A DNA stretch of 51,624 nt. Origin: a virus. The number at the start of each line of letters is the position of its first letter. Within the stretch, counting starts at the first letter, position 1. Shown here piece after piece: positions 1-51,624 of the stretch. The stretch covers positions 1 through 51,624 of the IMG/VR virus record IMGVR_UViG_3300023223_001154. One strand, given 5' to 3'. Below the pieces are notes generated by a model. It did no database searches, had not been told where the DNA came from, and saw nothing but the letters and a program-made list of their open reading frames with translations. Made by a program: the position numbers and the translations under genes.

Positions 1-431
1 AATTATTGATAGATTGTGAAACCGAGAAACGAGCTTATATTGATTCTTCCAAAAGAAATCGAAAAACAAATTTAAAAATAACAGGCAATGAACAAATTGA
101 ATTATTAGATAATATCGGTGAAGCGAATTTGCGTATGGCTGTTTATAAATCAAAAACATTAGAGATGGATTTCCATATGAAAATGGGGACGCTTATCCCA
201 GTGGTAAGGGTAAACGCACAATGGGCGGGTATAGCTAAAGCTTTACAAAAATCAATTATGTCTATTGCTCCTAGAGTAGGCCCGTTAATGACAGGACTTT
301 CCCCACATGAAGCTACCCAATTATTAAAAAATGAATTAAATGTTTCTTTAACTAACATCTCAGAAAAAGGATTAGTAAATGAAGGGAATATTATCGGCAC
401 TTCAAGTGATGCCAAAATCAGCAGTACGTAG
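1..431 (+). CDS. Terminase small subunit, 5'-truncated by window
   Basis: Probable DNA-recognition subunit of the packaging motor. The reading frame is open to the left edge (codons from base 3), so the N-terminal DNA-binding domain is missing. The surviving part has a basic segment, then a helix with an alternating charged pattern (EANLRMAVYKSKTLEMDF) followed by GTLIPVVRVNAQW and a predicted hydrophobic helix. This is the usual order in the C-terminal half of Nu1/gp1-type small terminases. It overlaps the large terminase start by 53 bases, as expected for a coupled packaging operon. The call rests mainly on position and general pattern, not on catalytic residues. Confidence 0.68.
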   Translation, partial: LLIDCETEKRAYIDSSKRNRKTNLKITGNEQIELLDNIGEANLRMAVYKSKTLEMDFHMKMGTLIPVVRVNAQWAGIAKALQKSIMSIAPRVGPLMTGLSPHEATQLLKNELNVSLTNISEKGLVNEGNIIGTSSDAKISST

Positions 432-2244
432 AAATACTGAGGAAATCACAAATAATTTTTATGATGAGTTAAACCCACCCCCAGAATTAACCATTCATGA
501 ATGGGCTGATAGGTATAGAGTTTTAAGTACTGAAGCTTCAAGTGAACCTGGTCCGTGGCGAACTTCAAGATTTCCTTATTTAAAAGAAATAATGTATGTA
601 TTATCACCTCAAAGTAATGTAGAGGAAGTAGTATGTATGAAAGGATCCCAATTAGGTTTAACTGAATTGGCTCTTAATTTAATGGGCTATACTATACATT
701 GGGACCCTAAACCAATATTATATATACAAAAAACTCTTGACGCTGTCTTAAAATTTTCATCTCAAAGATTTAGTAAAAGTCTACAAAATACTCCTGAAGT
801 TTATGAAAGGCTCCCTAAAAAGGGTTCAGTTACTGATGATACAAATACTAAACTTCTAAAAAATTTTAGAGGAGGGGTTTTAATTATGGGAGGTGCTAAT
901 AGTGCTGCATCATTGCGCTCTATGCCTATAGCCGTTTTAATACTTGATGAAGAAGATTCATATGAGGCTAACATTGAAGAAGAAGGGGACCCTACCCTTT
1001 TGGCAGAAAGAAGGACCGCTAATTTCCCAAATAGAAAAATTTTTCACTTATCTACTCCGAAAGTAAAAGAAACATCTAGAATTGAACCTTTATTTGAAGA
1101 TGGGGATCAGAGATTTTATTATGTGCCTTGTCCTTTTTGTAATTATTATCAAACTATTAAATGGGGAAATATTGTATGGGATAATAATGACCCTAAAACT
1201 GTTAGATTAACATGTGAGAAGTGTCGTAAAGCAATTAAAGAACATCATAAAACATATATGCTAGAAAATGGAGAATGGAGGGCTACATACCCAGGTAGAG
1301 AAATTGTAAGTTTTCATATTAATTCATTATATTCACCTTTAGGGTTTTATTCATGGGAGAAAGCTGTTATTCTTTGGCTAAAATATAGAAAAGATTTAAA
1401 CACGGAAATATTACGTGTAATTATTAATACTATTTTTGGAGAGACTTATTCTGAGTCCGGGAAGACTGTAGATTATACAGGATTATCCAGTCATAAGGAA
1501 ATTTATCCAGCACCTGTTCCCAGAGGAGCGGTGGTTTTAACGGCTGGTGTTGATATTCAAGAAGATCGTATTGAAGCTGAAGTGGTGGGCTGGGGACAGA
1601 ATGAAGAATCTTGGAGTATTGAATATGTACGCTTTGTAGGTGATATTGAAGACAAATTTATTTGGAAACAATTGGATGAATTTTTAAATCAAACCTGGAA
1701 ACATCAAGATGGAGTTGATTTGAATATAGCTTGTGTGGGACTAGATTCAGGATATAAAACAAGAAAAGTATATAAATTCTGTTCTACCCGGTTATTTAGA
1801 AGAATATTCCCGGTCAAGGGTATGGGGGGATGGGGTAAAGGTTTAATTAATCGACCAAGTAAACTTAATCAAGATGGAGTATGGTTATATCTAGTATATG
1901 TTGATGAAGTGAAATCTAAAATTTATTCACAATTAAAAGTTGAAGCTGTAGGTAAATACGGGTATTGTCATTTCCCGGAGAAATCAGAATATGATACAGC
2001 ATATTTTAAAATGCTTACTTCTGAGAAATTGCTTAGAAAGATGGTTGGTGGGAAATTTAAATTATCATGGCATTTGACCGCAGGAAGACGGAATGAGGCC
2101 CTAGATTGTCGGTGTTATGCTTTAGCTGCTTTGAACATCCTGAAACCCAATTTTGAGGCAATAAAAAATTCTGGAGGGCCCTTAGTGATGAAAAATACTA
2201 CATTGAAGAAAAAAGCCCGAGTTTTGTCGAAAGGTGTAGAATAA
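379..2244 (+). CDS. Terminase large subunit, GpA family
   Basis: ATPase-nuclease that cuts concatemeric DNA and pumps it into the prohead. A Walker A-like loop MKGSQLGLTE is at residues 87-96, Walker B VLILDEED at 186-193 and a coupling STP at 225-227. A zinc-type pair of cysteine couples (C251/C254 and C279/C282) lies between the ATPase and nuclease halves. The nuclease domain opens with GVDIQEDRIE near residue 392, carrying the first catalytic aspartate. Length (621 aa) is normal for lambda gpA relatives. I keep the ATG at 379 because AAAGG lies about 7 bases upstream. The in-frame ATG at 409 has no ribosome site. Confidence 0.95.
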   Translation: MKGILSALQVMPKSAVRRNTEEITNNFYDELNPPPELTIHEWADRYRVLSTEASSEPGPWRTSRFPYLKEIMYVLSPQSNVEEVVCMKGSQLGLTELALNLMGYTIHWDPKPILYIQKTLDAVLKFSSQRFSKSLQNTPEVYERLPKKGSVTDDTNTKLLKNFRGGVLIMGGANSAASLRSMPIAVLILDEEDSYEANIEEEGDPTLLAERRTANFPNRKIFHLSTPKVKETSRIEPLFEDGDQRFYYVPCPFCNYYQTIKWGNIVWDNNDPKTVRLTCEKCRKAIKEHHKTYMLENGEWRATYPGREIVSFHINSLYSPLGFYSWEKAVILWLKYRKDLNTEILRVIINTIFGETYSESGKTVDYTGLSSHKEIYPAPVPRGAVVLTAGVDIQEDRIEAEVVGWGQNEESWSIEYVRFVGDIEDKFIWKQLDEFLNQTWKHQDGVDLNIACVGLDSGYKTRKVYKFCSTRLFRRIFPVKGMGGWGKGLINRPSKLNQDGVWLYLVYVDEVKSKIYSQLKVEAVGKYGYCHFPEKSEYDTAYFKMLTSEKLLRKMVGGKFKLSWHLTAGRRNEALDCRCYALAALNILKPNFEAIKNSGGPLVMKNTTLKKKARVLSKGVE

Positions 2245-2477
2245 TGACATCCAGTGTAATTACCTTAGAATTTGCTCAAAATAAAGTAGTTGAATATTTA
2301 GCAGCAGAAGAGAAAATCTTAACTAGTCAAGAATATTCAATCGGTGATAGGAGCCTTACAAGGGTCGCTTTAAGAGAACTCGTGAAACAGAGGGAAAAAT
2401 GGGAATTAGTCTGTTCTAGGCTAGCAAGAGGCTCAAGGAGCCCTATTGTCACCCAAGTTGTCCCTAGAGATAACTAA
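2244..2477 (+). CDS. DUF6148/gpW-like head-tail joining protein
   Basis: Small 77-residue protein between large terminase and portal, the usual place of gpW/DUF6148 proteins. The core EYSIGDRSLTRVALREL matches the YSIG-RSLTR signature I associate with DUF6148, followed by a helix ending in a basic arm. It starts on the last base of the terminase stop codon (TAATG), so translation is probably coupled. It likely acts as a connector or stabiliser at the portal vertex; this role is inferred from family and position. Confidence 0.7.
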   Translation: MTSSVITLEFAQNKVVEYLAAEEKILTSQEYSIGDRSLTRVALRELVKQREKWELVCSRLARGSRSPIVTQVVPRDN

Positions 2478-2568
2478 TTTTTTAAACAAAATACTTAGAA
2501 CAACCCCTCTATTATCATTTAATCGGTAATTTTAGGGCTTCTAAGGATTTATTTATTGGTAAAAATTT

Positions 2569-2608
2569 CGGACTACAATACATTAATTTTTAATGATTGT
2601 AGATTCCG
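2569..2608 (+). promoter_or_regulatory. Strong hairpin over the annotated portal start codon
   Basis: The arms CGGA-CTACAAT-CATTA and TAATG-ATTGTAG-TCCG pair over 16 base pairs. There is one bulged A on the left, a two-base AT bulge on the right and a five-base ATTTT loop. The ATG at 2593 lies inside the right arm. No T-run follows, so a simple terminator is unlikely. It could gate translation, or show that the true portal start is further down. Confidence 0.7.
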
Positions 2609-4245
2609 GACTATCTGAAAATAAACCACCTGCTACTTATCCCAAGGTCACTTTGGGGATATGGGATAAGCTAATGGGGGTATTTAATCCTGAATTTGCG
2701 ACAAAACGTTTAAAATATAAAATGACTAATAATCTGTTCAGTACTTTAACTGAAGGATTCAGGCTTCCAGGGAAATCAAATAAAAGTATGCGAGGATGGT
2801 TTGTCAGCCATGGTTCAGCAGATACGGATGGATTATTTGATTTAAGTAATGCTCGGGCGGGTAGTCGTGATTTATACATGAACACCCCTATTGCTTCTGG
2901 AGCTCTTAGGCGATTTTCAACAAATGTAGTTGGAGGGGGGTTACAATTACAAAGTCGGATTTTAAATGAAACTTTACAATTAACGCCGGAGCAAGCATTT
3001 GCCTGGGAAAGGAAAACAGAGCTTGAATGGAAGTTATGGAGCGAAAGCAAAAATTGTGATTTAACTCGTACAAATAATTTTGATCAATTACAATCTTTAG
3101 CATTTTTCTCACAAATGTTATCCGGTGATGTGTTCGCGCTATTACCCATGAGGAGGGTAAACAAAACATGGCCGTATAAATTACGAATACAACTCCTTGA
3201 AGGGGATCAGATTTCAAATCCAAATGATTTTGAGAATATTGCTACTGATATGTTGCGGGCAGGTGTGGAGATAAATAAAAGTGGTGCACCTATAGCTTAT
3301 CATATACGTACTAAACATCCTGGAGATTTTAATTTAGAACGTATATGGAAAAGAGTTCTTAGATTTGGTGAGCGATCCGGTAGACTTCAAGTTTTACATC
3401 TATTTAATAAAGAAAGGCCTGGACAAAGACGTGGTATGCCTATCTTAGCTTATGTTATGGAGCAAATGAAACAATTGACTAGATTGTCGGATTCTGAATT
3501 AATGGCGGCTGTAGTAACATCATTTTATACTGTTTTTGTTAAAAATATTTTAGGAGAAAAACCTTATGCTGAAGGGTATGTTCCGGAAGAAAGGGTGACA
3601 AACGAAAATGAAAGGGAACAAGACAAACATTTATTAGAAATGGGGACTGGTTCAATTATACAATTAGGAGACAATGAAGATGTAGAAATTGCTGATCCTA
3701 AAAGACCGAACGGGTTATATTCCCCATTTTTTGAAGCTATTTTAAAACAAATAGGATCTTCTTTAGAAATACCTTTTGAATTATTAATAATGCATTTTTC
3801 AGCTTCCTATTCAGCTTCAAGAGGGGCTATACTCGAAGCGCAGAAAACTTTTAGAACTAAACGAAAATGGTTTGTGGAAGAATTTTGTCAACCTGTATAT
3901 GTGGAATTTTTAACTGAAGCTGTAATTAATGGGAGAATAATTGCTCCAGGATTTCTAACAGATCCTTTAATTAAACAGGCATGGTGTAACTCACGTTGGG
4001 GTGGTCCAGGGACAGGACAACTTGATCCTAAGAAAGAAACTGAAGCTATAATTAAACGGTTAGATGCTAAACTTACAACTTATGAGGACGAATTACAAAC
4101 GTTAAATGGATTAGATTGGGATACTAATATTACACGAAGGGCTCGTGAAGAAAAGCGGTTAAAGGATTTAGGGCTTAGTGTTACGGTATCACAGGAAGAA
4201 CCTGATAATTCTTTACCAGGTAATGAAGGACAAGCAGATCAGTAA
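2593..4245 (+). CDS. Portal protein, lambda gpB family
   Basis: Forms the dodecameric ring through which DNA enters and to which the tail attaches. The 550-residue protein follows the lambda-type portal pattern: an N-terminal FNPEFATKRLKYKM arm, YMNTPIASGALRRFSTNVVG near residue 100, the QLLEGDQISNP core strand, and a C-terminal segment with IPFELLIMHFSASYSASRGA followed by a basic RTKRKWFVEEF helix. The tail is acidic and disordered. The start is uncertain: 2593 sits in a hairpin with no ribosome site, and TTG 2653 or ATG 2674 are possible. Its stop overlaps the next start (TAATG). Confidence 0.93.
   Translation: MIVDSGLSENKPPATYPKVTLGIWDKLMGVFNPEFATKRLKYKMTNNLFSTLTEGFRLPGKSNKSMRGWFVSHGSADTDGLFDLSNARAGSRDLYMNTPIASGALRRFSTNVVGGGLQLQSRILNETLQLTPEQAFAWERKTELEWKLWSESKNCDLTRTNNFDQLQSLAFFSQMLSGDVFALLPMRRVNKTWPYKLRIQLLEGDQISNPNDFENIATDMLRAGVEINKSGAPIAYHIRTKHPGDFNLERIWKRVLRFGERSGRLQVLHLFNKERPGQRRGMPILAYVMEQMKQLTRLSDSELMAAVVTSFYTVFVKNILGEKPYAEGYVPEERVTNENEREQDKHLLEMGTGSIIQLGDNEDVEIADPKRPNGLYSPFFEAILKQIGSSLEIPFELLIMHFSASYSASRGAILEAQKTFRTKRKWFVEEFCQPVYVEFLTEAVINGRIIAPGFLTDPLIKQAWCNSRWGGPGTGQLDPKKETEAIIKRLDAKLTTYEDELQTLNGLDWDTNITRRAREEKRLKDLGLSVTVSQEEPDNSLPGNEGQADQ
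2638..2661 (+). promoter_or_regulatory. Second hairpin in the portal leader
   Basis: TATCCCAA and TTGGGGATA pair with one extra G and a seven-base loop, about 30 bases after the first hairpin. The alternative TTG start at 2653 falls in its right arm. Two stem-loops in the first 70 bases of one reading frame are unusual in this genome, which otherwise has short unstructured gene junctions. Confidence 0.5.
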
Positions 4246-5735
4246 TGCCACATAAAGATGAACCTAAGAAAGGGCAAAGTCGTGATGATTTTGTAACACA
4301 ATGTATTATTGAAGAAATGGACAGTGGTTTAAGCAGGGAAGATGCTGAACGTATTTGTAATGAGGCATTTGATAAAGAAGGTATCCCGGAAAGCAGGTTA
4401 AATATGAAAAATCCAGCTTCAAATATTCTTGGATGGATATGTGCCCATAAATGGGCTATCACTGAGGATTGGTTACGTACTATCGTTTCTATTGCAAAAC
4501 GTGAAAATTATTCACAAAAATATGAGGCTTTACTGGCACGGGGAGGAGAGCCATTAAAAAACACCCGGAATGTTGTTATTCGCGGGAATGTTGCCATTGT
4601 CCCGATTATTGGTCCAATCTTTCCCCGTGCCAATATGTTTACTGAAATCTCTGGGGCGGTGTCAATTGAAGAGTTAAGTTCAGATTTTACTGAAGTAATG
4701 GACAGTCCTGATATAGAACATGTTATATTGAGGTTTGATTCTCCTGGTGGGGAGGTTACTGGTGTTGGTGAATTTGCTGATATGATTTTTCAGGGACGTG
4801 AAAAGAAAAATATTATTTCTTTTGTTGAAGGTGGGGCTCATTCAGCTGCTTTTTGGCTGGCTAGTCAAACTATGCAGATTATTTTAGCCCCCGCAGCGAT
4901 GGTGGGGTCTATTGGCACAATGGTGACATTTATTGATGATTCAAAGTCTTTAGCTCAGGAAGGAATAGAAGAAATTGAGATTGTATCAAATTTATCACCT
5001 AATAAAAATCGAAGCCCTAAAACAAAAGCTGGGGTTGAAAATATTATAGAAATTCTTGATGCTTTGACAGAAGTGTTTATTAGTGCGGTTGCTCGTGGAA
5101 GGGGGGTATCATCAGAAACAGTTTTAAATGATTTTGGTCAAGGGAAATCATTTGTTGGGCAAGCTGCAATTGATTTAGGTATGGCTGATACTACGGGTAC
5201 TCTTGAATCACTTATATTAAAATTAACATCTAACAACATTCAAACGACTGGAGGTCCAATTATGGATTTAGGTACTTTAACTATGGCAGAACTTAAAACA
5301 GGTAATCCCAAATTATATAATGAGATATATGATGGTGCAAAAAATGAAGGGATTTTACTAGGAAAAGCTGAGGGACTTCAGCTCGGCACAGAAGTTGAAT
5401 GTAAACGTATTAAAGATATTGAAGCATTTGAAAATAGTGAGACAAAGGAAATTATTGCAAAATATAAATTTAATAGTGAGAAATCTTCTTCGGAAATTGC
5501 TGCTATTGTATTGAATGCTCAGGCTGAGAAAAGAAAATTAAATGCTCAGGCGATTGTAGATGATGGTAACGAATTAGGGGCTATAGCTGATCAGATAAAT
5601 GGGAATACTCCTGAAGGAAGCGGGGATAAGAACGCCAATGCTGTTTCTAATATGGTATCGGGAGCTAATAAGAAGCGTGATCGCTATATGACTGAAGATG
5701 ATCGTGCTAATGCACAACATAGAGCACATCGGTAA
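4245..5735 (+). CDS. S49-family prohead protease fused to scaffold domain
   Basis: Processes head proteins inside the prohead, in the role of lambda gpC. A short N-terminal helical domain (1-90) precedes an SppA/SohB-like fold. SPGG is at 166-169, the nucleophile is in GAHSAAFWLAS (S200), and the base is probably K254 in LSPNKNRSP. A Ser-Lys dyad is the known S49 arrangement. After about residue 335 the protein turns charged and coiled-coil-like, typical of a scaffold. An internal start at 5262 (residue 340) would release that part alone, as Nu3 is released from gpC. It lies between portal and decoration protein as in lambda. Confidence 0.92.
   Translation: MPHKDEPKKGQSRDDFVTQCIIEEMDSGLSREDAERICNEAFDKEGIPESRLNMKNPASNILGWICAHKWAITEDWLRTIVSIAKRENYSQKYEALLARGGEPLKNTRNVVIRGNVAIVPIIGPIFPRANMFTEISGAVSIEELSSDFTEVMDSPDIEHVILRFDSPGGEVTGVGEFADMIFQGREKKNIISFVEGGAHSAAFWLASQTMQIILAPAAMVGSIGTMVTFIDDSKSLAQEGIEEIEIVSNLSPNKNRSPKTKAGVENIIEILDALTEVFISAVARGRGVSSETVLNDFGQGKSFVGQAAIDLGMADTTGTLESLILKLTSNNIQTTGGPIMDLGTLTMAELKTGNPKLYNEIYDGAKNEGILLGKAEGLQLGTEVECKRIKDIEAFENSETKEIIAKYKFNSEKSSSEIAAIVLNAQAEKRKLNAQAIVDDGNELGAIADQINGNTPEGSGDKNANAVSNMVSGANKKRDRYMTEDDRANAQHRAHR
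5262..5735 (+). CDS. Nested scaffold protein, in-frame internal start
   Basis: The ATG at 5262 is in frame with the protease gene and has a perfect GGAGG at 5250-5254, seven bases upstream, a better site than most genes here. It gives a 157-residue acidic, helix-rich product starting MDLGTLTMAELKTGNP and ending in a basic arm (RAHR). In lambda, Nu3 is made this way inside gene C and scaffolds head assembly. Expression is inferred from the start site and the lambda precedent. Confidence 0.72.
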   Translation: MDLGTLTMAELKTGNPKLYNEIYDGAKNEGILLGKAEGLQLGTEVECKRIKDIEAFENSETKEIIAKYKFNSEKSSSEIAAIVLNAQAEKRKLNAQAIVDDGNELGAIADQINGNTPEGSGDKNANAVSNMVSGANKKRDRYMTEDDRANAQHRAHR

Positions 5736-5767
5736 TTTTTTAATTAAAATTTAAAAAGGAGAAAAAA

Positions 5768-6427
5768 ATGACCCAAATTGGTGAAAGAGTTCACGATAAA
5801 TTAATCGCTGGTAATTCTCAATGGTTAGTTACTAAAAATGGTACTGTATTAAGTGGTGAAACTGTGGTCCGTGGCGAAGTTATGGGTAGAATATTACGTC
5901 TTATTGGGGCTATGACAGCTGATGTCGGTAACACTGGGGATGGCGTTCCGGGAACACCTACATTAGGGAAAAATGCTGTTTTAGGTACTTATACTATTAC
6001 TTGTGTTGAAGCTGCTACTGATGCGGGGCGATTTGAGGTAACTGATCCTAATGGTAATCGTTTGCTGGATTTAGTGGTTGCTGTTGCTTATGTTTCTGGG
6101 CATTTTAATGTCACTCTGGCTGATGGTTCCGCTGATTTTATTGTGGGTGATTTTTTTACAATTGCGGTTACTGTCGGATCATTGAAATTAAAACCTCTTC
6201 AAAGCGCTTCGGTAGATGGATCAGCTGAAGTACATTCAGTAATGGCTCAAGATGTTGATGCTAGTCTTGGTGATGTAGTTGGAAGTGCTTATCATACCGG
6301 TGAATTTAATGCCAATGCATTAGTTTTTGATGGATCTGACGTATTTGCCGATTTTGAAGATGAAATGAGGCAATTGAATATTCATGGGAAAGTGGTTACT
6401 GATGTGGCTGGTGTAAAGAAACCTTAA
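5768..6427 (+). CDS. Head decoration protein, gpD-like with inserted domain
   Basis: Trimeric capsid-stabilising protein. The 219 residues are twice the length of lambda gpD. The gpD-like parts are the N-terminal LSGETVVRGEVMGRI and the C-terminal DVDASLGDVVGSAYHTGEFNANAL. Between them sits a beta-rich insert (about 55-145) with a GDGVPGTPTLG linker and repeated TYTITC/FEVTDPNG-type strands, a layout I know from other phage decoration proteins. It follows the scaffold, has a clear AAGGAG site and directly precedes the capsid gene. Confidence 0.88.
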   Translation: MTQIGERVHDKLIAGNSQWLVTKNGTVLSGETVVRGEVMGRILRLIGAMTADVGNTGDGVPGTPTLGKNAVLGTYTITCVEAATDAGRFEVTDPNGNRLLDLVVAVAYVSGHFNVTLADGSADFIVGDFFTIAVTVGSLKLKPLQSASVDGSAEVHSVMAQDVDASLGDVVGSAYHTGEFNANALVFDGSDVFADFEDEMRQLNIHGKVVTDVAGVKKP

Positions 6428-6472
6428 TTTCAGTTTACATTTAATTAATTAATTTAAAAGGAGAAATACAAA

Positions 6473-7507
6473 ATGGCTAATACAATTGACCTCTTTGATA
6501 CGAGGAATTTGATCGCGGCTCTTAGACAGATGTTTCCCGTGAAGACTTTCCTTAAGGATAATTTTTTCCCGGATACAAGCGTACATAACACTCGAAATAT
6601 TGATATTGATATTAAGAAAGGGAAAAGAAGGATTCCTCTTTACGTAAAAAGAGAAGCTGAGGGAACTATGGTGGAAAGGATTGGTTTTGTTACTCGAAAT
6701 TATACACCACCTTATGTTAAACCTAAGATGGTCACTACCGCTACGGATTTCCTTAAAAGGGATGAGAGCCGAACCATATATGAGACTCAAGAGGGCCCTT
6801 TAGCACGTGCTCAAAGGCGTCTTGGGGAAGATTTAGCTACAATGGACGAGATGATAACCAGAGCTGAAGAAAAGCAAGCCTCTCAGTTGTTGCAGGGAGG
6901 TATTCTTACTTTACAGGGTGATGGGTTTGTAGATACCATTGATTTTGAGGTTCCAGCTTCGCATAAACCTGTTTTATCAGGAGCGGATCTTTGGGATGCT
7001 TCAACAGGAGTGCCTTTGGAGGATTTACGGACTGAAAAAAGGCGTATTAAAAAATCGTCAGGACTTTCTGCGACAGATGTCATTATGGGAGAAGCTGCTA
7101 TTAATGCATTTCTGGCGAATCCTAGTGTAACTAGTCAACTTGATACCAGGCGTATTGATTTGGGATTAATTATTCCTGAAGAACGCGCTAATGGGGTCAC
7201 TTTTTATGGGCGTATTCGTGATGTTGCTATGGATTTGTGGGGTTATGACGAATGGTATGTTGATCCTATAACTGGTGTGGAGACTGAGATGGTTGATCCT
7301 AAAAAGGTTATTATAGCCACTAGGGGTGCTATGACAAAAACACATTATGGTGCAATTGAAGATTTGAAGGCTAATTTTGCTATGGCAAGATTTTCTAAAT
7401 CATGGCAAGAGGACGATCCTTCAGCTCAACTTGTTATGGTCCAATCAGCCCCTTTACTGGCATTACATCAAGTTGATGCTTTTGTAATTCTAACAGTACT
7501 TGCTTAA
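6473..7507 (+). CDS. Major capsid protein, lambda gpE family
   Basis: Main shell protein with the HK97 fold. The 344 residues match the gpE family in length and pattern: an N-terminal DLFDTRNLIAALRQM, the FLKDNFFPD segment, an E-loop-like region rich in KKGKRRIPLYVKR, ARAQRRLGEDLATMD, and a C-terminal stretch with YGRIRDVAMDLWGYDEWYVD and GAIEDLK. An AAAGGAG site lies nine bases before the ATG. It should be one of the most strongly expressed genes. No protease cleavage site can be assigned by eye. Confidence 0.95.
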   Translation: MANTIDLFDTRNLIAALRQMFPVKTFLKDNFFPDTSVHNTRNIDIDIKKGKRRIPLYVKREAEGTMVERIGFVTRNYTPPYVKPKMVTTATDFLKRDESRTIYETQEGPLARAQRRLGEDLATMDEMITRAEEKQASQLLQGGILTLQGDGFVDTIDFEVPASHKPVLSGADLWDASTGVPLEDLRTEKRRIKKSSGLSATDVIMGEAAINAFLANPSVTSQLDTRRIDLGLIIPEERANGVTFYGRIRDVAMDLWGYDEWYVDPITGVETEMVDPKKVIIATRGAMTKTHYGAIEDLKANFAMARFSKSWQEDDPSAQLVMVQSAPLLALHQVDAFVILTVLA

Positions 7508-7541
7508 TAATTAAACCGGATTAATTAATAAAGGACATAAA

Positions 7542-7868
7542 ATGGCAAAAAAATATAAGTGTTTAGTACCATGTAAGATAGATCATAATTGGACTGTGGC
7601 TGGTCAGATAATTGATTTAGAGGATAATGACGTAATTGAACATTTACTCAATTGTGATGCTATCGTGGAAACGACTGAGACAGTATCCTTAACTCCTGAA
7701 CAAATATTAATGGAAGTGAGGGTAATTGACAGGAAGATAGCAACATTACTGGTTGATGAAGGTATAACCACTCTTGCTAAATTAGCAGCTTATTCCGAGG
7801 AATTGTTATCTAAAATACCCGGTATTACTGATAAAGTAGCTAAAAAAATATACAAGTCACTTAAATAA
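7542..7868 (+). CDS. Connector-region protein with helix-hairpin-helix motif
   Basis: The 108-residue protein lies between capsid and head-tail joining genes, the place of lambda gpFI. The N-terminal half is a small beta domain (KYKCLVPCKI..GQIIDLEDNDV). The C-terminal half has IPGITDKVAKKI, a typical helix-hairpin-helix signature that binds DNA backbone in other proteins. It may help terminase dock with proheads or bind the DNA end at the portal; both roles are inferred from position. The start has AAAGGA upstream. Confidence 0.6.
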   Translation: MAKKYKCLVPCKIDHNWTVAGQIIDLEDNDVIEHLLNCDAIVETTETVSLTPEQILMEVRVIDRKIATLLVDEGITTLAKLAAYSEELLSKIPGITDKVAKKIYKSLK

Positions 7869-7885
7869 TTTTATGGGTTCTTATC

Positions 7886-8215
7886 ATGGCTTTTAAAGAC
7901 TGCTTAATAACTGATTTGGATGTATTTATTAATCTTGATGAATTCGCCATTCCTGTTGTGTATAATAGCCCTAAAAATAGTATTGTGGGGAAGGTCATTA
8001 ATGGTATTTTTACGGATGAATTTGAAGTTGATTCCCCTGGTACGGAGATATCAGTCCAATCTCTTGCTCCAGTGGTTCGGGTGAAGACTTTAGATATCCC
8101 TAATGAGAAAGTGCGTCCGGGTGATTTTGTAACTATTAAAAGTATTGATTATGTTATAAAAGATGATCAACCAGATGGGACAGGTATCACTGATTTAATT
8201 TTAAAGATCAAATAA
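7886..8215 (+). CDS. Head-tail joining protein, gpFII-like
   Basis: A 109-residue all-beta protein in the head-to-tail connector slot. The pattern FEVDSPGTEISVQSLAPVVRVKTLDIP followed by GDFVTIKSIDYVIKDDQPDGTG resembles the phage head-tail attachment family that includes gpFII, where a beta-hairpin and a D-G-x-G-turn occur near the C-terminus. Its stop overlaps the next start by one base. Homology is judged from pattern and gene order only. Confidence 0.62.
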   Translation: MAFKDCLITDLDVFINLDEFAIPVVYNSPKNSIVGKVINGIFTDEFEVDSPGTEISVQSLAPVVRVKTLDIPNEKVRPGDFVTIKSIDYVIKDDQPDGTGITDLILKIK

Positions 8216-8793
8216 TGCCTGGTTCAGATTTAATTAGAAAAAAAATTCGTGATACAGCTCAAAGCTTGCTGATTGCTGCCCCTACGGATGCTGGTGGGAA
8301 TGTATTTGTAAGGCGTATAAATAAAGCTTTTATAGAAGAATTACCCGGTATATATATTTATACAATTAGCGATACGCCCGTAATAACTAAAAAGTATGAG
8401 GTAACATTTGATCGATCAATATTGTTAATTACTGAGATAGTGGTTAGTCAAATTAACGCAGTTGATAATCCACAGGATAGAGCTGATATTATTGCTGGTC
8501 AGGTAGAAGACACCCTTTTACCAAATGTATATTTACAAGATCCGGTTCCTTGGGGGGTCCCTACACCAGGTCCTCAGATTATTGATGAAATTCATTTAGG
8601 TCCTACAAATGTTTCAAGAGTAGATGAATTACAGGAGGATTTATACGGATTAATTATAGAATTTGAGTGTATTTGTCATTATACGCAATTAACACCAACA
8701 GGGGTATTGGCTGATTTTAATAGGTTTGAAGAAAAGTTTGATATTGATGGGGAGGAGGCTACCCGGTTAACTGAGATACCACCAACACCTTAA
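8215..8793 (+). CDS. Minor tail / tail terminator-like protein
   Basis: The 192 residues lie just before the tail genes, where tail completion proteins (lambda gpZ/gpU-like, Mu gp37-like) occur. An N-terminal helix (SDLIRKKIRDTAQSLLIAA) leads to a beta sheet with LPGIYIYTISDTPVI and RSILLITEIVVSQI, a layout seen in tail terminators that take the measured part of a reference value. The C-terminal 30 residues are acidic and look disordered. The exact family cannot be fixed by eye. Confidence 0.5.
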   Translation: MPGSDLIRKKIRDTAQSLLIAAPTDAGGNVFVRRINKAFIEELPGIYIYTISDTPVITKKYEVTFDRSILLITEIVVSQINAVDNPQDRADIIAGQVEDTLLPNVYLQDPVPWGVPTPGPQIIDEIHLGPTNVSRVDELQEDLYGLIIEFECICHYTQLTPTGVLADFNRFEEKFDIDGEEATRLTEIPPTP

Positions 8794-8805
8794 CAGGGAG
8801 CATAT

Positions 8806-9015
8806 ATGGAGAGAATGAATATTAAATTAGGGGAAGGAAGAAGTTTATTTGATCCTTCTACCCGGGTTCTTATTAAAAAGGATCAGGTTTTAAGTGTTCC
8901 GAAAATACAATTTTGGAATCGAAGGTTGAAGTGCGGTGATATAGTTTTAACTGAACTTCCAGATACTTCAGCATTATTTAAGGATAAGATATCTAAAAAA
9001 ATAAAGGAGAAATAA
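8806..9015 (+). CDS. DUF2635-like protein ahead of tail sheath
   Basis: A 69-residue protein directly before the sheath, where Mu-like phages carry a DUF2635 protein. It has the expected short beta pattern with LFDPSTRVLIKKDQ, VP-x-x-x-FWNRRLKCGDIVL and a lysine-rich tail. A GGGAG site precedes the ATG. The function of this family is not known; position implies tail assembly. Confidence 0.65.
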   Translation: MERMNIKLGEGRSLFDPSTRVLIKKDQVLSVPKIQFWNRRLKCGDIVLTELPDTSALFKDKISKKIKEK

Positions 9016-9018
9016 GAA

Positions 9019-10479
9019 ATGACTATCCCACAATTAAGAGTTCCATTTGTTTTTGTAGAGTTTGATAGCTCCCGCGCAGTTCAGGGTCCTTCTATACTTG
9101 CTTATCAGACTTTAATGATAGGTCAAAGATTATCTTCCGGGACTAAACCAGAAAAACAAGTTGATTTAGTTACGAGTGCTGATCAAGCTGGTGATTTTTA
9201 CGGGAAGGGTTCCCAATTACATCGAATGGCTGAGTTTTATTTTAATGGTAATAAAGTTACTAAAACATTCTTTGCTTCTTTGGATGATTTAGTTGCTGGT
9301 GTTCTCGCCACCGGTACTGTTACCTTTACAGGACCAGCCACAAAAGATGGGTCCGTTATAATATATATAGGCGGACGTAGAATTGTGGTTGGGGTAACGG
9401 ACGGAGATTCAGAGACAATTGTGGCGGCTGCGGTTGTAACGGCGGTCACTGCATTAACCATTTCCCCAGTGACCGCTGGGAATGTGGCTGGAGTTGTGAC
9501 ATTTACCTCTAAACATAAAGGTGAAGCTGGTAATGATATCGATATTCGATTAAATTACAATGATGGGGAAGTGCTCCCTATTGGTATTACGGCGGTTATT
9601 GTGGGTATGGCTAGTGGTGCGGGAAACCCGTTAATTCAGGGTATTATCGATATATTGGGGGAAGAGCAGTATAATATCATTATAGCTCCTTATAATGATG
9701 CCGTAAATTTAACTGCCATAGAAACTGAATTGGTAGATAGGTTTGGTCCTATTCGTCAGAATGATGGTGTATATGTTACCTCCAAAAGAGGAACTGTGGG
9801 GACATTGGTTACTTTTGGTACGGGCAGGAATTCACCTCATGTCACAATTATGCATAGTGAAAAAATACTTAATTTGCTGGAAGAATTTTCTGCCTCTTAT
9901 GGAGCTCAATTAGCTTTAGAGGGACAGGCAGATCCCGCAAGACCTTTTCAAACATTAGCTTTATCCGGGATCACTCCTCCATCGAGTGTTGAAGAATTTA
10001 CGATCCTTGAGAATGATCAATTATTAAATTCAGGGATAGCTACTTTTCAAGTAGATCGTGGCGGGATAGTGCGGATACAACGGGCTATTACAATGTTCCA
10101 AACTAATGCGGCTTCCGCACCTAGTACAGCCTTTTTAGATGTAAATACGTTATTAACATTAATGTTTTTACGTTTTGATTTCAGGACAACAATACTTAAC
10201 AAATATCCACGGGCTAAGCTCGCTGATGATGGTATTTTAATTCCTGTAGATCAGTCCATTATCACCCCTAAAATTGGTAGGGCGGAAGCTGTGGCGATTT
10301 TTAGGAACTGGGAATCTATAGGATTAGTTGAAAATATTGATCAATTTAAAAATGATCTGGTTGTTGTACGTAATGTAAGTGATCCTAATAGGCTTGATTT
10401 TCTGATACCTCCTGATCTGATCAATCAATTTAGAGTGGGTGCAGCAACAATACAATTCCTATTAAGTCAACCAGTTTAA
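9019..10479 (+). CDS. Contractile tail sheath protein, Mu gpL family
   Basis: Forms the contractile sheath around the tube. The 486 residues match gpL length and order: N-terminal beta segment FVFVEFDSSRAVQGPS, KQVDLVTSADQAGDFYGKGSQLHRM, an inserted beta domain (about 100-190), then NIIIAPYNDAVNLTAIETEL and the conserved C-terminal core with DRGGIVRIQRAITMFQ, FLDVNTLLTLMFLR and NKYPRAKLADDG. The last block is the most conserved part of the family. It is followed by the tube gene after 36 bases. Confidence 0.95.
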   Translation: MTIPQLRVPFVFVEFDSSRAVQGPSILAYQTLMIGQRLSSGTKPEKQVDLVTSADQAGDFYGKGSQLHRMAEFYFNGNKVTKTFFASLDDLVAGVLATGTVTFTGPATKDGSVIIYIGGRRIVVGVTDGDSETIVAAAVVTAVTALTISPVTAGNVAGVVTFTSKHKGEAGNDIDIRLNYNDGEVLPIGITAVIVGMASGAGNPLIQGIIDILGEEQYNIIIAPYNDAVNLTAIETELVDRFGPIRQNDGVYVTSKRGTVGTLVTFGTGRNSPHVTIMHSEKILNLLEEFSASYGAQLALEGQADPARPFQTLALSGITPPSSVEEFTILENDQLLNSGIATFQVDRGGIVRIQRAITMFQTNAASAPSTAFLDVNTLLTLMFLRFDFRTTILNKYPRAKLADDGILIPVDQSIITPKIGRAEAVAIFRNWESIGLVENIDQFKNDLVVVRNVSDPNRLDFLIPPDLINQFRVGAATIQFLLSQPV

Positions 10480-10515
10480 TTTTATAAATGATTTAAATAA
10501 AGGAGAAATAAAAAA

Positions 10516-10881
10516 ATGGCTGACGAGAACCGAAGATCCGGATTACTTTTTGTTAAGATTGATGGAGTGCAAAGGGATGTTATTGGAGATTTTACATATA
10601 ATTTCGGATTACCTAAACGGGAAGGAGAGGTGGGTCCTGATACAGTACATGGGTATAAAGAATTACCTCAAATCCCATTTATTGAAGGTGAAATGCGTGA
10701 TAGTAACGCTTTAAGCGTATCGGAATTATTAAGTATTACTAACTCAACCATAACGCTTGATTTGGCTAACGGAAAAACATTTGTTTTAAGACAAGCTTGG
10801 TTCGCTGCTGATGGTGATATTGGCACAGAAGAAGCGAATATACAGTTGAGATTTGAGGGTAAAAGTGGTGAGGAAGTATAA
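10516..10881 (+). CDS. Tail tube protein, Mu gpM family
   Basis: Hexameric tube protein inside the sheath. The 121 residues fit gpM: LLFVKIDGVQRDVIGDFTYNFG at the N-terminus, then EVGPDTVHGYKELPQIPFIEGE, a typical tube-family strand pattern, and the closing ANIQLRFEGKSGEE. It has a strong AAAGGAG site and follows the sheath, the canonical order. The 83 bases after it are AT-rich with no gene. Confidence 0.92.
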   Translation: MADENRRSGLLFVKIDGVQRDVIGDFTYNFGLPKREGEVGPDTVHGYKELPQIPFIEGEMRDSNALSVSELLSITNSTITLDLANGKTFVLRQAWFAADGDIGTEEANIQLRFEGKSGEEV

Positions 10882-10964
10882 CATAAAATAATAAATGAAT
10901 TTACTTATAAATATAATTCTATCAAAAGAATTTTAATTCAACTATCCTAGCAAAAGGAGTTATT

Positions 10965-11258
10965 ATGGCAGACAAAGGTCCATCCAAAATTATCACTGCT
11001 GTTACTTTAGAATATCCAGTGAAATTCGGTGAGGAGACAATAACGGTTGTTCAAATCATAAAGAGATTACAGGCTAAAGATTTAAAAGGTATAAATTTAC
11101 AAAATCTTAGTGTAGAGGCTCAAGCTAAGCTAATAGCTACTATTTCCGATTGTGAATATGCGGAAGTAATGAAAATTGACATGGCTGATTTTAATAAATT
11201 AACCAAAATTTTACTTGATTTTTTAGGAGGTGGCCAAGAGACTGGAGAAGATGTTTAG
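10965..11258 (+). CDS. Tail assembly chaperone, gp41/gpE-like, short form
   Basis: Unframeshifted product (97 aa) of the tail chaperone pair that keeps the tape measure soluble during tail assembly. It has the family pattern VTLEYPVKFGEETITVVQIIKRLQAKDLKG and a helical C-terminal part ending in LDFLGGGQETGEDV. It sits between tube and tape measure as in P2 (E) and Mu (gp41). The slippery heptamer at 11219-11225 lies near its end. An AAAGGAG site precedes the ATG. Confidence 0.88.
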   Translation: MADKGPSKIITAVTLEYPVKFGEETITVVQIIKRLQAKDLKGINLQNLSVEAQAKLIATISDCEYAEVMKIDMADFNKLTKILLDFLGGGQETGEDV

Positions 11259-11380
11259 GTCTTTTGGCGTATCATTTCAAATGGGCACCTTCTGAATTAT
11301 GGGACTTAGATTTAGAAGATTTAAAAATGTGGCTTGAACAAATGGATTTAAATCTAAAAGCATTAAATAAGAAAAAATAA
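10965..11380 (+). CDS. Tail assembly chaperone, -1 frameshift long form
   Basis: After a -1 shift at T TTT TTA (11219-11225) the frame stays open through the stop of the short form to TAA at 11378-11380. The added part contains LLAYHFKWAPSELWDLDLED followed by LKMWLEQM, which matches the P2 gpE'/Mu gp42 family (L-A-hydrophobic-H-F, W-P-x-S-E). It has no start and no ribosome site of its own, so frameshifting is the simplest way to make it. Lambda G/GT and P2 E/E' are known examples of this arrangement. Confidence 0.85.
11219..11225 (+). other. Programmed -1 frameshift site T TTT TTA
   Basis: The heptamer is in phase with the chaperone codons (GAT TTT TTA), fitting the X XXY YYZ rule. GGAGG starts one base after it, at 11226-11230. 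A Shine-Dalgarno-like stimulator normally lies upstream of a -1 site, so this downstream GGAGG is merely notable. The overlap of open frames runs from the slip site to the stop at 11258. Confidence 0.85.
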
Positions 11381-11381
11381 T

Positions 11382-13193
11382 ATGGCGATAAAACCTATTA
11401 AAATTAAAATATTTGGTGTTGATTTATTTAGTTCCAAATTAGCCTCTGTTGGTAAACGGCTTAAGAATACTGGAAAAGCTTTCACAAGGGTAGGGAGGAG
11501 CCTTACCCTGGGGGCCACAGTCCCTGCTGTGCTCTTTGGGGCAAGTGTTTTAAACGCAGCCGGTAATTTTGAGTCCGCAATGAAGACTGTGGGTGTGGTG
11601 GCTAAACAAGTGGGTGAGCGTTCTCTGAGTGATTTGTCTGATAAGGCTGAATTACTTGGTAGAACTACGCAGTTTTCAGCCACTCAGGCGGCTAATGCTA
11701 TGGCCGAGCTTTCCAAGGCTGGTTTAAATACAACACAGGTGTTTGATGCTTCTACTGGAGTGCTTCAATTGGCTGGGGCTGGTCAAATTGAAATGGCTGA
11801 AGCTTCTAAATTAGCCGCAAAGACTATGAATATTTTTAGCAAAGAAGCCACAGATATAGGCGATATTGCTGATGTACTGACAAGAGGATTTACTGCCGCA
11901 CCGACATCGATTCAAGAATTAGCCACAGCCCTGACATTTGGTGGGGCTGCCTCCAGTGGCATGGGTGAAGATCTTAGGAGTACTGTGGCGGCGCTGGCTG
12001 CATTTGCTCAACAAGGTGAGATATCAACTTTGGGTGGGGCTAAACTTAGAAAAGTAATGAATAGTTTAGCTGATCCTACTGAAGAAGCTAAAAATGCTTT
12101 CAGAAGATTATTAATAAATGAAAAAGATGTATTTAATATCACTAAAGATGGTACGAAGACATTTAAAGGATTTGCAAATTTAGTCAAGCAATTAGAGGGA
12201 AGTTTATTTGATGTTACTGCGGCTAGTCAGATTTTTGGACAACGTGCTGGTCCCGTAATGTTTAAAATAGTTCAAAAAGGTTCTGAGAATTTGGCTAATT
12301 TAAGAGCTGCACTTGACAATGTGGGTATTACTGCAAAAAAAGTATCTGATGTTAATCTAGAAGGGTTTAAAGGTCAAATGCGCTTATTAGTATCTGCTTT
12401 TGAAGGTTTTCAAATCGCTGTAGGTAGATCAGGTATATTAACATTTGCAACAAAACTTGCGAAAAAATTTACAGCCTTATTTTCAAGTCTTGCCATTGCA
12501 AATCCTCGATTATTAAAACTTGGGTTTATTATTCTCACTGTTGTAGGTGTTTTGGGTCCTTTAGTGCTTTTAATAGGAGGACTAATTTCTGCTTTTGGGG
12601 TTTTAGCCATTACTTTTGCAATTATTTCCGGGCTTATTGCTCTTGGGATAAGTGCTATTTCATTACCAGTGTTAGGTATAATTGCCGCGATCGCAGCTCT
12701 TGGGCTTGCTGTTACTTTTATTATTTTAAAATGGAGAAGTTTTTTAGCATTATTTAAAAGAATTCCTAGACCATTAAAAATGGTATTAGGTCCTATAACT
12801 TTGTTAATTGATGCTGCAAAAGTTTTATCGAATAATTGGAACGTAGTAGTATCTATTTTTAAAAGAGTTTTTAATATAGTCACATCGATTGCCAATGCTT
12901 TTTCTAAAATGGAAGCTAGTATTGCATCATTTGCTTTTGGTAAGTTGTCTGGATTTCTTGGAAAATTTGGTTTACTGCCTTCACAATTAGAGAAACCTAC
13001 AGCTGGATCCACTTCTAGAGAAGAGTCCAGTGGGGCTGATCGTTTATTTAAAAGTGTTTTGAGTAAATTAGACGGTACTTTGTCTAGGGTTGAAGTTGCT
13101 TTTAAAAATGAACCACCTGGTCTTCGTGTTGATCCAGTTATTGGTGGAGCAAATTTGGCGATTGAGCGTGGACCTTCTTCTGGTGGTAGGTAA
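11382..13193 (+). CDS. Tail tape measure protein
   Basis: Sets tail length and later helps DNA pass through the envelope. The 603 residues have the TP901-type N-terminal core: an amphipathic helix, AAGNFESAMKTVGVV, FSATQAANAMAELSKAGL, AGAGQIEMAEASKLAAKTM and ALTFGGAASSGMGEDLRSTVAALA. A long hydrophobic stretch (about 375-455) contains several possible membrane helices, typical of tape measures. It starts two bases after the frameshifted chaperone ends. The protein is fairly short, implying a short tail. The next gene overlaps its stop by one base. Confidence 0.93.
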   Translation: MAIKPIKIKIFGVDLFSSKLASVGKRLKNTGKAFTRVGRSLTLGATVPAVLFGASVLNAAGNFESAMKTVGVVAKQVGERSLSDLSDKAELLGRTTQFSATQAANAMAELSKAGLNTTQVFDASTGVLQLAGAGQIEMAEASKLAAKTMNIFSKEATDIGDIADVLTRGFTAAPTSIQELATALTFGGAASSGMGEDLRSTVAALAAFAQQGEISTLGGAKLRKVMNSLADPTEEAKNAFRRLLINEKDVFNITKDGTKTFKGFANLVKQLEGSLFDVTAASQIFGQRAGPVMFKIVQKGSENLANLRAALDNVGITAKKVSDVNLEGFKGQMRLLVSAFEGFQIAVGRSGILTFATKLAKKFTALFSSLAIANPRLLKLGFIILTVVGVLGPLVLLIGGLISAFGVLAITFAIISGLIALGISAISLPVLGIIAAIAALGLAVTFIILKWRSFLALFKRIPRPLKMVLGPITLLIDAAKVLSNNWNVVVSIFKRVFNIVTSIANAFSKMEASIASFAFGKLSGFLGKFGLLPSQLEKPTAGSTSREESSGADRLFKSVLSKLDGTLSRVEVAFKNEPPGLRVDPVIGGANLAIERGPSSGGR

Positions 13194-14404
13194 TGGCTGA
13201 AAGGTGGTTAGATAGGTTCACTCGAAGTGAGTTCAAAAATATTGCTGCTGGTAATGCGGCATTTAAAGGTGTTCCATTTATTATAAGAACTTCTGAAACC
13301 ACGATTGGACGTAGATTAGTTCCACATGAATTTCCATTAAAGGATATTCCTTTTACTGAAGACATGGGAAGAAGGCTTAGAGTTTTTACAGTACAAGGAA
13401 GATTATTAGGAGCGAATTATTTAACAGAAAGAGATAATTTACTATTTGTATGTGAAGAGGAAGGTGTAGGTGAATTAATACATCCATTTTTTGGTTTAAT
13501 TCAAGCACGTTGTGAGACTATAAAGTTTTCTGATGATGTGACTATTACCCGAAAAGTTGATTTTTCAGCCGTATTTTTAGAAACTGGTGAACTCACTTTT
13601 CCTATAGAAAAGCCAGATACTCAGGGAGCTGTAGAGAGACAAGTAGACGTTAATTTACGTGATTTAAAAACTCCTTTTGAACGGGTATATGATGAAATAT
13701 TAAGTAAACCATTGGTATTTAGTAGTGGGGCTTTAGAAAGTTTAAATCAGGGTTATGATGCAATAGAAGCTGCTAAACAGGTCGAGGCAATTGGCCCCAC
13801 TTTTACGCGTGATCTAAAATCGTTTAGGATCCAAGCTGCTGGCATTATTACCAGTGGAGCGTCAGTTTTTGATTCAATTATTTCCCTAGTTACTTTCGGA
13901 TTACTGGATAACGAAGATAGGAATGATGAGATAGATGATGTTAGTTCTTTTAGAGGTCTGAATACTCTATTGGATCATGAGTCTGATGTTGAGGTCCCGT
14001 CTAATAGTTCAAAAGAAATTGATAAGTTAATCCAGGCTTCTGCTGTTATTACGATGGCTTTAAATACTTCAAGAATTGCTTTTAGAAGCGCCACATCTGC
14101 GCGTGAAGTTAGGAATGTTATATTAGCGAAAATTGATCAAATTGTACTGGATGGGGTTAGTGATCAAGTTAGTCAGAATTATGAACAACTTAGAGCGGTA
14201 GTAGTACAAGACATTGATGTTAGATCAATTACTTTGCCTCAATTAAAGGTGATAAGACCCATCAAGACTATCCCAGCATTGGTATTAACACATAATCTAT
14301 ATGGGGAAATCACTAGAGTACAGGATATTATTGAAAGGAATAAAATTGAACATCCTGGATTTATTCCAGGTGGTGAGCCTTTAGAGGTGTTATTAGATGC
14401 CTGA
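13193..14404 (+). CDS. Mu gpN-like DNA circularization/baseplate protein
   Basis: Carries the DNA_circ_N domain of Mu gpN: WLDRFTRSEFKNIAAGNAAFKGVPFII at the N-terminus, then HEFPLKDIPFTEDMGRR and FTVQGRLLGANYLTERDNLL. These proteins form part of the baseplate hub between tape measure and gpP. The name comes from old genetic data rather than proven DNA joining. The C-terminal half is helical and variable. It overlaps the tape measure by one base and the next gene by eight. Confidence 0.9.
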   Translation: MAERWLDRFTRSEFKNIAAGNAAFKGVPFIIRTSETTIGRRLVPHEFPLKDIPFTEDMGRRLRVFTVQGRLLGANYLTERDNLLFVCEEEGVGELIHPFFGLIQARCETIKFSDDVTITRKVDFSAVFLETGELTFPIEKPDTQGAVERQVDVNLRDLKTPFERVYDEILSKPLVFSSGALESLNQGYDAIEAAKQVEAIGPTFTRDLKSFRIQAAGIITSGASVFDSIISLVTFGLLDNEDRNDEIDDVSSFRGLNTLLDHESDVEVPSNSSKEIDKLIQASAVITMALNTSRIAFRSATSAREVRNVILAKIDQIVLDGVSDQVSQNYEQLRAVVVQDIDVRSITLPQLKVIRPIKTIPALVLTHNLYGEITRVQDIIERNKIEHPGFIPGGEPLEVLLDA

Positions 14405-15461
14405 TGATATTTCAATAACTATTGATGATAAGAATTTTTCCGGATGGAGTAAAATTATTGTAGATAGGTCTATTGAGGATGTAACAAGTTCATTTAGTTT
14501 TCAGGTCGTTGATAATCAGAATCAACAAAATAATCAAAATTGGCCCTTACAAACGCAATCAAAAGCTGTTATTAAGGTTAATGATGTGCCTATTATAAAT
14601 GGATTTATAGATAGGGTAAGTGTAGGTATAAGTAAAGAATCCCATACAATTACAATCTCAGGGAGAGATAAGACTTCAGATTTGGTGGATACTACAGCTT
14701 TTCATCCAGGTACAAAGTATACACTTAAAAAAACAACTATTTTTGAATTAGCTTTATTTTTATCAGACCCATATGGTATTCGTGTTGAGCTGGACCGTAA
14801 CGTAGAAATTGACGATACTTTTGATATAACTTTTAAGACTAGTGAAAGTCCTTATGAAATTATGGATAGGAAGGCTAAAGAATTAGGTCTTATGCTGATA
14901 ACAAATGAAAGAGGATCATTAGTAATAACTAACTCTGTGAGAGAAACCACAACCGATTCTTTAGTTATGGGTACTAACATATTATCTGCAAATATGGATT
15001 TCGATTATACAAATAGATTTTCAAAATATATTGTTAATAGTCAGATATCCACTACTGCTAATTGGGGGGGGAATATTAATGTTACCGCAGAAGCTGAAGA
15101 TCCTAATGTAAGTAGATTCCGTCCTTTATTGATTCAAGGTGAATCTCAGATGAATAGGGCAAAGGCACAAAAACGAGCAAATTGGGAGGCAAATGTTAGG
15201 GCGGCTCGTTCTCAAGTAGTCAATATAAAGGTACAAGGATTCACACAAACAAATGGGGATTTATGGCAAATTAATAAATTAGTGGAAGTGGATGCTCCGG
15301 AACTTTATATTAATCCGCCTATTTTATTATTGATAACATCAGTGCAATTTAATTTAAATGAAAATGGTACTACTACAACTTTATCTTTAAAAAGAGAAGA
15401 CGCATATACAAGATTACCTCCAAAAAAAGTGAAAGCTCAAAATAAATTAGGTTGGCCATGA
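14397..15461 (+). CDS. Baseplate hub protein, Mu gpP/gp44 family
   Basis: Trimeric hub that links tube to spike. The 354 residues follow gp44: an N-terminal beta domain with FSFQVVDNQ, WPLQTQSKAVIKVNDVPIINGFIDRV and HTITISGRDKTSDLVDTTA, then a middle domain with YEIMDRKAKELGLMLITNERGSL, typical of late-control gpD-like hubs. It shares ATGA with the following spike gene. In Mu-like phages it always precedes gp45, as here. Confidence 0.9.
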   Translation: MPDDISITIDDKNFSGWSKIIVDRSIEDVTSSFSFQVVDNQNQQNNQNWPLQTQSKAVIKVNDVPIINGFIDRVSVGISKESHTITISGRDKTSDLVDTTAFHPGTKYTLKKTTIFELALFLSDPYGIRVELDRNVEIDDTFDITFKTSESPYEIMDRKAKELGLMLITNERGSLVITNSVRETTTDSLVMGTNILSANMDFDYTNRFSKYIVNSQISTTANWGGNINVTAEAEDPNVSRFRPLLIQGESQMNRAKAQKRANWEANVRAARSQVVNIKVQGFTQTNGDLWQINKLVEVDAPELYINPPILLLITSVQFNLNENGTTTTLSLKREDAYTRLPPKKVKAQNKLGWP

Positions 15462-15961
15462 TATTAGAACAATTTAGTAGACTATTAAGCCCATTAAAAA
15501 GTGCTATATCTATGTTAGTGTCTAAGGCTCAGGTTACTATGGTTACGGATGGTAATAATAAAATCCAACGTGTTCAACTAGATTTAGGTAATAATCAGAT
15601 AGGGGTTAATGTAGAAAGAGTCCAGAATTTTGGTTTTTCATCTAATCCTAAAATTGGTGCTGAAACAATGGTGCTCTCATTAAATGGTAATAGAGATCAT
15701 ATGGTGGCAATTACGGTCGATGACTCTAGATTCCGTCCCAGCGTATCCGAAGGTGATTCTATACAATATAATTCAACTGGGGTGAAAGTACACTGTTTAG
15801 GTTTAACGATAAACTTTAGCGGTACGCGAGAATTGACCAGTCTTGATGGGCTAGTCACTGGATTAAGTGTAGATCCTGGAACTGGTATACCTTATCATTT
15901 ATTACCGGGACCTAGCCCCACTGGGAGAAATGTGTCTGATATCGTAAGAGGGGAGTTATAA
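15458..15961 (+). CDS. Baseplate spike protein, Mu gp45 family
   Basis: Membrane-piercing spike at the tail tip. I choose ATG 15458, which overlaps the hub stop as ATGA, over an upstream in-frame TTG at 15452. The 167 residues show an OB-like start (LVSKAQVTMVTDGNNKIQRVQ), the RVQNFGFSSNPKIGAE strand typical of gp45, and DSIQYNSTGVKVHC leading into a beta-helix tip. It ends with a PTGRNV turn. Three unrelated-looking genes separate it from gp46, which is unusual. Confidence 0.85.
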   Translation: MILEQFSRLLSPLKSAISMLVSKAQVTMVTDGNNKIQRVQLDLGNNQIGVNVERVQNFGFSSNPKIGAETMVLSLNGNRDHMVAITVDDSRFRPSVSEGDSIQYNSTGVKVHCLGLTINFSGTRELTSLDGLVTGLSVDPGTGIPYHLLPGPSPTGRNVSDIVRGEL

Positions 15962-16257
15962 TGGCTCTAAATTCTGATGACGCTTGGGATGAATTTAAAA
16001 CTCGAGTTAATGATCAGCTAGGAATTAACATGAACTTGGCTACTCAAAAAGCATTGTTTCAAATACTTTTAGAAGTTGTTTTTGATCATATTGTAGACAA
16101 TGCAGAGGTAAATACTACTCTTGACTCAAGTTTGAATACTCTTTTTGTTCCTCCTAATGCCGTGACTCCAGGGGATGGGGGAGCTTTATTACAAACAAAT
16201 CTTGGTGTTAGGACAGTTGGTGGTGTGAAAGATCAGGCAACTGGGGGTGTTACGTAA
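15961..16257 (+). CDS. Small virion-region protein of unknown family
   Basis: 98 residues, not recognised. The N-terminal half is helical (WDEFKTRVNDQLGINMNLATQKALFQILLEVVFDHI). The rest is a flexible, threonine-, asparagine- and glycine-rich tail ending GGVKDQATGGVT. It overlaps both neighbours by one base. Position between spike and gp46 suggests an accessory baseplate or fibre-attachment piece. Confidence 0.7.
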   Translation: MALNSDDAWDEFKTRVNDQLGINMNLATQKALFQILLEVVFDHIVDNAEVNTTLDSSLNTLFVPPNAVTPGDGGALLQTNLGVRTVGGVKDQATGGVT

Positions 16258-17567
16258 TGACTTTTGAAGTCGGTATTGATCAAACAAATTTGCCAACAAC
16301 TGACACAACTATGCAGTTTAATAGTAGTGAGCATACCGAGACTCCCAAAGCTGCCATGGTTATTTTAGGAGATGGCGCCACAAATCAGTCAGTTAATGCT
16401 GATGTAAGGATGTCGGCTGGATTTTGTGATCCTACTAGACAAGGTGGAGTATCCATTAATTGTGAAAATGGGGGTGCTTCTGCTGCCATAACTCGTAGAC
16501 ATTTGGATGATTCCGTTTGTTTAAGAGATCCAACCGAGGCAGCTACTCATGATAAATTAGATTTTAATCAGTTTATATCTGATGGAGTTGAACTTAATAC
16601 CACGTTAACATCTACTTTCGCGAAATTAGCTGGGGCTATTACATTTGGAGGGAGTAGTTTAGTAGGGGCTGAAGTTGTTAATATATCAATGGATACAGCT
16701 GTTAATGCGGAAAAAAATACTGCTTTAGTGAATACAAGTTTAATTCCTAATATAGTTTTACTTTTGAATTGCGGTTCTAAAGCTTCTGACGGTGAAACTA
16801 CCTTTGCTCAATTTATATTTGGTATCGGTATAAAGCCGGAAAGTGTTATTACTCAAAGATGTTTAAATATGAGATGGGATAATAACGGCGCTAATCCTAC
16901 TGAAGTGGCTTCATTAATACATACTGATAGGATTTCTGGAGCTATACAGGGGTCAAATGCTATACAGTATGAATTAGAACTTACAGATCTGAGTGTTGGT
17001 AATATCGGAATAACGCCAAGAGTGGCCGCAGCGTCTAGTGATGAAGTGGTAGCTTTGGTGTTACAAGTAAAAGATCATCATATAGCCTTATCTAATTTAA
17101 CTTTGCCCACAGTAACAGGACTAAATACATTTTCAGGACTTGGGTTTAAACCTTCATGGGGTTTAAAAGTTCATAGTATGCTCACTGGATTTGATGGTAG
17201 TCCGGTGACAGATGTCACAGCGGGAGCTTATGCTATAGGTAGCTTTAATGCTAATGAGAAATTTATGTATAGCTGGGCGAATGAGGATAATACTAATCCA
17301 CCAGATAATCAAAGTCTGGCTTCTAATCGTGCCACTCATTTTTATTTTCCTGATGGTACTCTTGGAACTGGGTCAGCAGCAGGGAATGGGTACGATACTG
17401 GAACAAATAATCCTATTCTTAATAACGACGGTTTTCAGCAAAGTTATGATGTTGTTAATAGTACAGGTAGAACTGGATTTGGATTATTTGTTGGACCTTT
17501 TACTGGCGTAGATGATCATGATACTCATAGGGGTGTTAGACGAGGTATAAATAAAGGAATTATGTAA
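16257..17567 (+). CDS. Putative virion structural protein inserted in baseplate block
   Basis: 436 residues of unknown family. Composition is that of a beta-sandwich exterior virion protein: rich in N, T, G and S, few lysines, no membrane segment. It has a run of HTDRISGAIQGSNAIQYELE and a C-terminal domain with THFYFPDGTLGTGSAAGNGY and a DDHDTHRGVRRGINKG end. I see no catalytic motif. It starts on the last base of the upstream stop and ends on the next start, so it is co-expressed with the baseplate. It could be a fibre base, adsorption or decoration protein. Confidence 0.75.
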   Translation: MTFEVGIDQTNLPTTDTTMQFNSSEHTETPKAAMVILGDGATNQSVNADVRMSAGFCDPTRQGGVSINCENGGASAAITRRHLDDSVCLRDPTEAATHDKLDFNQFISDGVELNTTLTSTFAKLAGAITFGGSSLVGAEVVNISMDTAVNAEKNTALVNTSLIPNIVLLLNCGSKASDGETTFAQFIFGIGIKPESVITQRCLNMRWDNNGANPTEVASLIHTDRISGAIQGSNAIQYELELTDLSVGNIGITPRVAAASSDEVVALVLQVKDHHIALSNLTLPTVTGLNTFSGLGFKPSWGLKVHSMLTGFDGSPVTDVTAGAYAIGSFNANEKFMYSWANEDNTNPPDNQSLASNRATHFYFPDGTLGTGSAAGNGYDTGTNNPILNNDGFQQSYDVVNSTGRTGFGLFVGPFTGVDDHDTHRGVRRGINKGIM

Positions 17568-19711
17568 TGGAAGTAACAAGAGAAAAAAATTTGGCAACAC
17601 GTATTATGTTCCCGTTAATTTCTATAAGCGACCATGTCGCCTATTTTACAGGTACAACGTGGGCAGGGCTAACAAATGAAACTATCACAGCACGATCTTT
17701 TAATGATGACGAGACAAATCAAGCCTTGACTATAGCCGGAGTCCCAGTGGAGGTAGCAGGTACTGGGGAATGGGAATTAGCTCTCACGGCAACAGAAATG
17801 AACCCGGATACCTCAGCTCATAATTATGTATTAATTAAATTAAATGCTGATGAGATAGATGAGCAGACTATATTGATTAATTTAAAATTATATTCAACTA
17901 TCGCCTTTACAAATTGGGAAGAGATTTTGACAGGAGCAACACATAATGTACCTACTTCAGCCGGTAAACGTTTAAGAGATATTGAGGCATTTGGTTATGA
18001 GTTGGCCGCAATTTGGATAGATACTGTAAATGGCACAGCGGGTTCGGCTGATTTTGAAAATGGCACAATTGATAATCCTGTAAATAATATTGCGGATGCT
18101 TTGATATTGGCTGCAAGTTTAAATATTTCAAGATTTGTTATTCAGCCGAATTCATCTATAACATTTGCCGCTAATATGGATGGATTTGCTTTACGTGGTG
18201 AACATTGGACATTAGCCTTGGGTGGTCAATCATTTAGTAATGGGTTTGTGCAGGGGGCTGATATAAGTGGTATTTGTACTGGAGTCTCTAGTCCTAAATT
18301 TGAGGTATGTCAATTTCTTAATGTTACCTTGCCCCCTTCATTAGTAATTAATTGTGGAATAGGTGGGGATATAATTGGAGGCTCTGCTGGTCAATATGAT
18401 TTCCACAATTGTTACTCACAAATTGCGGGCTCTAATACTCCTTCTTTTGATTTCGGGGCTGCGGTGGTCAATACAGATTTAAATTTACGTGATTATTCAG
18501 GAGGGATGGAATTAAGGAATATGGGTGGTGCTGGTACTGATCTTGCTAGTATTGATGGTAATGGGCAAGTGATTTTTAATATTAATTGTTCTGGAGGTAC
18601 ACTTGAACTTCGTGGAAATTTTCATATAACTGATAATGCGAGTGCAGCAGTAGCTTTAATTGAAAAAGGGAATATTACTTCATTACAGGGTAAATCATAT
18701 GGAGCCCAAGCGTATAATCGTGTTACTGATTCTAATGAGGGTATTTCGGATAAAATTGGAGTTCCTGTTTCTGATGTATCGGTAGATATTGCCACGAATT
18801 TAACTGCTATTAATAGTGTTCAAAATAATACAACATTTGTTTCTATACCTCCGTCTCCTGTAGTCATACCAATGTCAGGTGATAATATTATAAAGGTCAC
18901 TTGTACTATACAAGACACAGATGGTAATCCAGAGGATCCTGATACTGAAGAGACTGTCCCTTTGGTGGGTCTTTTGGCGAGGGCTGTGAATGCTGCCACA
19001 GATAAAACAGCCTGGTTTGATGATGAAGCAGGGAGTACTTCTGCAACTGCCTCTAGTACTTATGGGGGTAATTTTGTAAGGATGGTGAAAGAATCTACAG
19101 GTCAATTTAGTTTGTATTATAAATTACCCAGTACTGAGAACGTTGATAATTGGGTATTTACTTTTAAATATAAAGAAGCCACCGTTCAATTTATTAAAGA
19201 ACGGCATTGGCAAGTTGTTCTCCAGAGTGCCGCAGCTTTAGTGACTTTAGATGATACTGATAATAATAAAACGGTAATTGCTAAGGCCATTAGAAATTTT
19301 GATTCGGACACAAATTTAGGGGCTACCCCCTCAGCCGGAGCTATTGAAAAAGGGATTAGGGATAAAACAGATCCTTTACCGGCTGATCCGGCTAGTGAAA
19401 CCAACGTAGATGCGGCAGAAACAGCTATTTTAGCTGCAATCACCGCCTTAAATGATGTCAGTGCTGGTGACATACTTACCCAAGTAGATAATGCCTTAGA
19501 TGCTGCTAATGTGGCTTTAAGTTCTATTCCGAACTTTGAAACGGGTAGTTTAAGGAAATTAATCCAATTGTTGGGGGCTGTGGTCAAAGGAGAAAAGGTG
19601 GAAACATCTACTATTCAGACAATTTTGAAGGAAGATGGTGCTACTCCTTTTGGGACAAGAACAATTAATACTATCGTTCCGGGGACTTTAGTTGTCGGAG
19701 AACTTACGTAA
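17567..19711 (+). CDS. Large beta-helix virion protein, possible tail spike
   Basis: 714 residues. The N-terminal part (1-130) looks like a small beta attachment domain. From about 145 comes AAIWIDTVNGTAGS followed by GTIDNPVNNIADALILAASL, an opening motif I know from phage right-handed beta-helix proteins. Repeating short strands (FVIQPNSSITFAANM, WTLALGG) run to about 390. The C-terminal region has a beta-sandwich then an acidic alanine-rich helix bundle. It lies before gp46, unlike the usual fibre position after gp48. Receptor binding or host-polysaccharide contact is likely; no enzyme residues are evident. Confidence 0.75.
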   Translation: MEVTREKNLATRIMFPLISISDHVAYFTGTTWAGLTNETITARSFNDDETNQALTIAGVPVEVAGTGEWELALTATEMNPDTSAHNYVLIKLNADEIDEQTILINLKLYSTIAFTNWEEILTGATHNVPTSAGKRLRDIEAFGYELAAIWIDTVNGTAGSADFENGTIDNPVNNIADALILAASLNISRFVIQPNSSITFAANMDGFALRGEHWTLALGGQSFSNGFVQGADISGICTGVSSPKFEVCQFLNVTLPPSLVINCGIGGDIIGGSAGQYDFHNCYSQIAGSNTPSFDFGAAVVNTDLNLRDYSGGMELRNMGGAGTDLASIDGNGQVIFNINCSGGTLELRGNFHITDNASAAVALIEKGNITSLQGKSYGAQAYNRVTDSNEGISDKIGVPVSDVSVDIATNLTAINSVQNNTTFVSIPPSPVVIPMSGDNIIKVTCTIQDTDGNPEDPDTEETVPLVGLLARAVNAATDKTAWFDDEAGSTSATASSTYGGNFVRMVKESTGQFSLYYKLPSTENVDNWVFTFKYKEATVQFIKERHWQVVLQSAAALVTLDDTDNNKTVIAKAIRNFDSDTNLGATPSAGAIEKGIRDKTDPLPADPASETNVDAAETAILAAITALNDVSAGDILTQVDNALDAANVALSSIPNFETGSLRKLIQLLGAVVKGEKVETSTIQTILKEDGATPFGTRTINTIVPGTLVVGELT

Positions 19712-20341
19712 ATGGCTGATCTTACTGATAATGAGCGTAAGGCCATTGTCAATATGGACCTTTTTGGGTCTACAGGTCTTTATCCACTTGAAGATGGTGA
19801 TTTAGATAATATTCAAGATTTAAGGCATTTAGCCGGTTTATTCCCGTTTGAGGAAGCATTGGCTGAGGCTACACTTTCCGGAATTGCTTTAGATGGTGAT
19901 TTACAGATATTATTTGATCCTATTTTGGGAGGACAATTAACAGTTCTTAATGGTGATTTTGTTAGAGATACAGGGCTGAGAACTGCTGTTTTAATATCAT
20001 TACTTACTGATCGTATTGCTCTCTTAACTGACGTATTACCAGATAATACTGGGCAACGTAGAGGTTGGTGGGCTAACCCTGAATTAGGGTCAAGACTTTG
20101 GTTATTATTTAGATCTTCATTAACTACAGATGTCCCCTCAAAAATTGAAGCATTTACTCTTGAATCTTTACAATGGATGATTGATGAGGGGGTAGCTCAA
20201 CAGGTTATAGTAAATGCTGAGGTTTCCGCAGCTTTTCAAATTTCTTGGGTTATACAAATTATAAAACCAGGAAATAAAGATAATAGTAATTTTAAATTTT
20301 TCTTTAATTGGGAAACCGAAATTTTTGGTGAGGTGCCATAG
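19712..20341 (+). CDS. Baseplate wedge protein, Mu gp46 family
   Basis: Baseplate component between spike and wedge. The diagnostic part is NTGQRRGWWANPELGSRLWLL followed by an amphipathic segment with ALDGDLQI upstream and ESLQWMIDEGVAQQVIVNAEV downstream. GRGWW..-GSRLWLL-R is the GP46 family pattern. The N-terminal 60 residues are an acidic extension. The next gene, gp47, starts at the last base of this stop codon with GTG. Confidence 0.88.
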   Translation: MADLTDNERKAIVNMDLFGSTGLYPLEDGDLDNIQDLRHLAGLFPFEEALAEATLSGIALDGDLQILFDPILGGQLTVLNGDFVRDTGLRTAVLISLLTDRIALLTDVLPDNTGQRRGWWANPELGSRLWLLFRSSLTTDVPSKIEAFTLESLQWMIDEGVAQQVIVNAEVSAAFQISWVIQIIKPGNKDNSNFKFFFNWETEIFGEVP

Positions 20342-21441
20342 TGCCATTTAATAGACCTACTTTAAACGATTTAATAGTTCGTATAGAGAATGATATTACT
20401 TCCCGGTTATCTGGGTTAATTCCATTATTATCTAGAGCTCTATTAAAAATATTAGCCCGAGTATTTGCTGGAGTAGCCGATGGGACTTATGCCCATCAAG
20501 AATTCATTTCTATACAGATGATAATTGATCAGGCTGAGGGTGATTTTTTAAGGCGATGGGCCTTCCAGTGGCAAATAGATATACAAGAGGCCACTTTTGC
20601 AACAGGGCAGGCGCGATTTACTGGAGTAGATACTACATTAATCCCGTTAGGGACACTATTAGTACGTTCTGATGGGAATGAATATCTTACAACTGCAAAT
20701 GGGACTATTGTTTCTGGGGTTGTTGATATACCTATTGAGTCCACCACTGAGGGTCTTGTAGGGAATGCTCCTGCTCTTACTCCGTTAACGTTAAGTACGC
20801 CTATTCTGGGTGTGGATGATATTGTAATAATTGTTGGTGGAGGGACTGAAGGTGGAGTGGATGCTGATAGTGATGATATTATTAGGGAAAATTTATTAAA
20901 TAGGATTAAAAATCCTCCTATGGGTGGATCAGAAAATGATTTTGAAACAGTTTCTGAAGGGGTTGCTGGGGTGGATAAGGCTTTTGTATTTGAAAATCAA
21001 GCTGGAGTCACAGTTGTTCTAGGATCAGTTACTGTGGTGATAAAAGGGGTCGCCCCGATAGAACCAAGTGGGACTTTATTAAATGATGTTTTGGCCGCGC
21101 TTAATGCTCCTAATTTTAAACCAATGACAGCAACTGTATTCACCCTTGCCATAGATTCTAAAACCATAGATTTTACAATTGCAATTATACCTGATAATAC
21201 TGAAGTAAGGGCTAATATTACACAAAACTTAAATGACACAATAAACGCAGATTCAACCCCAGGGGGGGTCATACTTATATCACATATAAGAAACGCAATT
21301 TCCACTTCAGGTGTTAATGATTATGCGATTACACTCCTTACTGTTGAATCACAAGGAATTTTAGATGTGAATTCAGATATTTTCTTTTTAAATTTTGAAT
21401 ATGGATTTTTAAATGATATAGTGTTTTTCCCTTTAACTTAG
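20341..21441 (+). CDS. Baseplate wedge protein J, Mu gp47 family
   Basis: Main wedge protein that couples baseplate opening to sheath contraction. The 366 residues show the gpJ layout: RALLKILARVFAGVADGTYAH, QAEGDFLRRWAFQWQI, FTGVDTTLIPLGTLLVRSDG and the ESTTEGLVGNAPALTPLTL block, then DSDDIIRENLLNRIKNPPMGGSEND, the most conserved motif of the family. The start is GTG, overlapping the preceding stop by one base. Confidence 0.94.
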   Translation: MPFNRPTLNDLIVRIENDITSRLSGLIPLLSRALLKILARVFAGVADGTYAHQEFISIQMIIDQAEGDFLRRWAFQWQIDIQEATFATGQARFTGVDTTLIPLGTLLVRSDGNEYLTTANGTIVSGVVDIPIESTTEGLVGNAPALTPLTLSTPILGVDDIVIIVGGGTEGGVDADSDDIIRENLLNRIKNPPMGGSENDFETVSEGVAGVDKAFVFENQAGVTVVLGSVTVVIKGVAPIEPSGTLLNDVLAALNAPNFKPMTATVFTLAIDSKTIDFTIAIIPDNTEVRANITQNLNDTINADSTPGGVILISHIRNAISTSGVNDYAITLLTVESQGILDVNSDIFFLNFEYGFLNDIVFFPLT

Positions 21442-21461
21442 TTTTTTTATAAGGAATTTTC

Positions 21462-22313
21462 ATGAGCTGGGAAGTGGTAGCGGATAATAGTACTGGGGAT
21501 CCTCATAATTCACCCATATTATTTAATGGGGAAATATATGTATTAAACAATGCTGGTTTAATGTTTAAATGGGATGGGGCATCAGTTTTTCTTTCAGTGA
21601 CTGGAACTTTAGCAGGTGATTTTATAATTTCTTTAATTGTATTTGATGAAAAAATTTTTGGAGGAACTAATTTAGGAAAATTATTAGAATGGGATTTAGG
21701 GATTGGATGGATTGAAAGAGCCCCTGTTCTTGTTTCTAATAGAACTGTAGAATTTGTTATTAATAGTTCTGAATTATTTGCTATTATGGGGGCGGGTAAT
21801 TTATATAAGTGGGATGGGGTAAATATTTGGATTAATGTTGCTAGTCCTCTGGCTTTATCTACTAATTTAGATTCTGTAGTTTTATTTAATAGTAAAATAT
21901 ATGCTGGAACTTCAGTGCAATCAGGACAACCTGGTGGAGAACTTTTAGAATGGGATGATATTAGTATCTGGGTAAAAGTTGCTTCACAAATATTAAGTAT
22001 CCGAAATATATTTAGTATGATTGATTTTGGGTCTGAATTATATGGGGCATGTCGTGATGGGCATTTTATAAAATGGAATGGGACGACTGCTTGGATTTCT
22101 ATAATTGATACTGAAAGGGGTTCTTTAAAAGATTTTTTAATATTTGAAAGTAATCTTCATATTCTTGAAGAAAATGGGGCATTATTAAGATGGGATGGGG
22201 CTACATCTCTTGATGTATTAGCGCCTTCTCTAGGTTTTCCTAATGATGATTCGTCAGATCTTTTGCAGTTTGGGACTGATATATTTTCAACTAGTGGGAT
22301 TGCGGGCGAATGA
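21462..22313 (+). CDS. Beta-propeller-like protein inserted in baseplate block
   Basis: 283 residues with about six imperfect repeats, each near 40-45 residues. Each has a hydrophobic strand, G-x-x-Y-A or G-x-x-L-Y/F, and a K/EWDG or KWNG turn followed by an aromatic residue and W (for example FKWDGASVF, YKWDGVNIWI, EWDDISIWV, IKWNGTTAWI, LRWDGATSL). This is typical of a Kelch-like propeller. It has no signal peptide or enzyme motif. It separates gp47 from gp48, which are normally adjacent. Its stop overlaps the gp48 start. Sugar or receptor binding on the virion is a reasonable guess. Confidence 0.8.
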   Translation: MSWEVVADNSTGDPHNSPILFNGEIYVLNNAGLMFKWDGASVFLSVTGTLAGDFIISLIVFDEKIFGGTNLGKLLEWDLGIGWIERAPVLVSNRTVEFVINSSELFAIMGAGNLYKWDGVNIWINVASPLALSTNLDSVVLFNSKIYAGTSVQSGQPGGELLEWDDISIWVKVASQILSIRNIFSMIDFGSELYGACRDGHFIKWNGTTAWISIIDTERGSLKDFLIFESNLHILEENGALLRWDGATSLDVLAPSLGFPNDDSSDLLQFGTDIFSTSGIAGE

Positions 22314-22912
22314 GCTTATTAAGAATAAAAACTGTTGTCGATATAACAAAGATTGGTGTGGTTAAAACTAGTACACTACAAGATTATTGCAATTTATTTT
22401 TAAATTTATTACCTATAGGGTTATTATGGCGAAACTTAAATAAAGTTTGGTTAGATTTTATAAAAGCTATGGCTGTAGAACCTAATAGAACTGATCAAAG
22501 AAATGTTGATTTACAAAATGAATTAATTCCCGGATTATCTGTTGAATTATTACCTGATTGGGAACGTATTAGTTTAAATGAGGATGAGCTTGCTTTTGGA
22601 GGGACCACTCTAGAATCACGTCAAAGTCGCGTTAATACTAAGATATTTAAAACATTTTTACCCCCAACGAAACAATTTTTCCTTGATTTTGCTATGGAAA
22701 GAGGTATAACTATTAATATCACTTTTTCATTAGGTACTTTTAGAGTGGGCGTTAATAGAGTTGGTGACAGATTAAGAGGGGAAGGTAATGTTTTTGTTTG
22801 GATTGTTGATTATGTTTCCGGATCTAAACTTGAATATGCTAGTCTTGAGGCTACTTTTAGAAGACTGAAACATGCTCATACACATTTAATTTTTAATCCT
22901 GCCCCACCATAA
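22310..22912 (+). CDS. Baseplate protein, Mu gp48/YmfQ (DUF2313) family
   Basis: 200 residues matching the YmfQ-like pattern: FLNLLPIGLLWRN near 30-45, FIKAMAVEPNRTDQRN, ELLPDWERISLNEDEL and a Q/R-x-R helix followed by PTKQFFLDFAMERGITINIT. This family caps the Mu baseplate and holds the fibre base. It overlaps the propeller-like gene by four bases (ATGA), showing the insertion is fully integrated in the operon. Confidence 0.88.
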   Translation: MSLLRIKTVVDITKIGVVKTSTLQDYCNLFLNLLPIGLLWRNLNKVWLDFIKAMAVEPNRTDQRNVDLQNELIPGLSVELLPDWERISLNEDELAFGGTTLESRQSRVNTKIFKTFLPPTKQFFLDFAMERGITINITFSLGTFRVGVNRVGDRLRGEGNVFVWIVDYVSGSKLEYASLEATFRRLKHAHTHLIFNPAPP

Positions 22913-22924
22913 GGAGTTTATACT

Positions 22925-24436
22925 ATGCATAGAACAGACGCACCAGATTTTGATCCTGATATAGGAGGTGGTCGTAGAGGATATAAAGAAATACCTATAG
23001 GTATGGAAACTGTGCTTGCTGCTAATGCTGGTAATGCTTTTCAAGAGGAAATTGCCCAAACTGTTGAGGGAGCAGGTTTAACTTTAGCTGTATCTGGTGC
23101 AGCGGATGCTACGGCCAATTGGGGACAGCTTTTAGCTGCAATAAAAATACTTTCAAAAAAAGAAGGAATTTGGGTAGATGCTACTCAATTTGGATTTGTT
23201 ACAGGGAGCCCTCCAGCTGGCGCTAATAAAACTGCTTTGGATGCTGCTTTCTTAGTATCCCCTTTTGTGTTCATACCCCCAGGGATTTATGAGCTAGATT
23301 CTTCTTTGGGTAATGTCAATATTTCGGCAGGAGGTATTTTGGCAGGTTCTGGGGTGGTGACTGTGATAAAGATTACAAGTAGTGGCCCAATATTTAATAT
23401 CCAAAATAAAAATGTAATATTTAGAGATTTTAAAATTGATGGGAATGGTTTGAATGTTCAACCTTTTAGGCCTCAACATACATTAGAAAATGTGACAAGT
23501 ATTATTAATATATTATTTTCTAATTTTAGTACGGGTTTACTAGCTATAGCAGTTGATACGACAAATACGGCTGATAAAATAGGTTTAATTATGATTGAGG
23601 GGTGTACATTTTTAAATTTTACCGGTTCTGCAAATGCCATTACAGCACCAGATGTAGGAGCAACACAATCTAGTCGATTAATTTGTAAAGATTCTAAATT
23701 TGAAAATTGTCAAATAATTTTTATAGGTATAACAAAAGCTATACGAAGATTTGATAATAATGAATTTTTTGATGGTTTAATTGGTTTGACTGAATCATTT
23801 AATTTAATGTTTACAGATAATGAAATGGATCTGGATTCATGGAATTTCACTAATTCTGAGGGACCTAAATTTTTTAATAATTATTTACCTGATACATTGT
23901 CTAATACATTTTTCCTTACTAGTGCGTTTGTTAATTGGAGAGATAATAAAGACATAAATGGTAGAATTCAAACTCATTTTCAAAATATTAATGGAGGATT
24001 TACTCGTAGACAACTATCTGGGAATAAAGCTATCCCCGCCACTAGTGTATATACTGCTATTGATTGGGACTCCACACTATTTACTAGAATTGCCAATGAT
24101 ACTTTTTATACCAAAGATGTTTTTTATGATACAGGATTAGATGAATTTATTGTTATTGGTTTGGGTAACGGGCGTTGTAGGGTAAGATGTGTATTTAATA
24201 CATCTGCAACCAATACCAAAAATGAGCGTGCCGCTCTCTTTTTAAATGGAGTTCTGATTAATCACCTTTCACAAATTCAGCTAAATAATAATACTCTTGT
24301 ATATAATTTTAATGGGGAATTTCCTGTAGATGTTGGCGATAAGTTTAGTATACAGGTTCAAAATGATTCTGGCGGATCTGATGTACTCTCGGGCGCAGCT
24401 GATCTTTTAGCATTTATTGAGGTAGAAGGTTTATAA
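22925..24436 (+). CDS. Tail fibre/tailspike with beta-helix domain
   Basis: 503 residues. Residues 1-75 (FQEEIAQTVEGAGLTLA..ATANWGQLLAAIKIL) resemble the baseplate-attachment region of phage fibres. From about 85 a pectate-lyase-type right-handed beta-helix follows: WVDATQFGF, ALDAAFLVSPFVFIPPGIYEL, repeated I-x-N-x-N and F-x-N-C turns. The C-terminal 130 residues form a separate beta domain (VRCVFNTSATNTKNERAAL..). It sits after gp48, the standard place for the receptor-binding fibre. Catalytic residues for cutting polysaccharide cannot be assigned by eye. An AAGGAG site precedes the ATG. Confidence 0.85.
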   Translation: MHRTDAPDFDPDIGGGRRGYKEIPIGMETVLAANAGNAFQEEIAQTVEGAGLTLAVSGAADATANWGQLLAAIKILSKKEGIWVDATQFGFVTGSPPAGANKTALDAAFLVSPFVFIPPGIYELDSSLGNVNISAGGILAGSGVVTVIKITSSGPIFNIQNKNVIFRDFKIDGNGLNVQPFRPQHTLENVTSIINILFSNFSTGLLAIAVDTTNTADKIGLIMIEGCTFLNFTGSANAITAPDVGATQSSRLICKDSKFENCQIIFIGITKAIRRFDNNEFFDGLIGLTESFNLMFTDNEMDLDSWNFTNSEGPKFFNNYLPDTLSNTFFLTSAFVNWRDNKDINGRIQTHFQNINGGFTRRQLSGNKAIPATSVYTAIDWDSTLFTRIANDTFYTKDVFYDTGLDEFIVIGLGNGRCRVRCVFNTSATNTKNERAALFLNGVLINHLSQIQLNNNTLVYNFNGEFPVDVGDKFSIQVQNDSGGSDVLSGAADLLAFIEVEGL

Positions 24437-24438
24437 AA

Positions 24439-24678
24439 ATGAGTGATGCTCTACATGTTCTGGAGTTAAGTATAACAAAAACAAATGGTAAAGTCGATAA
24501 TAATACTAAATCTATTGATGAAATTAAAGTTAACATGAAAGAAGAATCTACTCAAGTTTGGAATACACTTTTTGAATTTCAGAAAACTATTAATAAATTA
24601 GTATGGAAGATATTCGCTATTGTAACCATTCCATTAATATTCCTTATTATTATGCAGTTTTTTAATGTTAAAAAATAA
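24439..24678 (+). CDS. Holin-like membrane protein (XhlA-type layout)
   Basis: 79 residues: a charged, coiled-coil-like N-terminal half (NGKVDNNTKSIDEIKVNMKEES) and one strong membrane helix near the C-terminus (LVWKIFAIVTIPLIFLIIMQFF) with a short basic end. Haemolysin XhlA-type lysis proteins have the same plan. It lies directly before the endolysin, which supports a lysis role as holin or holin partner. The sequence itself is not diagnostic. Confidence 0.62.
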   Translation: MSDALHVLELSITKTNGKVDNNTKSIDEIKVNMKEESTQVWNTLFEFQKTINKLVWKIFAIVTIPLIFLIIMQFFNVKK

Positions 24679-24689
24679 CGAGATAATTA

Positions 24690-25139
24690 ATGCTTGAAAA
24701 AGAGTTTACCGGTAATGAGATTGTAGATTTCACTTACTCTGAAATTATAAAAACAGGAGCCGAATTAAAAGATGTTAAATTTGAGCTTATACTTCGTTTC
24801 CAGCGATTCCGGAATTTGATTAGAAGACGAGTGTGTTTCTCCATAGATGGACTAACTAGTGGTGATCATCAAAGCGGTCAGTGGGCCTATCATAAAAAAG
24901 GGCTAGCTGGTGATATATTTTTAAGAGAGGAAGATGGAGTGATCCGAACGCTTGAAGTGTTTAAAGCAGCTTTAGAAGCTGGATTTACTGGTATCGGGGT
25001 TTACTGGGATGGTCGAACCTATAGTTTTCATTTTGATTTACGTTCAAATTTTGCTTTTTGGATGGGTGTTAAAAAATCTGGATCTAAAGAATGGATTTAT
25101 AAACCATTATTAAATGATCCAATGAAAATTATATTTTAA
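24690..25139 (+). CDS. Endolysin, peptidase M15-like
   Basis: Cuts peptide cross-links in peptidoglycan at lysis. The 149 residues show the M15 zinc site: H68 and D75 in YHKKGLAGDI and H114 in FHFDLR, with IGVYWDGRTYSFHFDLR the typical closing block. The N-terminal helix (ELILRFQRFRNLIRR) replaces the usual substrate-loop region. There is no signal peptide, so it depends on a holin. It is the last gene of the virion and lysis block; a 500-base non-coding region follows. Confidence 0.86.
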   Translation: MLEKEFTGNEIVDFTYSEIIKTGAELKDVKFELILRFQRFRNLIRRRVCFSIDGLTSGDHQSGQWAYHKKGLAGDIFLREEDGVIRTLEVFKAALEAGFTGIGVYWDGRTYSFHFDLRSNFAFWMGVKKSGSKEWIYKPLLNDPMKIIF

Positions 25140-25207
25140 GTAAGGTTTTCATTATTTATAATAATATGTAAGTTGTTTGATTAATTAGAGTTATAAACTT
25201 TTCTCTA

Positions 25208-25366
25208 GGAAAACGCCATTAAAGTGCCTAAACCTTACCTACCCCCACATATTCCATTTAAATTACAGTTTATCACAATAATTATTTATAAATAATAATT
25301 AAAATAATTTAATCAAATAAGGTAATTGTAGGGGTGGGGTATTTTTAGGCGTTTTATGGCATTTCA
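25208..25366. repeat. Dispersed inverted-arm element, copy A
   Basis: Bases 25210-25291 match 43370-43451 in copy B at 81 of 82 positions. Its left arm (25210-25249, with AAAACGCC and CTAAACC followed by ACCCCCACA) faces a degenerate inverted right arm at about 25328-25366 carrying GGGGTGGGG and TAGGCGTTTT. The arms are about 80 bases apart. Its place between the end of lysis genes and the early promoter suggests a regulatory, replication-origin or small mobile-element role. Confidence 0.85.
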
Positions 25367-25414
25367 TTTCTTGAATTATTTTCAAAAGATTCTATTATTA
25401 ATTCAGGAGGTACA

Positions 25415-25441
25415 ATGGCAAGACAAGATAATCGTGACTAA
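25415..25441 (+). other. Eight-codon leader-like frame with strong ribosome site
   Basis: ATG to TAA encodes MARQDNRD. The 18 bases around its start (25403-25420, including AGGAGGTACAATG) are identical to those at the start of the Sak4-like gene (31663-31680). It may be a leader peptide, or the surviving start of a gene lost by deletion. Nothing else in the following 150 bases continues it. Confidence 0.4.
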
Positions 25442-25605
25442 TTCATACAGATACGGCTTTTAGGCTTCAAATAAGTCCTAGAGATGGGATTTAGAGCCAG
25501 TTTATGCAGTTAGAAATTTCAGGGCTTTATTTAGCCTTTAAAATGAGTTTAACGGATTACCCTTTTTTCTAGTTTAATAAAATAAAATAAAAGAATAACT
25601 TTTAC

Positions 25606-25634
25606 TTGACAAATGTTCAGGTTGGGTTTATATT
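25606..25634 (+). promoter_or_regulatory. Sigma70-type early promoter
   Basis: A perfect TTGACA (25606-25611) is followed after 17 bases by TATATT (25629-25634). It is one of the two best promoters I can see and stands just before the first gene of the early block. The expected transcription start is at or next to the ATG at 25641, so that ATG would have almost no leader. Confidence 0.82.
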
Positions 25635-25640
25635 ATAAAT

Positions 25641-25856
25641 ATGAATCATTTAACGAAAGAGTATAAAATGAAAATTTTTAAATTAATTTGTAAAGAATTT
25701 GGGTGGAAATTTTCTTTTACTTCTTTAAATTTAATGGAAGCAATAATCAGGAAAAATGCCTGGTGTGCTTATCATAGTTTTGAACCTGGTGATTATTATC
25801 TGAAAGAAACTATTAATACGGATCGTATTGAAAATGATTATATAGTGGAATTATAA
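25641..25856 (+). CDS. First early gene, unknown small protein
   Basis: Not recognised. 71 residues if started at 25641, only six bases past the -10 box, which would require leaderless translation. The in-frame ATG at 25668 (62 residues, MKIFKLICKEFGWKF) has GAAAGAG upstream and is the more usual choice. The product is small, aromatic-rich and without membrane helices. As the first gene behind the strong promoter it may be an early host-takeover protein, which is only inference. Confidence 0.6.
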   Translation: MNHLTKEYKMKIFKLICKEFGWKFSFTSLNLMEAIIRKNAWCAYHSFEPGDYYLKETINTDRIENDYIVEL

Positions 25857-25857
25857 A

Positions 25858-26073
25858 ATGATTATTGATTTTTCAGTTAATCAGGAAAGCGCAAATATTG
25901 AAGTACTAGTTGATATTGAAAAATGGATAGATCATTCTGATAATCTAATTTCTTTTATGCTAGATATTGGAGATTTTGATAAAACCTCATTTGATATTAA
26001 TTTTGCTTTATTAAATGGATGTATGGAAATTTTAGAAGATAATATTAAACAATTATCTTTAAATAAAGAATAA
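25858..26073 (+). CDS. Unknown acidic small protein
   Basis: 71 residues, acidic, mixed alpha/beta pattern (NIEVLVDIEKWIDHSDNLISFML). No family recognised. It starts one base after the preceding stop, so the two early genes are probably co-translated. It ends 16 bases before the DUF932 gene. Confidence 0.62.
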   Translation: MIIDFSVNQESANIEVLVDIEKWIDHSDNLISFMLDIGDFDKTSFDINFALLNGCMEILEDNIKQLSLNKE

Positions 26074-26089
26074 ATATATTAGGAGATGC

Positions 26090-27061
26090 ATGCTGAAAAT
26101 AATTTATGATCGTGATCCTATTTTTAAACACATTGGGACAAACGTTAGTGAATGCCTTACATGGGAAGAAGTTATTAAAAAAGCTGATCTAGATTGGCGT
26201 GTTGATAAAATTCAGCTTGAACGAGAGGGTAAACCTCAACCTGCCTGGGCAAATTATAGAATTAATCCCAAAGATGAGGACATTTTTTTGGGTCAAGTTG
26301 GGGCCGATTATAATCCAATTCAAAATAAAGATATGTTTATTTTTGTTAACAATTTAATTGAATCTATGAGTGGATCGTACTATGAAATTGCGGGTCATTT
26401 AAACGATAGTAAGCACATCTGGTGTTTAGCAAGATTACCAAATAAAATTAAAATAAAAGACTCTGATGATTTATTATTTTGTTATTTATTATTCCATAAT
26501 CGACATGACGGTTATAACAGCGCTATTGCCAAATTAACAATTGTTCGTTCAATTTTTGCAAATACATTAAATCTTAATTTAAAAAATGAGACATCTCTGA
26601 TAAAACTTTATCATTATGAAAATGCTGAAAAAAATCTACAAGATGTCAATAAAACAATAGCCATCATAAATTCGTGTGTTAAGGATTTTAATCATATTTT
26701 AAACGCTTTAGCTGCTCATAAATTAATTAAAGCAGAAATTCAGGGGATATTGTACAATATTTTCAAAAACTTGCAGGGATCTTCGGCTCAAAAGAATAAA
26801 GCTAGAAGAATATTAGAAATTTATGAGAATAATGATAATGATGCTTTCCCCAGTCAACGGGGCACCGCATATAATTTATTAAATGCCTTTACAAATTATA
26901 TTGATTATGAATCTACTGTGAGAAAAATACCTAATGAAACAGAATTTCAAGCAAGAGCTAGAAACGCCATGTTTGGATTGGGTGGAACCTTTAAATCTCA
27001 GGTTCTACAAATAATTGTAGAGGAAATCGGAATTTCCGAGAATCCTCACTTGATTTCCTGA
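26090..27061 (+). CDS. DUF932 domain protein
   Basis: 323 residues with the DUF932 phage/plasmid pattern: an N-terminal amphipathic region, FLGQVGADYNPIQNKDMFIFVNNLIE near 65-90, HIWCLARLP, LLFCYLLFHNRHDGYNSA and a later VRSIFANTLNLNL. The central G-x-V-G-x-x-Y-x-P-x-Q-N element is the family hallmark. DUF932 proteins are common in phage early regions, and their exact function is unknown. An AGGAGA site precedes the start. The C-terminal half is helical (dimerisation is possible). Confidence 0.88.
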   Translation: MLKIIYDRDPIFKHIGTNVSECLTWEEVIKKADLDWRVDKIQLEREGKPQPAWANYRINPKDEDIFLGQVGADYNPIQNKDMFIFVNNLIESMSGSYYEIAGHLNDSKHIWCLARLPNKIKIKDSDDLLFCYLLFHNRHDGYNSAIAKLTIVRSIFANTLNLNLKNETSLIKLYHYENAEKNLQDVNKTIAIINSCVKDFNHILNALAAHKLIKAEIQGILYNIFKNLQGSSAQKNKARRILEIYENNDNDAFPSQRGTAYNLLNAFTNYIDYESTVRKIPNETEFQARARNAMFGLGGTFKSQVLQIIVEEIGISENPHLIS

Positions 27062-27121
27062 ATATTTTGATTATATTAAATTTACTTTTAGTAATTCGGG
27101 ACAAAAAGGAACAAAAATATT

Positions 27122-27532
27122 ATGGCAGCAAAGTCAAAACCCCCAGATAAGAAGATTACCCCTAAAACAAGCTTATTTGTGCGGGGACATTCAGTTAATC
27201 AATTAGTTCGTGATCTTATTAAAACTCGAAAATGGACTGATGAGCAGATTTGTGATAAGGTAGCAAAGGCTTTCCCCGATCGACCATTTAAAAAGGTGTA
27301 TTGTAGTATTAAAAGATGGGATCTTGAAGACCAAACAGGGATTAAATATGAGAAAATGATAAAGTATAAGGGTAAATTAATTCCTAAATCAAAATTACCT
27401 GGAAAAAATATATTAAAAAATAAAATATATACTGCTAAAAATGATCCATTAAATAAATTAGCTGGGATTATTGTAAAAACCAAGCCTAAAAAAGCAGTTA
27501 AAAGAAAAACTTCCTTAAATAAAAAACTCTAG
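27122..27532 (+). CDS. Basic, probably DNA-binding protein
   Basis: 136 residues, very lysine-rich, especially the last 60. The central part (VNQLVRDLIKTRKWTDEQICDKVAKAFP) followed by KKVYCSIKRWDLEDQTGI looks like a helix-turn-helix-type module with a basic tail. I do not recognise the family. An AAGGA site lies about 9 bases upstream. A nucleoid-associated or replication-accessory role fits its place before the helicase, but this is inference. Confidence 0.65.
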   Translation: MAAKSKPPDKKITPKTSLFVRGHSVNQLVRDLIKTRKWTDEQICDKVAKAFPDRPFKKVYCSIKRWDLEDQTGIKYEKMIKYKGKLIPKSKLPGKNILKNKIYTAKNDPLNKLAGIIVKTKPKKAVKRKTSLNKKL

Positions 27533-27554
27533 CCTGTACCTCCTATATGGGCGT

Positions 27555-27588
27555 GGAGCCTGAAGGATTTAATTATCTAGAGGGCTCC
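27555..27588 (+). promoter_or_regulatory. Hairpin before the SNF2-like helicase gene
   Basis: GGAGCC (27555-27560) pairs with GGCTCC (27583-27588) over six bases with a 22-base loop. The helicase ATG at 27599 follows 10 bases later. The sequence CTCCTATAT occurs both before and after the stem. It has no T-run, so it is more likely a translation or processing element than a terminator. Confidence 0.4.
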
Positions 27589-27598
27589 TATATTTATT

Positions 27599-28954
27599 AT
27601 GATTAAACTTAGATGGTATCAGAAAGAAATGATATCTTATGGATTGAATACCATACATCTAGCTTATTTTGTAGATATGCGTTTAGGAAAAACAAAACCA
27701 GTAATCAGAATGACTAGGTATTGGATAGGTATTGCTTCCGTCTTAATAGTAGCACCTTACTCGGCTTTTATGGGGTGGAGAGATGAACTTAAAAAAGAAG
27801 GACAACCCCCAGCAATCGAACTTTCAAAGAAGACACAAGCTAGGAGAGATGATTTATTTAATTATTGGGGAAAAAATAAATATTTTATGATAAGTAAAGA
27901 GGGCTTTTTATGGCTTCCTGAAATTAAAGACATGTCCTGGGATGTTGTTATTCTTGATGAAAGTACTTTCATAAAAAATTATAATACACAAGTAACTAAA
28001 TTTTTTGTAAAAAATTTTAGAGAGGTTAAGCATAGAGTCATAATGACAGGACTCCCAAACCCAGAAAGTGAACTTGACTTTCATTCCCAATTAGAATTTT
28101 TAGACCCAAATATTATCCCCATGAAGCACTGGAACTTTCGTACTAAATATTTTTTAGATTGTGATCATGAACTAATACTAAGTAAAAAGGGGCGTAAGTA
28201 CCTTTCCCAGCGATTGGCGCAATATTGTTATTTTTTAACCAGAAAAGAAGCTGGGATCGGTAGTGAAAAGATTTATGAAACTAGATTAATTCAATGCCCT
28301 AATAAGGTTTTAAAGGTATATAACACATTAAAAACAGAATTTATATATGAATTGGATGAGGAGTTTAGGGTTACAAAATATGCCACGGTAAAATTTAATT
28401 GGATGCGAAAATTACTTGGAGGTATGTTTGATGGTAAAAGAATTTGGGATGGTAAATGTGCTGAAATAAAATATTTGATTAATAATGATTTAAAAGGACA
28501 ACCTTTAATAATTTGGTGCCAATATATTGAAGAAATATTGTTTCTACAGGATTATTTTAATGAATATTTCTTGAAAAAATATAAAAAAAATGCGTATAAA
28601 CGGAAAAAGATTGCTGTTATTTATGGGGAAATTAAAAAGGTAGAAAGAGAAAAAATAATTATAAAATTTCAAAAAGGGTTATTAGATTGGATTTTTGCTC
28701 AACCAACTACCTTAAGATATGCCACTGATTTTTCCCGTGCACCCACAATGATTTATTATTCTATGCCAGGGAGAGAGACTAGACGGCAAACGGAAGATAG
28801 ATTTATTAGCGCAGAAATGACAGAACCTAAATTACTTATTGATTTGATTGTGGAAAATACTGTAGAGGAAGGCCTGTATACTTCATTTAAATTAAAAGAA
28901 CAACATGGAAAGGTGATGTATAAAATTATCAAAAACATTATGAGGGGTGCCTAA
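27599..28954 (+). CDS. SNF2-like superfamily II helicase/ATPase
   Basis: 451 residues. The Q-like RWYQKEMI start is followed by Walker A DMRLGKTK (26-33), motif Ia LIVAPYSAF, a DEST box at 120-123 (WDVVILDEST) and motif III IMTGLP (148-153). In the second lobe, IIWCQYIEEI and a final QTEDRF region correspond to motifs IV-VI (R-Q-x-x-D-R usually). The order and length fit compact phage SNF2 proteins that remodel or translocate on duplex DNA. Motif VI has QTEDRF instead of the usual QAxxRxxR, so activity may differ. Confidence 0.87.
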   Translation: MIKLRWYQKEMISYGLNTIHLAYFVDMRLGKTKPVIRMTRYWIGIASVLIVAPYSAFMGWRDELKKEGQPPAIELSKKTQARRDDLFNYWGKNKYFMISKEGFLWLPEIKDMSWDVVILDESTFIKNYNTQVTKFFVKNFREVKHRVIMTGLPNPESELDFHSQLEFLDPNIIPMKHWNFRTKYFLDCDHELILSKKGRKYLSQRLAQYCYFLTRKEAGIGSEKIYETRLIQCPNKVLKVYNTLKTEFIYELDEEFRVTKYATVKFNWMRKLLGGMFDGKRIWDGKCAEIKYLINNDLKGQPLIIWCQYIEEILFLQDYFNEYFLKKYKKNAYKRKKIAVIYGEIKKVEREKIIIKFQKGLLDWIFAQPTTLRYATDFSRAPTMIYYSMPGRETRRQTEDRFISAEMTEPKLLIDLIVENTVEEGLYTSFKLKEQHGKVMYKIIKNIMRGA

Positions 28955-29112
28955 TGCTAATCTTAATATTTATATTTCAAGTTTTTAATTTTATTGGTTT
29001 TTTATTCTTAATTTATTCAATTGGAACGGGTCACGTGTATTTAAGGTCTGATATGGAGATGTTGCATCAAACTGTAGATGAAGTGCATTCGATTATGAAA
29101 AAAGGTACTTAA
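28954..29112 (+). CDS. Small membrane protein
   Basis: 52 residues starting on the last base of the helicase stop codon (TAATG). The N-terminal 22 residues (LILIFIFQVFNFIGFLFLIY) form a membrane helix. The rest is a polar segment ending KKGT. Not recognised. It is one of three consecutive small frames with membrane helices placed between helicase and resolvase. Confidence 0.55.
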   Translation: MLILIFIFQVFNFIGFLFLIYSIGTGHVYLRSDMEMLHQTVDEVHSIMKKGT

Positions 29113-29114
29113 TC

Positions 29115-29219
29115 TTGTTACATAATTTTTTTATTTTATTTTGTATAGTATCTTTTATAGTAATAATTATAATTAATACTATTATATTTGTAATTAATTG
29201 GTTAAATAGGAGAAAATAA
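29115..29219 (+). CDS. Possible tiny membrane protein, TTG start
   Basis: 34 residues from TTG, nearly all hydrophobic (ILFCIVSFIVIIIINTIIF) with a basic end LNRRK. There is no strong ribosome site; the start is two bases after the previous stop, so reinitiation is possible. Extreme AT content makes chance hydrophobic frames likely, so this is a weak call. Confidence 0.3.
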   Translation: MLHNFFILFCIVSFIVIIIINTIIFVINWLNRRK

Positions 29220-29220
29220 T

Positions 29221-29424
29221 ATGTTAATATTTATATGTATATTTTTAAGTGTAGATACAATTTTATTAAGTTTACTTTTATGGTTTAATTTTAAAAATCA
29301 TCATTTAATTATACATGATATAAATTTTCTTAATAAAAATATTGAAAAAAATACTCAAAGATTAGATAATATTATTAGTTATATAAACGTAAAGGATAAA
29401 CATGTCAAAAATATTAGCGGTTGA
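29221..29424 (+). CDS. Small membrane protein with coiled-coil tail
   Basis: 67 residues: N-terminal membrane helix (LIFICIFLSVDTILLSLLLW), then a polar helix with heptad-like NKNIEKNTQRLDNIISYI. An AGGAGAA site lies nine bases upstream. It overlaps the resolvase gene by 23 bases. The type II orientation with coiled-coil tail recalls inner-membrane spanins, but no outer partner is visible. Confidence 0.55.
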   Translation: MLIFICIFLSVDTILLSLLLWFNFKNHHLIIHDINFLNKNIEKNTQRLDNIISYINVKDKHVKNISG

Positions 29425-29887
29425 TGCTGGGTGGAATACTGGGATAGCTTTTTTTAGACATAAATATGATGCCACCCCTTCAACTCATTGTTTTATTGTA
29501 GATGAAGAGCTGACAACCAAAGAAAAAAAATTAAACTATATGGTCAAAGTATTTCAAGATACTTTAAGAATATTTAATCCTGATTACGTATTAATAGAAG
29601 GTGTAGAGTTTTATGGAAGTTCGGGTAAATCTCAGGCTTCAAGTAGGAGAGGGGATTTATTTACATTAGCTTATTTGGTTGGGAACTATGGTTGTATATG
29701 TACATTAAATAATATCAAATATAGGATCCAAACTTTCAAGGAATGGGGTGGTCAGATGACTCCAGAAGTTATCAATAATAAACTTAAACGGGCAATTGGA
29801 TGGCCCGGGAAAAATCAACACGTTAATGACGCTTTGGCAATGGGGTTGACATATAATGGAAACAAATATTTTAGCGAAGTGCGCTAA
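29402..29887 (+). CDS. RuvC-like Holliday junction resolvase
   Basis: 161 residues of the RNase H-fold resolvase type. The first strand LAVDAGWNTGIAF carries D8. The second acid is E66 in YVLIEGVEF, followed by a GSSGKSQASSRRG helix. The C-terminal HVNDALAMGL gives H140 and D143. These are the four-acid-type positions of RuvC. It would resolve branched DNA made during recombination-driven replication before packaging. It overlaps the next gene by 32 bases. Confidence 0.85.
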   Translation: MSKILAVDAGWNTGIAFFRHKYDATPSTHCFIVDEELTTKEKKLNYMVKVFQDTLRIFNPDYVLIEGVEFYGSSGKSQASSRRGDLFTLAYLVGNYGCICTLNNIKYRIQTFKEWGGQMTPEVINNKLKRAIGWPGKNQHVNDALAMGLTYNGNKYFSEVR

Positions 29888-30377
29888 TTGCTGGTTATCA
29901 AAAACTAGGAAGCGAATTGTGAATAATAGAGGCAATCCAAGGTCCCCTTTAGTTTTAATCGTAGATAACCCTGGGGAAAGTGAAGAGGTGTTAAACAGCT
30001 TTATGGCCGGTATAGAAGGGAGATTTTTACGTAGTATATTTAAGGAAGCTTTTGAAGAAGCTGGTGTGAATTATATGGATTTTTTTGTAACTGGTTTATT
30101 AAGATGTCGGCCTACTAATTATCTGGGGGGACCTACTCGTGAGCCATTACCTAAAGAAATATTGGCATGTCATGGTAATTTATGGGAAAGTTTAGATAAT
30201 ACCAATCCAAAACATATCTTTTTAGTGGGTAGTTTAGTGCATGATTATTTAAAAAAAGAGCTCCCTTATGCTGTTATGATTTTACCAATGAAATTTTTAA
30301 TTAAACAAGGTGGGAAAACTAGTGCTTGGTATAGAACGACTTTAACCACAATAGTGGAGGAATTGAATAATGGATAA
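29856..30377 (+). CDS. Uracil-DNA glycosylase-like protein, Fe-S type
   Basis: 173 residues. Four cysteines (C9, C12, C84, C105) are spaced as in family 4 glycosylases that hold a 4Fe-4S cluster. FVTGLLRCRPTN followed by R-x-P-x-x-x-E-x-x-x-C matches the family core. Motif A, normally GEAPG-x-x-ED, reads VDNPGESEE here, and I see no HPS-like C-terminal motif. So it may bind damaged or modified DNA without standard excision activity, or have altered specificity. It sits between resolvase and nuclease genes. Confidence 0.8.
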   Translation: METNILAKCANCWLSKTRKRIVNNRGNPRSPLVLIVDNPGESEEVLNSFMAGIEGRFLRSIFKEAFEEAGVNYMDFFVTGLLRCRPTNYLGGPTREPLPKEILACHGNLWESLDNTNPKHIFLVGSLVHDYLKKELPYAVMILPMKFLIKQGGKTSAWYRTTLTTIVEELNNG

Positions 30378-30474
30378 AGAACAATTAAAATTATTAATGG
30401 AATATGTTGATTTATCTTTACAGTTAAATGCACATCTGATGGATGAGGATACTTTCAAAACATTAATAAAATGA
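30370..30474 (+). CDS. Tiny helical protein with in-frame continuation past TGA
   Basis: 34 residues (DKEQLKLLMEYVDLSLQLNAH..), acidic and amphipathic, overlapping the glycosylase end by eight bases. After the TGA at 30472-30474 the same frame runs on for LEKVKLLLLEE to TAA at 30510, two bases before the next gene. The continuation is also amphipathic and fills the gap exactly. Either the gene carries a recent nonsense change, or the stop is sometimes read through. Confidence 0.5.
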   Translation: MDKEQLKLLMEYVDLSLQLNAHLMDEDTFKTLIK

Positions 30475-30511
30475 TTAGAAAAAGTTAAATTATTGTTATT
30501 GGAAGAGTAAA

Positions 30512-31489
30512 ATGTTAAAACATAAAATAATAAAAGTTACCGATGTTAAACTACCTAAAAGGTATAATATTAAAAAACACGGTATTACTCAAAGTTTATT
30601 AAGCGCCTTCCCTATTTGTAGACAAAGATTTTTATTCAAAATTAATGGTTGGCAGCTTAAGGATCATGATGGTGTTTTTGTGTTTGGTAATATATGCCAT
30701 TATTTATGTGAAAAAATTTATAAAAAGAAAATTAAACCTAGTAGAATACTAATTAATCGATTAATTAAGAAGTGGAAAAAAGAATTTGGAAAAGATTTAT
30801 CAGACTTCGCTTTAATCGGTTTACCTAGAAATATGGCAGTTGCCGAAATAGTTATGTTTCATTATTTTAAATTTTATTATAAAGATTTTAAAATGAAATT
30901 CACTGCAATTGAAGAAGAATTTTGTAATAAATTAGGCCCTTACACCTTGTTGGGAAAGAAGGATTTAAGGTATGCTGTGAAGAATGGTGAGGAGATGATG
31001 GAACATAAGACAAAGGGAAGGGTTGAGGATGATATGTTAATGTATCAACTTCCTTTTGATTTTCAAAATTTGTTTTATATCACTGCGCAAAAATTAGAGA
31101 ATGATATTGATATGGGAAGAGTGCTTTATAATATTATCAGAAATCCAGGATTAAAACAACAGAAAAAGGAAAATATGAAAGTATTTCTGGAGAGGATAGA
31201 TAAAGATATCACTAAAAGGCCGGATTTTTATTTTATTCGTTACGAGGTACCTTATTCTAAAACTAAAAAGCAATCATTTAAAAAAGAATTAGTTTATAAA
31301 TTGATGGAAACTCAGAAGTTTTTAGATGGTAAAATGCCTTTATATAAAAATGAATCAGCTTGTAAAGTCCCATATAAATGTGACCATTTAATGGCGTGCT
31401 CCAGTGGGACTATGACAGGATATCATCAAACTGATGATATTTTCCCAGAATTAGATAATTTTTCATTCAACCCAAAAAATGATAATTAA
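30512..31489 (+). CDS. PD-(D/E)XK nuclease with four-cysteine Fe-S layout (Cas4/AddB-like)
   Basis: 325 residues. An N-terminal SLLSAFPICRQRFLF carries C36. The nuclease core is GKKDLRYA (D151) then MMEHKTKG (E164, K166) and QNLFY (Q185, Y189). Three further cysteines, C284, C290 and C296, lie in ACKVPYKCDHLMAC. One cysteine before and three after the core is the known cluster pattern of Cas4 and AddB. It probably processes DNA ends for recombination. It stands before a Sak4-like ATPase and a single-strand-binding-like protein, forming a likely recombination cassette. Confidence 0.87.
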   Translation: MLKHKIIKVTDVKLPKRYNIKKHGITQSLLSAFPICRQRFLFKINGWQLKDHDGVFVFGNICHYLCEKIYKKKIKPSRILINRLIKKWKKEFGKDLSDFALIGLPRNMAVAEIVMFHYFKFYYKDFKMKFTAIEEEFCNKLGPYTLLGKKDLRYAVKNGEEMMEHKTKGRVEDDMLMYQLPFDFQNLFYITAQKLENDIDMGRVLYNIIRNPGLKQQKKENMKVFLERIDKDITKRPDFYFIRYEVPYSKTKKQSFKKELVYKLMETQKFLDGKMPLYKNESACKVPYKCDHLMACSSGTMTGYHQTDDIFPELDNFSFNPKNDN

Positions 31490-31634
31490 AATTAGTTTTA
31501 TATTCAATATTTTTTGTTCATTATATGTATTGTTTAAGATACCACATTTAAATTTCTTTATAACTTCTTTATATTGTTTAAGTTATGTTCTAATGGGAAT
31601 AAAAATTTTTAAAAAACATGATTTGGGGTTGTAA
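31479..31634 (+). CDS. Possible small membrane protein
   Basis: 51 residues, with hydrophobic stretches (KISFIFNIFCSLYVLFKIP and FFITSLYCLSYVLMG) and a basic tail. It overlaps the nuclease end by 11 bases and has no good ribosome site. The region is otherwise an AT-rich gap of 185 bases. The call is weak. Confidence 0.3.
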   Translation: MIIKISFIFNIFCSLYVLFKIPHLNFFITSLYCLSYVLMGIKIFKKHDLGL

Positions 31635-31674
31635 AATATAATAATTTAATTATTATAATAAATCAGGAGGTACA

Positions 31675-32517
31675 ATGGCAGAAATTAGACGTGTGACTCA
31701 CAGAAAATCTATTCATAAGAAAATTGTAAAAGGTGCTCCAGACTTAGATTTTGATTTACCTAGAGAATTGTCCCCTATATCGGATGATATAATGGATTAT
31801 ATGATCGTGATATCAGGGTTACGGAAAATCGGTAAAACTACATTATTTCAAGGATTTCAGGATCCTTTTTTTGTTATGTGCGATCGTAACGCCGGATTAG
31901 CTCTTTTTCAGAAAAGAATAACACGCTGGGAACAGTTTTTAAAAATTATAGAAATATTAGAAAATGAACCAGATTATTGTGGTATAGTTATTATCGATAC
32001 GGGGTTTACACTATATGAATTTTGTTTTAAATATGTTATGGATGATTTAGGAATCACAGATCCAAAAGATAAAGGTTGGGGTGTTGTCTGGAAAGTTATT
32101 TTTAAACATTTTTATGAAGCTCATGAGAGGATAATTGAAGCTGGATTTGGTTTAGGGGTTATAGCACATTCAGAAGATAAAGAACGTCCAGATGGGGGGT
32201 CAACTAAAAAGGCCAAATTAAGCGCGCAAGCTTATACATATTACACTGGATTAGCTGATGTTTTAGCACATTATCAATATAACCCAGACACTGGGGATCG
32301 TGAATTAATAATAACAGGCAGCGCCGAAGTGGATGCTGGGACAAATATTGATTATCATTTTAAATATACTAATGGGTCTGCTATAAAAACTATTCCTATG
32401 GGCTCAAATAAAGATCAATCTTATAAAAATTTTATGTTAGCTTTTAATAATAAATTGATAGCTGAAAAAAGTTTTAAAAAGACATCCGGATCTTTTAAGA
32501 AAAAAGTATCTCAATAA
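31675..32517 (+). CDS. Sak4-like RecA-fold ATPase
   Basis: 280 residues of the phage single-strand annealing/recombination ATPase type. Walker A is SGLRKIGKTT (47-56). Walker B-like GIVIIDTG lies near 103-110, followed by TLYEFCFKYVMDDLG. The middle has IAHSEDKE and a sensor-like DVLAHYQYN. These proteins are cores without the DNA-binding domains of RecA and act with a phage single-strand-binding protein, consistent with the next gene. A strong AGGAGG site precedes the ATG; the 18-base start region is duplicated at 25403-25420. Confidence 0.82.
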   Translation: MAEIRRVTHRKSIHKKIVKGAPDLDFDLPRELSPISDDIMDYMIVISGLRKIGKTTLFQGFQDPFFVMCDRNAGLALFQKRITRWEQFLKIIEILENEPDYCGIVIIDTGFTLYEFCFKYVMDDLGITDPKDKGWGVVWKVIFKHFYEAHERIIEAGFGLGVIAHSEDKERPDGGSTKKAKLSAQAYTYYTGLADVLAHYQYNPDTGDRELIITGSAEVDAGTNIDYHFKYTNGSAIKTIPMGSNKDQSYKNFMLAFNNKLIAEKSFKKTSGSFKKKVSQ

Positions 32518-32560
32518 CCAAATAAACAATTAAATAAATAACAATTAAAAAGGAGTTATC

Positions 32561-33391
32561 ATGAGTTTTAATGATAAATTAAAAAAATTACAGGGGAATT
32601 ATAAAAAATCTGCTGAAGATTATGAAACAATGTTCGTTACAATTCCACCTGGTGAATATGATGCAAAATTATCCTCAGTTAAATTAGGGACAGTGTCTGG
32701 GGGTAAACTTTGTATAAAACAAGTTTACGTTATAACTAATGGGTCTATGAAAGGGAAAACAGTCCCAGTAAATACTTTCTTAGAGGGCAAAGACGCTCAA
32801 GCTACCACAACATGTTTTTCATATGCAAGGAAATTTATTGATAATATGGGGTATGAGATCCCGGAAACTATTTCGGAAATACCTGACATACTTGCGGCAA
32901 TGAATAAAGATAATATTTATGTACTTATGATAGTAACCAAGAGTGATAACCCTGATTGGCCTAAAATTAACCTCTTTCCGGCCGCCTCTTCTGATGACGG
33001 TGAAGAAGGTGACGGTGAAGAAGGTGGGGGTGAAGAAGGAAGTGATAACGGAGACGGTGAAGGAGATGGCGCAGGAGGTGATGAAGATGAGGAATTTCGT
33101 GAAAGAGTGGTAGCTTTTGCTATTACCTGGGATGTTCCGGAAATAAATGAAGAATCCACAACTGATGAAGTAAGGGAAGCAATTGCTCAGTTTGTTATTG
33201 ATGATGGGAAATGGGAATCAACAGATTTTCAACCTGAGGAAATAGCTTTACTTGAGGATGAATTACAATTAAAAGATTGTTTTAATAAACCTAAACCCCC
33301 ACCTAAAACCAAAAAAAGTATTCAAAAAGCGCCCCCTAGTAAAACCAAAACATCTACAAAAAAAAGTCTTAAAAAATCCGCAAGGCGTTAA
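32561..33391 (+). CDS. DUF669-like single-strand DNA-binding protein
   Basis: 276 residues. An N-terminal OB-like domain (1-140, with YETMFVTIPPGEYDAKLSSVK and KTVPVNTFLEG) resembles DUF669 proteins used as phage SSBs. It is followed by a nearly pure acidic/glycine block (about 147-180, repeated DGEEG units), a helical module (185-240), and a proline-lysine tail (KPPPKTKKS..). The strongly acidic block beside a basic tail is unusual and may mimic DNA or control binding. It sits between Sak4-like ATPase and polymerase. A hairpin terminator follows. Confidence 0.75.
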   Translation: MSFNDKLKKLQGNYKKSAEDYETMFVTIPPGEYDAKLSSVKLGTVSGGKLCIKQVYVITNGSMKGKTVPVNTFLEGKDAQATTTCFSYARKFIDNMGYEIPETISEIPDILAAMNKDNIYVLMIVTKSDNPDWPKINLFPAASSDDGEEGDGEEGGGEEGSDNGDGEGDGAGGDEDEEFRERVVAFAITWDVPEINEESTTDEVREAIAQFVIDDGKWESTDFQPEEIALLEDELQLKDCFNKPKPPPKTKKSIQKAPPSKTKTSTKKSLKKSARR

Positions 33392-33414
33392 GACCTTAAT
33401 TCAATCTAAATACT

Positions 33415-33443
33415 GATCCCCCTCATATTAGGGGGATTATTTT
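33415..33443 (+). terminator. Probable rho-independent terminator or attenuator
   Basis: ATCCCCCT (33416-33423) and AGGGGGAT (33430-33437) form a perfect eight-base stem with a six-base loop, followed by TATTTT. It lies 24 bases after the SSB-like gene and before the polymerase. The short T-run suggests partial termination, which would lower polymerase expression. Confidence 0.7.
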
Positions 33444-33451
33444 AGGATTTT

Positions 33452-35221
33452 ATGTATAGAGTATTTGACGTAGAAACTACTGGTTTTGACTACTATGGTT
33501 CCGATACTATATTTTCATTCGTAATTACCGATTTAAGGGGTAATAGTAATATATACCGGTTAGACGGGAAAAGGAATTATAACGCCAAAGAAGCTGAAAA
33601 AGTCTTAATTGCTTTTTGGCTAGATCCTTCCATTAAAAAAATAATGCATAACGCTAAATTTGATTTGAGCTTTGTGATTGTATATCTAAAAAAGAAAAAA
33701 ATAAAAATACCTAGAAATACAGTTATACATGATACTATGATGATGAGTCGCCTACTTAAAAACTTAGCACCTAGTCACAAATTAGATTATTTATGCTGGG
33801 AATATGCTGGCATTTCTAACAAATTAGATAAATTGGTTAAATCTCAAGCGGATGCTGTAGGGGGTTTTCAAAATATACCCGTCCATACTATGGATAAATA
33901 TCAAAATTCAGATGGTGAACGTGGCGCTTTGTTATTTTTAACATTTTGGCCATATATCTGGACAAATAAGAAATTGCATAAAGATTATTTGGTGGAAATT
34001 GAATTGATTTGGGTTACCCAGCGAATAGAAGAACATGGAATTTTGGTGGATAAAAAGAATTGTAAAAAATTAATAAATTGGCTATTAGATGAACTTGATA
34101 ATACTCGGGATGATGTTAGGAATTTAATGGGCGAATTTATTAATTTAAATTCTGGTATTAGTGTTGCGCGGATACTATATAAACAACTAGGGCTTCCTGT
34201 ATTAAAACTTACTGACACTGGGGGACCTTCAACAGATAAAGACACATTAGCCCAATTAAGAGAAGAACATGACCATCCCATTTTAGATTTAATCATTAAA
34301 ACTAGAAGCTATACAAACGGTATTTCAATGATTAAATCTTATTTAAAATTTGCTGATTCAAAGGGATACATACATCCAAATATAAATACGAACCCAGCGA
34401 AGACAGGTCGAGAAAGTAGCCATAATCCTAATTTATTAAATGTCTCAAAAACAGAAGCTTTGTTAAATTTATTTCCTGTCCCAGCGAGAAAGGCTTTCTG
34501 TGCTCCTCCTGATAGTGTTCTATTTTTGGGCGATTATTCAGGGATAGAATTGAGACTTATTATTGAATTATGTAATGATACTGAATTATTAGATATGATA
34601 TCTCAAAATATTGATGTTCATGATGTATTTTGTCAATATTGGTTTCATGCTTTAGGTTATAAAAATCTGAAAGATAAAATACAGAAAAAAATATTTAGAG
34701 GTGCTGGGAAAAATGGTAATTTTGCTCTTGCTTATGGGGCTGCTGTGTATAAACTTGCAGTTACTTTAGGATTATCTTTAAGTGAAGCCATTGAAGGGTA
34801 TAAAAGAATTTGTGATAGATTCCCTAAAATTGCTTATTTTACTAAAAATTTAGTCCAGGTAATCAGAGATCAGGGTTATGTTACTACCCCATTCGGTAGA
34901 AAACTTTATATTCCTCCTGATAAGATATTTTCAGGATCAAATTATTTGGTCCAAGGGACAGCTGCTGGTATAATAAAAAGGGCGCAAAATAAAGTAGATA
35001 AATACTGTCGTATTGTTGTTAAAGATGATGTAAGAATTGTGATACCAATATATGATGAATTAATTTTAAAATACAGGAAGAAATTGCTTAATAAAAAAAA
35101 TAGAGTTCTTACCGATATTTCTCGACTAATGACGAATATTCCGGAAATAAAAGTGAAATTAAATGTTGATTGGAAAATGACAGAAACGGATTGGGCTTCA
35201 GCTAAAGAGGTGGCAATTTAA
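33452..35221 (+). CDS. Family A DNA polymerase with 3'-5' exonuclease
   Basis: Replicative polymerase, 589 residues. The exonuclease has all DEDDy residues: D6 and E8 (FDVETTG), D71 (HNAKFDL), Y150 and D154 (KYQNSDGERG). The polymerase has TGRESSHNPNLLN, motif A DYSGIELR (361-368), motif B RGAGKNGNFALAYG (416-429), GYVTTPFGRK and motif C YDE (534-536). Two departures stand out: motif A normally reads DYSQIE, here DYSGIE, and motif C VHDE is IYDE. There is no 5' nuclease domain. It ends on the start of the primase-helicase gene. Confidence 0.95.
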   Translation: MYRVFDVETTGFDYYGSDTIFSFVITDLRGNSNIYRLDGKRNYNAKEAEKVLIAFWLDPSIKKIMHNAKFDLSFVIVYLKKKKIKIPRNTVIHDTMMMSRLLKNLAPSHKLDYLCWEYAGISNKLDKLVKSQADAVGGFQNIPVHTMDKYQNSDGERGALLFLTFWPYIWTNKKLHKDYLVEIELIWVTQRIEEHGILVDKKNCKKLINWLLDELDNTRDDVRNLMGEFINLNSGISVARILYKQLGLPVLKLTDTGGPSTDKDTLAQLREEHDHPILDLIIKTRSYTNGISMIKSYLKFADSKGYIHPNINTNPAKTGRESSHNPNLLNVSKTEALLNLFPVPARKAFCAPPDSVLFLGDYSGIELRLIIELCNDTELLDMISQNIDVHDVFCQYWFHALGYKNLKDKIQKKIFRGAGKNGNFALAYGAAVYKLAVTLGLSLSEAIEGYKRICDRFPKIAYFTKNLVQVIRDQGYVTTPFGRKLYIPPDKIFSGSNYLVQGTAAGIIKRAQNKVDKYCRIVVKDDVRIVIPIYDELILKYRKKLLNKKNRVLTDISRLMTNIPEIKVKLNVDWKMTETDWASAKEVAI

Positions 35222-37254
35222 TGGCAGTAGCTGAAATATTAAATTCGTCAACACTTAAGGCATTTAAGCAACACGGATTTCGGCCGAAAAAAACTTCCGG
35301 AAGTTCTCAGGCTGTTGGAGATTGCCCTTTTTGCGGTAAATCAGACAAATTTTTTGTAAATATTAAGGTAAAAAAATGGGATTGTAAATCTTGTCTCAAA
35401 AATGGGGGCTTTCAAAACTGGCTGAAAGAAATCTGGGAGTACTCTAAAAAGCATTTTAAAGGCCCAATCGCCCGATCTTTGGTCAAAGAGAAGACTTTGG
35501 ACATAATAACCCTTAAAAGGGCTGGAATGGGCTATAATCCCTTGATATCGAGCTACATTATACCAATCTGGGAGATCAATGGGGATAAACTGCATAATCT
35601 TCGTATTTATCGGAATGATAAATTGATTGGGACCAGTAATTGTAATTCAGCGCTCTATGGCTGGGAACAGTTGGATTCAGTAAAAACAAATATTTGGCTG
35701 TGTGAGGGTCATTGGGACTGTTTGGCCATGCAGGAAGCTTTAAATAAGTCTGACAGGTTAACTGAAATTGCTCTGGCTGTCCCAGGGGCTGGGACTTTTA
35801 AAGCTGAATGGACGGGATTCTTGCAGGATTGCAATATCAATGTTTTATATGATAATGATAAAGCTGGGTTTGAGGGTGCAATTAAAGTTTACAATAATTT
35901 AAAAGGGGTTTGTAGTAAATTAAATTTTATTCATTGGAAATCTACTCATAAAGATGGTTTCGATATTAGAGATTTATGGAAAAAAGTAAAAAAGGATAAG
36001 CATAAATTTTTTAGATTAATTAACTCCTCATTAAAAGAACAACCACAAACAAATGATGAAGTTGAAACTAAAATTACAGTTTCTAAGAGAAAAGAATTCA
36101 AGTGGAAGGGTAAAGGGCTTACACCAGAAAAAGCAAGAGCAGGGTTTACTAAATGGTTAAATCTCCCGAATCCTTATGTGATAGATATTCTTTGTGCTAC
36201 ATTTATTGGGAATCGATTGGAAGGGGAACCATTATGGTTATTCTTAGTTGGTCAATCCGGATCAGGTAAATCTGAATTAATAATGTCTTTTGATGATGTT
36301 CAGAATGCTACATCAATTTCTAGTTTAACAACTAAAACTCTTATTTCTGGAGCTGTATTCGCTGGTGGAGGTGATCCTAGTTTAATTCCTAGATTAGATG
36401 GCCGTGTTGTTCTAATGAAGGATCTCACTGAATTATTTGATACAGATATGGTTTCTCAGGGATTAATATGGGGGCAGTTAAGGAATGCTTATGATGGGAA
36501 AGCCGCTAAACCATATGGTAATGGTACATTTAGGATATATGAAAGTAAATTTGGGATGATAATGGGGACAACTCCAATAATAGAAATTAAAATGGAGGGA
36601 ATGTCTGCAATGGGTGAAAGATGTTTAAGGTGGAATTTACCTATGATAAGAGGTTTGGAAGCTGAAGAGGCTATTTTGCGGAAAGCAATGAGTAATACTT
36701 CAAAAGAAAGTCAAATGAGGAAGGAATTAAGTAATACTGCGGTCGCGATACTTGATTATGATTTTAAAGAAATCCCTAAAGTACCCACCATTATTCAAGA
36801 TAAAATATTATATATTTCACAAGTTATTGGAAGACTTCGAGGGACAGTATTTAGAGATAAGTATACTAAAGAAATTAATTATATGCCTTTTCAGGAATTA
36901 GCTACCCGAATAAGCAAACAATTATTAAAGTATATTACAGCGATTGGGATGTTTAGACGACTTTCTATTGTAGGATTAGAAGAATATGAACTTATAAAAC
37001 ATTTAGCATTAAGTAGCGTTCAAACTAAAATATCTTATATAGTGACTAATATGTATAAAAAGCCTGGTAAAATTTGGACTAAAGATGCTGTATGTAATAT
37101 TTTAAGATTATCGCCTATCACTGCGGAGAGAGCTTTGGAAGATTTAAGATTATTGAATGTCTTAACTCGATACGGGAAAAGATATGGTCAGAAAAATTGG
37201 AAGTTTAGGCCAGAAATTAAACAATTAATTTCTAAAAGTGATTTATTCGTATAA
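35221..37254 (+). CDS. Primase-helicase
   Basis: 677 residues that prime and probably unwind DNA at the fork. A CHC2-type zinc domain has C35, C38, C55 and C58. The Toprim domain has LCEGHWDCLAM (E162) and VLYDNDKAG (D211, D213). A linker leads to a P-loop ATPase with GQSGSGKS (344-351) and a Walker B-like RVVLMKDLTEL near 395. It is not the RecA-type DnaB/gp4 helicase core I would expect in T7-like phages. A winged-helix-like C-terminus follows (WTKDAVCNILRLSPITAERALEDL). It is directly coupled to the polymerase gene. Confidence 0.88.
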   Translation: MAVAEILNSSTLKAFKQHGFRPKKTSGSSQAVGDCPFCGKSDKFFVNIKVKKWDCKSCLKNGGFQNWLKEIWEYSKKHFKGPIARSLVKEKTLDIITLKRAGMGYNPLISSYIIPIWEINGDKLHNLRIYRNDKLIGTSNCNSALYGWEQLDSVKTNIWLCEGHWDCLAMQEALNKSDRLTEIALAVPGAGTFKAEWTGFLQDCNINVLYDNDKAGFEGAIKVYNNLKGVCSKLNFIHWKSTHKDGFDIRDLWKKVKKDKHKFFRLINSSLKEQPQTNDEVETKITVSKRKEFKWKGKGLTPEKARAGFTKWLNLPNPYVIDILCATFIGNRLEGEPLWLFLVGQSGSGKSELIMSFDDVQNATSISSLTTKTLISGAVFAGGGDPSLIPRLDGRVVLMKDLTELFDTDMVSQGLIWGQLRNAYDGKAAKPYGNGTFRIYESKFGMIMGTTPIIEIKMEGMSAMGERCLRWNLPMIRGLEAEEAILRKAMSNTSKESQMRKELSNTAVAILDYDFKEIPKVPTIIQDKILYISQVIGRLRGTVFRDKYTKEINYMPFQELATRISKQLLKYITAIGMFRRLSIVGLEEYELIKHLALSSVQTKISYIVTNMYKKPGKIWTKDAVCNILRLSPITAERALEDLRLLNVLTRYGKRYGQKNWKFRPEIKQLISKSDLFV

Positions 37255-37270
37255 GATTATAGGTAATATT

Positions 37271-37405
37271 ATGTATAGAAAAAGATTTTATTTTAAGTTG
37301 ATTTTTAGAATGGATATTTTATTTATATATTTATTATTAAAGGCGTTAAAAGGGTTAACTTATTTAATTAACTCCATAAATACACATAAACAAAAGAGGA
37401 AATAA
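37271..37405 (+). CDS. Small basic protein of unknown function
   Basis: 44 residues with a basic start (MYRKRFYFKLIFRM), a hydrophobic centre (DILFIYLLLKALKGLTYLI) and a basic tail. Its stop overlaps the next start as TAATG, which favours a real gene. The upstream ribosome site is weak. Not recognised. Confidence 0.45.
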   Translation: MYRKRFYFKLIFRMDILFIYLLLKALKGLTYLINSINTHKQKRK

Positions 37406-37584
37406 TGGTTATAAAATCACAAATTATGATGGAAGATGATTCACATAAACATTTCATTACAAAATATAAATTTATTGATTGTATAGGGAAAATTACAATG
37501 AATAAGAATTCAAAAGGGCGTATTTTATCATATTTAATGAAAATAAGTCCTCATACTGTTATAATAGATGGGAGTACAATTTAA
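37405..37584 (+). CDS. Unknown small protein
   Basis: 59 residues, mixed charge (IMMEDDSHKHFITKYKFIDC..). AGAGGAA lies six bases before the ATG. No membrane helix and no known motif. It belongs to a run of short genes between primase-helicase and thyX. Confidence 0.6.
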   Translation: MVIKSQIMMEDDSHKHFITKYKFIDCIGKITMNKNSKGRILSYLMKISPHTVIIDGSTI

Positions 37585-37598
37585 ATTAGGAAAGTATT

Positions 37599-37823
37599 AT
37601 GCATACATTTACAGGTGAAAAGGGCACGATTATTCATTACAATGGTGATTATAGTGGAGATGTTATAATAGTTAAAAGGACGCAGGGAGAAGATTCAAGC
37701 AAAGTGAGAATACCTTGTCAAGATATTTTTGAATTTGTGGCTGAAAGTATTAGAGATAAAAAAGAAGCGCTTTTAGAACATGAAGGGTGGCGAACTTTGT
37801 TAATAAAAGCTAGTGAGTTATAA
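37599..37823 (+). CDS. Unknown small protein, beta-rich start
   Basis: 74 residues. The first 40 form a beta pattern (GTIIHYNGDYSGDVIIVKRT) like small SH3-type modules, followed by a helix (IFEFVAESIRDKKEALLEHEGW). Weak resemblance only; not assigned. The next gene begins one base after it. Confidence 0.65.
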   Translation: MHTFTGEKGTIIHYNGDYSGDVIIVKRTQGEDSSKVRIPCQDIFEFVAESIRDKKEALLEHEGWRTLLIKASEL

Positions 37824-37824
37824 C

Positions 37825-38019
37825 ATGATTGATTTTAAAAAATTAAGTAAGATTTATAGAGAAAGGAAAAGTCGTTGGAAAATTAAAAATGAAAAGGTTA
37901 GCCCAGAATATATCTATGAACCAGTTTATTATACTTGTTATGGTTGTAAAAAAGAAAAAGATTGCCCGGAAGCTTGGGATCCTTATAACATTGATGGTGA
38001 TTGTTTAATGGAGAAATAA
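37825..38019 (+). CDS. Cysteine-rich small protein, possible zinc binder
   Basis: 64 residues from ATG 37825. An in-frame GTG at 37813 lies inside the previous gene and is less likely. Four cysteines in CYGCKKEKDC and GDC near the C-terminus suggest a small zinc ribbon, with a basic N-terminal half (KLSKIYRERKSRWKIK). Not recognised. Confidence 0.62.
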   Translation: MIDFKKLSKIYRERKSRWKIKNEKVSPEYIYEPVYYTCYGCKKEKDCPEAWDPYNIDGDCLMEK

Positions 38020-38020
38020 T

Positions 38021-38263
38021 ATGTCAACAAAATTAGAAGCGATAAATGACCCGAATTCATGCTGGAATAAAGCAAGGGATGATGAGCCTATATTTACATT
38101 AAGGGCAAAAGATCTCTTATCTTCGGGTTTTGTCCTTCATTGGGCGCATACCGCTGATTTACTTGGGTGTAGCGAGAATAAAGTATTAAATGCTCGTAAA
38201 ACTTCTAAAAATATGGTGGAATGGGCAGGTAAAAAAGAGAATAAAGCGGATTTTCCGAGTTAA
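38021..38263 (+). CDS. Conserved-looking phage protein with DPNSCWNKA motif
   Basis: 80 residues. DPNSCWNKARDDEPIFTLRA is a recurrent start in small phage proteins of unknown role, and it continues with FVLHWAHTADLLG and a lysine-rich tail. I can only say that it looks like a widely shared accessory protein. The start is two bases after the previous stop. Confidence 0.65.
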   Translation: MSTKLEAINDPNSCWNKARDDEPIFTLRAKDLLSSGFVLHWAHTADLLGCSENKVLNARKTSKNMVEWAGKKENKADFPS

Positions 38264-38284
38264 TTTAAATGAAGGAGAGTAAAG

Positions 38285-38707
38285 ATGACAGATTTTGATC
38301 CAATAAATCCAGATTATTATAAACAGGGTGATAAACAATGTATAGAATATACTGAAAATTGGCCTCATTGTATTGCAGCAGCAGTCAAGTATATGTGGCG
38401 ATATAAGGATAAAGAAAACCCTAAATTAGATCTAGAAAAAGCAATTTGGTATTTAAGAAGAGAAATCACAAACATGCGTGAAAAACGGCAAGGTAAATTA
38501 TACTATACATCTCATCAAGCTTATATAAGTGAATCTATTAATCATATAGAATCAAGAAATATAAAGGAAGCTATTAATCAGATATGGGGACGAGATTTTA
38601 AAGGTGTTGTTGTACAAGATATTCAAAGGGCAATTGCTTCTATAGGAAATGAATTAGAGCTTTTAAAATATAAACCGGAGGATGAGAATGAAGTTAATAC
38701 GTCGTGA
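38285..38707 (+). CDS. DUF3310 protein
   Basis: 140 residues; the first 65 are the DUF3310 domain: NPDYYKQGDKQCIEYTEN, AAAVKYMWRYKDKENPKLDLEKA and IWYLRREI. Phage members are often labelled nucleotide kinase-like, without a P-loop, and none is visible here. The rest is a helical extension. GGAGAG precedes the ATG. It stands next to the thyX block, consistent with nucleotide-related metabolism. Confidence 0.86.
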   Translation: MTDFDPINPDYYKQGDKQCIEYTENWPHCIAAAVKYMWRYKDKENPKLDLEKAIWYLRREITNMREKRQGKLYYTSHQAYISESINHIESRNIKEAINQIWGRDFKGVVVQDIQRAIASIGNELELLKYKPEDENEVNTS

Positions 38708-38867
38708 ACAATTACTAATAAATTATTTTGTTACAAATGAGTTAAAGGATCTGGTAATTTATTGTAAACGGGACAACCTAAGAGTTATTATTGTAAAGGA
38801 TTTAGAGGACCATATACAAAAGAGATTAGCTCTTTATTCAGATCATGGGGGGCCAAATGAAATTTAA
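38688..38867 (+). CDS. Small basic unknown protein
   Basis: 59 residues from ATG 38688, chosen because GGAGG lies six bases upstream; ATG 38682 is too close to it. Contains LLINYFVTNELKDLVIYC and VIIVKDLEDHIQKRLALY, a helix/beta mix. It overlaps both the DUF3310 gene and thyX, implying coupled translation. Not recognised. Confidence 0.62.
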   Translation: MKLIRREQLLINYFVTNELKDLVIYCKRDNLRVIIVKDLEDHIQKRLALYSDHGGPNEI

Positions 38868-39582
38868 GAAAGGTTATACAGTAGAGGTACTTGGTAATTC
38901 ATTTGTAAAATATATTCGACACTTAGGAGCGGATGGAGATTTAATTGAGGAAGGTGAGCGTATACTACAGGCAGATATGGCTATCACTGAAGCTGCAAGA
39001 ATGTCATATTTAGAGCCATCTAAAGGAGAAGAAAAAGATAAGAAACTTTTACGGTATTTATTTAAAAATAAACATACCTCTCCTTTTGAGATGGTGAACA
39101 TTACTTTCAATATCCGGATGCCTATATTTGTTATGAGGCAATTTGTACGGCATAGGACTTTCAGACTTAATGAAATTTCAGCCCGGTATACTGAATTAGA
39201 TTTAGGGTTTTATATCCCAGAAAAATGGAGGAGCCAGGATCCAAAAAATAAACAAGGAAGTGTTTTTAATTATGGCCTAAAATCTGACGAAATAAGTGCC
39301 GGTTTAGATATGTTTTATGACGAAACATTTTCATACTATAAAAGATTATTGGATATAGGAGTAGCCCGTGAGATGGCAAGGATGGTTCTCCCAGTGGGTG
39401 CGTTGACTGAAATTGAGGTTAATATCGATTTAAATAATTTAATGAAATATTTTAGATTAAGGGATGATCCTCACGCTCAATGGGAACATCAAGAAATTGC
39501 AAGGGCTATGAAAATTATAACTAGGGAATGCTTTCCTTGGGTAATGGGAATGTATGATGAATCAGAAAATAATAAGGAGTAA
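38857..39582 (+). CDS. thyX: Flavin-dependent thymidylate synthase ThyX
   Basis: Makes dTMP from dUMP using FAD and methylene-tetrahydrofolate. The ThyX signature RHR-x(7)-RY is present as RHRTFRLNEISARY, with R where the usual activating serine region has S/A. FKNKHTSPFEMVNITFNIRMPIFVMRQFVRH and the C-terminal NLMKYFRLRDDPHAQWE, EIARAM also fit. I start at ATG 38857, four bases after a G-rich ribosome site; an in-frame ATG at 38845 is possible. The 241 residues are normal. It raises the thymidine supply for AT-rich phage DNA. Confidence 0.95.
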   Translation: MKFKKGYTVEVLGNSFVKYIRHLGADGDLIEEGERILQADMAITEAARMSYLEPSKGEEKDKKLLRYLFKNKHTSPFEMVNITFNIRMPIFVMRQFVRHRTFRLNEISARYTELDLGFYIPEKWRSQDPKNKQGSVFNYGLKSDEISAGLDMFYDETFSYYKRLLDIGVAREMARMVLPVGALTEIEVNIDLNNLMKYFRLRDDPHAQWEHQEIARAMKIITRECFPWVMGMYDESENNKE

Positions 39583-39588
39583 AAAATT

Positions 39589-39804
39589 ATGCCAATGAAT
39601 TTCCCAGATTTAGATAGTTTAAAAAAGGCTGCAAAAGTACATGAGTTCAGAGACCTTCAATTGGGAGAATCTGAACAGGAATATCGAAATGCTTTAGTTA
39701 ATCATGTAAGATCATTAGATAAAATAGAATCTTATGAAATTAAGTTTAAAGTTAGATGGGATCAGTGGACAGATGATCAAAAAATGCAAAGCCTGTTCGG
39801 GTGA
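39589..39804 (+). CDS. Unknown small protein after thyX
   Basis: 71 residues, acidic and helical at the start (FPDLDSLKKAAKVHEFRDLQ) with ESEQEYRNALVNHVRSLDKIE and a short C-terminal beta part. AAGGAG precedes the ATG by nine bases. No family recognised. Confidence 0.68.
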   Translation: MPMNFPDLDSLKKAAKVHEFRDLQLGESEQEYRNALVNHVRSLDKIESYEIKFKVRWDQWTDDQKMQSLFG

Positions 39805-39823
39805 TTAATGAAAGGAGTAAATT

Positions 39824-40222
39824 ATGGATATTAAACAAATGTACGATCAAGCTTGGGAATCTATGACAACAGGTAAAAGGGGATTTTTGTGGAATTATTT
39901 AGATAATGTTTCATATGGGGGTATTGAATTAATTTCGAGATATCCTGATGGTTTAAAATTTTCTACTGATAAGAGAGTACCTGCTATGAGTAATTTCTCT
40001 TTCAAAAATCCTAGTATAAAACCGGTTGCTAAGGAAAATACAGTAATTTTAGTAAAGGATCAGCATTCTAGAGATTGGTGTCTTAAAATTTCTTTAGGGA
40101 AATATGATTTAGAAGGGAGAATTTTAGCTCGTTCTATTAATGGTACAAATGAATATTCATGGAGTGAGTGGAAACCACTTAATAAAAATGGGATGCCCCC
40201 AAAAGATTTGCATGAAAATTAA
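39824..40222 (+). CDS. Unknown protein
   Basis: 132 residues with an N-terminal helix, then a beta-rich body (GLKFSTDKRVP.., NTVILVKDQHSRDWCLKISLG) and a tryptophan-rich end (EYSWSEWKPLNKNG). It may be a small beta-barrel. AAAGGAG lies upstream. It overlaps the next gene's start by 11 bases. Confidence 0.68.
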   Translation: MDIKQMYDQAWESMTTGKRGFLWNYLDNVSYGGIELISRYPDGLKFSTDKRVPAMSNFSFKNPSIKPVAKENTVILVKDQHSRDWCLKISLGKYDLEGRILARSINGTNEYSWSEWKPLNKNGMPPKDLHEN

Positions 40223-40733
40223 AGCTTTTTGTCCTATGATTGAATACTTACATAAAGCCTGGGTAGCTGAAAAGCTCTATTTATCCAAAGGGCATGATTG
40301 GGTTGATTTATGGACTAATGCTTTCTCTGGGGTTAAGGAACCCATGTACTTTGAATTGAAGGCGCGACTTAGAAGGAAAACTAATGAGATTTTTTGTGTC
40401 CGGGAACCCCAGGTCCAGGAGTATAGAAGAGAATTTGGGGATAGGTATGTTTTTTGGGTTTTCTTGATATATACCATGAGTATGAAAGTTAAAAAAATAA
40501 AATATATTAGTGAAGATTTTATTGTATCAAGAGAAATTTATGTTCTACCCTGGAAATGGATTAATAGATTTGAAGTTTATAGTTCTAGTTCAGGGGAACA
40601 TAGGTACCCAAAAGAAAGATTTATGAGACAATATAAATTAGAATATCATAATATTGATGGAACTTCATTTTATGTGTGTAAGGATAATAGGTTGAGAGCT
40701 TTGTTTAAAAGTGCTCAAGAAATACCATTTTAA
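40212..40733 (+). CDS. Possible PD-(D/E)XK-fold nuclease
   Basis: 173 residues from ATG 40212. An N-terminal helix is followed by DWVDLWTNAF, then MYFELKAR with E-x-K, and QVQEYRREFGDRYVFWVFL. D, E-x-K and a following helix with Q/Y are the expected order for restriction- or Hjc-type nucleases. The C-terminal part (KWINRFEVYSSSSGEHRY..) is unrecognised. The fold call is from pattern only. A longer frame upstream exists but lacks a ribosome site. Confidence 0.5.
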   Translation: MKIKAFCPMIEYLHKAWVAEKLYLSKGHDWVDLWTNAFSGVKEPMYFELKARLRRKTNEIFCVREPQVQEYRREFGDRYVFWVFLIYTMSMKVKKIKYISEDFIVSREIYVLPWKWINRFEVYSSSSGEHRYPKERFMRQYKLEYHNIDGTSFYVCKDNRLRALFKSAQEIPF

Positions 40734-40743
40734 GGAGGATTAT

Positions 40744-41031
40744 ATGGGAATAAATATCGGGGTTTTTAATAAAATTGATGGTGATTTCATTCAAGATAAA
40801 AAGTTTGATTCATCTAGGTATCAAGGAGATAGCGATTTTGTTATGGAATTAAATTTCACTTCGCATGAAAATGTACCTGAAGGGGTTCCAGTGTTTCACA
40901 GACCTGAGAATTTGTTAGATGCAACTAAATGGGTCCGGAAGAATATTAAACCAATTAATCAATCCAGATTTTTTAATGTCTTAAATAAAATGGTTAGTGA
41001 TAAAGATTTGTATTTTTATTTTAGTTTTTAG
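40744..41031 (+). CDS. Unknown protein
   Basis: 95 residues from ATG 40744, with a strong AAGGAGG eight bases upstream. Starts with a beta strand (GINIGVFNKIDGDF), continues VMELNFTSHENVPEGVPVFHRP and ends in a helical, aromatic tail. Not recognised. Confidence 0.68.
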   Translation: MGINIGVFNKIDGDFIQDKKFDSSRYQGDSDFVMELNFTSHENVPEGVPVFHRPENLLDATKWVRKNIKPINQSRFFNVLNKMVSDKDLYFYFSF

Positions 41032-41042
41032 AAAGGATTATT

Positions 41043-41210
41043 ATGTCCGGCACAGATGATCAGTATTTTTGGCTTACTAAACAGCAACATAAACAAGTTA
41101 TTAGATTATTAAATGTTGTGAAATTATTACGTATAAATAAAGTAGAAGAAGAACAAGAAGATTTATACCATACTCCATTTCATTATGATATTTTTGATAA
41201 ATATAATTAA
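41043..41210 (+). CDS. Unknown small protein
   Basis: 55 residues with a basic-amphipathic helix (LTKQQHKQVIRLLNVVKLLRI) followed by an acidic stretch (KVEEEQEDLYH). GAAAGGA lies before the ATG. Not recognised. Confidence 0.6.
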   Translation: MSGTDDQYFWLTKQQHKQVIRLLNVVKLLRINKVEEEQEDLYHTPFHYDIFDKYN

Positions 41211-41223
41211 TTAAGGATTTATT

Positions 41224-41448
41224 ATGAAAACTAGAAAAGATATAACAGACAGTGAAGCTCTAACTTTACTACAAGAGTACTCAAAAGAGGCTAATATATT
41301 CAATGAAAGCCCTATTATTAATGTATGTAAAGATTTAATTACCATAACTGAACAGAATAAAGCTTTAATAGTAACTATTAATCGCATGGAAGAAGATGAG
41401 CGTAACGCCAGGGAAGCTAGGTTAAAAATGGAACTTGAGGCTGATTAG
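41224..41448 (+). CDS. Small coiled-coil protein
   Basis: 74 residues, almost all helical; the C-terminal half (IVTINRMEEDERNAREARLKMEL) has coiled-coil spacing. AAGGA precedes the ATG. Not recognised. It is followed by a block of membrane proteins. Confidence 0.62.
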   Translation: MKTRKDITDSEALTLLQEYSKEANIFNESPIINVCKDLITITEQNKALIVTINRMEEDERNAREARLKMELEAD

Positions 41449-41533
41449 GGGTAAGATGAATAATTCTCAAATAAAAAGCTGTAGTGATCTGTTTCACTTT
41501 TTTATGTATGTATATTTAAAAAGGGGGTATCAG

Positions 41534-41704
41534 ATGAAGAAACGGCTAATTAAATATAAAAATGGGTGGAAATTTAATTTAAAAAATTTTGATTATAATG
41601 AATTTAGCGCATTTTTATTGCTTGGTATGCTCGTTTTGGGGCTAGGGTTACCTACGATAATTATGTTAATTTTTTTAATAAAATCTTTATTTAAAGGAGG
41701 GTAA
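41534..41704 (+). CDS. Small membrane protein
   Basis: 56 residues from ATG 41534, chosen for the AGGGGG site seven bases upstream. In-frame starts at 41456 (ATG) and 41435 (TTG) would lengthen it. It has a basic N-terminus then a membrane helix (FLLLGMLVLGLGLPTIIMLIFLI) and LFKGG end. It ends two bases before the next membrane protein gene, and the pair may work together. Confidence 0.55.
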   Translation: MKKRLIKYKNGWKFNLKNFDYNEFSAFLLLGMLVLGLGLPTIIMLIFLIKSLFKGG

Positions 41705-41705
41705 A

Positions 41706-41918
41706 ATGGAAAATTATTTAAAAATAGCAATATGTGTATTTATGTTAACCATTTATTTTATTTTTGGGTGGTGGGTAGGCCGGGAACAAGGTCAATATCA
41801 GGGCTCATTGCAGGAGGTGAGGAAAGAGGTGTTAGAATTACAGAATAGAGTGTGGCCAGAACCATTACCGGATAGTGTGATTATGGATGCCTTACCTCAA
41901 AACTATATATTGGAGTAA
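41706..41918 (+). CDS. Single-helix membrane protein, spanin-like layout
   Basis: 70 residues: an N-terminal membrane helix (IAICVFMLTIYFIFGWWVG) and a polar helix (LQEVRKEVLELQNRVWPEPL). Type II membrane plus periplasmic coiled coil fits inner-membrane spanins, but I find no lipoprotein partner, and the gene is far from the lysis block. A strong AAAGGAGG lies upstream. Confidence 0.55.
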   Translation: MENYLKIAICVFMLTIYFIFGWWVGREQGQYQGSLQEVRKEVLELQNRVWPEPLPDSVIMDALPQNYILE

Positions 41919-41920
41919 TG

Positions 41921-42091
41921 ATGAGCATACAAAAAGAAATAATTAAAGAAATAAGACTTGATGAGCTTACTAAATTTGTTGATTGGTCAGATAAAAATGT
42001 TTATTCTGATGATCATGGGGATCGTTATTTATCAATAGTTGATATATGTGAATATATTAAACAAAGACAACAGGAGATTATGAATGAGTAA
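41921..42091 (+). CDS. Unknown acidic small protein
   Basis: 56 residues from ATG 41921; an ATG directly before it at 41918 overlaps the previous stop (TAATGATG). Acidic, with SIVDICEYIKQRQQEIM as a C-terminal helix. Its end overlaps the next gene by eight bases. Not recognised. Confidence 0.58.
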   Translation: MSIQKEIIKEIRLDELTKFVDWSDKNVYSDDHGDRYLSIVDICEYIKQRQQEIMNE

Positions 42092-42344
42092 GGATATTAA
42101 ATTTTTTAAAGTATGGGATATAGTGAGGCATAGATCTAGTGGTGAATATGCTGTTATTGAGCATGTTGATGAAATATGTACAGTGCATGAAAACCCATTT
42201 ATTAGGTGTCCAGGTGACATTAGGTGTCCAGGTGACGGGCATAATTGTGTTATAGAACCAATACATAAATATAATATATCTACTGGATTTGGAAAAGGAC
42301 TTGAAGAGGTTGATGGGAATTTATTAGAATTGGCACCAAATTAG
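42084..42344 (+). CDS. Small protein with duplicated IRCPGD segment
   Basis: 86 residues. The start (FFKVWDIVRHRSSGEYAVIEHVDE) looks like a small SH3/KOW-like barrel. In the middle two copies of IRCPGD stand in tandem, encoded by an exact 18-base duplication. The stop is TAG at 42342. The same frame then continues for 33 sense codons (DGWVSMPMNGGSPLHRDM..) to TAA at 42446. The original gene may have been longer. Confidence 0.62.
   Translation: MSKDIKFFKVWDIVRHRSSGEYAVIEHVDEICTVHENPFIRCPGDIRCPGDGHNCVIEPIHKYNISTGFGKGLEEVDGNLLELAPN
42201..42236 (+). repeat. Perfect 18-base tandem duplication within a gene
   Basis: Two exact copies of an 18-base unit (ATTAGGTGTCCAGGTGAC) lie at 42201-42218 and 42219-42236. 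The unit keeps frame and adds IRCPGD. Because the copies are identical at the DNA level, the duplication is likely recent. Confidence 0.92.
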
Positions 42345-42432
42345 GATGGCTGGGTTTCAATGCCTATGAATGGAGGATCACCACTTCATAGAGATATGAA
42401 AGAACCCGGATACACCCCTCAAGATGAGGATA

Positions 42433-42642
42433 ATGAACGAGATTAAAGTAAAATATTTAGGGGGGTCAGCGGATGGGGAGTGTAAAGTATTCCCTGAAGC
42501 ACTGGGTAAACATATGGCTAGTACTAAAAAAATATGGGTTCATCGGAAAAGTTTTATTGATGATAAAGATTATAGTTATTTATATGTAAAATACCTTAAT
42601 CATCCTGATGGGTCTTATAGATTTATCTATAGGGAGAAATGA
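42433..42642 (+). CDS. Unknown small beta-rich protein
   Basis: 69 residues from ATG 42433; ATG 42424 is an alternative. The pattern IKVKYLGGSADGECKVFPEALG followed by VKYLNHPDGSYRFIY is seen in many small phage proteins of unknown role. It overlaps the next gene by four bases. The candidate continuation of the upstream gene overlaps its start. Confidence 0.6.
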   Translation: MNEIKVKYLGGSADGECKVFPEALGKHMASTKKIWVHRKSFIDDKDYSYLYVKYLNHPDGSYRFIYREK

Positions 42643-42938
42643 TGAGATTTGATAATTTATTGGAATTTATAGAATTAGGCTTCTCAAGAGAAGAGCTTGA
42701 CGTTATAATTGCAACTTATTTCTTTTCAACTATTCGTTTGGTTGCGTTTCATTTGGATATAGATGATGATAAAGTTTTAGAATATAATAATTCTATACGT
42801 TTAAAAAGTAAAAGTTCGACTCTATTTGAGTTTTATGGTAAATATATGAATGTTATTAGTCTTTTGGGTAAGAGAAATCCTAGATATAATAAATTTTTTA
42901 AGCAAATAAAGACTAGAAAAATTTGGATTAGGGGGTGA
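42639..42938 (+). CDS. Unknown helical protein
   Basis: 99 residues from ATG 42639; a second ATG follows directly. Helix-rich (LLEFIELGFSREELDVIIATYFF) with a basic C-terminal half (GKRNPRYNKFFKQIKTRKIW). Not recognised. GGGAGAA precedes the start. Confidence 0.64.
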   Translation: MMRFDNLLEFIELGFSREELDVIIATYFFSTIRLVAFHLDIDDDKVLEYNNSIRLKSKSSTLFEFYGKYMNVISLLGKRNPRYNKFFKQIKTRKIWIRG

Positions 42939-42940
42939 TA

Positions 42941-43126
42941 ATGGATGCAAAGGAATTTCATGCAGGATTTAAAGTTAGATTTCCTCAAAGTGTTTATGAG
43001 TTGGGTATAATGGTTCATGGGAACACTTTTTTTGTAGTTTTGGCGATGTTTAACTATCCGATTATAGGTATTGCTTGTGAGTATATAAGTCAGGAAGATA
43101 GTAAGAATGATAATGTTAATAATTAA
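42941..43126 (+). CDS. Unknown small protein
   Basis: 61 residues from ATG 42941 with GGGGG six bases upstream; an in-frame GTG at 42935 overlaps the previous stop. Beta-rich (GIMVHGNTFFVVLAMF). It is the last gene before the second repeat element. Not recognised. Confidence 0.6.
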   Translation: MDAKEFHAGFKVRFPQSVYELGIMVHGNTFFVVLAMFNYPIIGIACEYISQEDSKNDNVNN

Positions 43127-43198
43127 AAAATTACCCCTATCCCTGGGAAAATATTTAAGTCGATTAAACGCAATTACGTTTAGTTTCAAAGAGACTTT

Positions 43199-43215
43199 TA
43201 CCCAGAGATTGGGTA
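43199..43215 (+). terminator. Small hairpin, possible weak terminator
   Basis: TACCCA and TGGGTA form a six-base stem with a five-base loop, followed by GTTTTC. It lies 73 bases after the preceding gene. Stability is low and the T-run is short, so termination is uncertain. Confidence 0.35.
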
Positions 43216-43366
43216 GTTTTCAGTCTTTATTTTTATGGGAAAGAGTTTAGAGTGTTTTTACAAAGATCACCTTTATTTTGGATTTCCAGGAAAGTCAGAC
43301 TAACTGAATTGGGTTATTTTAGGGAATGTAAGTCTTTATTTTACAATGTTTTACAAGAAATTTCAA

Positions 43367-43526
43367 GGAAAAACGCCATTAAAGTGCCTAAACCTTACCT
43401 ACCCCCACATATTCCATTTAAATTACAGTTTATCACGATAATTATTTATAATTATATATTATATTTTAATAATAGTATTTTATAAGTGTGGGGGTGGGTA
43501 AGGTTTAGGCGTTTTTCAGGCGTTTT
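43367..43526. repeat. Dispersed inverted-arm element, copy B
   Basis: The better preserved copy. The left arm (43370-43409) and right arm (43487-43526) are inverted repeats matching at 34 of 40 positions, with AAAACGCC and CCTAAACC followed by a C/G-rich block. The space between the arms is AT-rich. The first 82 bases match copy A with one difference. The right end carries two GGCGTTTT motifs in tandem. Confidence 0.88.
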
Positions 43527-43547
43527 GTTTTTTAGTTTAAGGTTTTT

Positions 43548-43847
43548 ATGGCATATCAAAAATGGTTAATTTATCCTCCAGGGCAAAATCGTCCTTTAGG
43601 TTTACGATTTGATTTTGAATTACAATCCGGTCATTTAGGTGGTGTACAAATTGATTATGATAATATCAATTTCGTTATTACTGAATATTTAGGTATTAAA
43701 CTTGGTCGAAAGAAGAGAATTTCAGGTAATAAAATTAGATTTAAAATAATGTTAAGTTCTCAAAAATTTAAAAATGCTTTAAAGAGATTAGATGAAGATG
43801 GGTATATTATTAATGATACTAAATCACTTGGGAGGGTTATGCGATGA
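43548..43847 (+). CDS. Unknown protein after repeat copy B
   Basis: 99 residues, basic, beta-rich at first (WLIYPPGQNRPLGLRFDFELQSG) then basic-helical (SQKFKNALKRLDEDGYI). Its ribosome site is weak (AAGG at about 43537). The next gene starts at its stop (ATGA). Not recognised. Confidence 0.65.
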   Translation: MAYQKWLIYPPGQNRPLGLRFDFELQSGHLGGVQIDYDNINFVITEYLGIKLGRKKRISGNKIRFKIMLSSQKFKNALKRLDEDGYIINDTKSLGRVMR

Positions 43848-44422
43848 AAAAAAAGAAAATTGAAGCTAATCCTTTTGGTGTAAATATTAATCATTTAAAG
43901 GAAGTAATTACCAATAAAAATTGTAAAATTCCAGGTTGGCACGAAGTTGATACAGAAGAACTAAATAAAATGGCTGATTCAATTAGTGATATTTTTAATA
44001 AAGAAAAGGAGAATATTGGTACTCATACTTGTAATGGTTCAATTTGGGGTGAATCTAATATAGAAGATTTAAATAAATGGGCTAAAAAAATGGGTGATCA
44101 TGTTAATAAAATTTATGATTGGGCTGATCCATTAAAATACCATTCTGATATAAAACAAGAAGATATTGAAAAAAAATATTCTGATAATTCTATGGACATC
44201 CCATATAGTGAATTTATTTTTTCTAAAGAATATATTGTTAATGTTAAAAGTAGTTTTGCATTTAATAAAAAAGTAAGGGAAATAATTAATGAAGCTAAGC
44301 AAAAAGGTTTTAAATATTATGAAGTTTGGATGGATATGCTATTTGATGAAAGAAAAATGAGGTTTTATTATGAAAAACCTGCCCGAAAATATTTAATAAG
44401 TGGGACACTTAATAAATTATGA
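43844..44422 (+). CDS. Unknown lysine-rich protein
   Basis: 192 residues, lysine- and asparagine-rich. The centre has two similar tracts, DTEELNKMADSISDIFNKE and NIEDLNKWAKKMGDHVNKI, which look like an internal repeat of a helix unit. The C-terminal part resembles an unassigned alpha/beta domain (EIINEAKQKGFKYYEVWMDM). It overlaps both neighbours by four bases. Its place just before the clamp-like gene suggests a link to replication. Confidence 0.62.
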   Translation: MKKKKIEANPFGVNINHLKEVITNKNCKIPGWHEVDTEELNKMADSISDIFNKEKENIGTHTCNGSIWGESNIEDLNKWAKKMGDHVNKIYDWADPLKYHSDIKQEDIEKKYSDNSMDIPYSEFIFSKEYIVNVKSSFAFNKKVREIINEAKQKGFKYYEVWMDMLFDERKMRFYYEKPARKYLISGTLNKL

Positions 44423-45102
44423 TATTATCAAAAAATAATTTAAAATCAATTCTTATCACTGTGATTGATAAGTCTATAGCCATTTTAAATAATTTACATA
44501 TTACTAAGGATGGATCTACTATAGTTTCAAATGGTAAAGTAACTTTAGCCGTTTCACCGGTGCCTGAGAAAATAAAAGAAAGTATTCCACTTAGAGAGAG
44601 AGGTGTGATAAGTAGTAAGGGGGTTACTATTAATGGGGAGACTATTAAAGAAGTGTTAAAGAATATCCCGAAGGATACTCTGTTTAAGGGATTATTGGAG
44701 TATGTTGAATTTGATAATGGTAAATTTTTTGTTAATGATGGGAAGCGTAAAAAAACGATTGAAAGTAAAGTTTATGATAGACAATTTATTAATTATCGTA
44801 AAATATTTAAAGATATTAATACAAATAATGGATTTAGGCTTGTAGTAAATAGGAAAAGATTGCATGAATTAATTAAAACAATGGATGATTTATGTGCGGA
44901 TAATTCAAATGAGTCTCCTTTATATATTGAATTTACTAAAGATAATAATATGCTTTTAAGATCATTTAATTATAAGACTGGTCAAAATGTATTAGCTACT
45001 ATGACTTCTTATAAGAATTTGGAAGGTGAATGGCCTGTATATAATAAATGGGAGAGTAAATTATTGGGTAAATTAAAAGAATATTTGAGGTTTAATAAAT
45101 GA
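44419..45102 (+). CDS. Sliding-clamp-like protein
   Basis: 227 residues with a pattern resembling the domains of DNA polymerase clamps. SILITVIDKSIAILNNLHITKDG followed by a strand-turn series with TIVSNGKVTLAVSP is like the start of a beta-clamp domain. A second similar domain follows LVVNRKRLHELIKTMDDLC with PLYIEFTKDNNMLLRSFN. Two domains at this length would form a trimer, as in T4 gp45. The similarity is structural in feel rather than motif-based. Family A phage polymerases are not always clamp-dependent, so this would be notable. Confidence 0.52.
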   Translation: MILSKNNLKSILITVIDKSIAILNNLHITKDGSTIVSNGKVTLAVSPVPEKIKESIPLRERGVISSKGVTINGETIKEVLKNIPKDTLFKGLLEYVEFDNGKFFVNDGKRKKTIESKVYDRQFINYRKIFKDINTNNGFRLVVNRKRLHELIKTMDDLCADNSNESPLYIEFTKDNNMLLRSFNYKTGQNVLATMTSYKNLEGEWPVYNKWESKLLGKLKEYLRFNK

Positions 45103-45278
45103 GGTTATTACCTTATTCAAGTGTAATTTTAGAGTGTTATGCATTTTGTATGAATTGTTCTTGGAGAACTTCAAGAAATAAAGATGCTCAAAAATTAGGT
45201 AAAGTACATGCTTTAGATAGTAAACATCAGGTTATTATTCAGATAGAAAAATTTTACCAATATGATGGCAGAAAATGA
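45099..45278 (+). CDS. Small cysteine-containing protein
   Basis: 59 residues; CYAFCMNCSWR followed by KLGKVHALDSKHQV recalls small phage zinc-ribbon-like proteins that use C-x2-C and two histidines. It overlaps the previous gene by four bases and the next by four (ATGA). Function unknown. Confidence 0.62.
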   Translation: MRLLPYSSVILECYAFCMNCSWRTSRNKDAQKLGKVHALDSKHQVIIQIEKFYQYDGRK

Positions 45279-45481
45279 AATACATTTTATTACAAAAAAT
45301 GAATAGAGATCAGTATGATAGGCTTAAATCTATGGGATGTACTAAGATAAAATTAAAGAATTATTCAATAGTTAATAAAATGTATAATGTTACCATAGAT
45401 TGTGTTCATCCTGGAAAAATAACGAGTATTTGTATAAATCCTACATTTATAAATGAATTACATATTAGGCGTGAAAAATGA
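45275..45481 (+). CDS. Unknown small protein
   Basis: 68 residues, basic, with a beta-rich C-terminal half (YNVTIDCVHPGKITSICI). It overlaps both neighbours by four bases. Not recognised. Confidence 0.6.
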   Translation: MKYILLQKMNRDQYDRLKSMGCTKIKLKNYSIVNKMYNVTIDCVHPGKITSICINPTFINELHIRREK

Positions 45482-45660
45482 AAAAGTCAGATATTAAAAA
45501 AGAGGAAAATAAAAAATATTATAGCCCTAAATATCATCGAGAATATTATTTAAATAATCGTACAAAAATATTAATAGCACGTAAGAAAAGATGGGCGGCT
45601 ATGACTGATAAACAAAAAAAAGAAAAGCTTAATAAAAATCAAGGGAATAATAATGGCTGA
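45478..45660 (+). CDS. Small highly basic protein
   Basis: 60 residues, more than a third lysine and arginine. The stretch YYSPKYHREYYLNNRTKILI followed by ARKKRWAA resembles the basic region found next to HNH or AP2 domains in phage proteins, but no nuclease domain is present. DNA or RNA binding is likely from charge. A nine-codon frame (45653-45682) follows it and is probably not a gene. Confidence 0.6.
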   Translation: MKKSDIKKEENKKYYSPKYHREYYLNNRTKILIARKKRWAAMTDKQKKEKLNKNQGNNNG

Positions 45661-45684
45661 TGATATCAAAAAAGATAATTAATT

Positions 45685-46101
45685 ATGTTCAAAGATCTAC
45701 CTAAAATAAATATTAATGATGATGATATTGCAAATATAATAAAAAGTAGTTTTCCAATTAATACAGTTCCTGTACAAGAATTAATACTTGCATTAGAGTT
45801 TATTGAATTAAAGTTAACAACAAGACAATATGAAACTATTTTATTATATGTTAGATATTCAACTAGAATGGAAATATCTGATTTCTTATGTTGTTCTATG
45901 ACTGCGCTCAAATCAAGGGTAGGGGCTATTTTAAAGAAGACTAAATTTAAAACTATGACTGAATTAGTTGAGTATTATAATGAATTATTGAGGTTATTAA
46001 TTTTAAGAGAGGATAATATATTTTTAAATAAAAAAGAAAAAATTGAAGGTACAAATTTAAGGCCTGGTATGCTAATAAATATAGGTCCTGATGTTACTTG
46101 A
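45685..46101 (+). CDS. LuxR/sigma region 4-type helix-turn-helix regulator
   Basis: 138 residues. LTTRQYETILLYVRYSTRMEI, then SDFLCCSMTALKSRVGAILK and TKFKTMTELVEYY match the LuxR/GerE-type DNA-binding domain: L-T-x-R-Q start, eIS-x-x-L turn, then recognition helix S-x-x-A-L-K-S-R-x-x-x-I-x-x-K. The N-terminal 50 residues and C-terminal 40 are unrecognised. A strong promoter starts within its end, immediately before a virion-type gene. This makes it a good candidate for a phage transcription regulator. Confidence 0.7.
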   Translation: MFKDLPKININDDDIANIIKSSFPINTVPVQELILALEFIELKLTTRQYETILLYVRYSTRMEISDFLCCSMTALKSRVGAILKKTKFKTMTELVEYYNELLRLLILREDNIFLNKKEKIEGTNLRPGMLINIGPDVT

Positions 46102-46126
46102 TAAGTATAAATTTTTTGGGTATACT
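46098..46126 (+). promoter_or_regulatory. Sigma70-type promoter before displaced virion-type gene
   Basis: TTGATA (46098-46103) is followed after 17 bases by TATACT (46121-46126). Six bases after the -10 box stands an ATG (46133), exactly as at the early promoter (25606-25634). It overlaps the last codons of the helix-turn-helix gene and likely drives 46133 through the tRNA-like gene. Confidence 0.75.
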
Positions 46127-46132
46127 AATATA

Positions 46133-46240
46133 ATGGATAAGAATCTAATTTTAATTTGGATTATATGGGGATTATTGACTATGTGTATAGGCGTGTTCTT
46201 ATATGATTTATTTAAGGGGTTAATATTATGGGTACATTAA
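46133..46240 (+). CDS. Tiny membrane peptide at transcript start
   Basis: 35 residues (LILIWIIWGLLTMCIGVFLY then DLFKG), one membrane helix. Its ATG lies at the expected transcription start, so translation would be nearly leaderless. It overlaps the next gene by 13 bases. It might be a leader or a real lysis-type peptide; the evidence is thin. Confidence 0.4.
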   Translation: MDKNLILIWIIWGLLTMCIGVFLYDLFKGLILWVH

Positions 46241-46908
46241 ATATTGTTATGGACACACGAGCTACTAAACGTGGGCTTGATGATTTGGGGAAAGAACAGT
46301 ATCCTTTTGCATTAGCTCAATCACTAACTCAGGCAGCTACGAGAGCACAGGGTAGAGTGAGAAGATTATCGGAGAGGAAATTTAATATTAAAAGTAAATT
46401 TACATTAAGAAATATTAGAATAGTACCTAGTAAAAAATCAGATGTTAAATTGGGTATAGCTGTTTCAATGGTATTTACTGATAAAAGAATTACTCATTAC
46501 ATGGCTGGACATGAAGTAGGAGAAATTAGAAGATCTCGGAAGAAAAAATTGATAGCTGTTCCAAGTAGGATTTTAAAAAAGAAAAATTTTAGGACAGTAA
46601 GTGGGAAAGTGAAGAAGAGGTTTTTACCTAAGGTATTATTAAAAGGTAAGAAGAATAAAACAGTTAATGCTAAAGCTAAGAGTGGAAATAGAAAAGCTTT
46701 TGTTATTGATGATAAGCAGAACGCTTTGATTGTACGACGTAAAACTAAGAAGACAGATTCTCCATTAGATTTATTGTATACATTGGTTCCTAAAACTAGA
46801 ATTGATAAAAAATGGAGATTTGAGCAAAATGTGCAGGTAAGTGTTAAGTTAAATTTTAGAAGGGATTTTGATAAAAATATGAATAAGGCGATTAGAAATG
46901 CTAAATAA
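46228..46908 (+). CDS. Virion-morphogenesis-like protein, displaced from late block
   Basis: 226 residues, very basic. The start (LDDLGKEQYPFALAQSLTQA then ATRAQGRV, a basic helix, KFTLRNIRIVPS) matches the common phage pattern of minor tail/tail-completion proteins: AL-x-x-AL-x-x-TA, then F-T-x-R-S-I-R-V. The centre is lysine-rich (KKKLIAVPSRILKKK..) and the C-terminus is helical (RRDFDKNMNKAI). Such genes normally sit near head-tail connectors. Here it is about 21 kb beyond that block, behind its own promoter. An AAGGGG site lies upstream. Confidence 0.5.
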   Translation: MGTLNIVMDTRATKRGLDDLGKEQYPFALAQSLTQAATRAQGRVRRLSERKFNIKSKFTLRNIRIVPSKKSDVKLGIAVSMVFTDKRITHYMAGHEVGEIRRSRKKKLIAVPSRILKKKNFRTVSGKVKKRFLPKVLLKGKKNKTVNAKAKSGNRKAFVIDDKQNALIVRRKTKKTDSPLDLLYTLVPKTRIDKKWRFEQNVQVSVKLNFRRDFDKNMNKAIRNAK

Positions 46909-46941
46909 TAATTTATTAAATAATTTCAAAGGAGTTAAAAA

Positions 46942-47310
46942 ATGAATCATCAAGAACAATTTGATACCATTTGTATACATCTTGCAAAACAGGAAAAGCA
47001 AGCTATGGATAATCTAAATAATTGTGAATATCTTACAAAAAATGGTTTAAAATGTGCTATTGGATGTTTATTAACTGAAGATGAACTAAAAATTTGGACT
47101 ACATCAAATACAAATAGTGTTGAAATGAATATAAAAAAATTTGGAAATCCTAAAAATTTTAAAAGTAAAGATGCAGATTTATTAATAGAAATGCAAACAG
47201 CACATGATTTTTCTACACAAATTGAAACTTTAATACATAAATTAATTAAAATAGCATATAATTTTAAATTAAATAATAAAAAAGTATATTTAATTAAAAA
47301 ATGGAATTAA
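46942..47310 (+). CDS. Unknown protein with CAIGCLL motif
   Basis: 122 residues. The pattern FDTICIHLAKQEKQAM, then C-x-Y-x-x-x-x-G-x-K-CAIGCLLTEDEL recurs in small phage proteins of unknown function. The gene at 48566 has a similar CGCAIGESYYL. An AAAGGAG site lies upstream. The stop is directly followed by the tRNA-like gene. Confidence 0.66.
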   Translation: MNHQEQFDTICIHLAKQEKQAMDNLNNCEYLTKNGLKCAIGCLLTEDELKIWTTSNTNSVEMNIKKFGNPKNFKSKDADLLIEMQTAHDFSTQIETLIHKLIKIAYNFKLNNKKVYLIKKWN

Positions 47311-47445
47311 GGACAAGTGGTGGAATAGGATGGTATACACAAACTTCAATATAAGTAGTCTCATGAGTCAGGTTCTTGATTAATGCCCTACCTTCAGCAA
47401 AATATATTGAGGAATCAAGGTGCAGGTTCAAATCCTGCCTTGTCC
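47311..47445 (+). tRNA. tRNA-like gene with about 50 extra bases
   Basis: Ends pair perfectly: GGACAAG (47311-47317) with CTTGTCC (47439-47445). The T arm GCAGG-TTCAAAT-CCTGC (47422-47438) is canonical. A D arm GTG...CAC (47320-47340) has a GG in its loop and resembles class II (Leu-type) tRNAs. Total length is 135, against about 85-90 for tRNA-Leu. No normal anticodon arm fits. Instead CTTCAATATA (47344-47353) pairs with TATATTGAGG (47403-47412), and CTTGATT (47375-47381) with AATCAAG (47413-47419). The CCA end is not encoded. Amino acid identity cannot be assigned. Confidence 0.65.
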
Positions 47446-47450
47446 TTTTT
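47446..47450 (+). terminator. T-run after the tRNA-like gene
   Basis: Five T follow the acceptor stem directly, the arrangement by which a stable stem plus T-run can end transcription. The acceptor stem itself is the only stem available, so it may act both as tRNA end and terminator. The evidence is weak. Confidence 0.3.
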
Positions 47451-47470
47451 TAATATACAGAAATCTTATT

Positions 47471-47641
47471 ATGGATAGAAATTCAAAAGAACATATTCAA
47501 AAAGAATTAATGTATTTAAATAAAATGAAGAAAGATTGTTTAAAATTTAAGGAAGATCCTAATGATTTTAATAATTCAAGAGATTTTGAAGATGTATTAC
47601 TTTTAATTGATTTATGGATAATGGATTTGGAGGATTTATGA
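47471..47641 (+). CDS. Unknown small protein
   Basis: 56 residues from ATG 47471; a longer frame reaching back into the tRNA-like gene is rejected. Helical and charged (SKEHIQKELMYLNKMKKDCLK). The stop overlaps the next start by four bases (ATGA). Not recognised. Confidence 0.58.
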   Translation: MDRNSKEHIQKELMYLNKMKKDCLKFKEDPNDFNNSRDFEDVLLLIDLWIMDLEDL

Positions 47642-47838
47642 CTGAAGAACAGATTAAAAAATCAAAGTTTAATATCGATAAATTATCCCATGAAAGGCTA
47701 GCCTGGTTATGGCGGTTCAATACTCGGGCTAATCATCCTTATTTTACTAATAAGGAATTGTTTAAATACCTTGAGAAAAAATTTAATGAATTTGGAGGGA
47801 TGACTCCACAAATATCTAAAAAAATAGGATGGGGATGA
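47638..47838 (+). CDS. Unknown small protein
   Basis: 66 residues from ATG 47638 with GGAGG four bases upstream. It has SHERLAWLWRFNTRANHPYF and a helical end (LFKYLEKKFNEFG). The central W/R pattern is common in small phage proteins. Not recognised. Confidence 0.62.
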   Translation: MTEEQIKKSKFNIDKLSHERLAWLWRFNTRANHPYFTNKELFKYLEKKFNEFGGMTPQISKKIGWG

Positions 47839-48137
47839 TTAATATCATGTATGCTTTAAATAAAATACGTTATATTGTCAACTTATATCAAGATAGAGTT
47901 AAAGGAAAAAATGGTCAATGGTGCTGGAATTGTATGATAGAGGATTTTGATAAAGATGGTCATCCTTTTAATATTCATGTTGGTCTTCAAAATGTAACTT
48001 TTAGGGGTGCTTATTGGTTTAATACTAATAAGGAAGCTTACCAGAATTGGAAGGAATTTTCAAAATTAAATGGTTGGCGGGAAAGTTTTTCGAGTGTTTT
48101 AATCAATAGGAAGAATATTAAAAATGGCATTAGTTAA
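47835..48137 (+). CDS. Unknown protein
   Basis: 100 residues from ATG 47835, which overlaps the previous stop (ATGA); ATG 47829 and 47847 are alternatives. Beta-rich (KGKNGQWCWNCMIEDFDKDGH, then NIHVGLQNVTFRGAYWF). Not recognised. Confidence 0.6.
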   Translation: MINIMYALNKIRYIVNLYQDRVKGKNGQWCWNCMIEDFDKDGHPFNIHVGLQNVTFRGAYWFNTNKEAYQNWKEFSKLNGWRESFSSVLINRKNIKNGIS

Positions 48138-48327
48138 TAAAATAATAGGTTTAGATTTATTAAAACATAATCCTTGTGATAACTGTCACGAAATGAATGC
48201 TACCATTATTCTAAAATTTGATCAAGGTTGTCAAACTTGTAAAAATGAAATAAAACTTTGTGTAAGTTGTCAAGTAGACCTATATCAGAAACTTATAGGT
48301 ACATGGGAAAAAGGGGTAACAAACTAA
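48124..48327 (+). CDS. Small zinc-ribbon-like protein
   Basis: 67 residues with three C-x2-C pairs (CDNC, CQTC, CVSC). Four cysteines are enough for one zinc ribbon, so the third pair may be free or part of a binuclear site. It overlaps its neighbours on both sides. The function is unknown; binding nucleic acid or protein is possible. Confidence 0.65.
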   Translation: MALVNKIIGLDLLKHNPCDNCHEMNATIILKFDQGCQTCKNEIKLCVSCQVDLYQKLIGTWEKGVTN

Positions 48328-48569
48328 TGGATATACGATCTTTTCAGAGTATATTAATGAATCACCCTATATGGGAATTTATGCCCAGTATTAGATTAGA
48401 ATTATTTCCTTATAGTTTTATTATAATACTGGAAAAATATTATGATGAAGGGCTCCCTGTTTCGATAGTTATATCTTATTATGATCCATCATGGGAAACT
48501 CAATTCCTTAAATTTTTGGATGAATTAAATATTAACTTAAGAGTAGGGCAAACGGAAATAATAAAATGA
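48327..48569 (+). CDS. Unknown small protein
   Basis: 80 residues from ATG 48327 (overlaps previous stop by one base). Hydrophobic-aromatic core (PYSFIIILEKYYDEGLPVSIVI). A longer frame beginning at 48258 lies within the previous gene and is rejected. Not recognised. Confidence 0.62.
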   Translation: MDIRSFQSILMNHPIWEFMPSIRLELFPYSFIIILEKYYDEGLPVSIVISYYDPSWETQFLKFLDELNINLRVGQTEIIK

Positions 48570-48934
48570 ATAATAATAATATTAGTTCAGGTGATAGAAA
48601 TTTATTAATATTAGTTGCTAGGCTTTTAGAAATCCCTACACCTAATGGTAGACCCAATAAACGTAAATTGGATGTGTTTAATTTAAGGTATATTGAAACT
48701 ACAATTCAAGGAAAAACTTGTGGATGTGCTATAGGTGAATCATATTATTTGTTCCCTAAATTTTTTGATACTTGTTTTGTTATTGAAAATGTTAAAAAAT
48801 GTTTTGAAATAACTTTAGTAGAATTTAAAAAATTATTTATGAGTGCTGATGATGGGGGTATTCTTCTGTCATCTGCTAGTGCTGAAGATGTAGCTTATAA
48901 TATTAGAGATTTTGTTAACAAAAGGAGAAAATAA
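48566..48934 (+). CDS. Unknown protein with CGCAIGE motif
   Basis: 122 residues. TCGCAIGESYYLFPKFFDTC recalls the CAIGCLL element of the protein at 46942, and both are 122 residues long, so they may be distant paralogues. The C-terminal part (SASAEDVAYNIRDFVNKRR) is helical. It overlaps the previous gene by four bases. Confidence 0.62.
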   Translation: MNNNNISSGDRNLLILVARLLEIPTPNGRPNKRKLDVFNLRYIETTIQGKTCGCAIGESYYLFPKFFDTCFVIENVKKCFEITLVEFKKLFMSADDGGILLSSASAEDVAYNIRDFVNKRRK

Positions 48935-49173
48935 TGAAACCATTAGATTTTATTAAAACAAAAGCCGGGGATATTGGTATGATTACAGAAGTTAGTATTT
49001 GTGAGGGGGTGCAGACTGCCAGTATAGTATTTCTAAGAACATTTGAAAAAGAAAAAAACGCTTGGTGGGATCAGAATGAGTTTGAAATTATAGATAACCT
49101 TCCTGATTTATTATCTAGAGAACTAGCACATCCATCGGGTAGCGGCTCATTTCAACCATTTAGAGAGGAATAA
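48934..49173 (+). CDS. Small beta-barrel-like protein
   Basis: 79 residues; the first 55 (DFIKTKAGDIGMITEVSICE followed by TASIVFLRTF and WWDQNEFEII) look like a small SH3/KOW-type barrel, as in DUF2158-like proteins. AAAGGAG precedes the ATG. The stop of the previous gene overlaps the start. Confidence 0.62.
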   Translation: MKPLDFIKTKAGDIGMITEVSICEGVQTASIVFLRTFEKEKNAWWDQNEFEIIDNLPDLLSRELAHPSGSGSFQPFREE

Positions 49174-49175
49174 CT

Positions 49176-49541
49176 ATGAAATACGGATTATTAGAAGATG
49201 GTCAAGAAATTAAAGAGGGTGATGAATATTATCATCCAAAACGATGTAAATGGATTAAATATTCTAAAGATATGTTCCAAGCTAAGCAACAACCTAAATG
49301 TCTACCAACTAGAAGGCTTATAGAAGTTAAAACAGATGATGAAAGTATTTCCTTCACTGAACGTCAAAGTATAATTAATGAATTATTTGAAATCGGTGAA
49401 AATATTAATGAAATTATGAATTTAATTAATAAACCTGATAATGAATTGAATTTTGTATATTTGTATTTAGCTAGGCCCCATTTAAAACAAGGACTTCTTT
49501 GCCTTCAACGTAGTTTACTAAAAAGGATTGAACATAATTAG
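49176..49541 (+). CDS. Unknown protein
   Basis: 121 residues. The N-terminal part (YGLLEDGQEIKEGDEYYHP) is a beta module common in small phage proteins; the C-terminal half is helical (FTERQSIINELFEIGENINE). AGAGG precedes the start. Not recognised. Confidence 0.66.
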   Translation: MKYGLLEDGQEIKEGDEYYHPKRCKWIKYSKDMFQAKQQPKCLPTRRLIEVKTDDESISFTERQSIINELFEIGENINEIMNLINKPDNELNFVYLYLARPHLKQGLLCLQRSLLKRIEHN

Positions 49542-49704
49542 ATGGGAATTAATTAAATTACTTCAAGAGAAAGGGAATGATGATGATATTATTGAAATGG
49601 GCTATTTTTATGATGAGTATGAAATGACACGGGAGCCCATTACACAAGTAGTTTATGATGAAGGTTTAATTATCTTCGCTAGTGATGATTATGTACATTT
49701 ATAA
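49528..49704 (+). CDS. Unknown small acidic protein, TTG start
   Basis: 58 residues from TTG 49528 with AAAAGG just upstream; no ATG start is available before codon 20 or so. The frame has coding-like composition (WELIKLLQEKGNDDDIIEMG and EPITQVVYDEGLIIFASDDY) and fills an otherwise empty 186-base gap. It overlaps the previous gene by 14 bases. Confidence 0.5.
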   Translation: MNIIRWELIKLLQEKGNDDDIIEMGYFYDEYEMTREPITQVVYDEGLIIFASDDYVHL

Positions 49705-49727
49705 TAATTAATTGAAAGGACAAACAA

Positions 49728-49946
49728 ATGGAAATTCAACATTATTTCTATTATGCTACATGCGAACATAAAATTAATAATATACTTCATCTAAGTGGGC
49801 AAGTAAATTTTGAAAGAGGAAATTCACAAACAAAGGTAAATGATCTTAAAGATCATTTACTAAAGGAATTTAAAAAACTGATATCACGAAATGAATGGCA
49901 CCTTATTAAAGGAAAAATAGGAATCATTAGTTTTAATAAGATTTAG
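49728..49946 (+). CDS. Unknown small protein with internal palindrome
   Basis: 72 residues, mixed alpha/beta (YFYYATCEHKINNILHLSGQ, then DLKDHLLKEFKKLIS). Its leader AAAGGACAAACAAATGGAAA is identical to that of the next gene. A perfect 25-base palindrome lies within its coding sequence (49836-49860). Not recognised. Confidence 0.62.
   Translation: MEIQHYFYYATCEHKINNILHLSGQVNFERGNSQTKVNDLKDHLLKEFKKLISRNEWHLIKGKIGIISFNKI
49836..49860. repeat. Perfect 12+1+12 palindrome inside a gene
   Basis: GTAAATGATCTT, one A, then AAGATCATTTAC. All 12 pairs are exact, the longest perfect inverted repeat I found in a coding sequence here. It could bind a dimeric regulator or form a tight hairpin in RNA. Confidence 0.9.
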
Positions 49947-49967
49947 AATAACTAAAAGGACAAACAA

Positions 49968-50150
49968 ATGGAAAATTTAAAAGAAGGAAGCGTGGTTAGA
50001 TTAAAATCTGGAGGACCGCTTCTAACTGTGTCTTATTCCTATGATAGTAAAATAAATAAAACATTTAAAGTTCAGGTAATTTATGCAGATAAACATCATA
50101 TAGCCCATGAAACTCAGGTAAGTGTATTTGCTATTGAATTCATAAGATAA
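49968..50150 (+). CDS. DUF2158 (YodC-like) small protein
   Basis: 60 residues with the DUF2158 core: GSVVRLKSGGPLLTVSYSYD then FKVQVIYADKHHIAHETQV. These small barrels have no known biochemical role. Its paralogue forms the C-terminal domain of the protein at 50428. The leader before its ATG repeats that of the gene at 49728. Confidence 0.8.
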   Translation: MENLKEGSVVRLKSGGPLLTVSYSYDSKINKTFKVQVIYADKHHIAHETQVSVFAIEFIR

Positions 50151-50162
50151 TATGACATTAAA

Positions 50163-50252
50163 ATGGATATACTAAAAACCCTTTTAGCTATGTATTACGT
50201 GTATTTGTTATTAACAGCTGGATGGATTTTATTGATAGATTTAATTTTTTAA
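50163..50252 (+). CDS. Possible tiny membrane peptide
   Basis: 29 residues, almost entirely one membrane helix (AMYYVYLLLTAGWILLIDLI). No good ribosome site is seen. Chance hydrophobic frames are common in AT-rich DNA, so this is uncertain. Confidence 0.3.
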   Translation: MDILKTLLAMYYVYLLLTAGWILLIDLIF

Positions 50253-50267
50253 TAAAGAGAGGATAAT

Positions 50268-50426
50268 ATGGCTAAAAAATTACCTACTAAGATTGAACAA
50301 TGTGACGAATGCCCTTATCATTATTATGTAGATAGTGGAATAGGGTATAAATGTAGACATACAGAAAGAGAACTTACTCATTTAATGAAACCATTACCTG
50401 AATGGTGTCCCTTGGAGGATGTATAA
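50268..50426 (+). CDS. Small four-cysteine protein, source of terminal inverted repeat
   Basis: 52 residues: CDECPYHYYVDSG then YKCRHTERELTHL and PLPEWCPLEDV. Four cysteines (CDEC, KC, WC) make a zinc ribbon likely; the MKPLPEWCPL end is common in small phage proteins. GAGAGGA lies upstream. Bases 50343-50425 recur inverted at the window end. Confidence 0.68.
   Translation: MAKKLPTKIEQCDECPYHYYVDSGIGYKCRHTERELTHLMKPLPEWCPLEDV
50343..50425 (+). repeat. Inverted repeat, internal copy
   Basis: Matches the reverse complement of 51542-51624 at 82 of 83 positions, with the first 76 bases identical. It covers the 3' half of the small cysteine protein gene. The partner runs to the last base of the window, so the true repeat may be longer. 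Confidence 0.95.
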
Positions 50427-50427
50427 T

Positions 50428-50940
50428 ATGGCAAAGCACCCAAATCAGCCGATAGTAACTTTCGGTCCTGTAAAGATATTTAAAGCGAATAAGATAATAG
50501 ATTTTTTATTCAAAGAAGGATTAATTGACATGAATAAAATAGCTATACTCGGTTTTCCGGATGAAGATCACATTCAATTAGCTCAATTACTTGGATATTC
50601 ATTATCAGAATTTGCACATTTGAGTTATGTTAGTGATGAGGTCCGTAAAGAGATTACATTATTAGCAGATAAAATTAAACATTTGAATCCTGAAAATGTT
50701 ATACATTCAGATGATGAAGTAGATAATAATATAAAATGTTTAAAAGCAGGAAATCTCGTAAGATTAAAATCAGGCGGTCCGCTTATGACTGTTGATGCTG
50801 ATTATGATTCTAATGTTAATGTTGATGTTGATGATAATGATGAAATAAATGGATGGGAGATTAATGTTTTTTATACAGATAATCATGAGGTAATACACAA
50901 ACTTAAAGTTGATATACGCTGCCTTACAATATCCGCATGA
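50428..50940 (+). CDS. Two-domain protein: phage N-terminal domain plus DUF2158
   Basis: 170 residues from ATG 50428 with GGAGG nine bases upstream. Residues 1-90 (KIFKANKIIDFLFKEGLIDM, HIQLAQLLGYSLSEFAHLSY, then VSDEV) match a widespread small phage domain of unknown function, recognised by the Q-x-AQL-x-GYS motif. A linker leads to a DUF2158 barrel (NLVRLKSGGPLMTVDADYD), like the separate protein at 49968, with an acidic VDVDDNDE insert. This looks like a fusion of two otherwise separate genes. Confidence 0.76.
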   Translation: MAKHPNQPIVTFGPVKIFKANKIIDFLFKEGLIDMNKIAILGFPDEDHIQLAQLLGYSLSEFAHLSYVSDEVRKEITLLADKIKHLNPENVIHSDDEVDNNIKCLKAGNLVRLKSGGPLMTVDADYDSNVNVDVDDNDEINGWEINVFYTDNHEVIHKLKVDIRCLTISA

Positions 50941-51092
50941 AATTATCATTAAAAGGTTATAATCATGATAGGGTCCGATTGGATTATATCCTTAAGCATA
51001 GGTTAGAGGAACATCATGTGATTGATTTAGAGGATATTCAGCTAGCTCCCAGAGATGTGCCTGATAAGCAAAGGGGTAAATCTAATGGATAA
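50937..51092 (+). CDS. Unknown small protein
   Basis: 51 residues, basic-acidic mix (HDRVRLDYILKHRLEEHHVI, then DLEDIQLAPRD). It starts at the previous stop (ATGA). Not recognised. Confidence 0.55.
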   Translation: MKLSLKGYNHDRVRLDYILKHRLEEHHVIDLEDIQLAPRDVPDKQRGKSNG

Positions 51093-51249
51093 TCTCTATA
51101 TAGGAGTAGAACTTATATCCAATGTACCTGTTATAAATATACTTCAAAATGATTGTATTGAATATCATATGTATATAGGTGAATCTTTGATATACATTAA
51201 CTGCTATATAGGTAATGTTCTTTTATATAATAAGGTGCATTATTTATAA
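51085..51249 (+). CDS. Unknown small protein, last gene of window
   Basis: 54 residues from ATG 51085, with AAGGGG nine bases upstream. Beta-rich (LYIGVELISNVPVINILQ, YHMYIGESLIYINCYIGNVL), with a repeated Y-x-G element. It overlaps the previous gene by eight bases. Not recognised. Confidence 0.52.
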   Translation: MDNLYIGVELISNVPVINILQNDCIEYHMYIGESLIYINCYIGNVLLYNKVHYL

Positions 51250-51541
51250 TCTATGAGCATAAAAGATAAAATAAAATTGAGCACTAAAGGTGGTATCAAC
51301 ATGCTACATTTATATATAAATCATAATAGTTGTATTGGTTATAGTATATTCATACATGCTTATTGTATATATGTTAGAGTTTATATATGTGATGTATGTA
51401 TCAAAAAGAAATTTTATTATGTATAGTATAACATATGTATATGATAAATGTATTGATGTATGTATATACTTAGTATGTATGATGTATGTTATATATATAG
51501 AACAAGTTACATACATAATTATTTTGGGTCCTTCTGACACA
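51250..51541. other. AT-rich low-complexity region without genes
   Basis: About 290 bases dominated by TATATG, TGTATG and GTATAT repeats, with no credible ribosome site or gene. The run of alternating purine and pyrimidine is unlike the intergenic DNA elsewhere. A minus-strand frame at 51310-51582 is a by-product of the inverted repeat and low complexity. Confidence 0.75.
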
Positions 51542-51624
51542 TATACAACCTCCAAGGGACACCATTCAGGTAATGGTTTCATTAAATGAGTAAGTTCTCT
51601 TTCTGTATGTCTACATTTATACCC
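51542..51624 (-). repeat. Inverted repeat, terminal copy with gene fragment
   Basis: The reverse complement of 50343-50425. It carries the 3' part of the small cysteine protein gene on the minus strand, with its MKPLPEWCPLE end, which then loses frame homology after one changed base. The window stops inside it. Confidence 0.93.

Follow-up and report, generated by a model that had tools for sequence, protein, structure and literature searches.

The stretch of DNA analysed here, referred to as the window, is a viral contig of 51,624 nt from an uncultivated tailed phage, and almost every gene lies on its + strand. The first part (0-25 kb) encodes a terminase, portal and capsid of the lambda type together with a Mu-like contractile tail. 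These are followed by an early/replication region, the products of which include a DUF932 protein, a helicase, a uracil-DNA glycosylase, an exonuclease, a Sak4-like annealing protein, a DNA polymerase, a primase, a thymidylate synthase and a clamp-like protein. Two copies of an element are present on the same strand, about 18 kb apart. Copy A lies upstream of the early/replication region and copy B within it, upstream of the clamp-like gene, so that most of the replication genes sit between the two, including the phage-encoded DNA polymerase, primase, helicase, exonuclease and Sak4-like protein. The features of the locus are:

25210-25365, + strand: element copy A, 156 nt
25210-25249, + strand: left arm of copy A, with the same sequence as its counterpart in copy B; box 1 at 25210-25217, box 2 at 25224-25232, C-rich box 3 at 25238-25249
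25250-25326, no strand assigned: A/T-rich spacer of copy A, 77 nt, 11.7% GC; first 42 nt conserved with copy B (one difference)
25327-25365, - strand: inverted right arm of copy A, diverged in sequence; G-rich box at 25327-25338, box 2 at 25344-25352, degenerate box 1 at 25358-25365
25606-25634, + strand: sigma-70-like promoter TTGACA-17-TATATT (11/12), a consensus match only, between copy A and the early operon
26090-45102, + strand: early/replication region, from family matches
43198-43216, + strand: intrinsic-terminator-like hairpin, a consensus match only, located after the operon that precedes copy B and not part of the element
43370-43526, + strand: element copy B, 157 nt
43370-43409, + strand: left arm of copy B; box 1 at 43370-43377, box 2 at 43384-43392, box 3 at 43398-43409
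43410-43486, no strand assigned: A/T-rich spacer of copy B, 77 nt, 11.7% GC
43487-43526, - strand: right arm of copy B; box 3 at 43487-43498, box 2 at 43504-43512, box 1 at 43519-43526

An earlier note on this DNA had described a 160-base element in two copies about 18 kb apart; the number of copies and their separation stand, though each copy is a few bases shorter than that, and copy B begins at 43370 rather than at 43367. The note had also placed both copies in non-coding gaps of 420-500 bases. These gaps measure 501 nt for copy A and 421 nt for copy B and are the two longest in the window, the next being 344 nt. The last late gene stops 70 nt before copy A, which is followed, after 240 nt, by the sigma-70-like promoter. 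No comparable promoter was found beside copy B in the consensus scan. The last late gene itself (24690-25139) contains a stretch that by eye resembles M15-type peptidase endolysins, and it has no match to Pfam, PHROG or NCBIfam models. Just past copy A, at 25404-25440, there is a good Shine-Dalgarno sequence and start (AGGAGGTACAATGGCA) that almost matches the one with which the Sak4-like gene opens (31649-31680) but has a frame of only 8 codons; this frame is possibly a gene remnant or a leader peptide. The uracil-DNA glycosylase gene of the replication region (29856-30377) is family 4-like. At the far end of the contig, 50343-50425 and 51542-51624 form an 83-nt inverted repeat that is 99% complementary and whose second arm stops exactly at the contig end. 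As this looks like a fold-back artefact of assembly or amplification, the last kilobase may be unreliable.

The 82-base repeat with a single mismatch reported earlier was recovered, with 81 of 82 positions identical between 25210-25291 and 43370-43451. Ungapped likeness of the two copies extends to 146 nt at 84%, and beyond the first 82 bases they align with one 1-base gap, the right half having diverged. The longest exact direct repeat in the window is at least 60 nt, which was the limit of the search, against a maximum of 19 in 40 dinucleotide shuffles, and among 24-base inverted arms that of copy B is the best in the window (23/24, with at most 21 in the shuffles). The shuffled genomes never came near these values and the elements are far above chance. 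Repeats with comparably long arms number three in 1.33 Mb comprising the window and related phage loci; one of these is copy B and another is at a contig end. There is no third copy of the element in the window. Since the upstream flanks of the two copies are unrelated and their right halves differ, it is unlikely that the second copy is an assembly duplication, the outcome that the earlier note had named as one that would undo its claim.

Each copy consists of inverted 40-base arms (39 in the right arm of copy A) around a loop of 77 bases, close to the 80 or so bases noted earlier between the left arm and its inverted partner. With a G+C content of 11.7%, both loops fall in the lowest 0.26% of 77-nt stretches in the window, and their length is equal in the two copies although the right halves of the loops share little sequence. 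The arms of copy B are Watson-Crick complementary at 34 of 40 positions, which agrees with the earlier count, with a further three G-U pairs in the + strand RNA; those of copy A form 29 Watson-Crick and 3 G-U pairs. Three boxes, AAAYGCC, RYGCCTAAA and CCNACCCCYACA, are common to all four arms, while the linkers between them vary. Box 1 and box 2, both GCC-centred, are 11 bp apart, or 10 bp in the right arm of copy A, which is about one helical turn. The units AAAACGCC/GGCGTTTT, noted before as recurring, occur five times in the window, every time within the two elements. Comparison of the copies also confirmed that the left arms are nearly identical and the right arms diverged: conservation is 99% in the left half, low in the right half of the loop and up again in the right arm. 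From this pattern, the left half may be directly constrained or may have been homogenised by recombination.

To see whether the element occurs elsewhere, as the earlier note had proposed, it was sought in related phages and host genomes, and the viral contigs, species genomes, phages and plasmids searched yielded no homologue. A covariance-model search through related loci of phages and hosts, about 1 Mb in all, returned none either. Pattern scans of viral and species-genome contigs gave either nothing or one chance match, in a G+C-rich contig and with no hairpin partner, and blastn against phages and plasmids gave nothing relevant. Relatives sought through the helicase, clamp-like and DUF932 proteins were not found. 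Even the nearest terminases share no more than about 54% identity, most of them lie on short contigs, and the element is absent from all of the terminase-relative loci examined. Related terminases in host genomes reach 44% (Wolbachia and alphaproteobacterial MAGs), too distant to name a host. The absence of relatives may reflect sampling.

The earlier note had listed a paired replication origin and a site for a phage-encoded binding protein among its suggestions. It is these that fit best, because of the shared boxes, the helical-turn spacing, the A/T-rich spacers and the position in the two longest gaps. We propose, tentatively and with somewhat less than even confidence, that a phage protein recognises the elements as DNA sites and that these are most likely paired replication origins arranged like oriL and oriR of SPP1. 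Conservation of the boxes in all four arms with variable linkers, and the greater conservation of the right arm than of the right half of the loop, favour an origin, as do the equal length of the loops, the confinement of the AAAACGCC box to the two elements and the phage's own replication genes between them. As might be expected of paired origins of the SPP1 type, there are two distant sites with the same repeated boxes and, judged on composition, each has an adjacent A/T-rich region. The boxes are not arranged as direct repeats, however; two are in tandem within an arm and the arms are mirrored. GC skew lends no support: its sign stays the same at both copies, it does not shift at copy A, and the rise in third-position skew begins before copy B. 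This third-position skew is 0.5-0.7 from about 36 kb to 48 kb (36000-48000) as against about 0.2-0.4 elsewhere. No G38P-like initiator or helicase loader was found among the family matches listed (in one list the first 25 of 60 families), many of the early proteins matching nothing. The two genes directly after copy B have no convincing family match, and structure predictions for the product of a flanking gene and for another early protein were of low confidence. The same anatomy would also suit an operator or another nucleoprotein site.

In the mechanism we envisage, a phage-encoded sequence-specific protein, most likely a replication initiator, would recognise both elements as double-stranded DNA, with the conserved left half as the part that it reads directly. 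In both arms it would contact the boxes from the same helical face, bend or loop the 77-bp, 88% A+T spacer and then melt it, which would allow the phage primase and helicase to load. One copy could start early (theta) replication. The other could serve, as has been proposed for SPP1 oriL/oriR, as a late origin or a bound roadblock, switching to concatemer synthesis with the exonuclease and Sak4-like protein of the phage.

The two origins of SPP1, oriL and oriR, are separated by 12-13 kb, and each combines repeats with an A/T-rich unwinding element (PMC6316719, PMC3485210). Both are bound by one protein, one of them is in a long intergenic region, and the second site may be a roadblock that switches the mode of replication (PMC6316719, PMC3485210). 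Like the G38P-bound origins of this Bacillus phage, the elements described here are two distant and similarly organised sites with boxes and an A/T-rich region, in this case 18 kb apart. The boxes of SPP1 are direct repeats, however, rather than inverted arms, and one SPP1 origin is inside the initiator gene 38, whereas here both copies are non-coding. Neither a gp38/gp39 homologue nor any sequence relation was recognised. Given the mirrored arms and the lack of a recognised G38P-like gene, the elements are best described as working like the SPP1 origins rather than as belonging to their class. The iteron origin of the lambda type also has tandem protein-binding boxes beside A/T-rich DNA, as seen here, but it is a single origin with direct iterons inside gene O, while this phage has two intergenic copies with mirrored pairs of boxes. 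Satellite phage P4 has two separated sites, ori1 and crr, that share boxes and are bound by one replication protein. The presence of two separated sites with common boxes is shared, though the boxes and layout differ and no P4-type alpha protein was recognised in this phage.

The elements could instead act as RNA, the + strand transcript forming long hairpins at operon boundaries, which would either end or attenuate transcription or else protect or process the mRNA. This is one of the two main alternatives, the other being an operator, but on balance unlikely. When both strands were folded, as had been suggested, both copies folded well, as any long inverted repeat does; copy B has a fold of -67 kcal/mol with z about -9 to -10.6 and copy A a z of about -4. 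In copy B three of the positions at which the arms differ form G-U pairs in the + strand, and the stem is followed by a tract rich in U. The start of copy A so soon after the last late gene would also suit a terminator. Copy A, however, folds better as the - strand, and the G-U-compatible differences are split, three being compatible on the + strand (in both copies) and three further transitions on the - strand (in A only). All seven scored pairs that differ between the copies are broken in A, with no compensatory changes, a weak test as it compares two sequences. As there is no compensatory change and the G-U changes favour neither strand consistently, the pattern favours recognition of DNA sequence over an RNA hairpin, within the limits of a two-sequence comparison. 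Copy B does share with intrinsic terminators a G+C-containing stem followed by T-rich sequence, but the loop is 77 nt with 42 conserved bases that a role as RNA leaves unexplained, the T tract of copy A is weak, and the consensus scan calls neither element. A separate, canonical terminator-like site is already present upstream of copy B. An Rfam scan of the elements found no family at the gathering score, the weak matches being to generic long hairpins. The terminator-like RNA of the earlier note is a possible but poorer explanation.

Rather unlikely, in our judgement, is that a phage transcription regulator uses the elements as operators or enhancer-like sites to control the operons after each copy. 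The paired boxes at helical-turn spacing and the position at the starts of operons would be consistent with this, as would the strong promoter past copy A. Copy B lacks such a neighbour in the consensus scan, though, the promoter lies clear of the boxes, no family of regulators turned up among the proteins scanned with Pfam, and the fixed length and very high A+T content of the spacer are not explained. It is improbable, though conceivable, that the phage uses a type of origin without a described relative, recognised through its mirrored arms and present in two copies around the replication genes, where for example an extruded or single-stranded DNA hairpin would be read by the phage primase or initiator. 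A miniature inverted-repeat transposable element inserted twice, also raised in the earlier note, is very improbable: there are two copies with terminal inverted arms and the homology stops abruptly at the left arm, but the flanks hold no duplication of at least 4 matching bases, no transposase or integrase family was found among the proteins scanned with Pfam, no dispersed family of copies was found in the window or in the other phages, plasmids and genomes searched, and a near-identical half beside a diverged half is not expected from a recent double insertion. Integron attC sites and retrons were also considered and dropped, with no integrase in the Pfam lists and no reverse transcriptase in the family scans.

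For most of the tailed phages that are known only through metagenomes, no replication origin has, to our knowledge, been mapped. Were the elements to prove operators or terminators, so large and symmetrical an orphan, found in none of the collections searched, would represent an undescribed regulatory solution. This clearly delimited, box-bearing and A/T-rich pair in the two longest gaps provides origin candidates that are directly testable, and the element could serve as the DNA bait with which to find the initiator of the phage.
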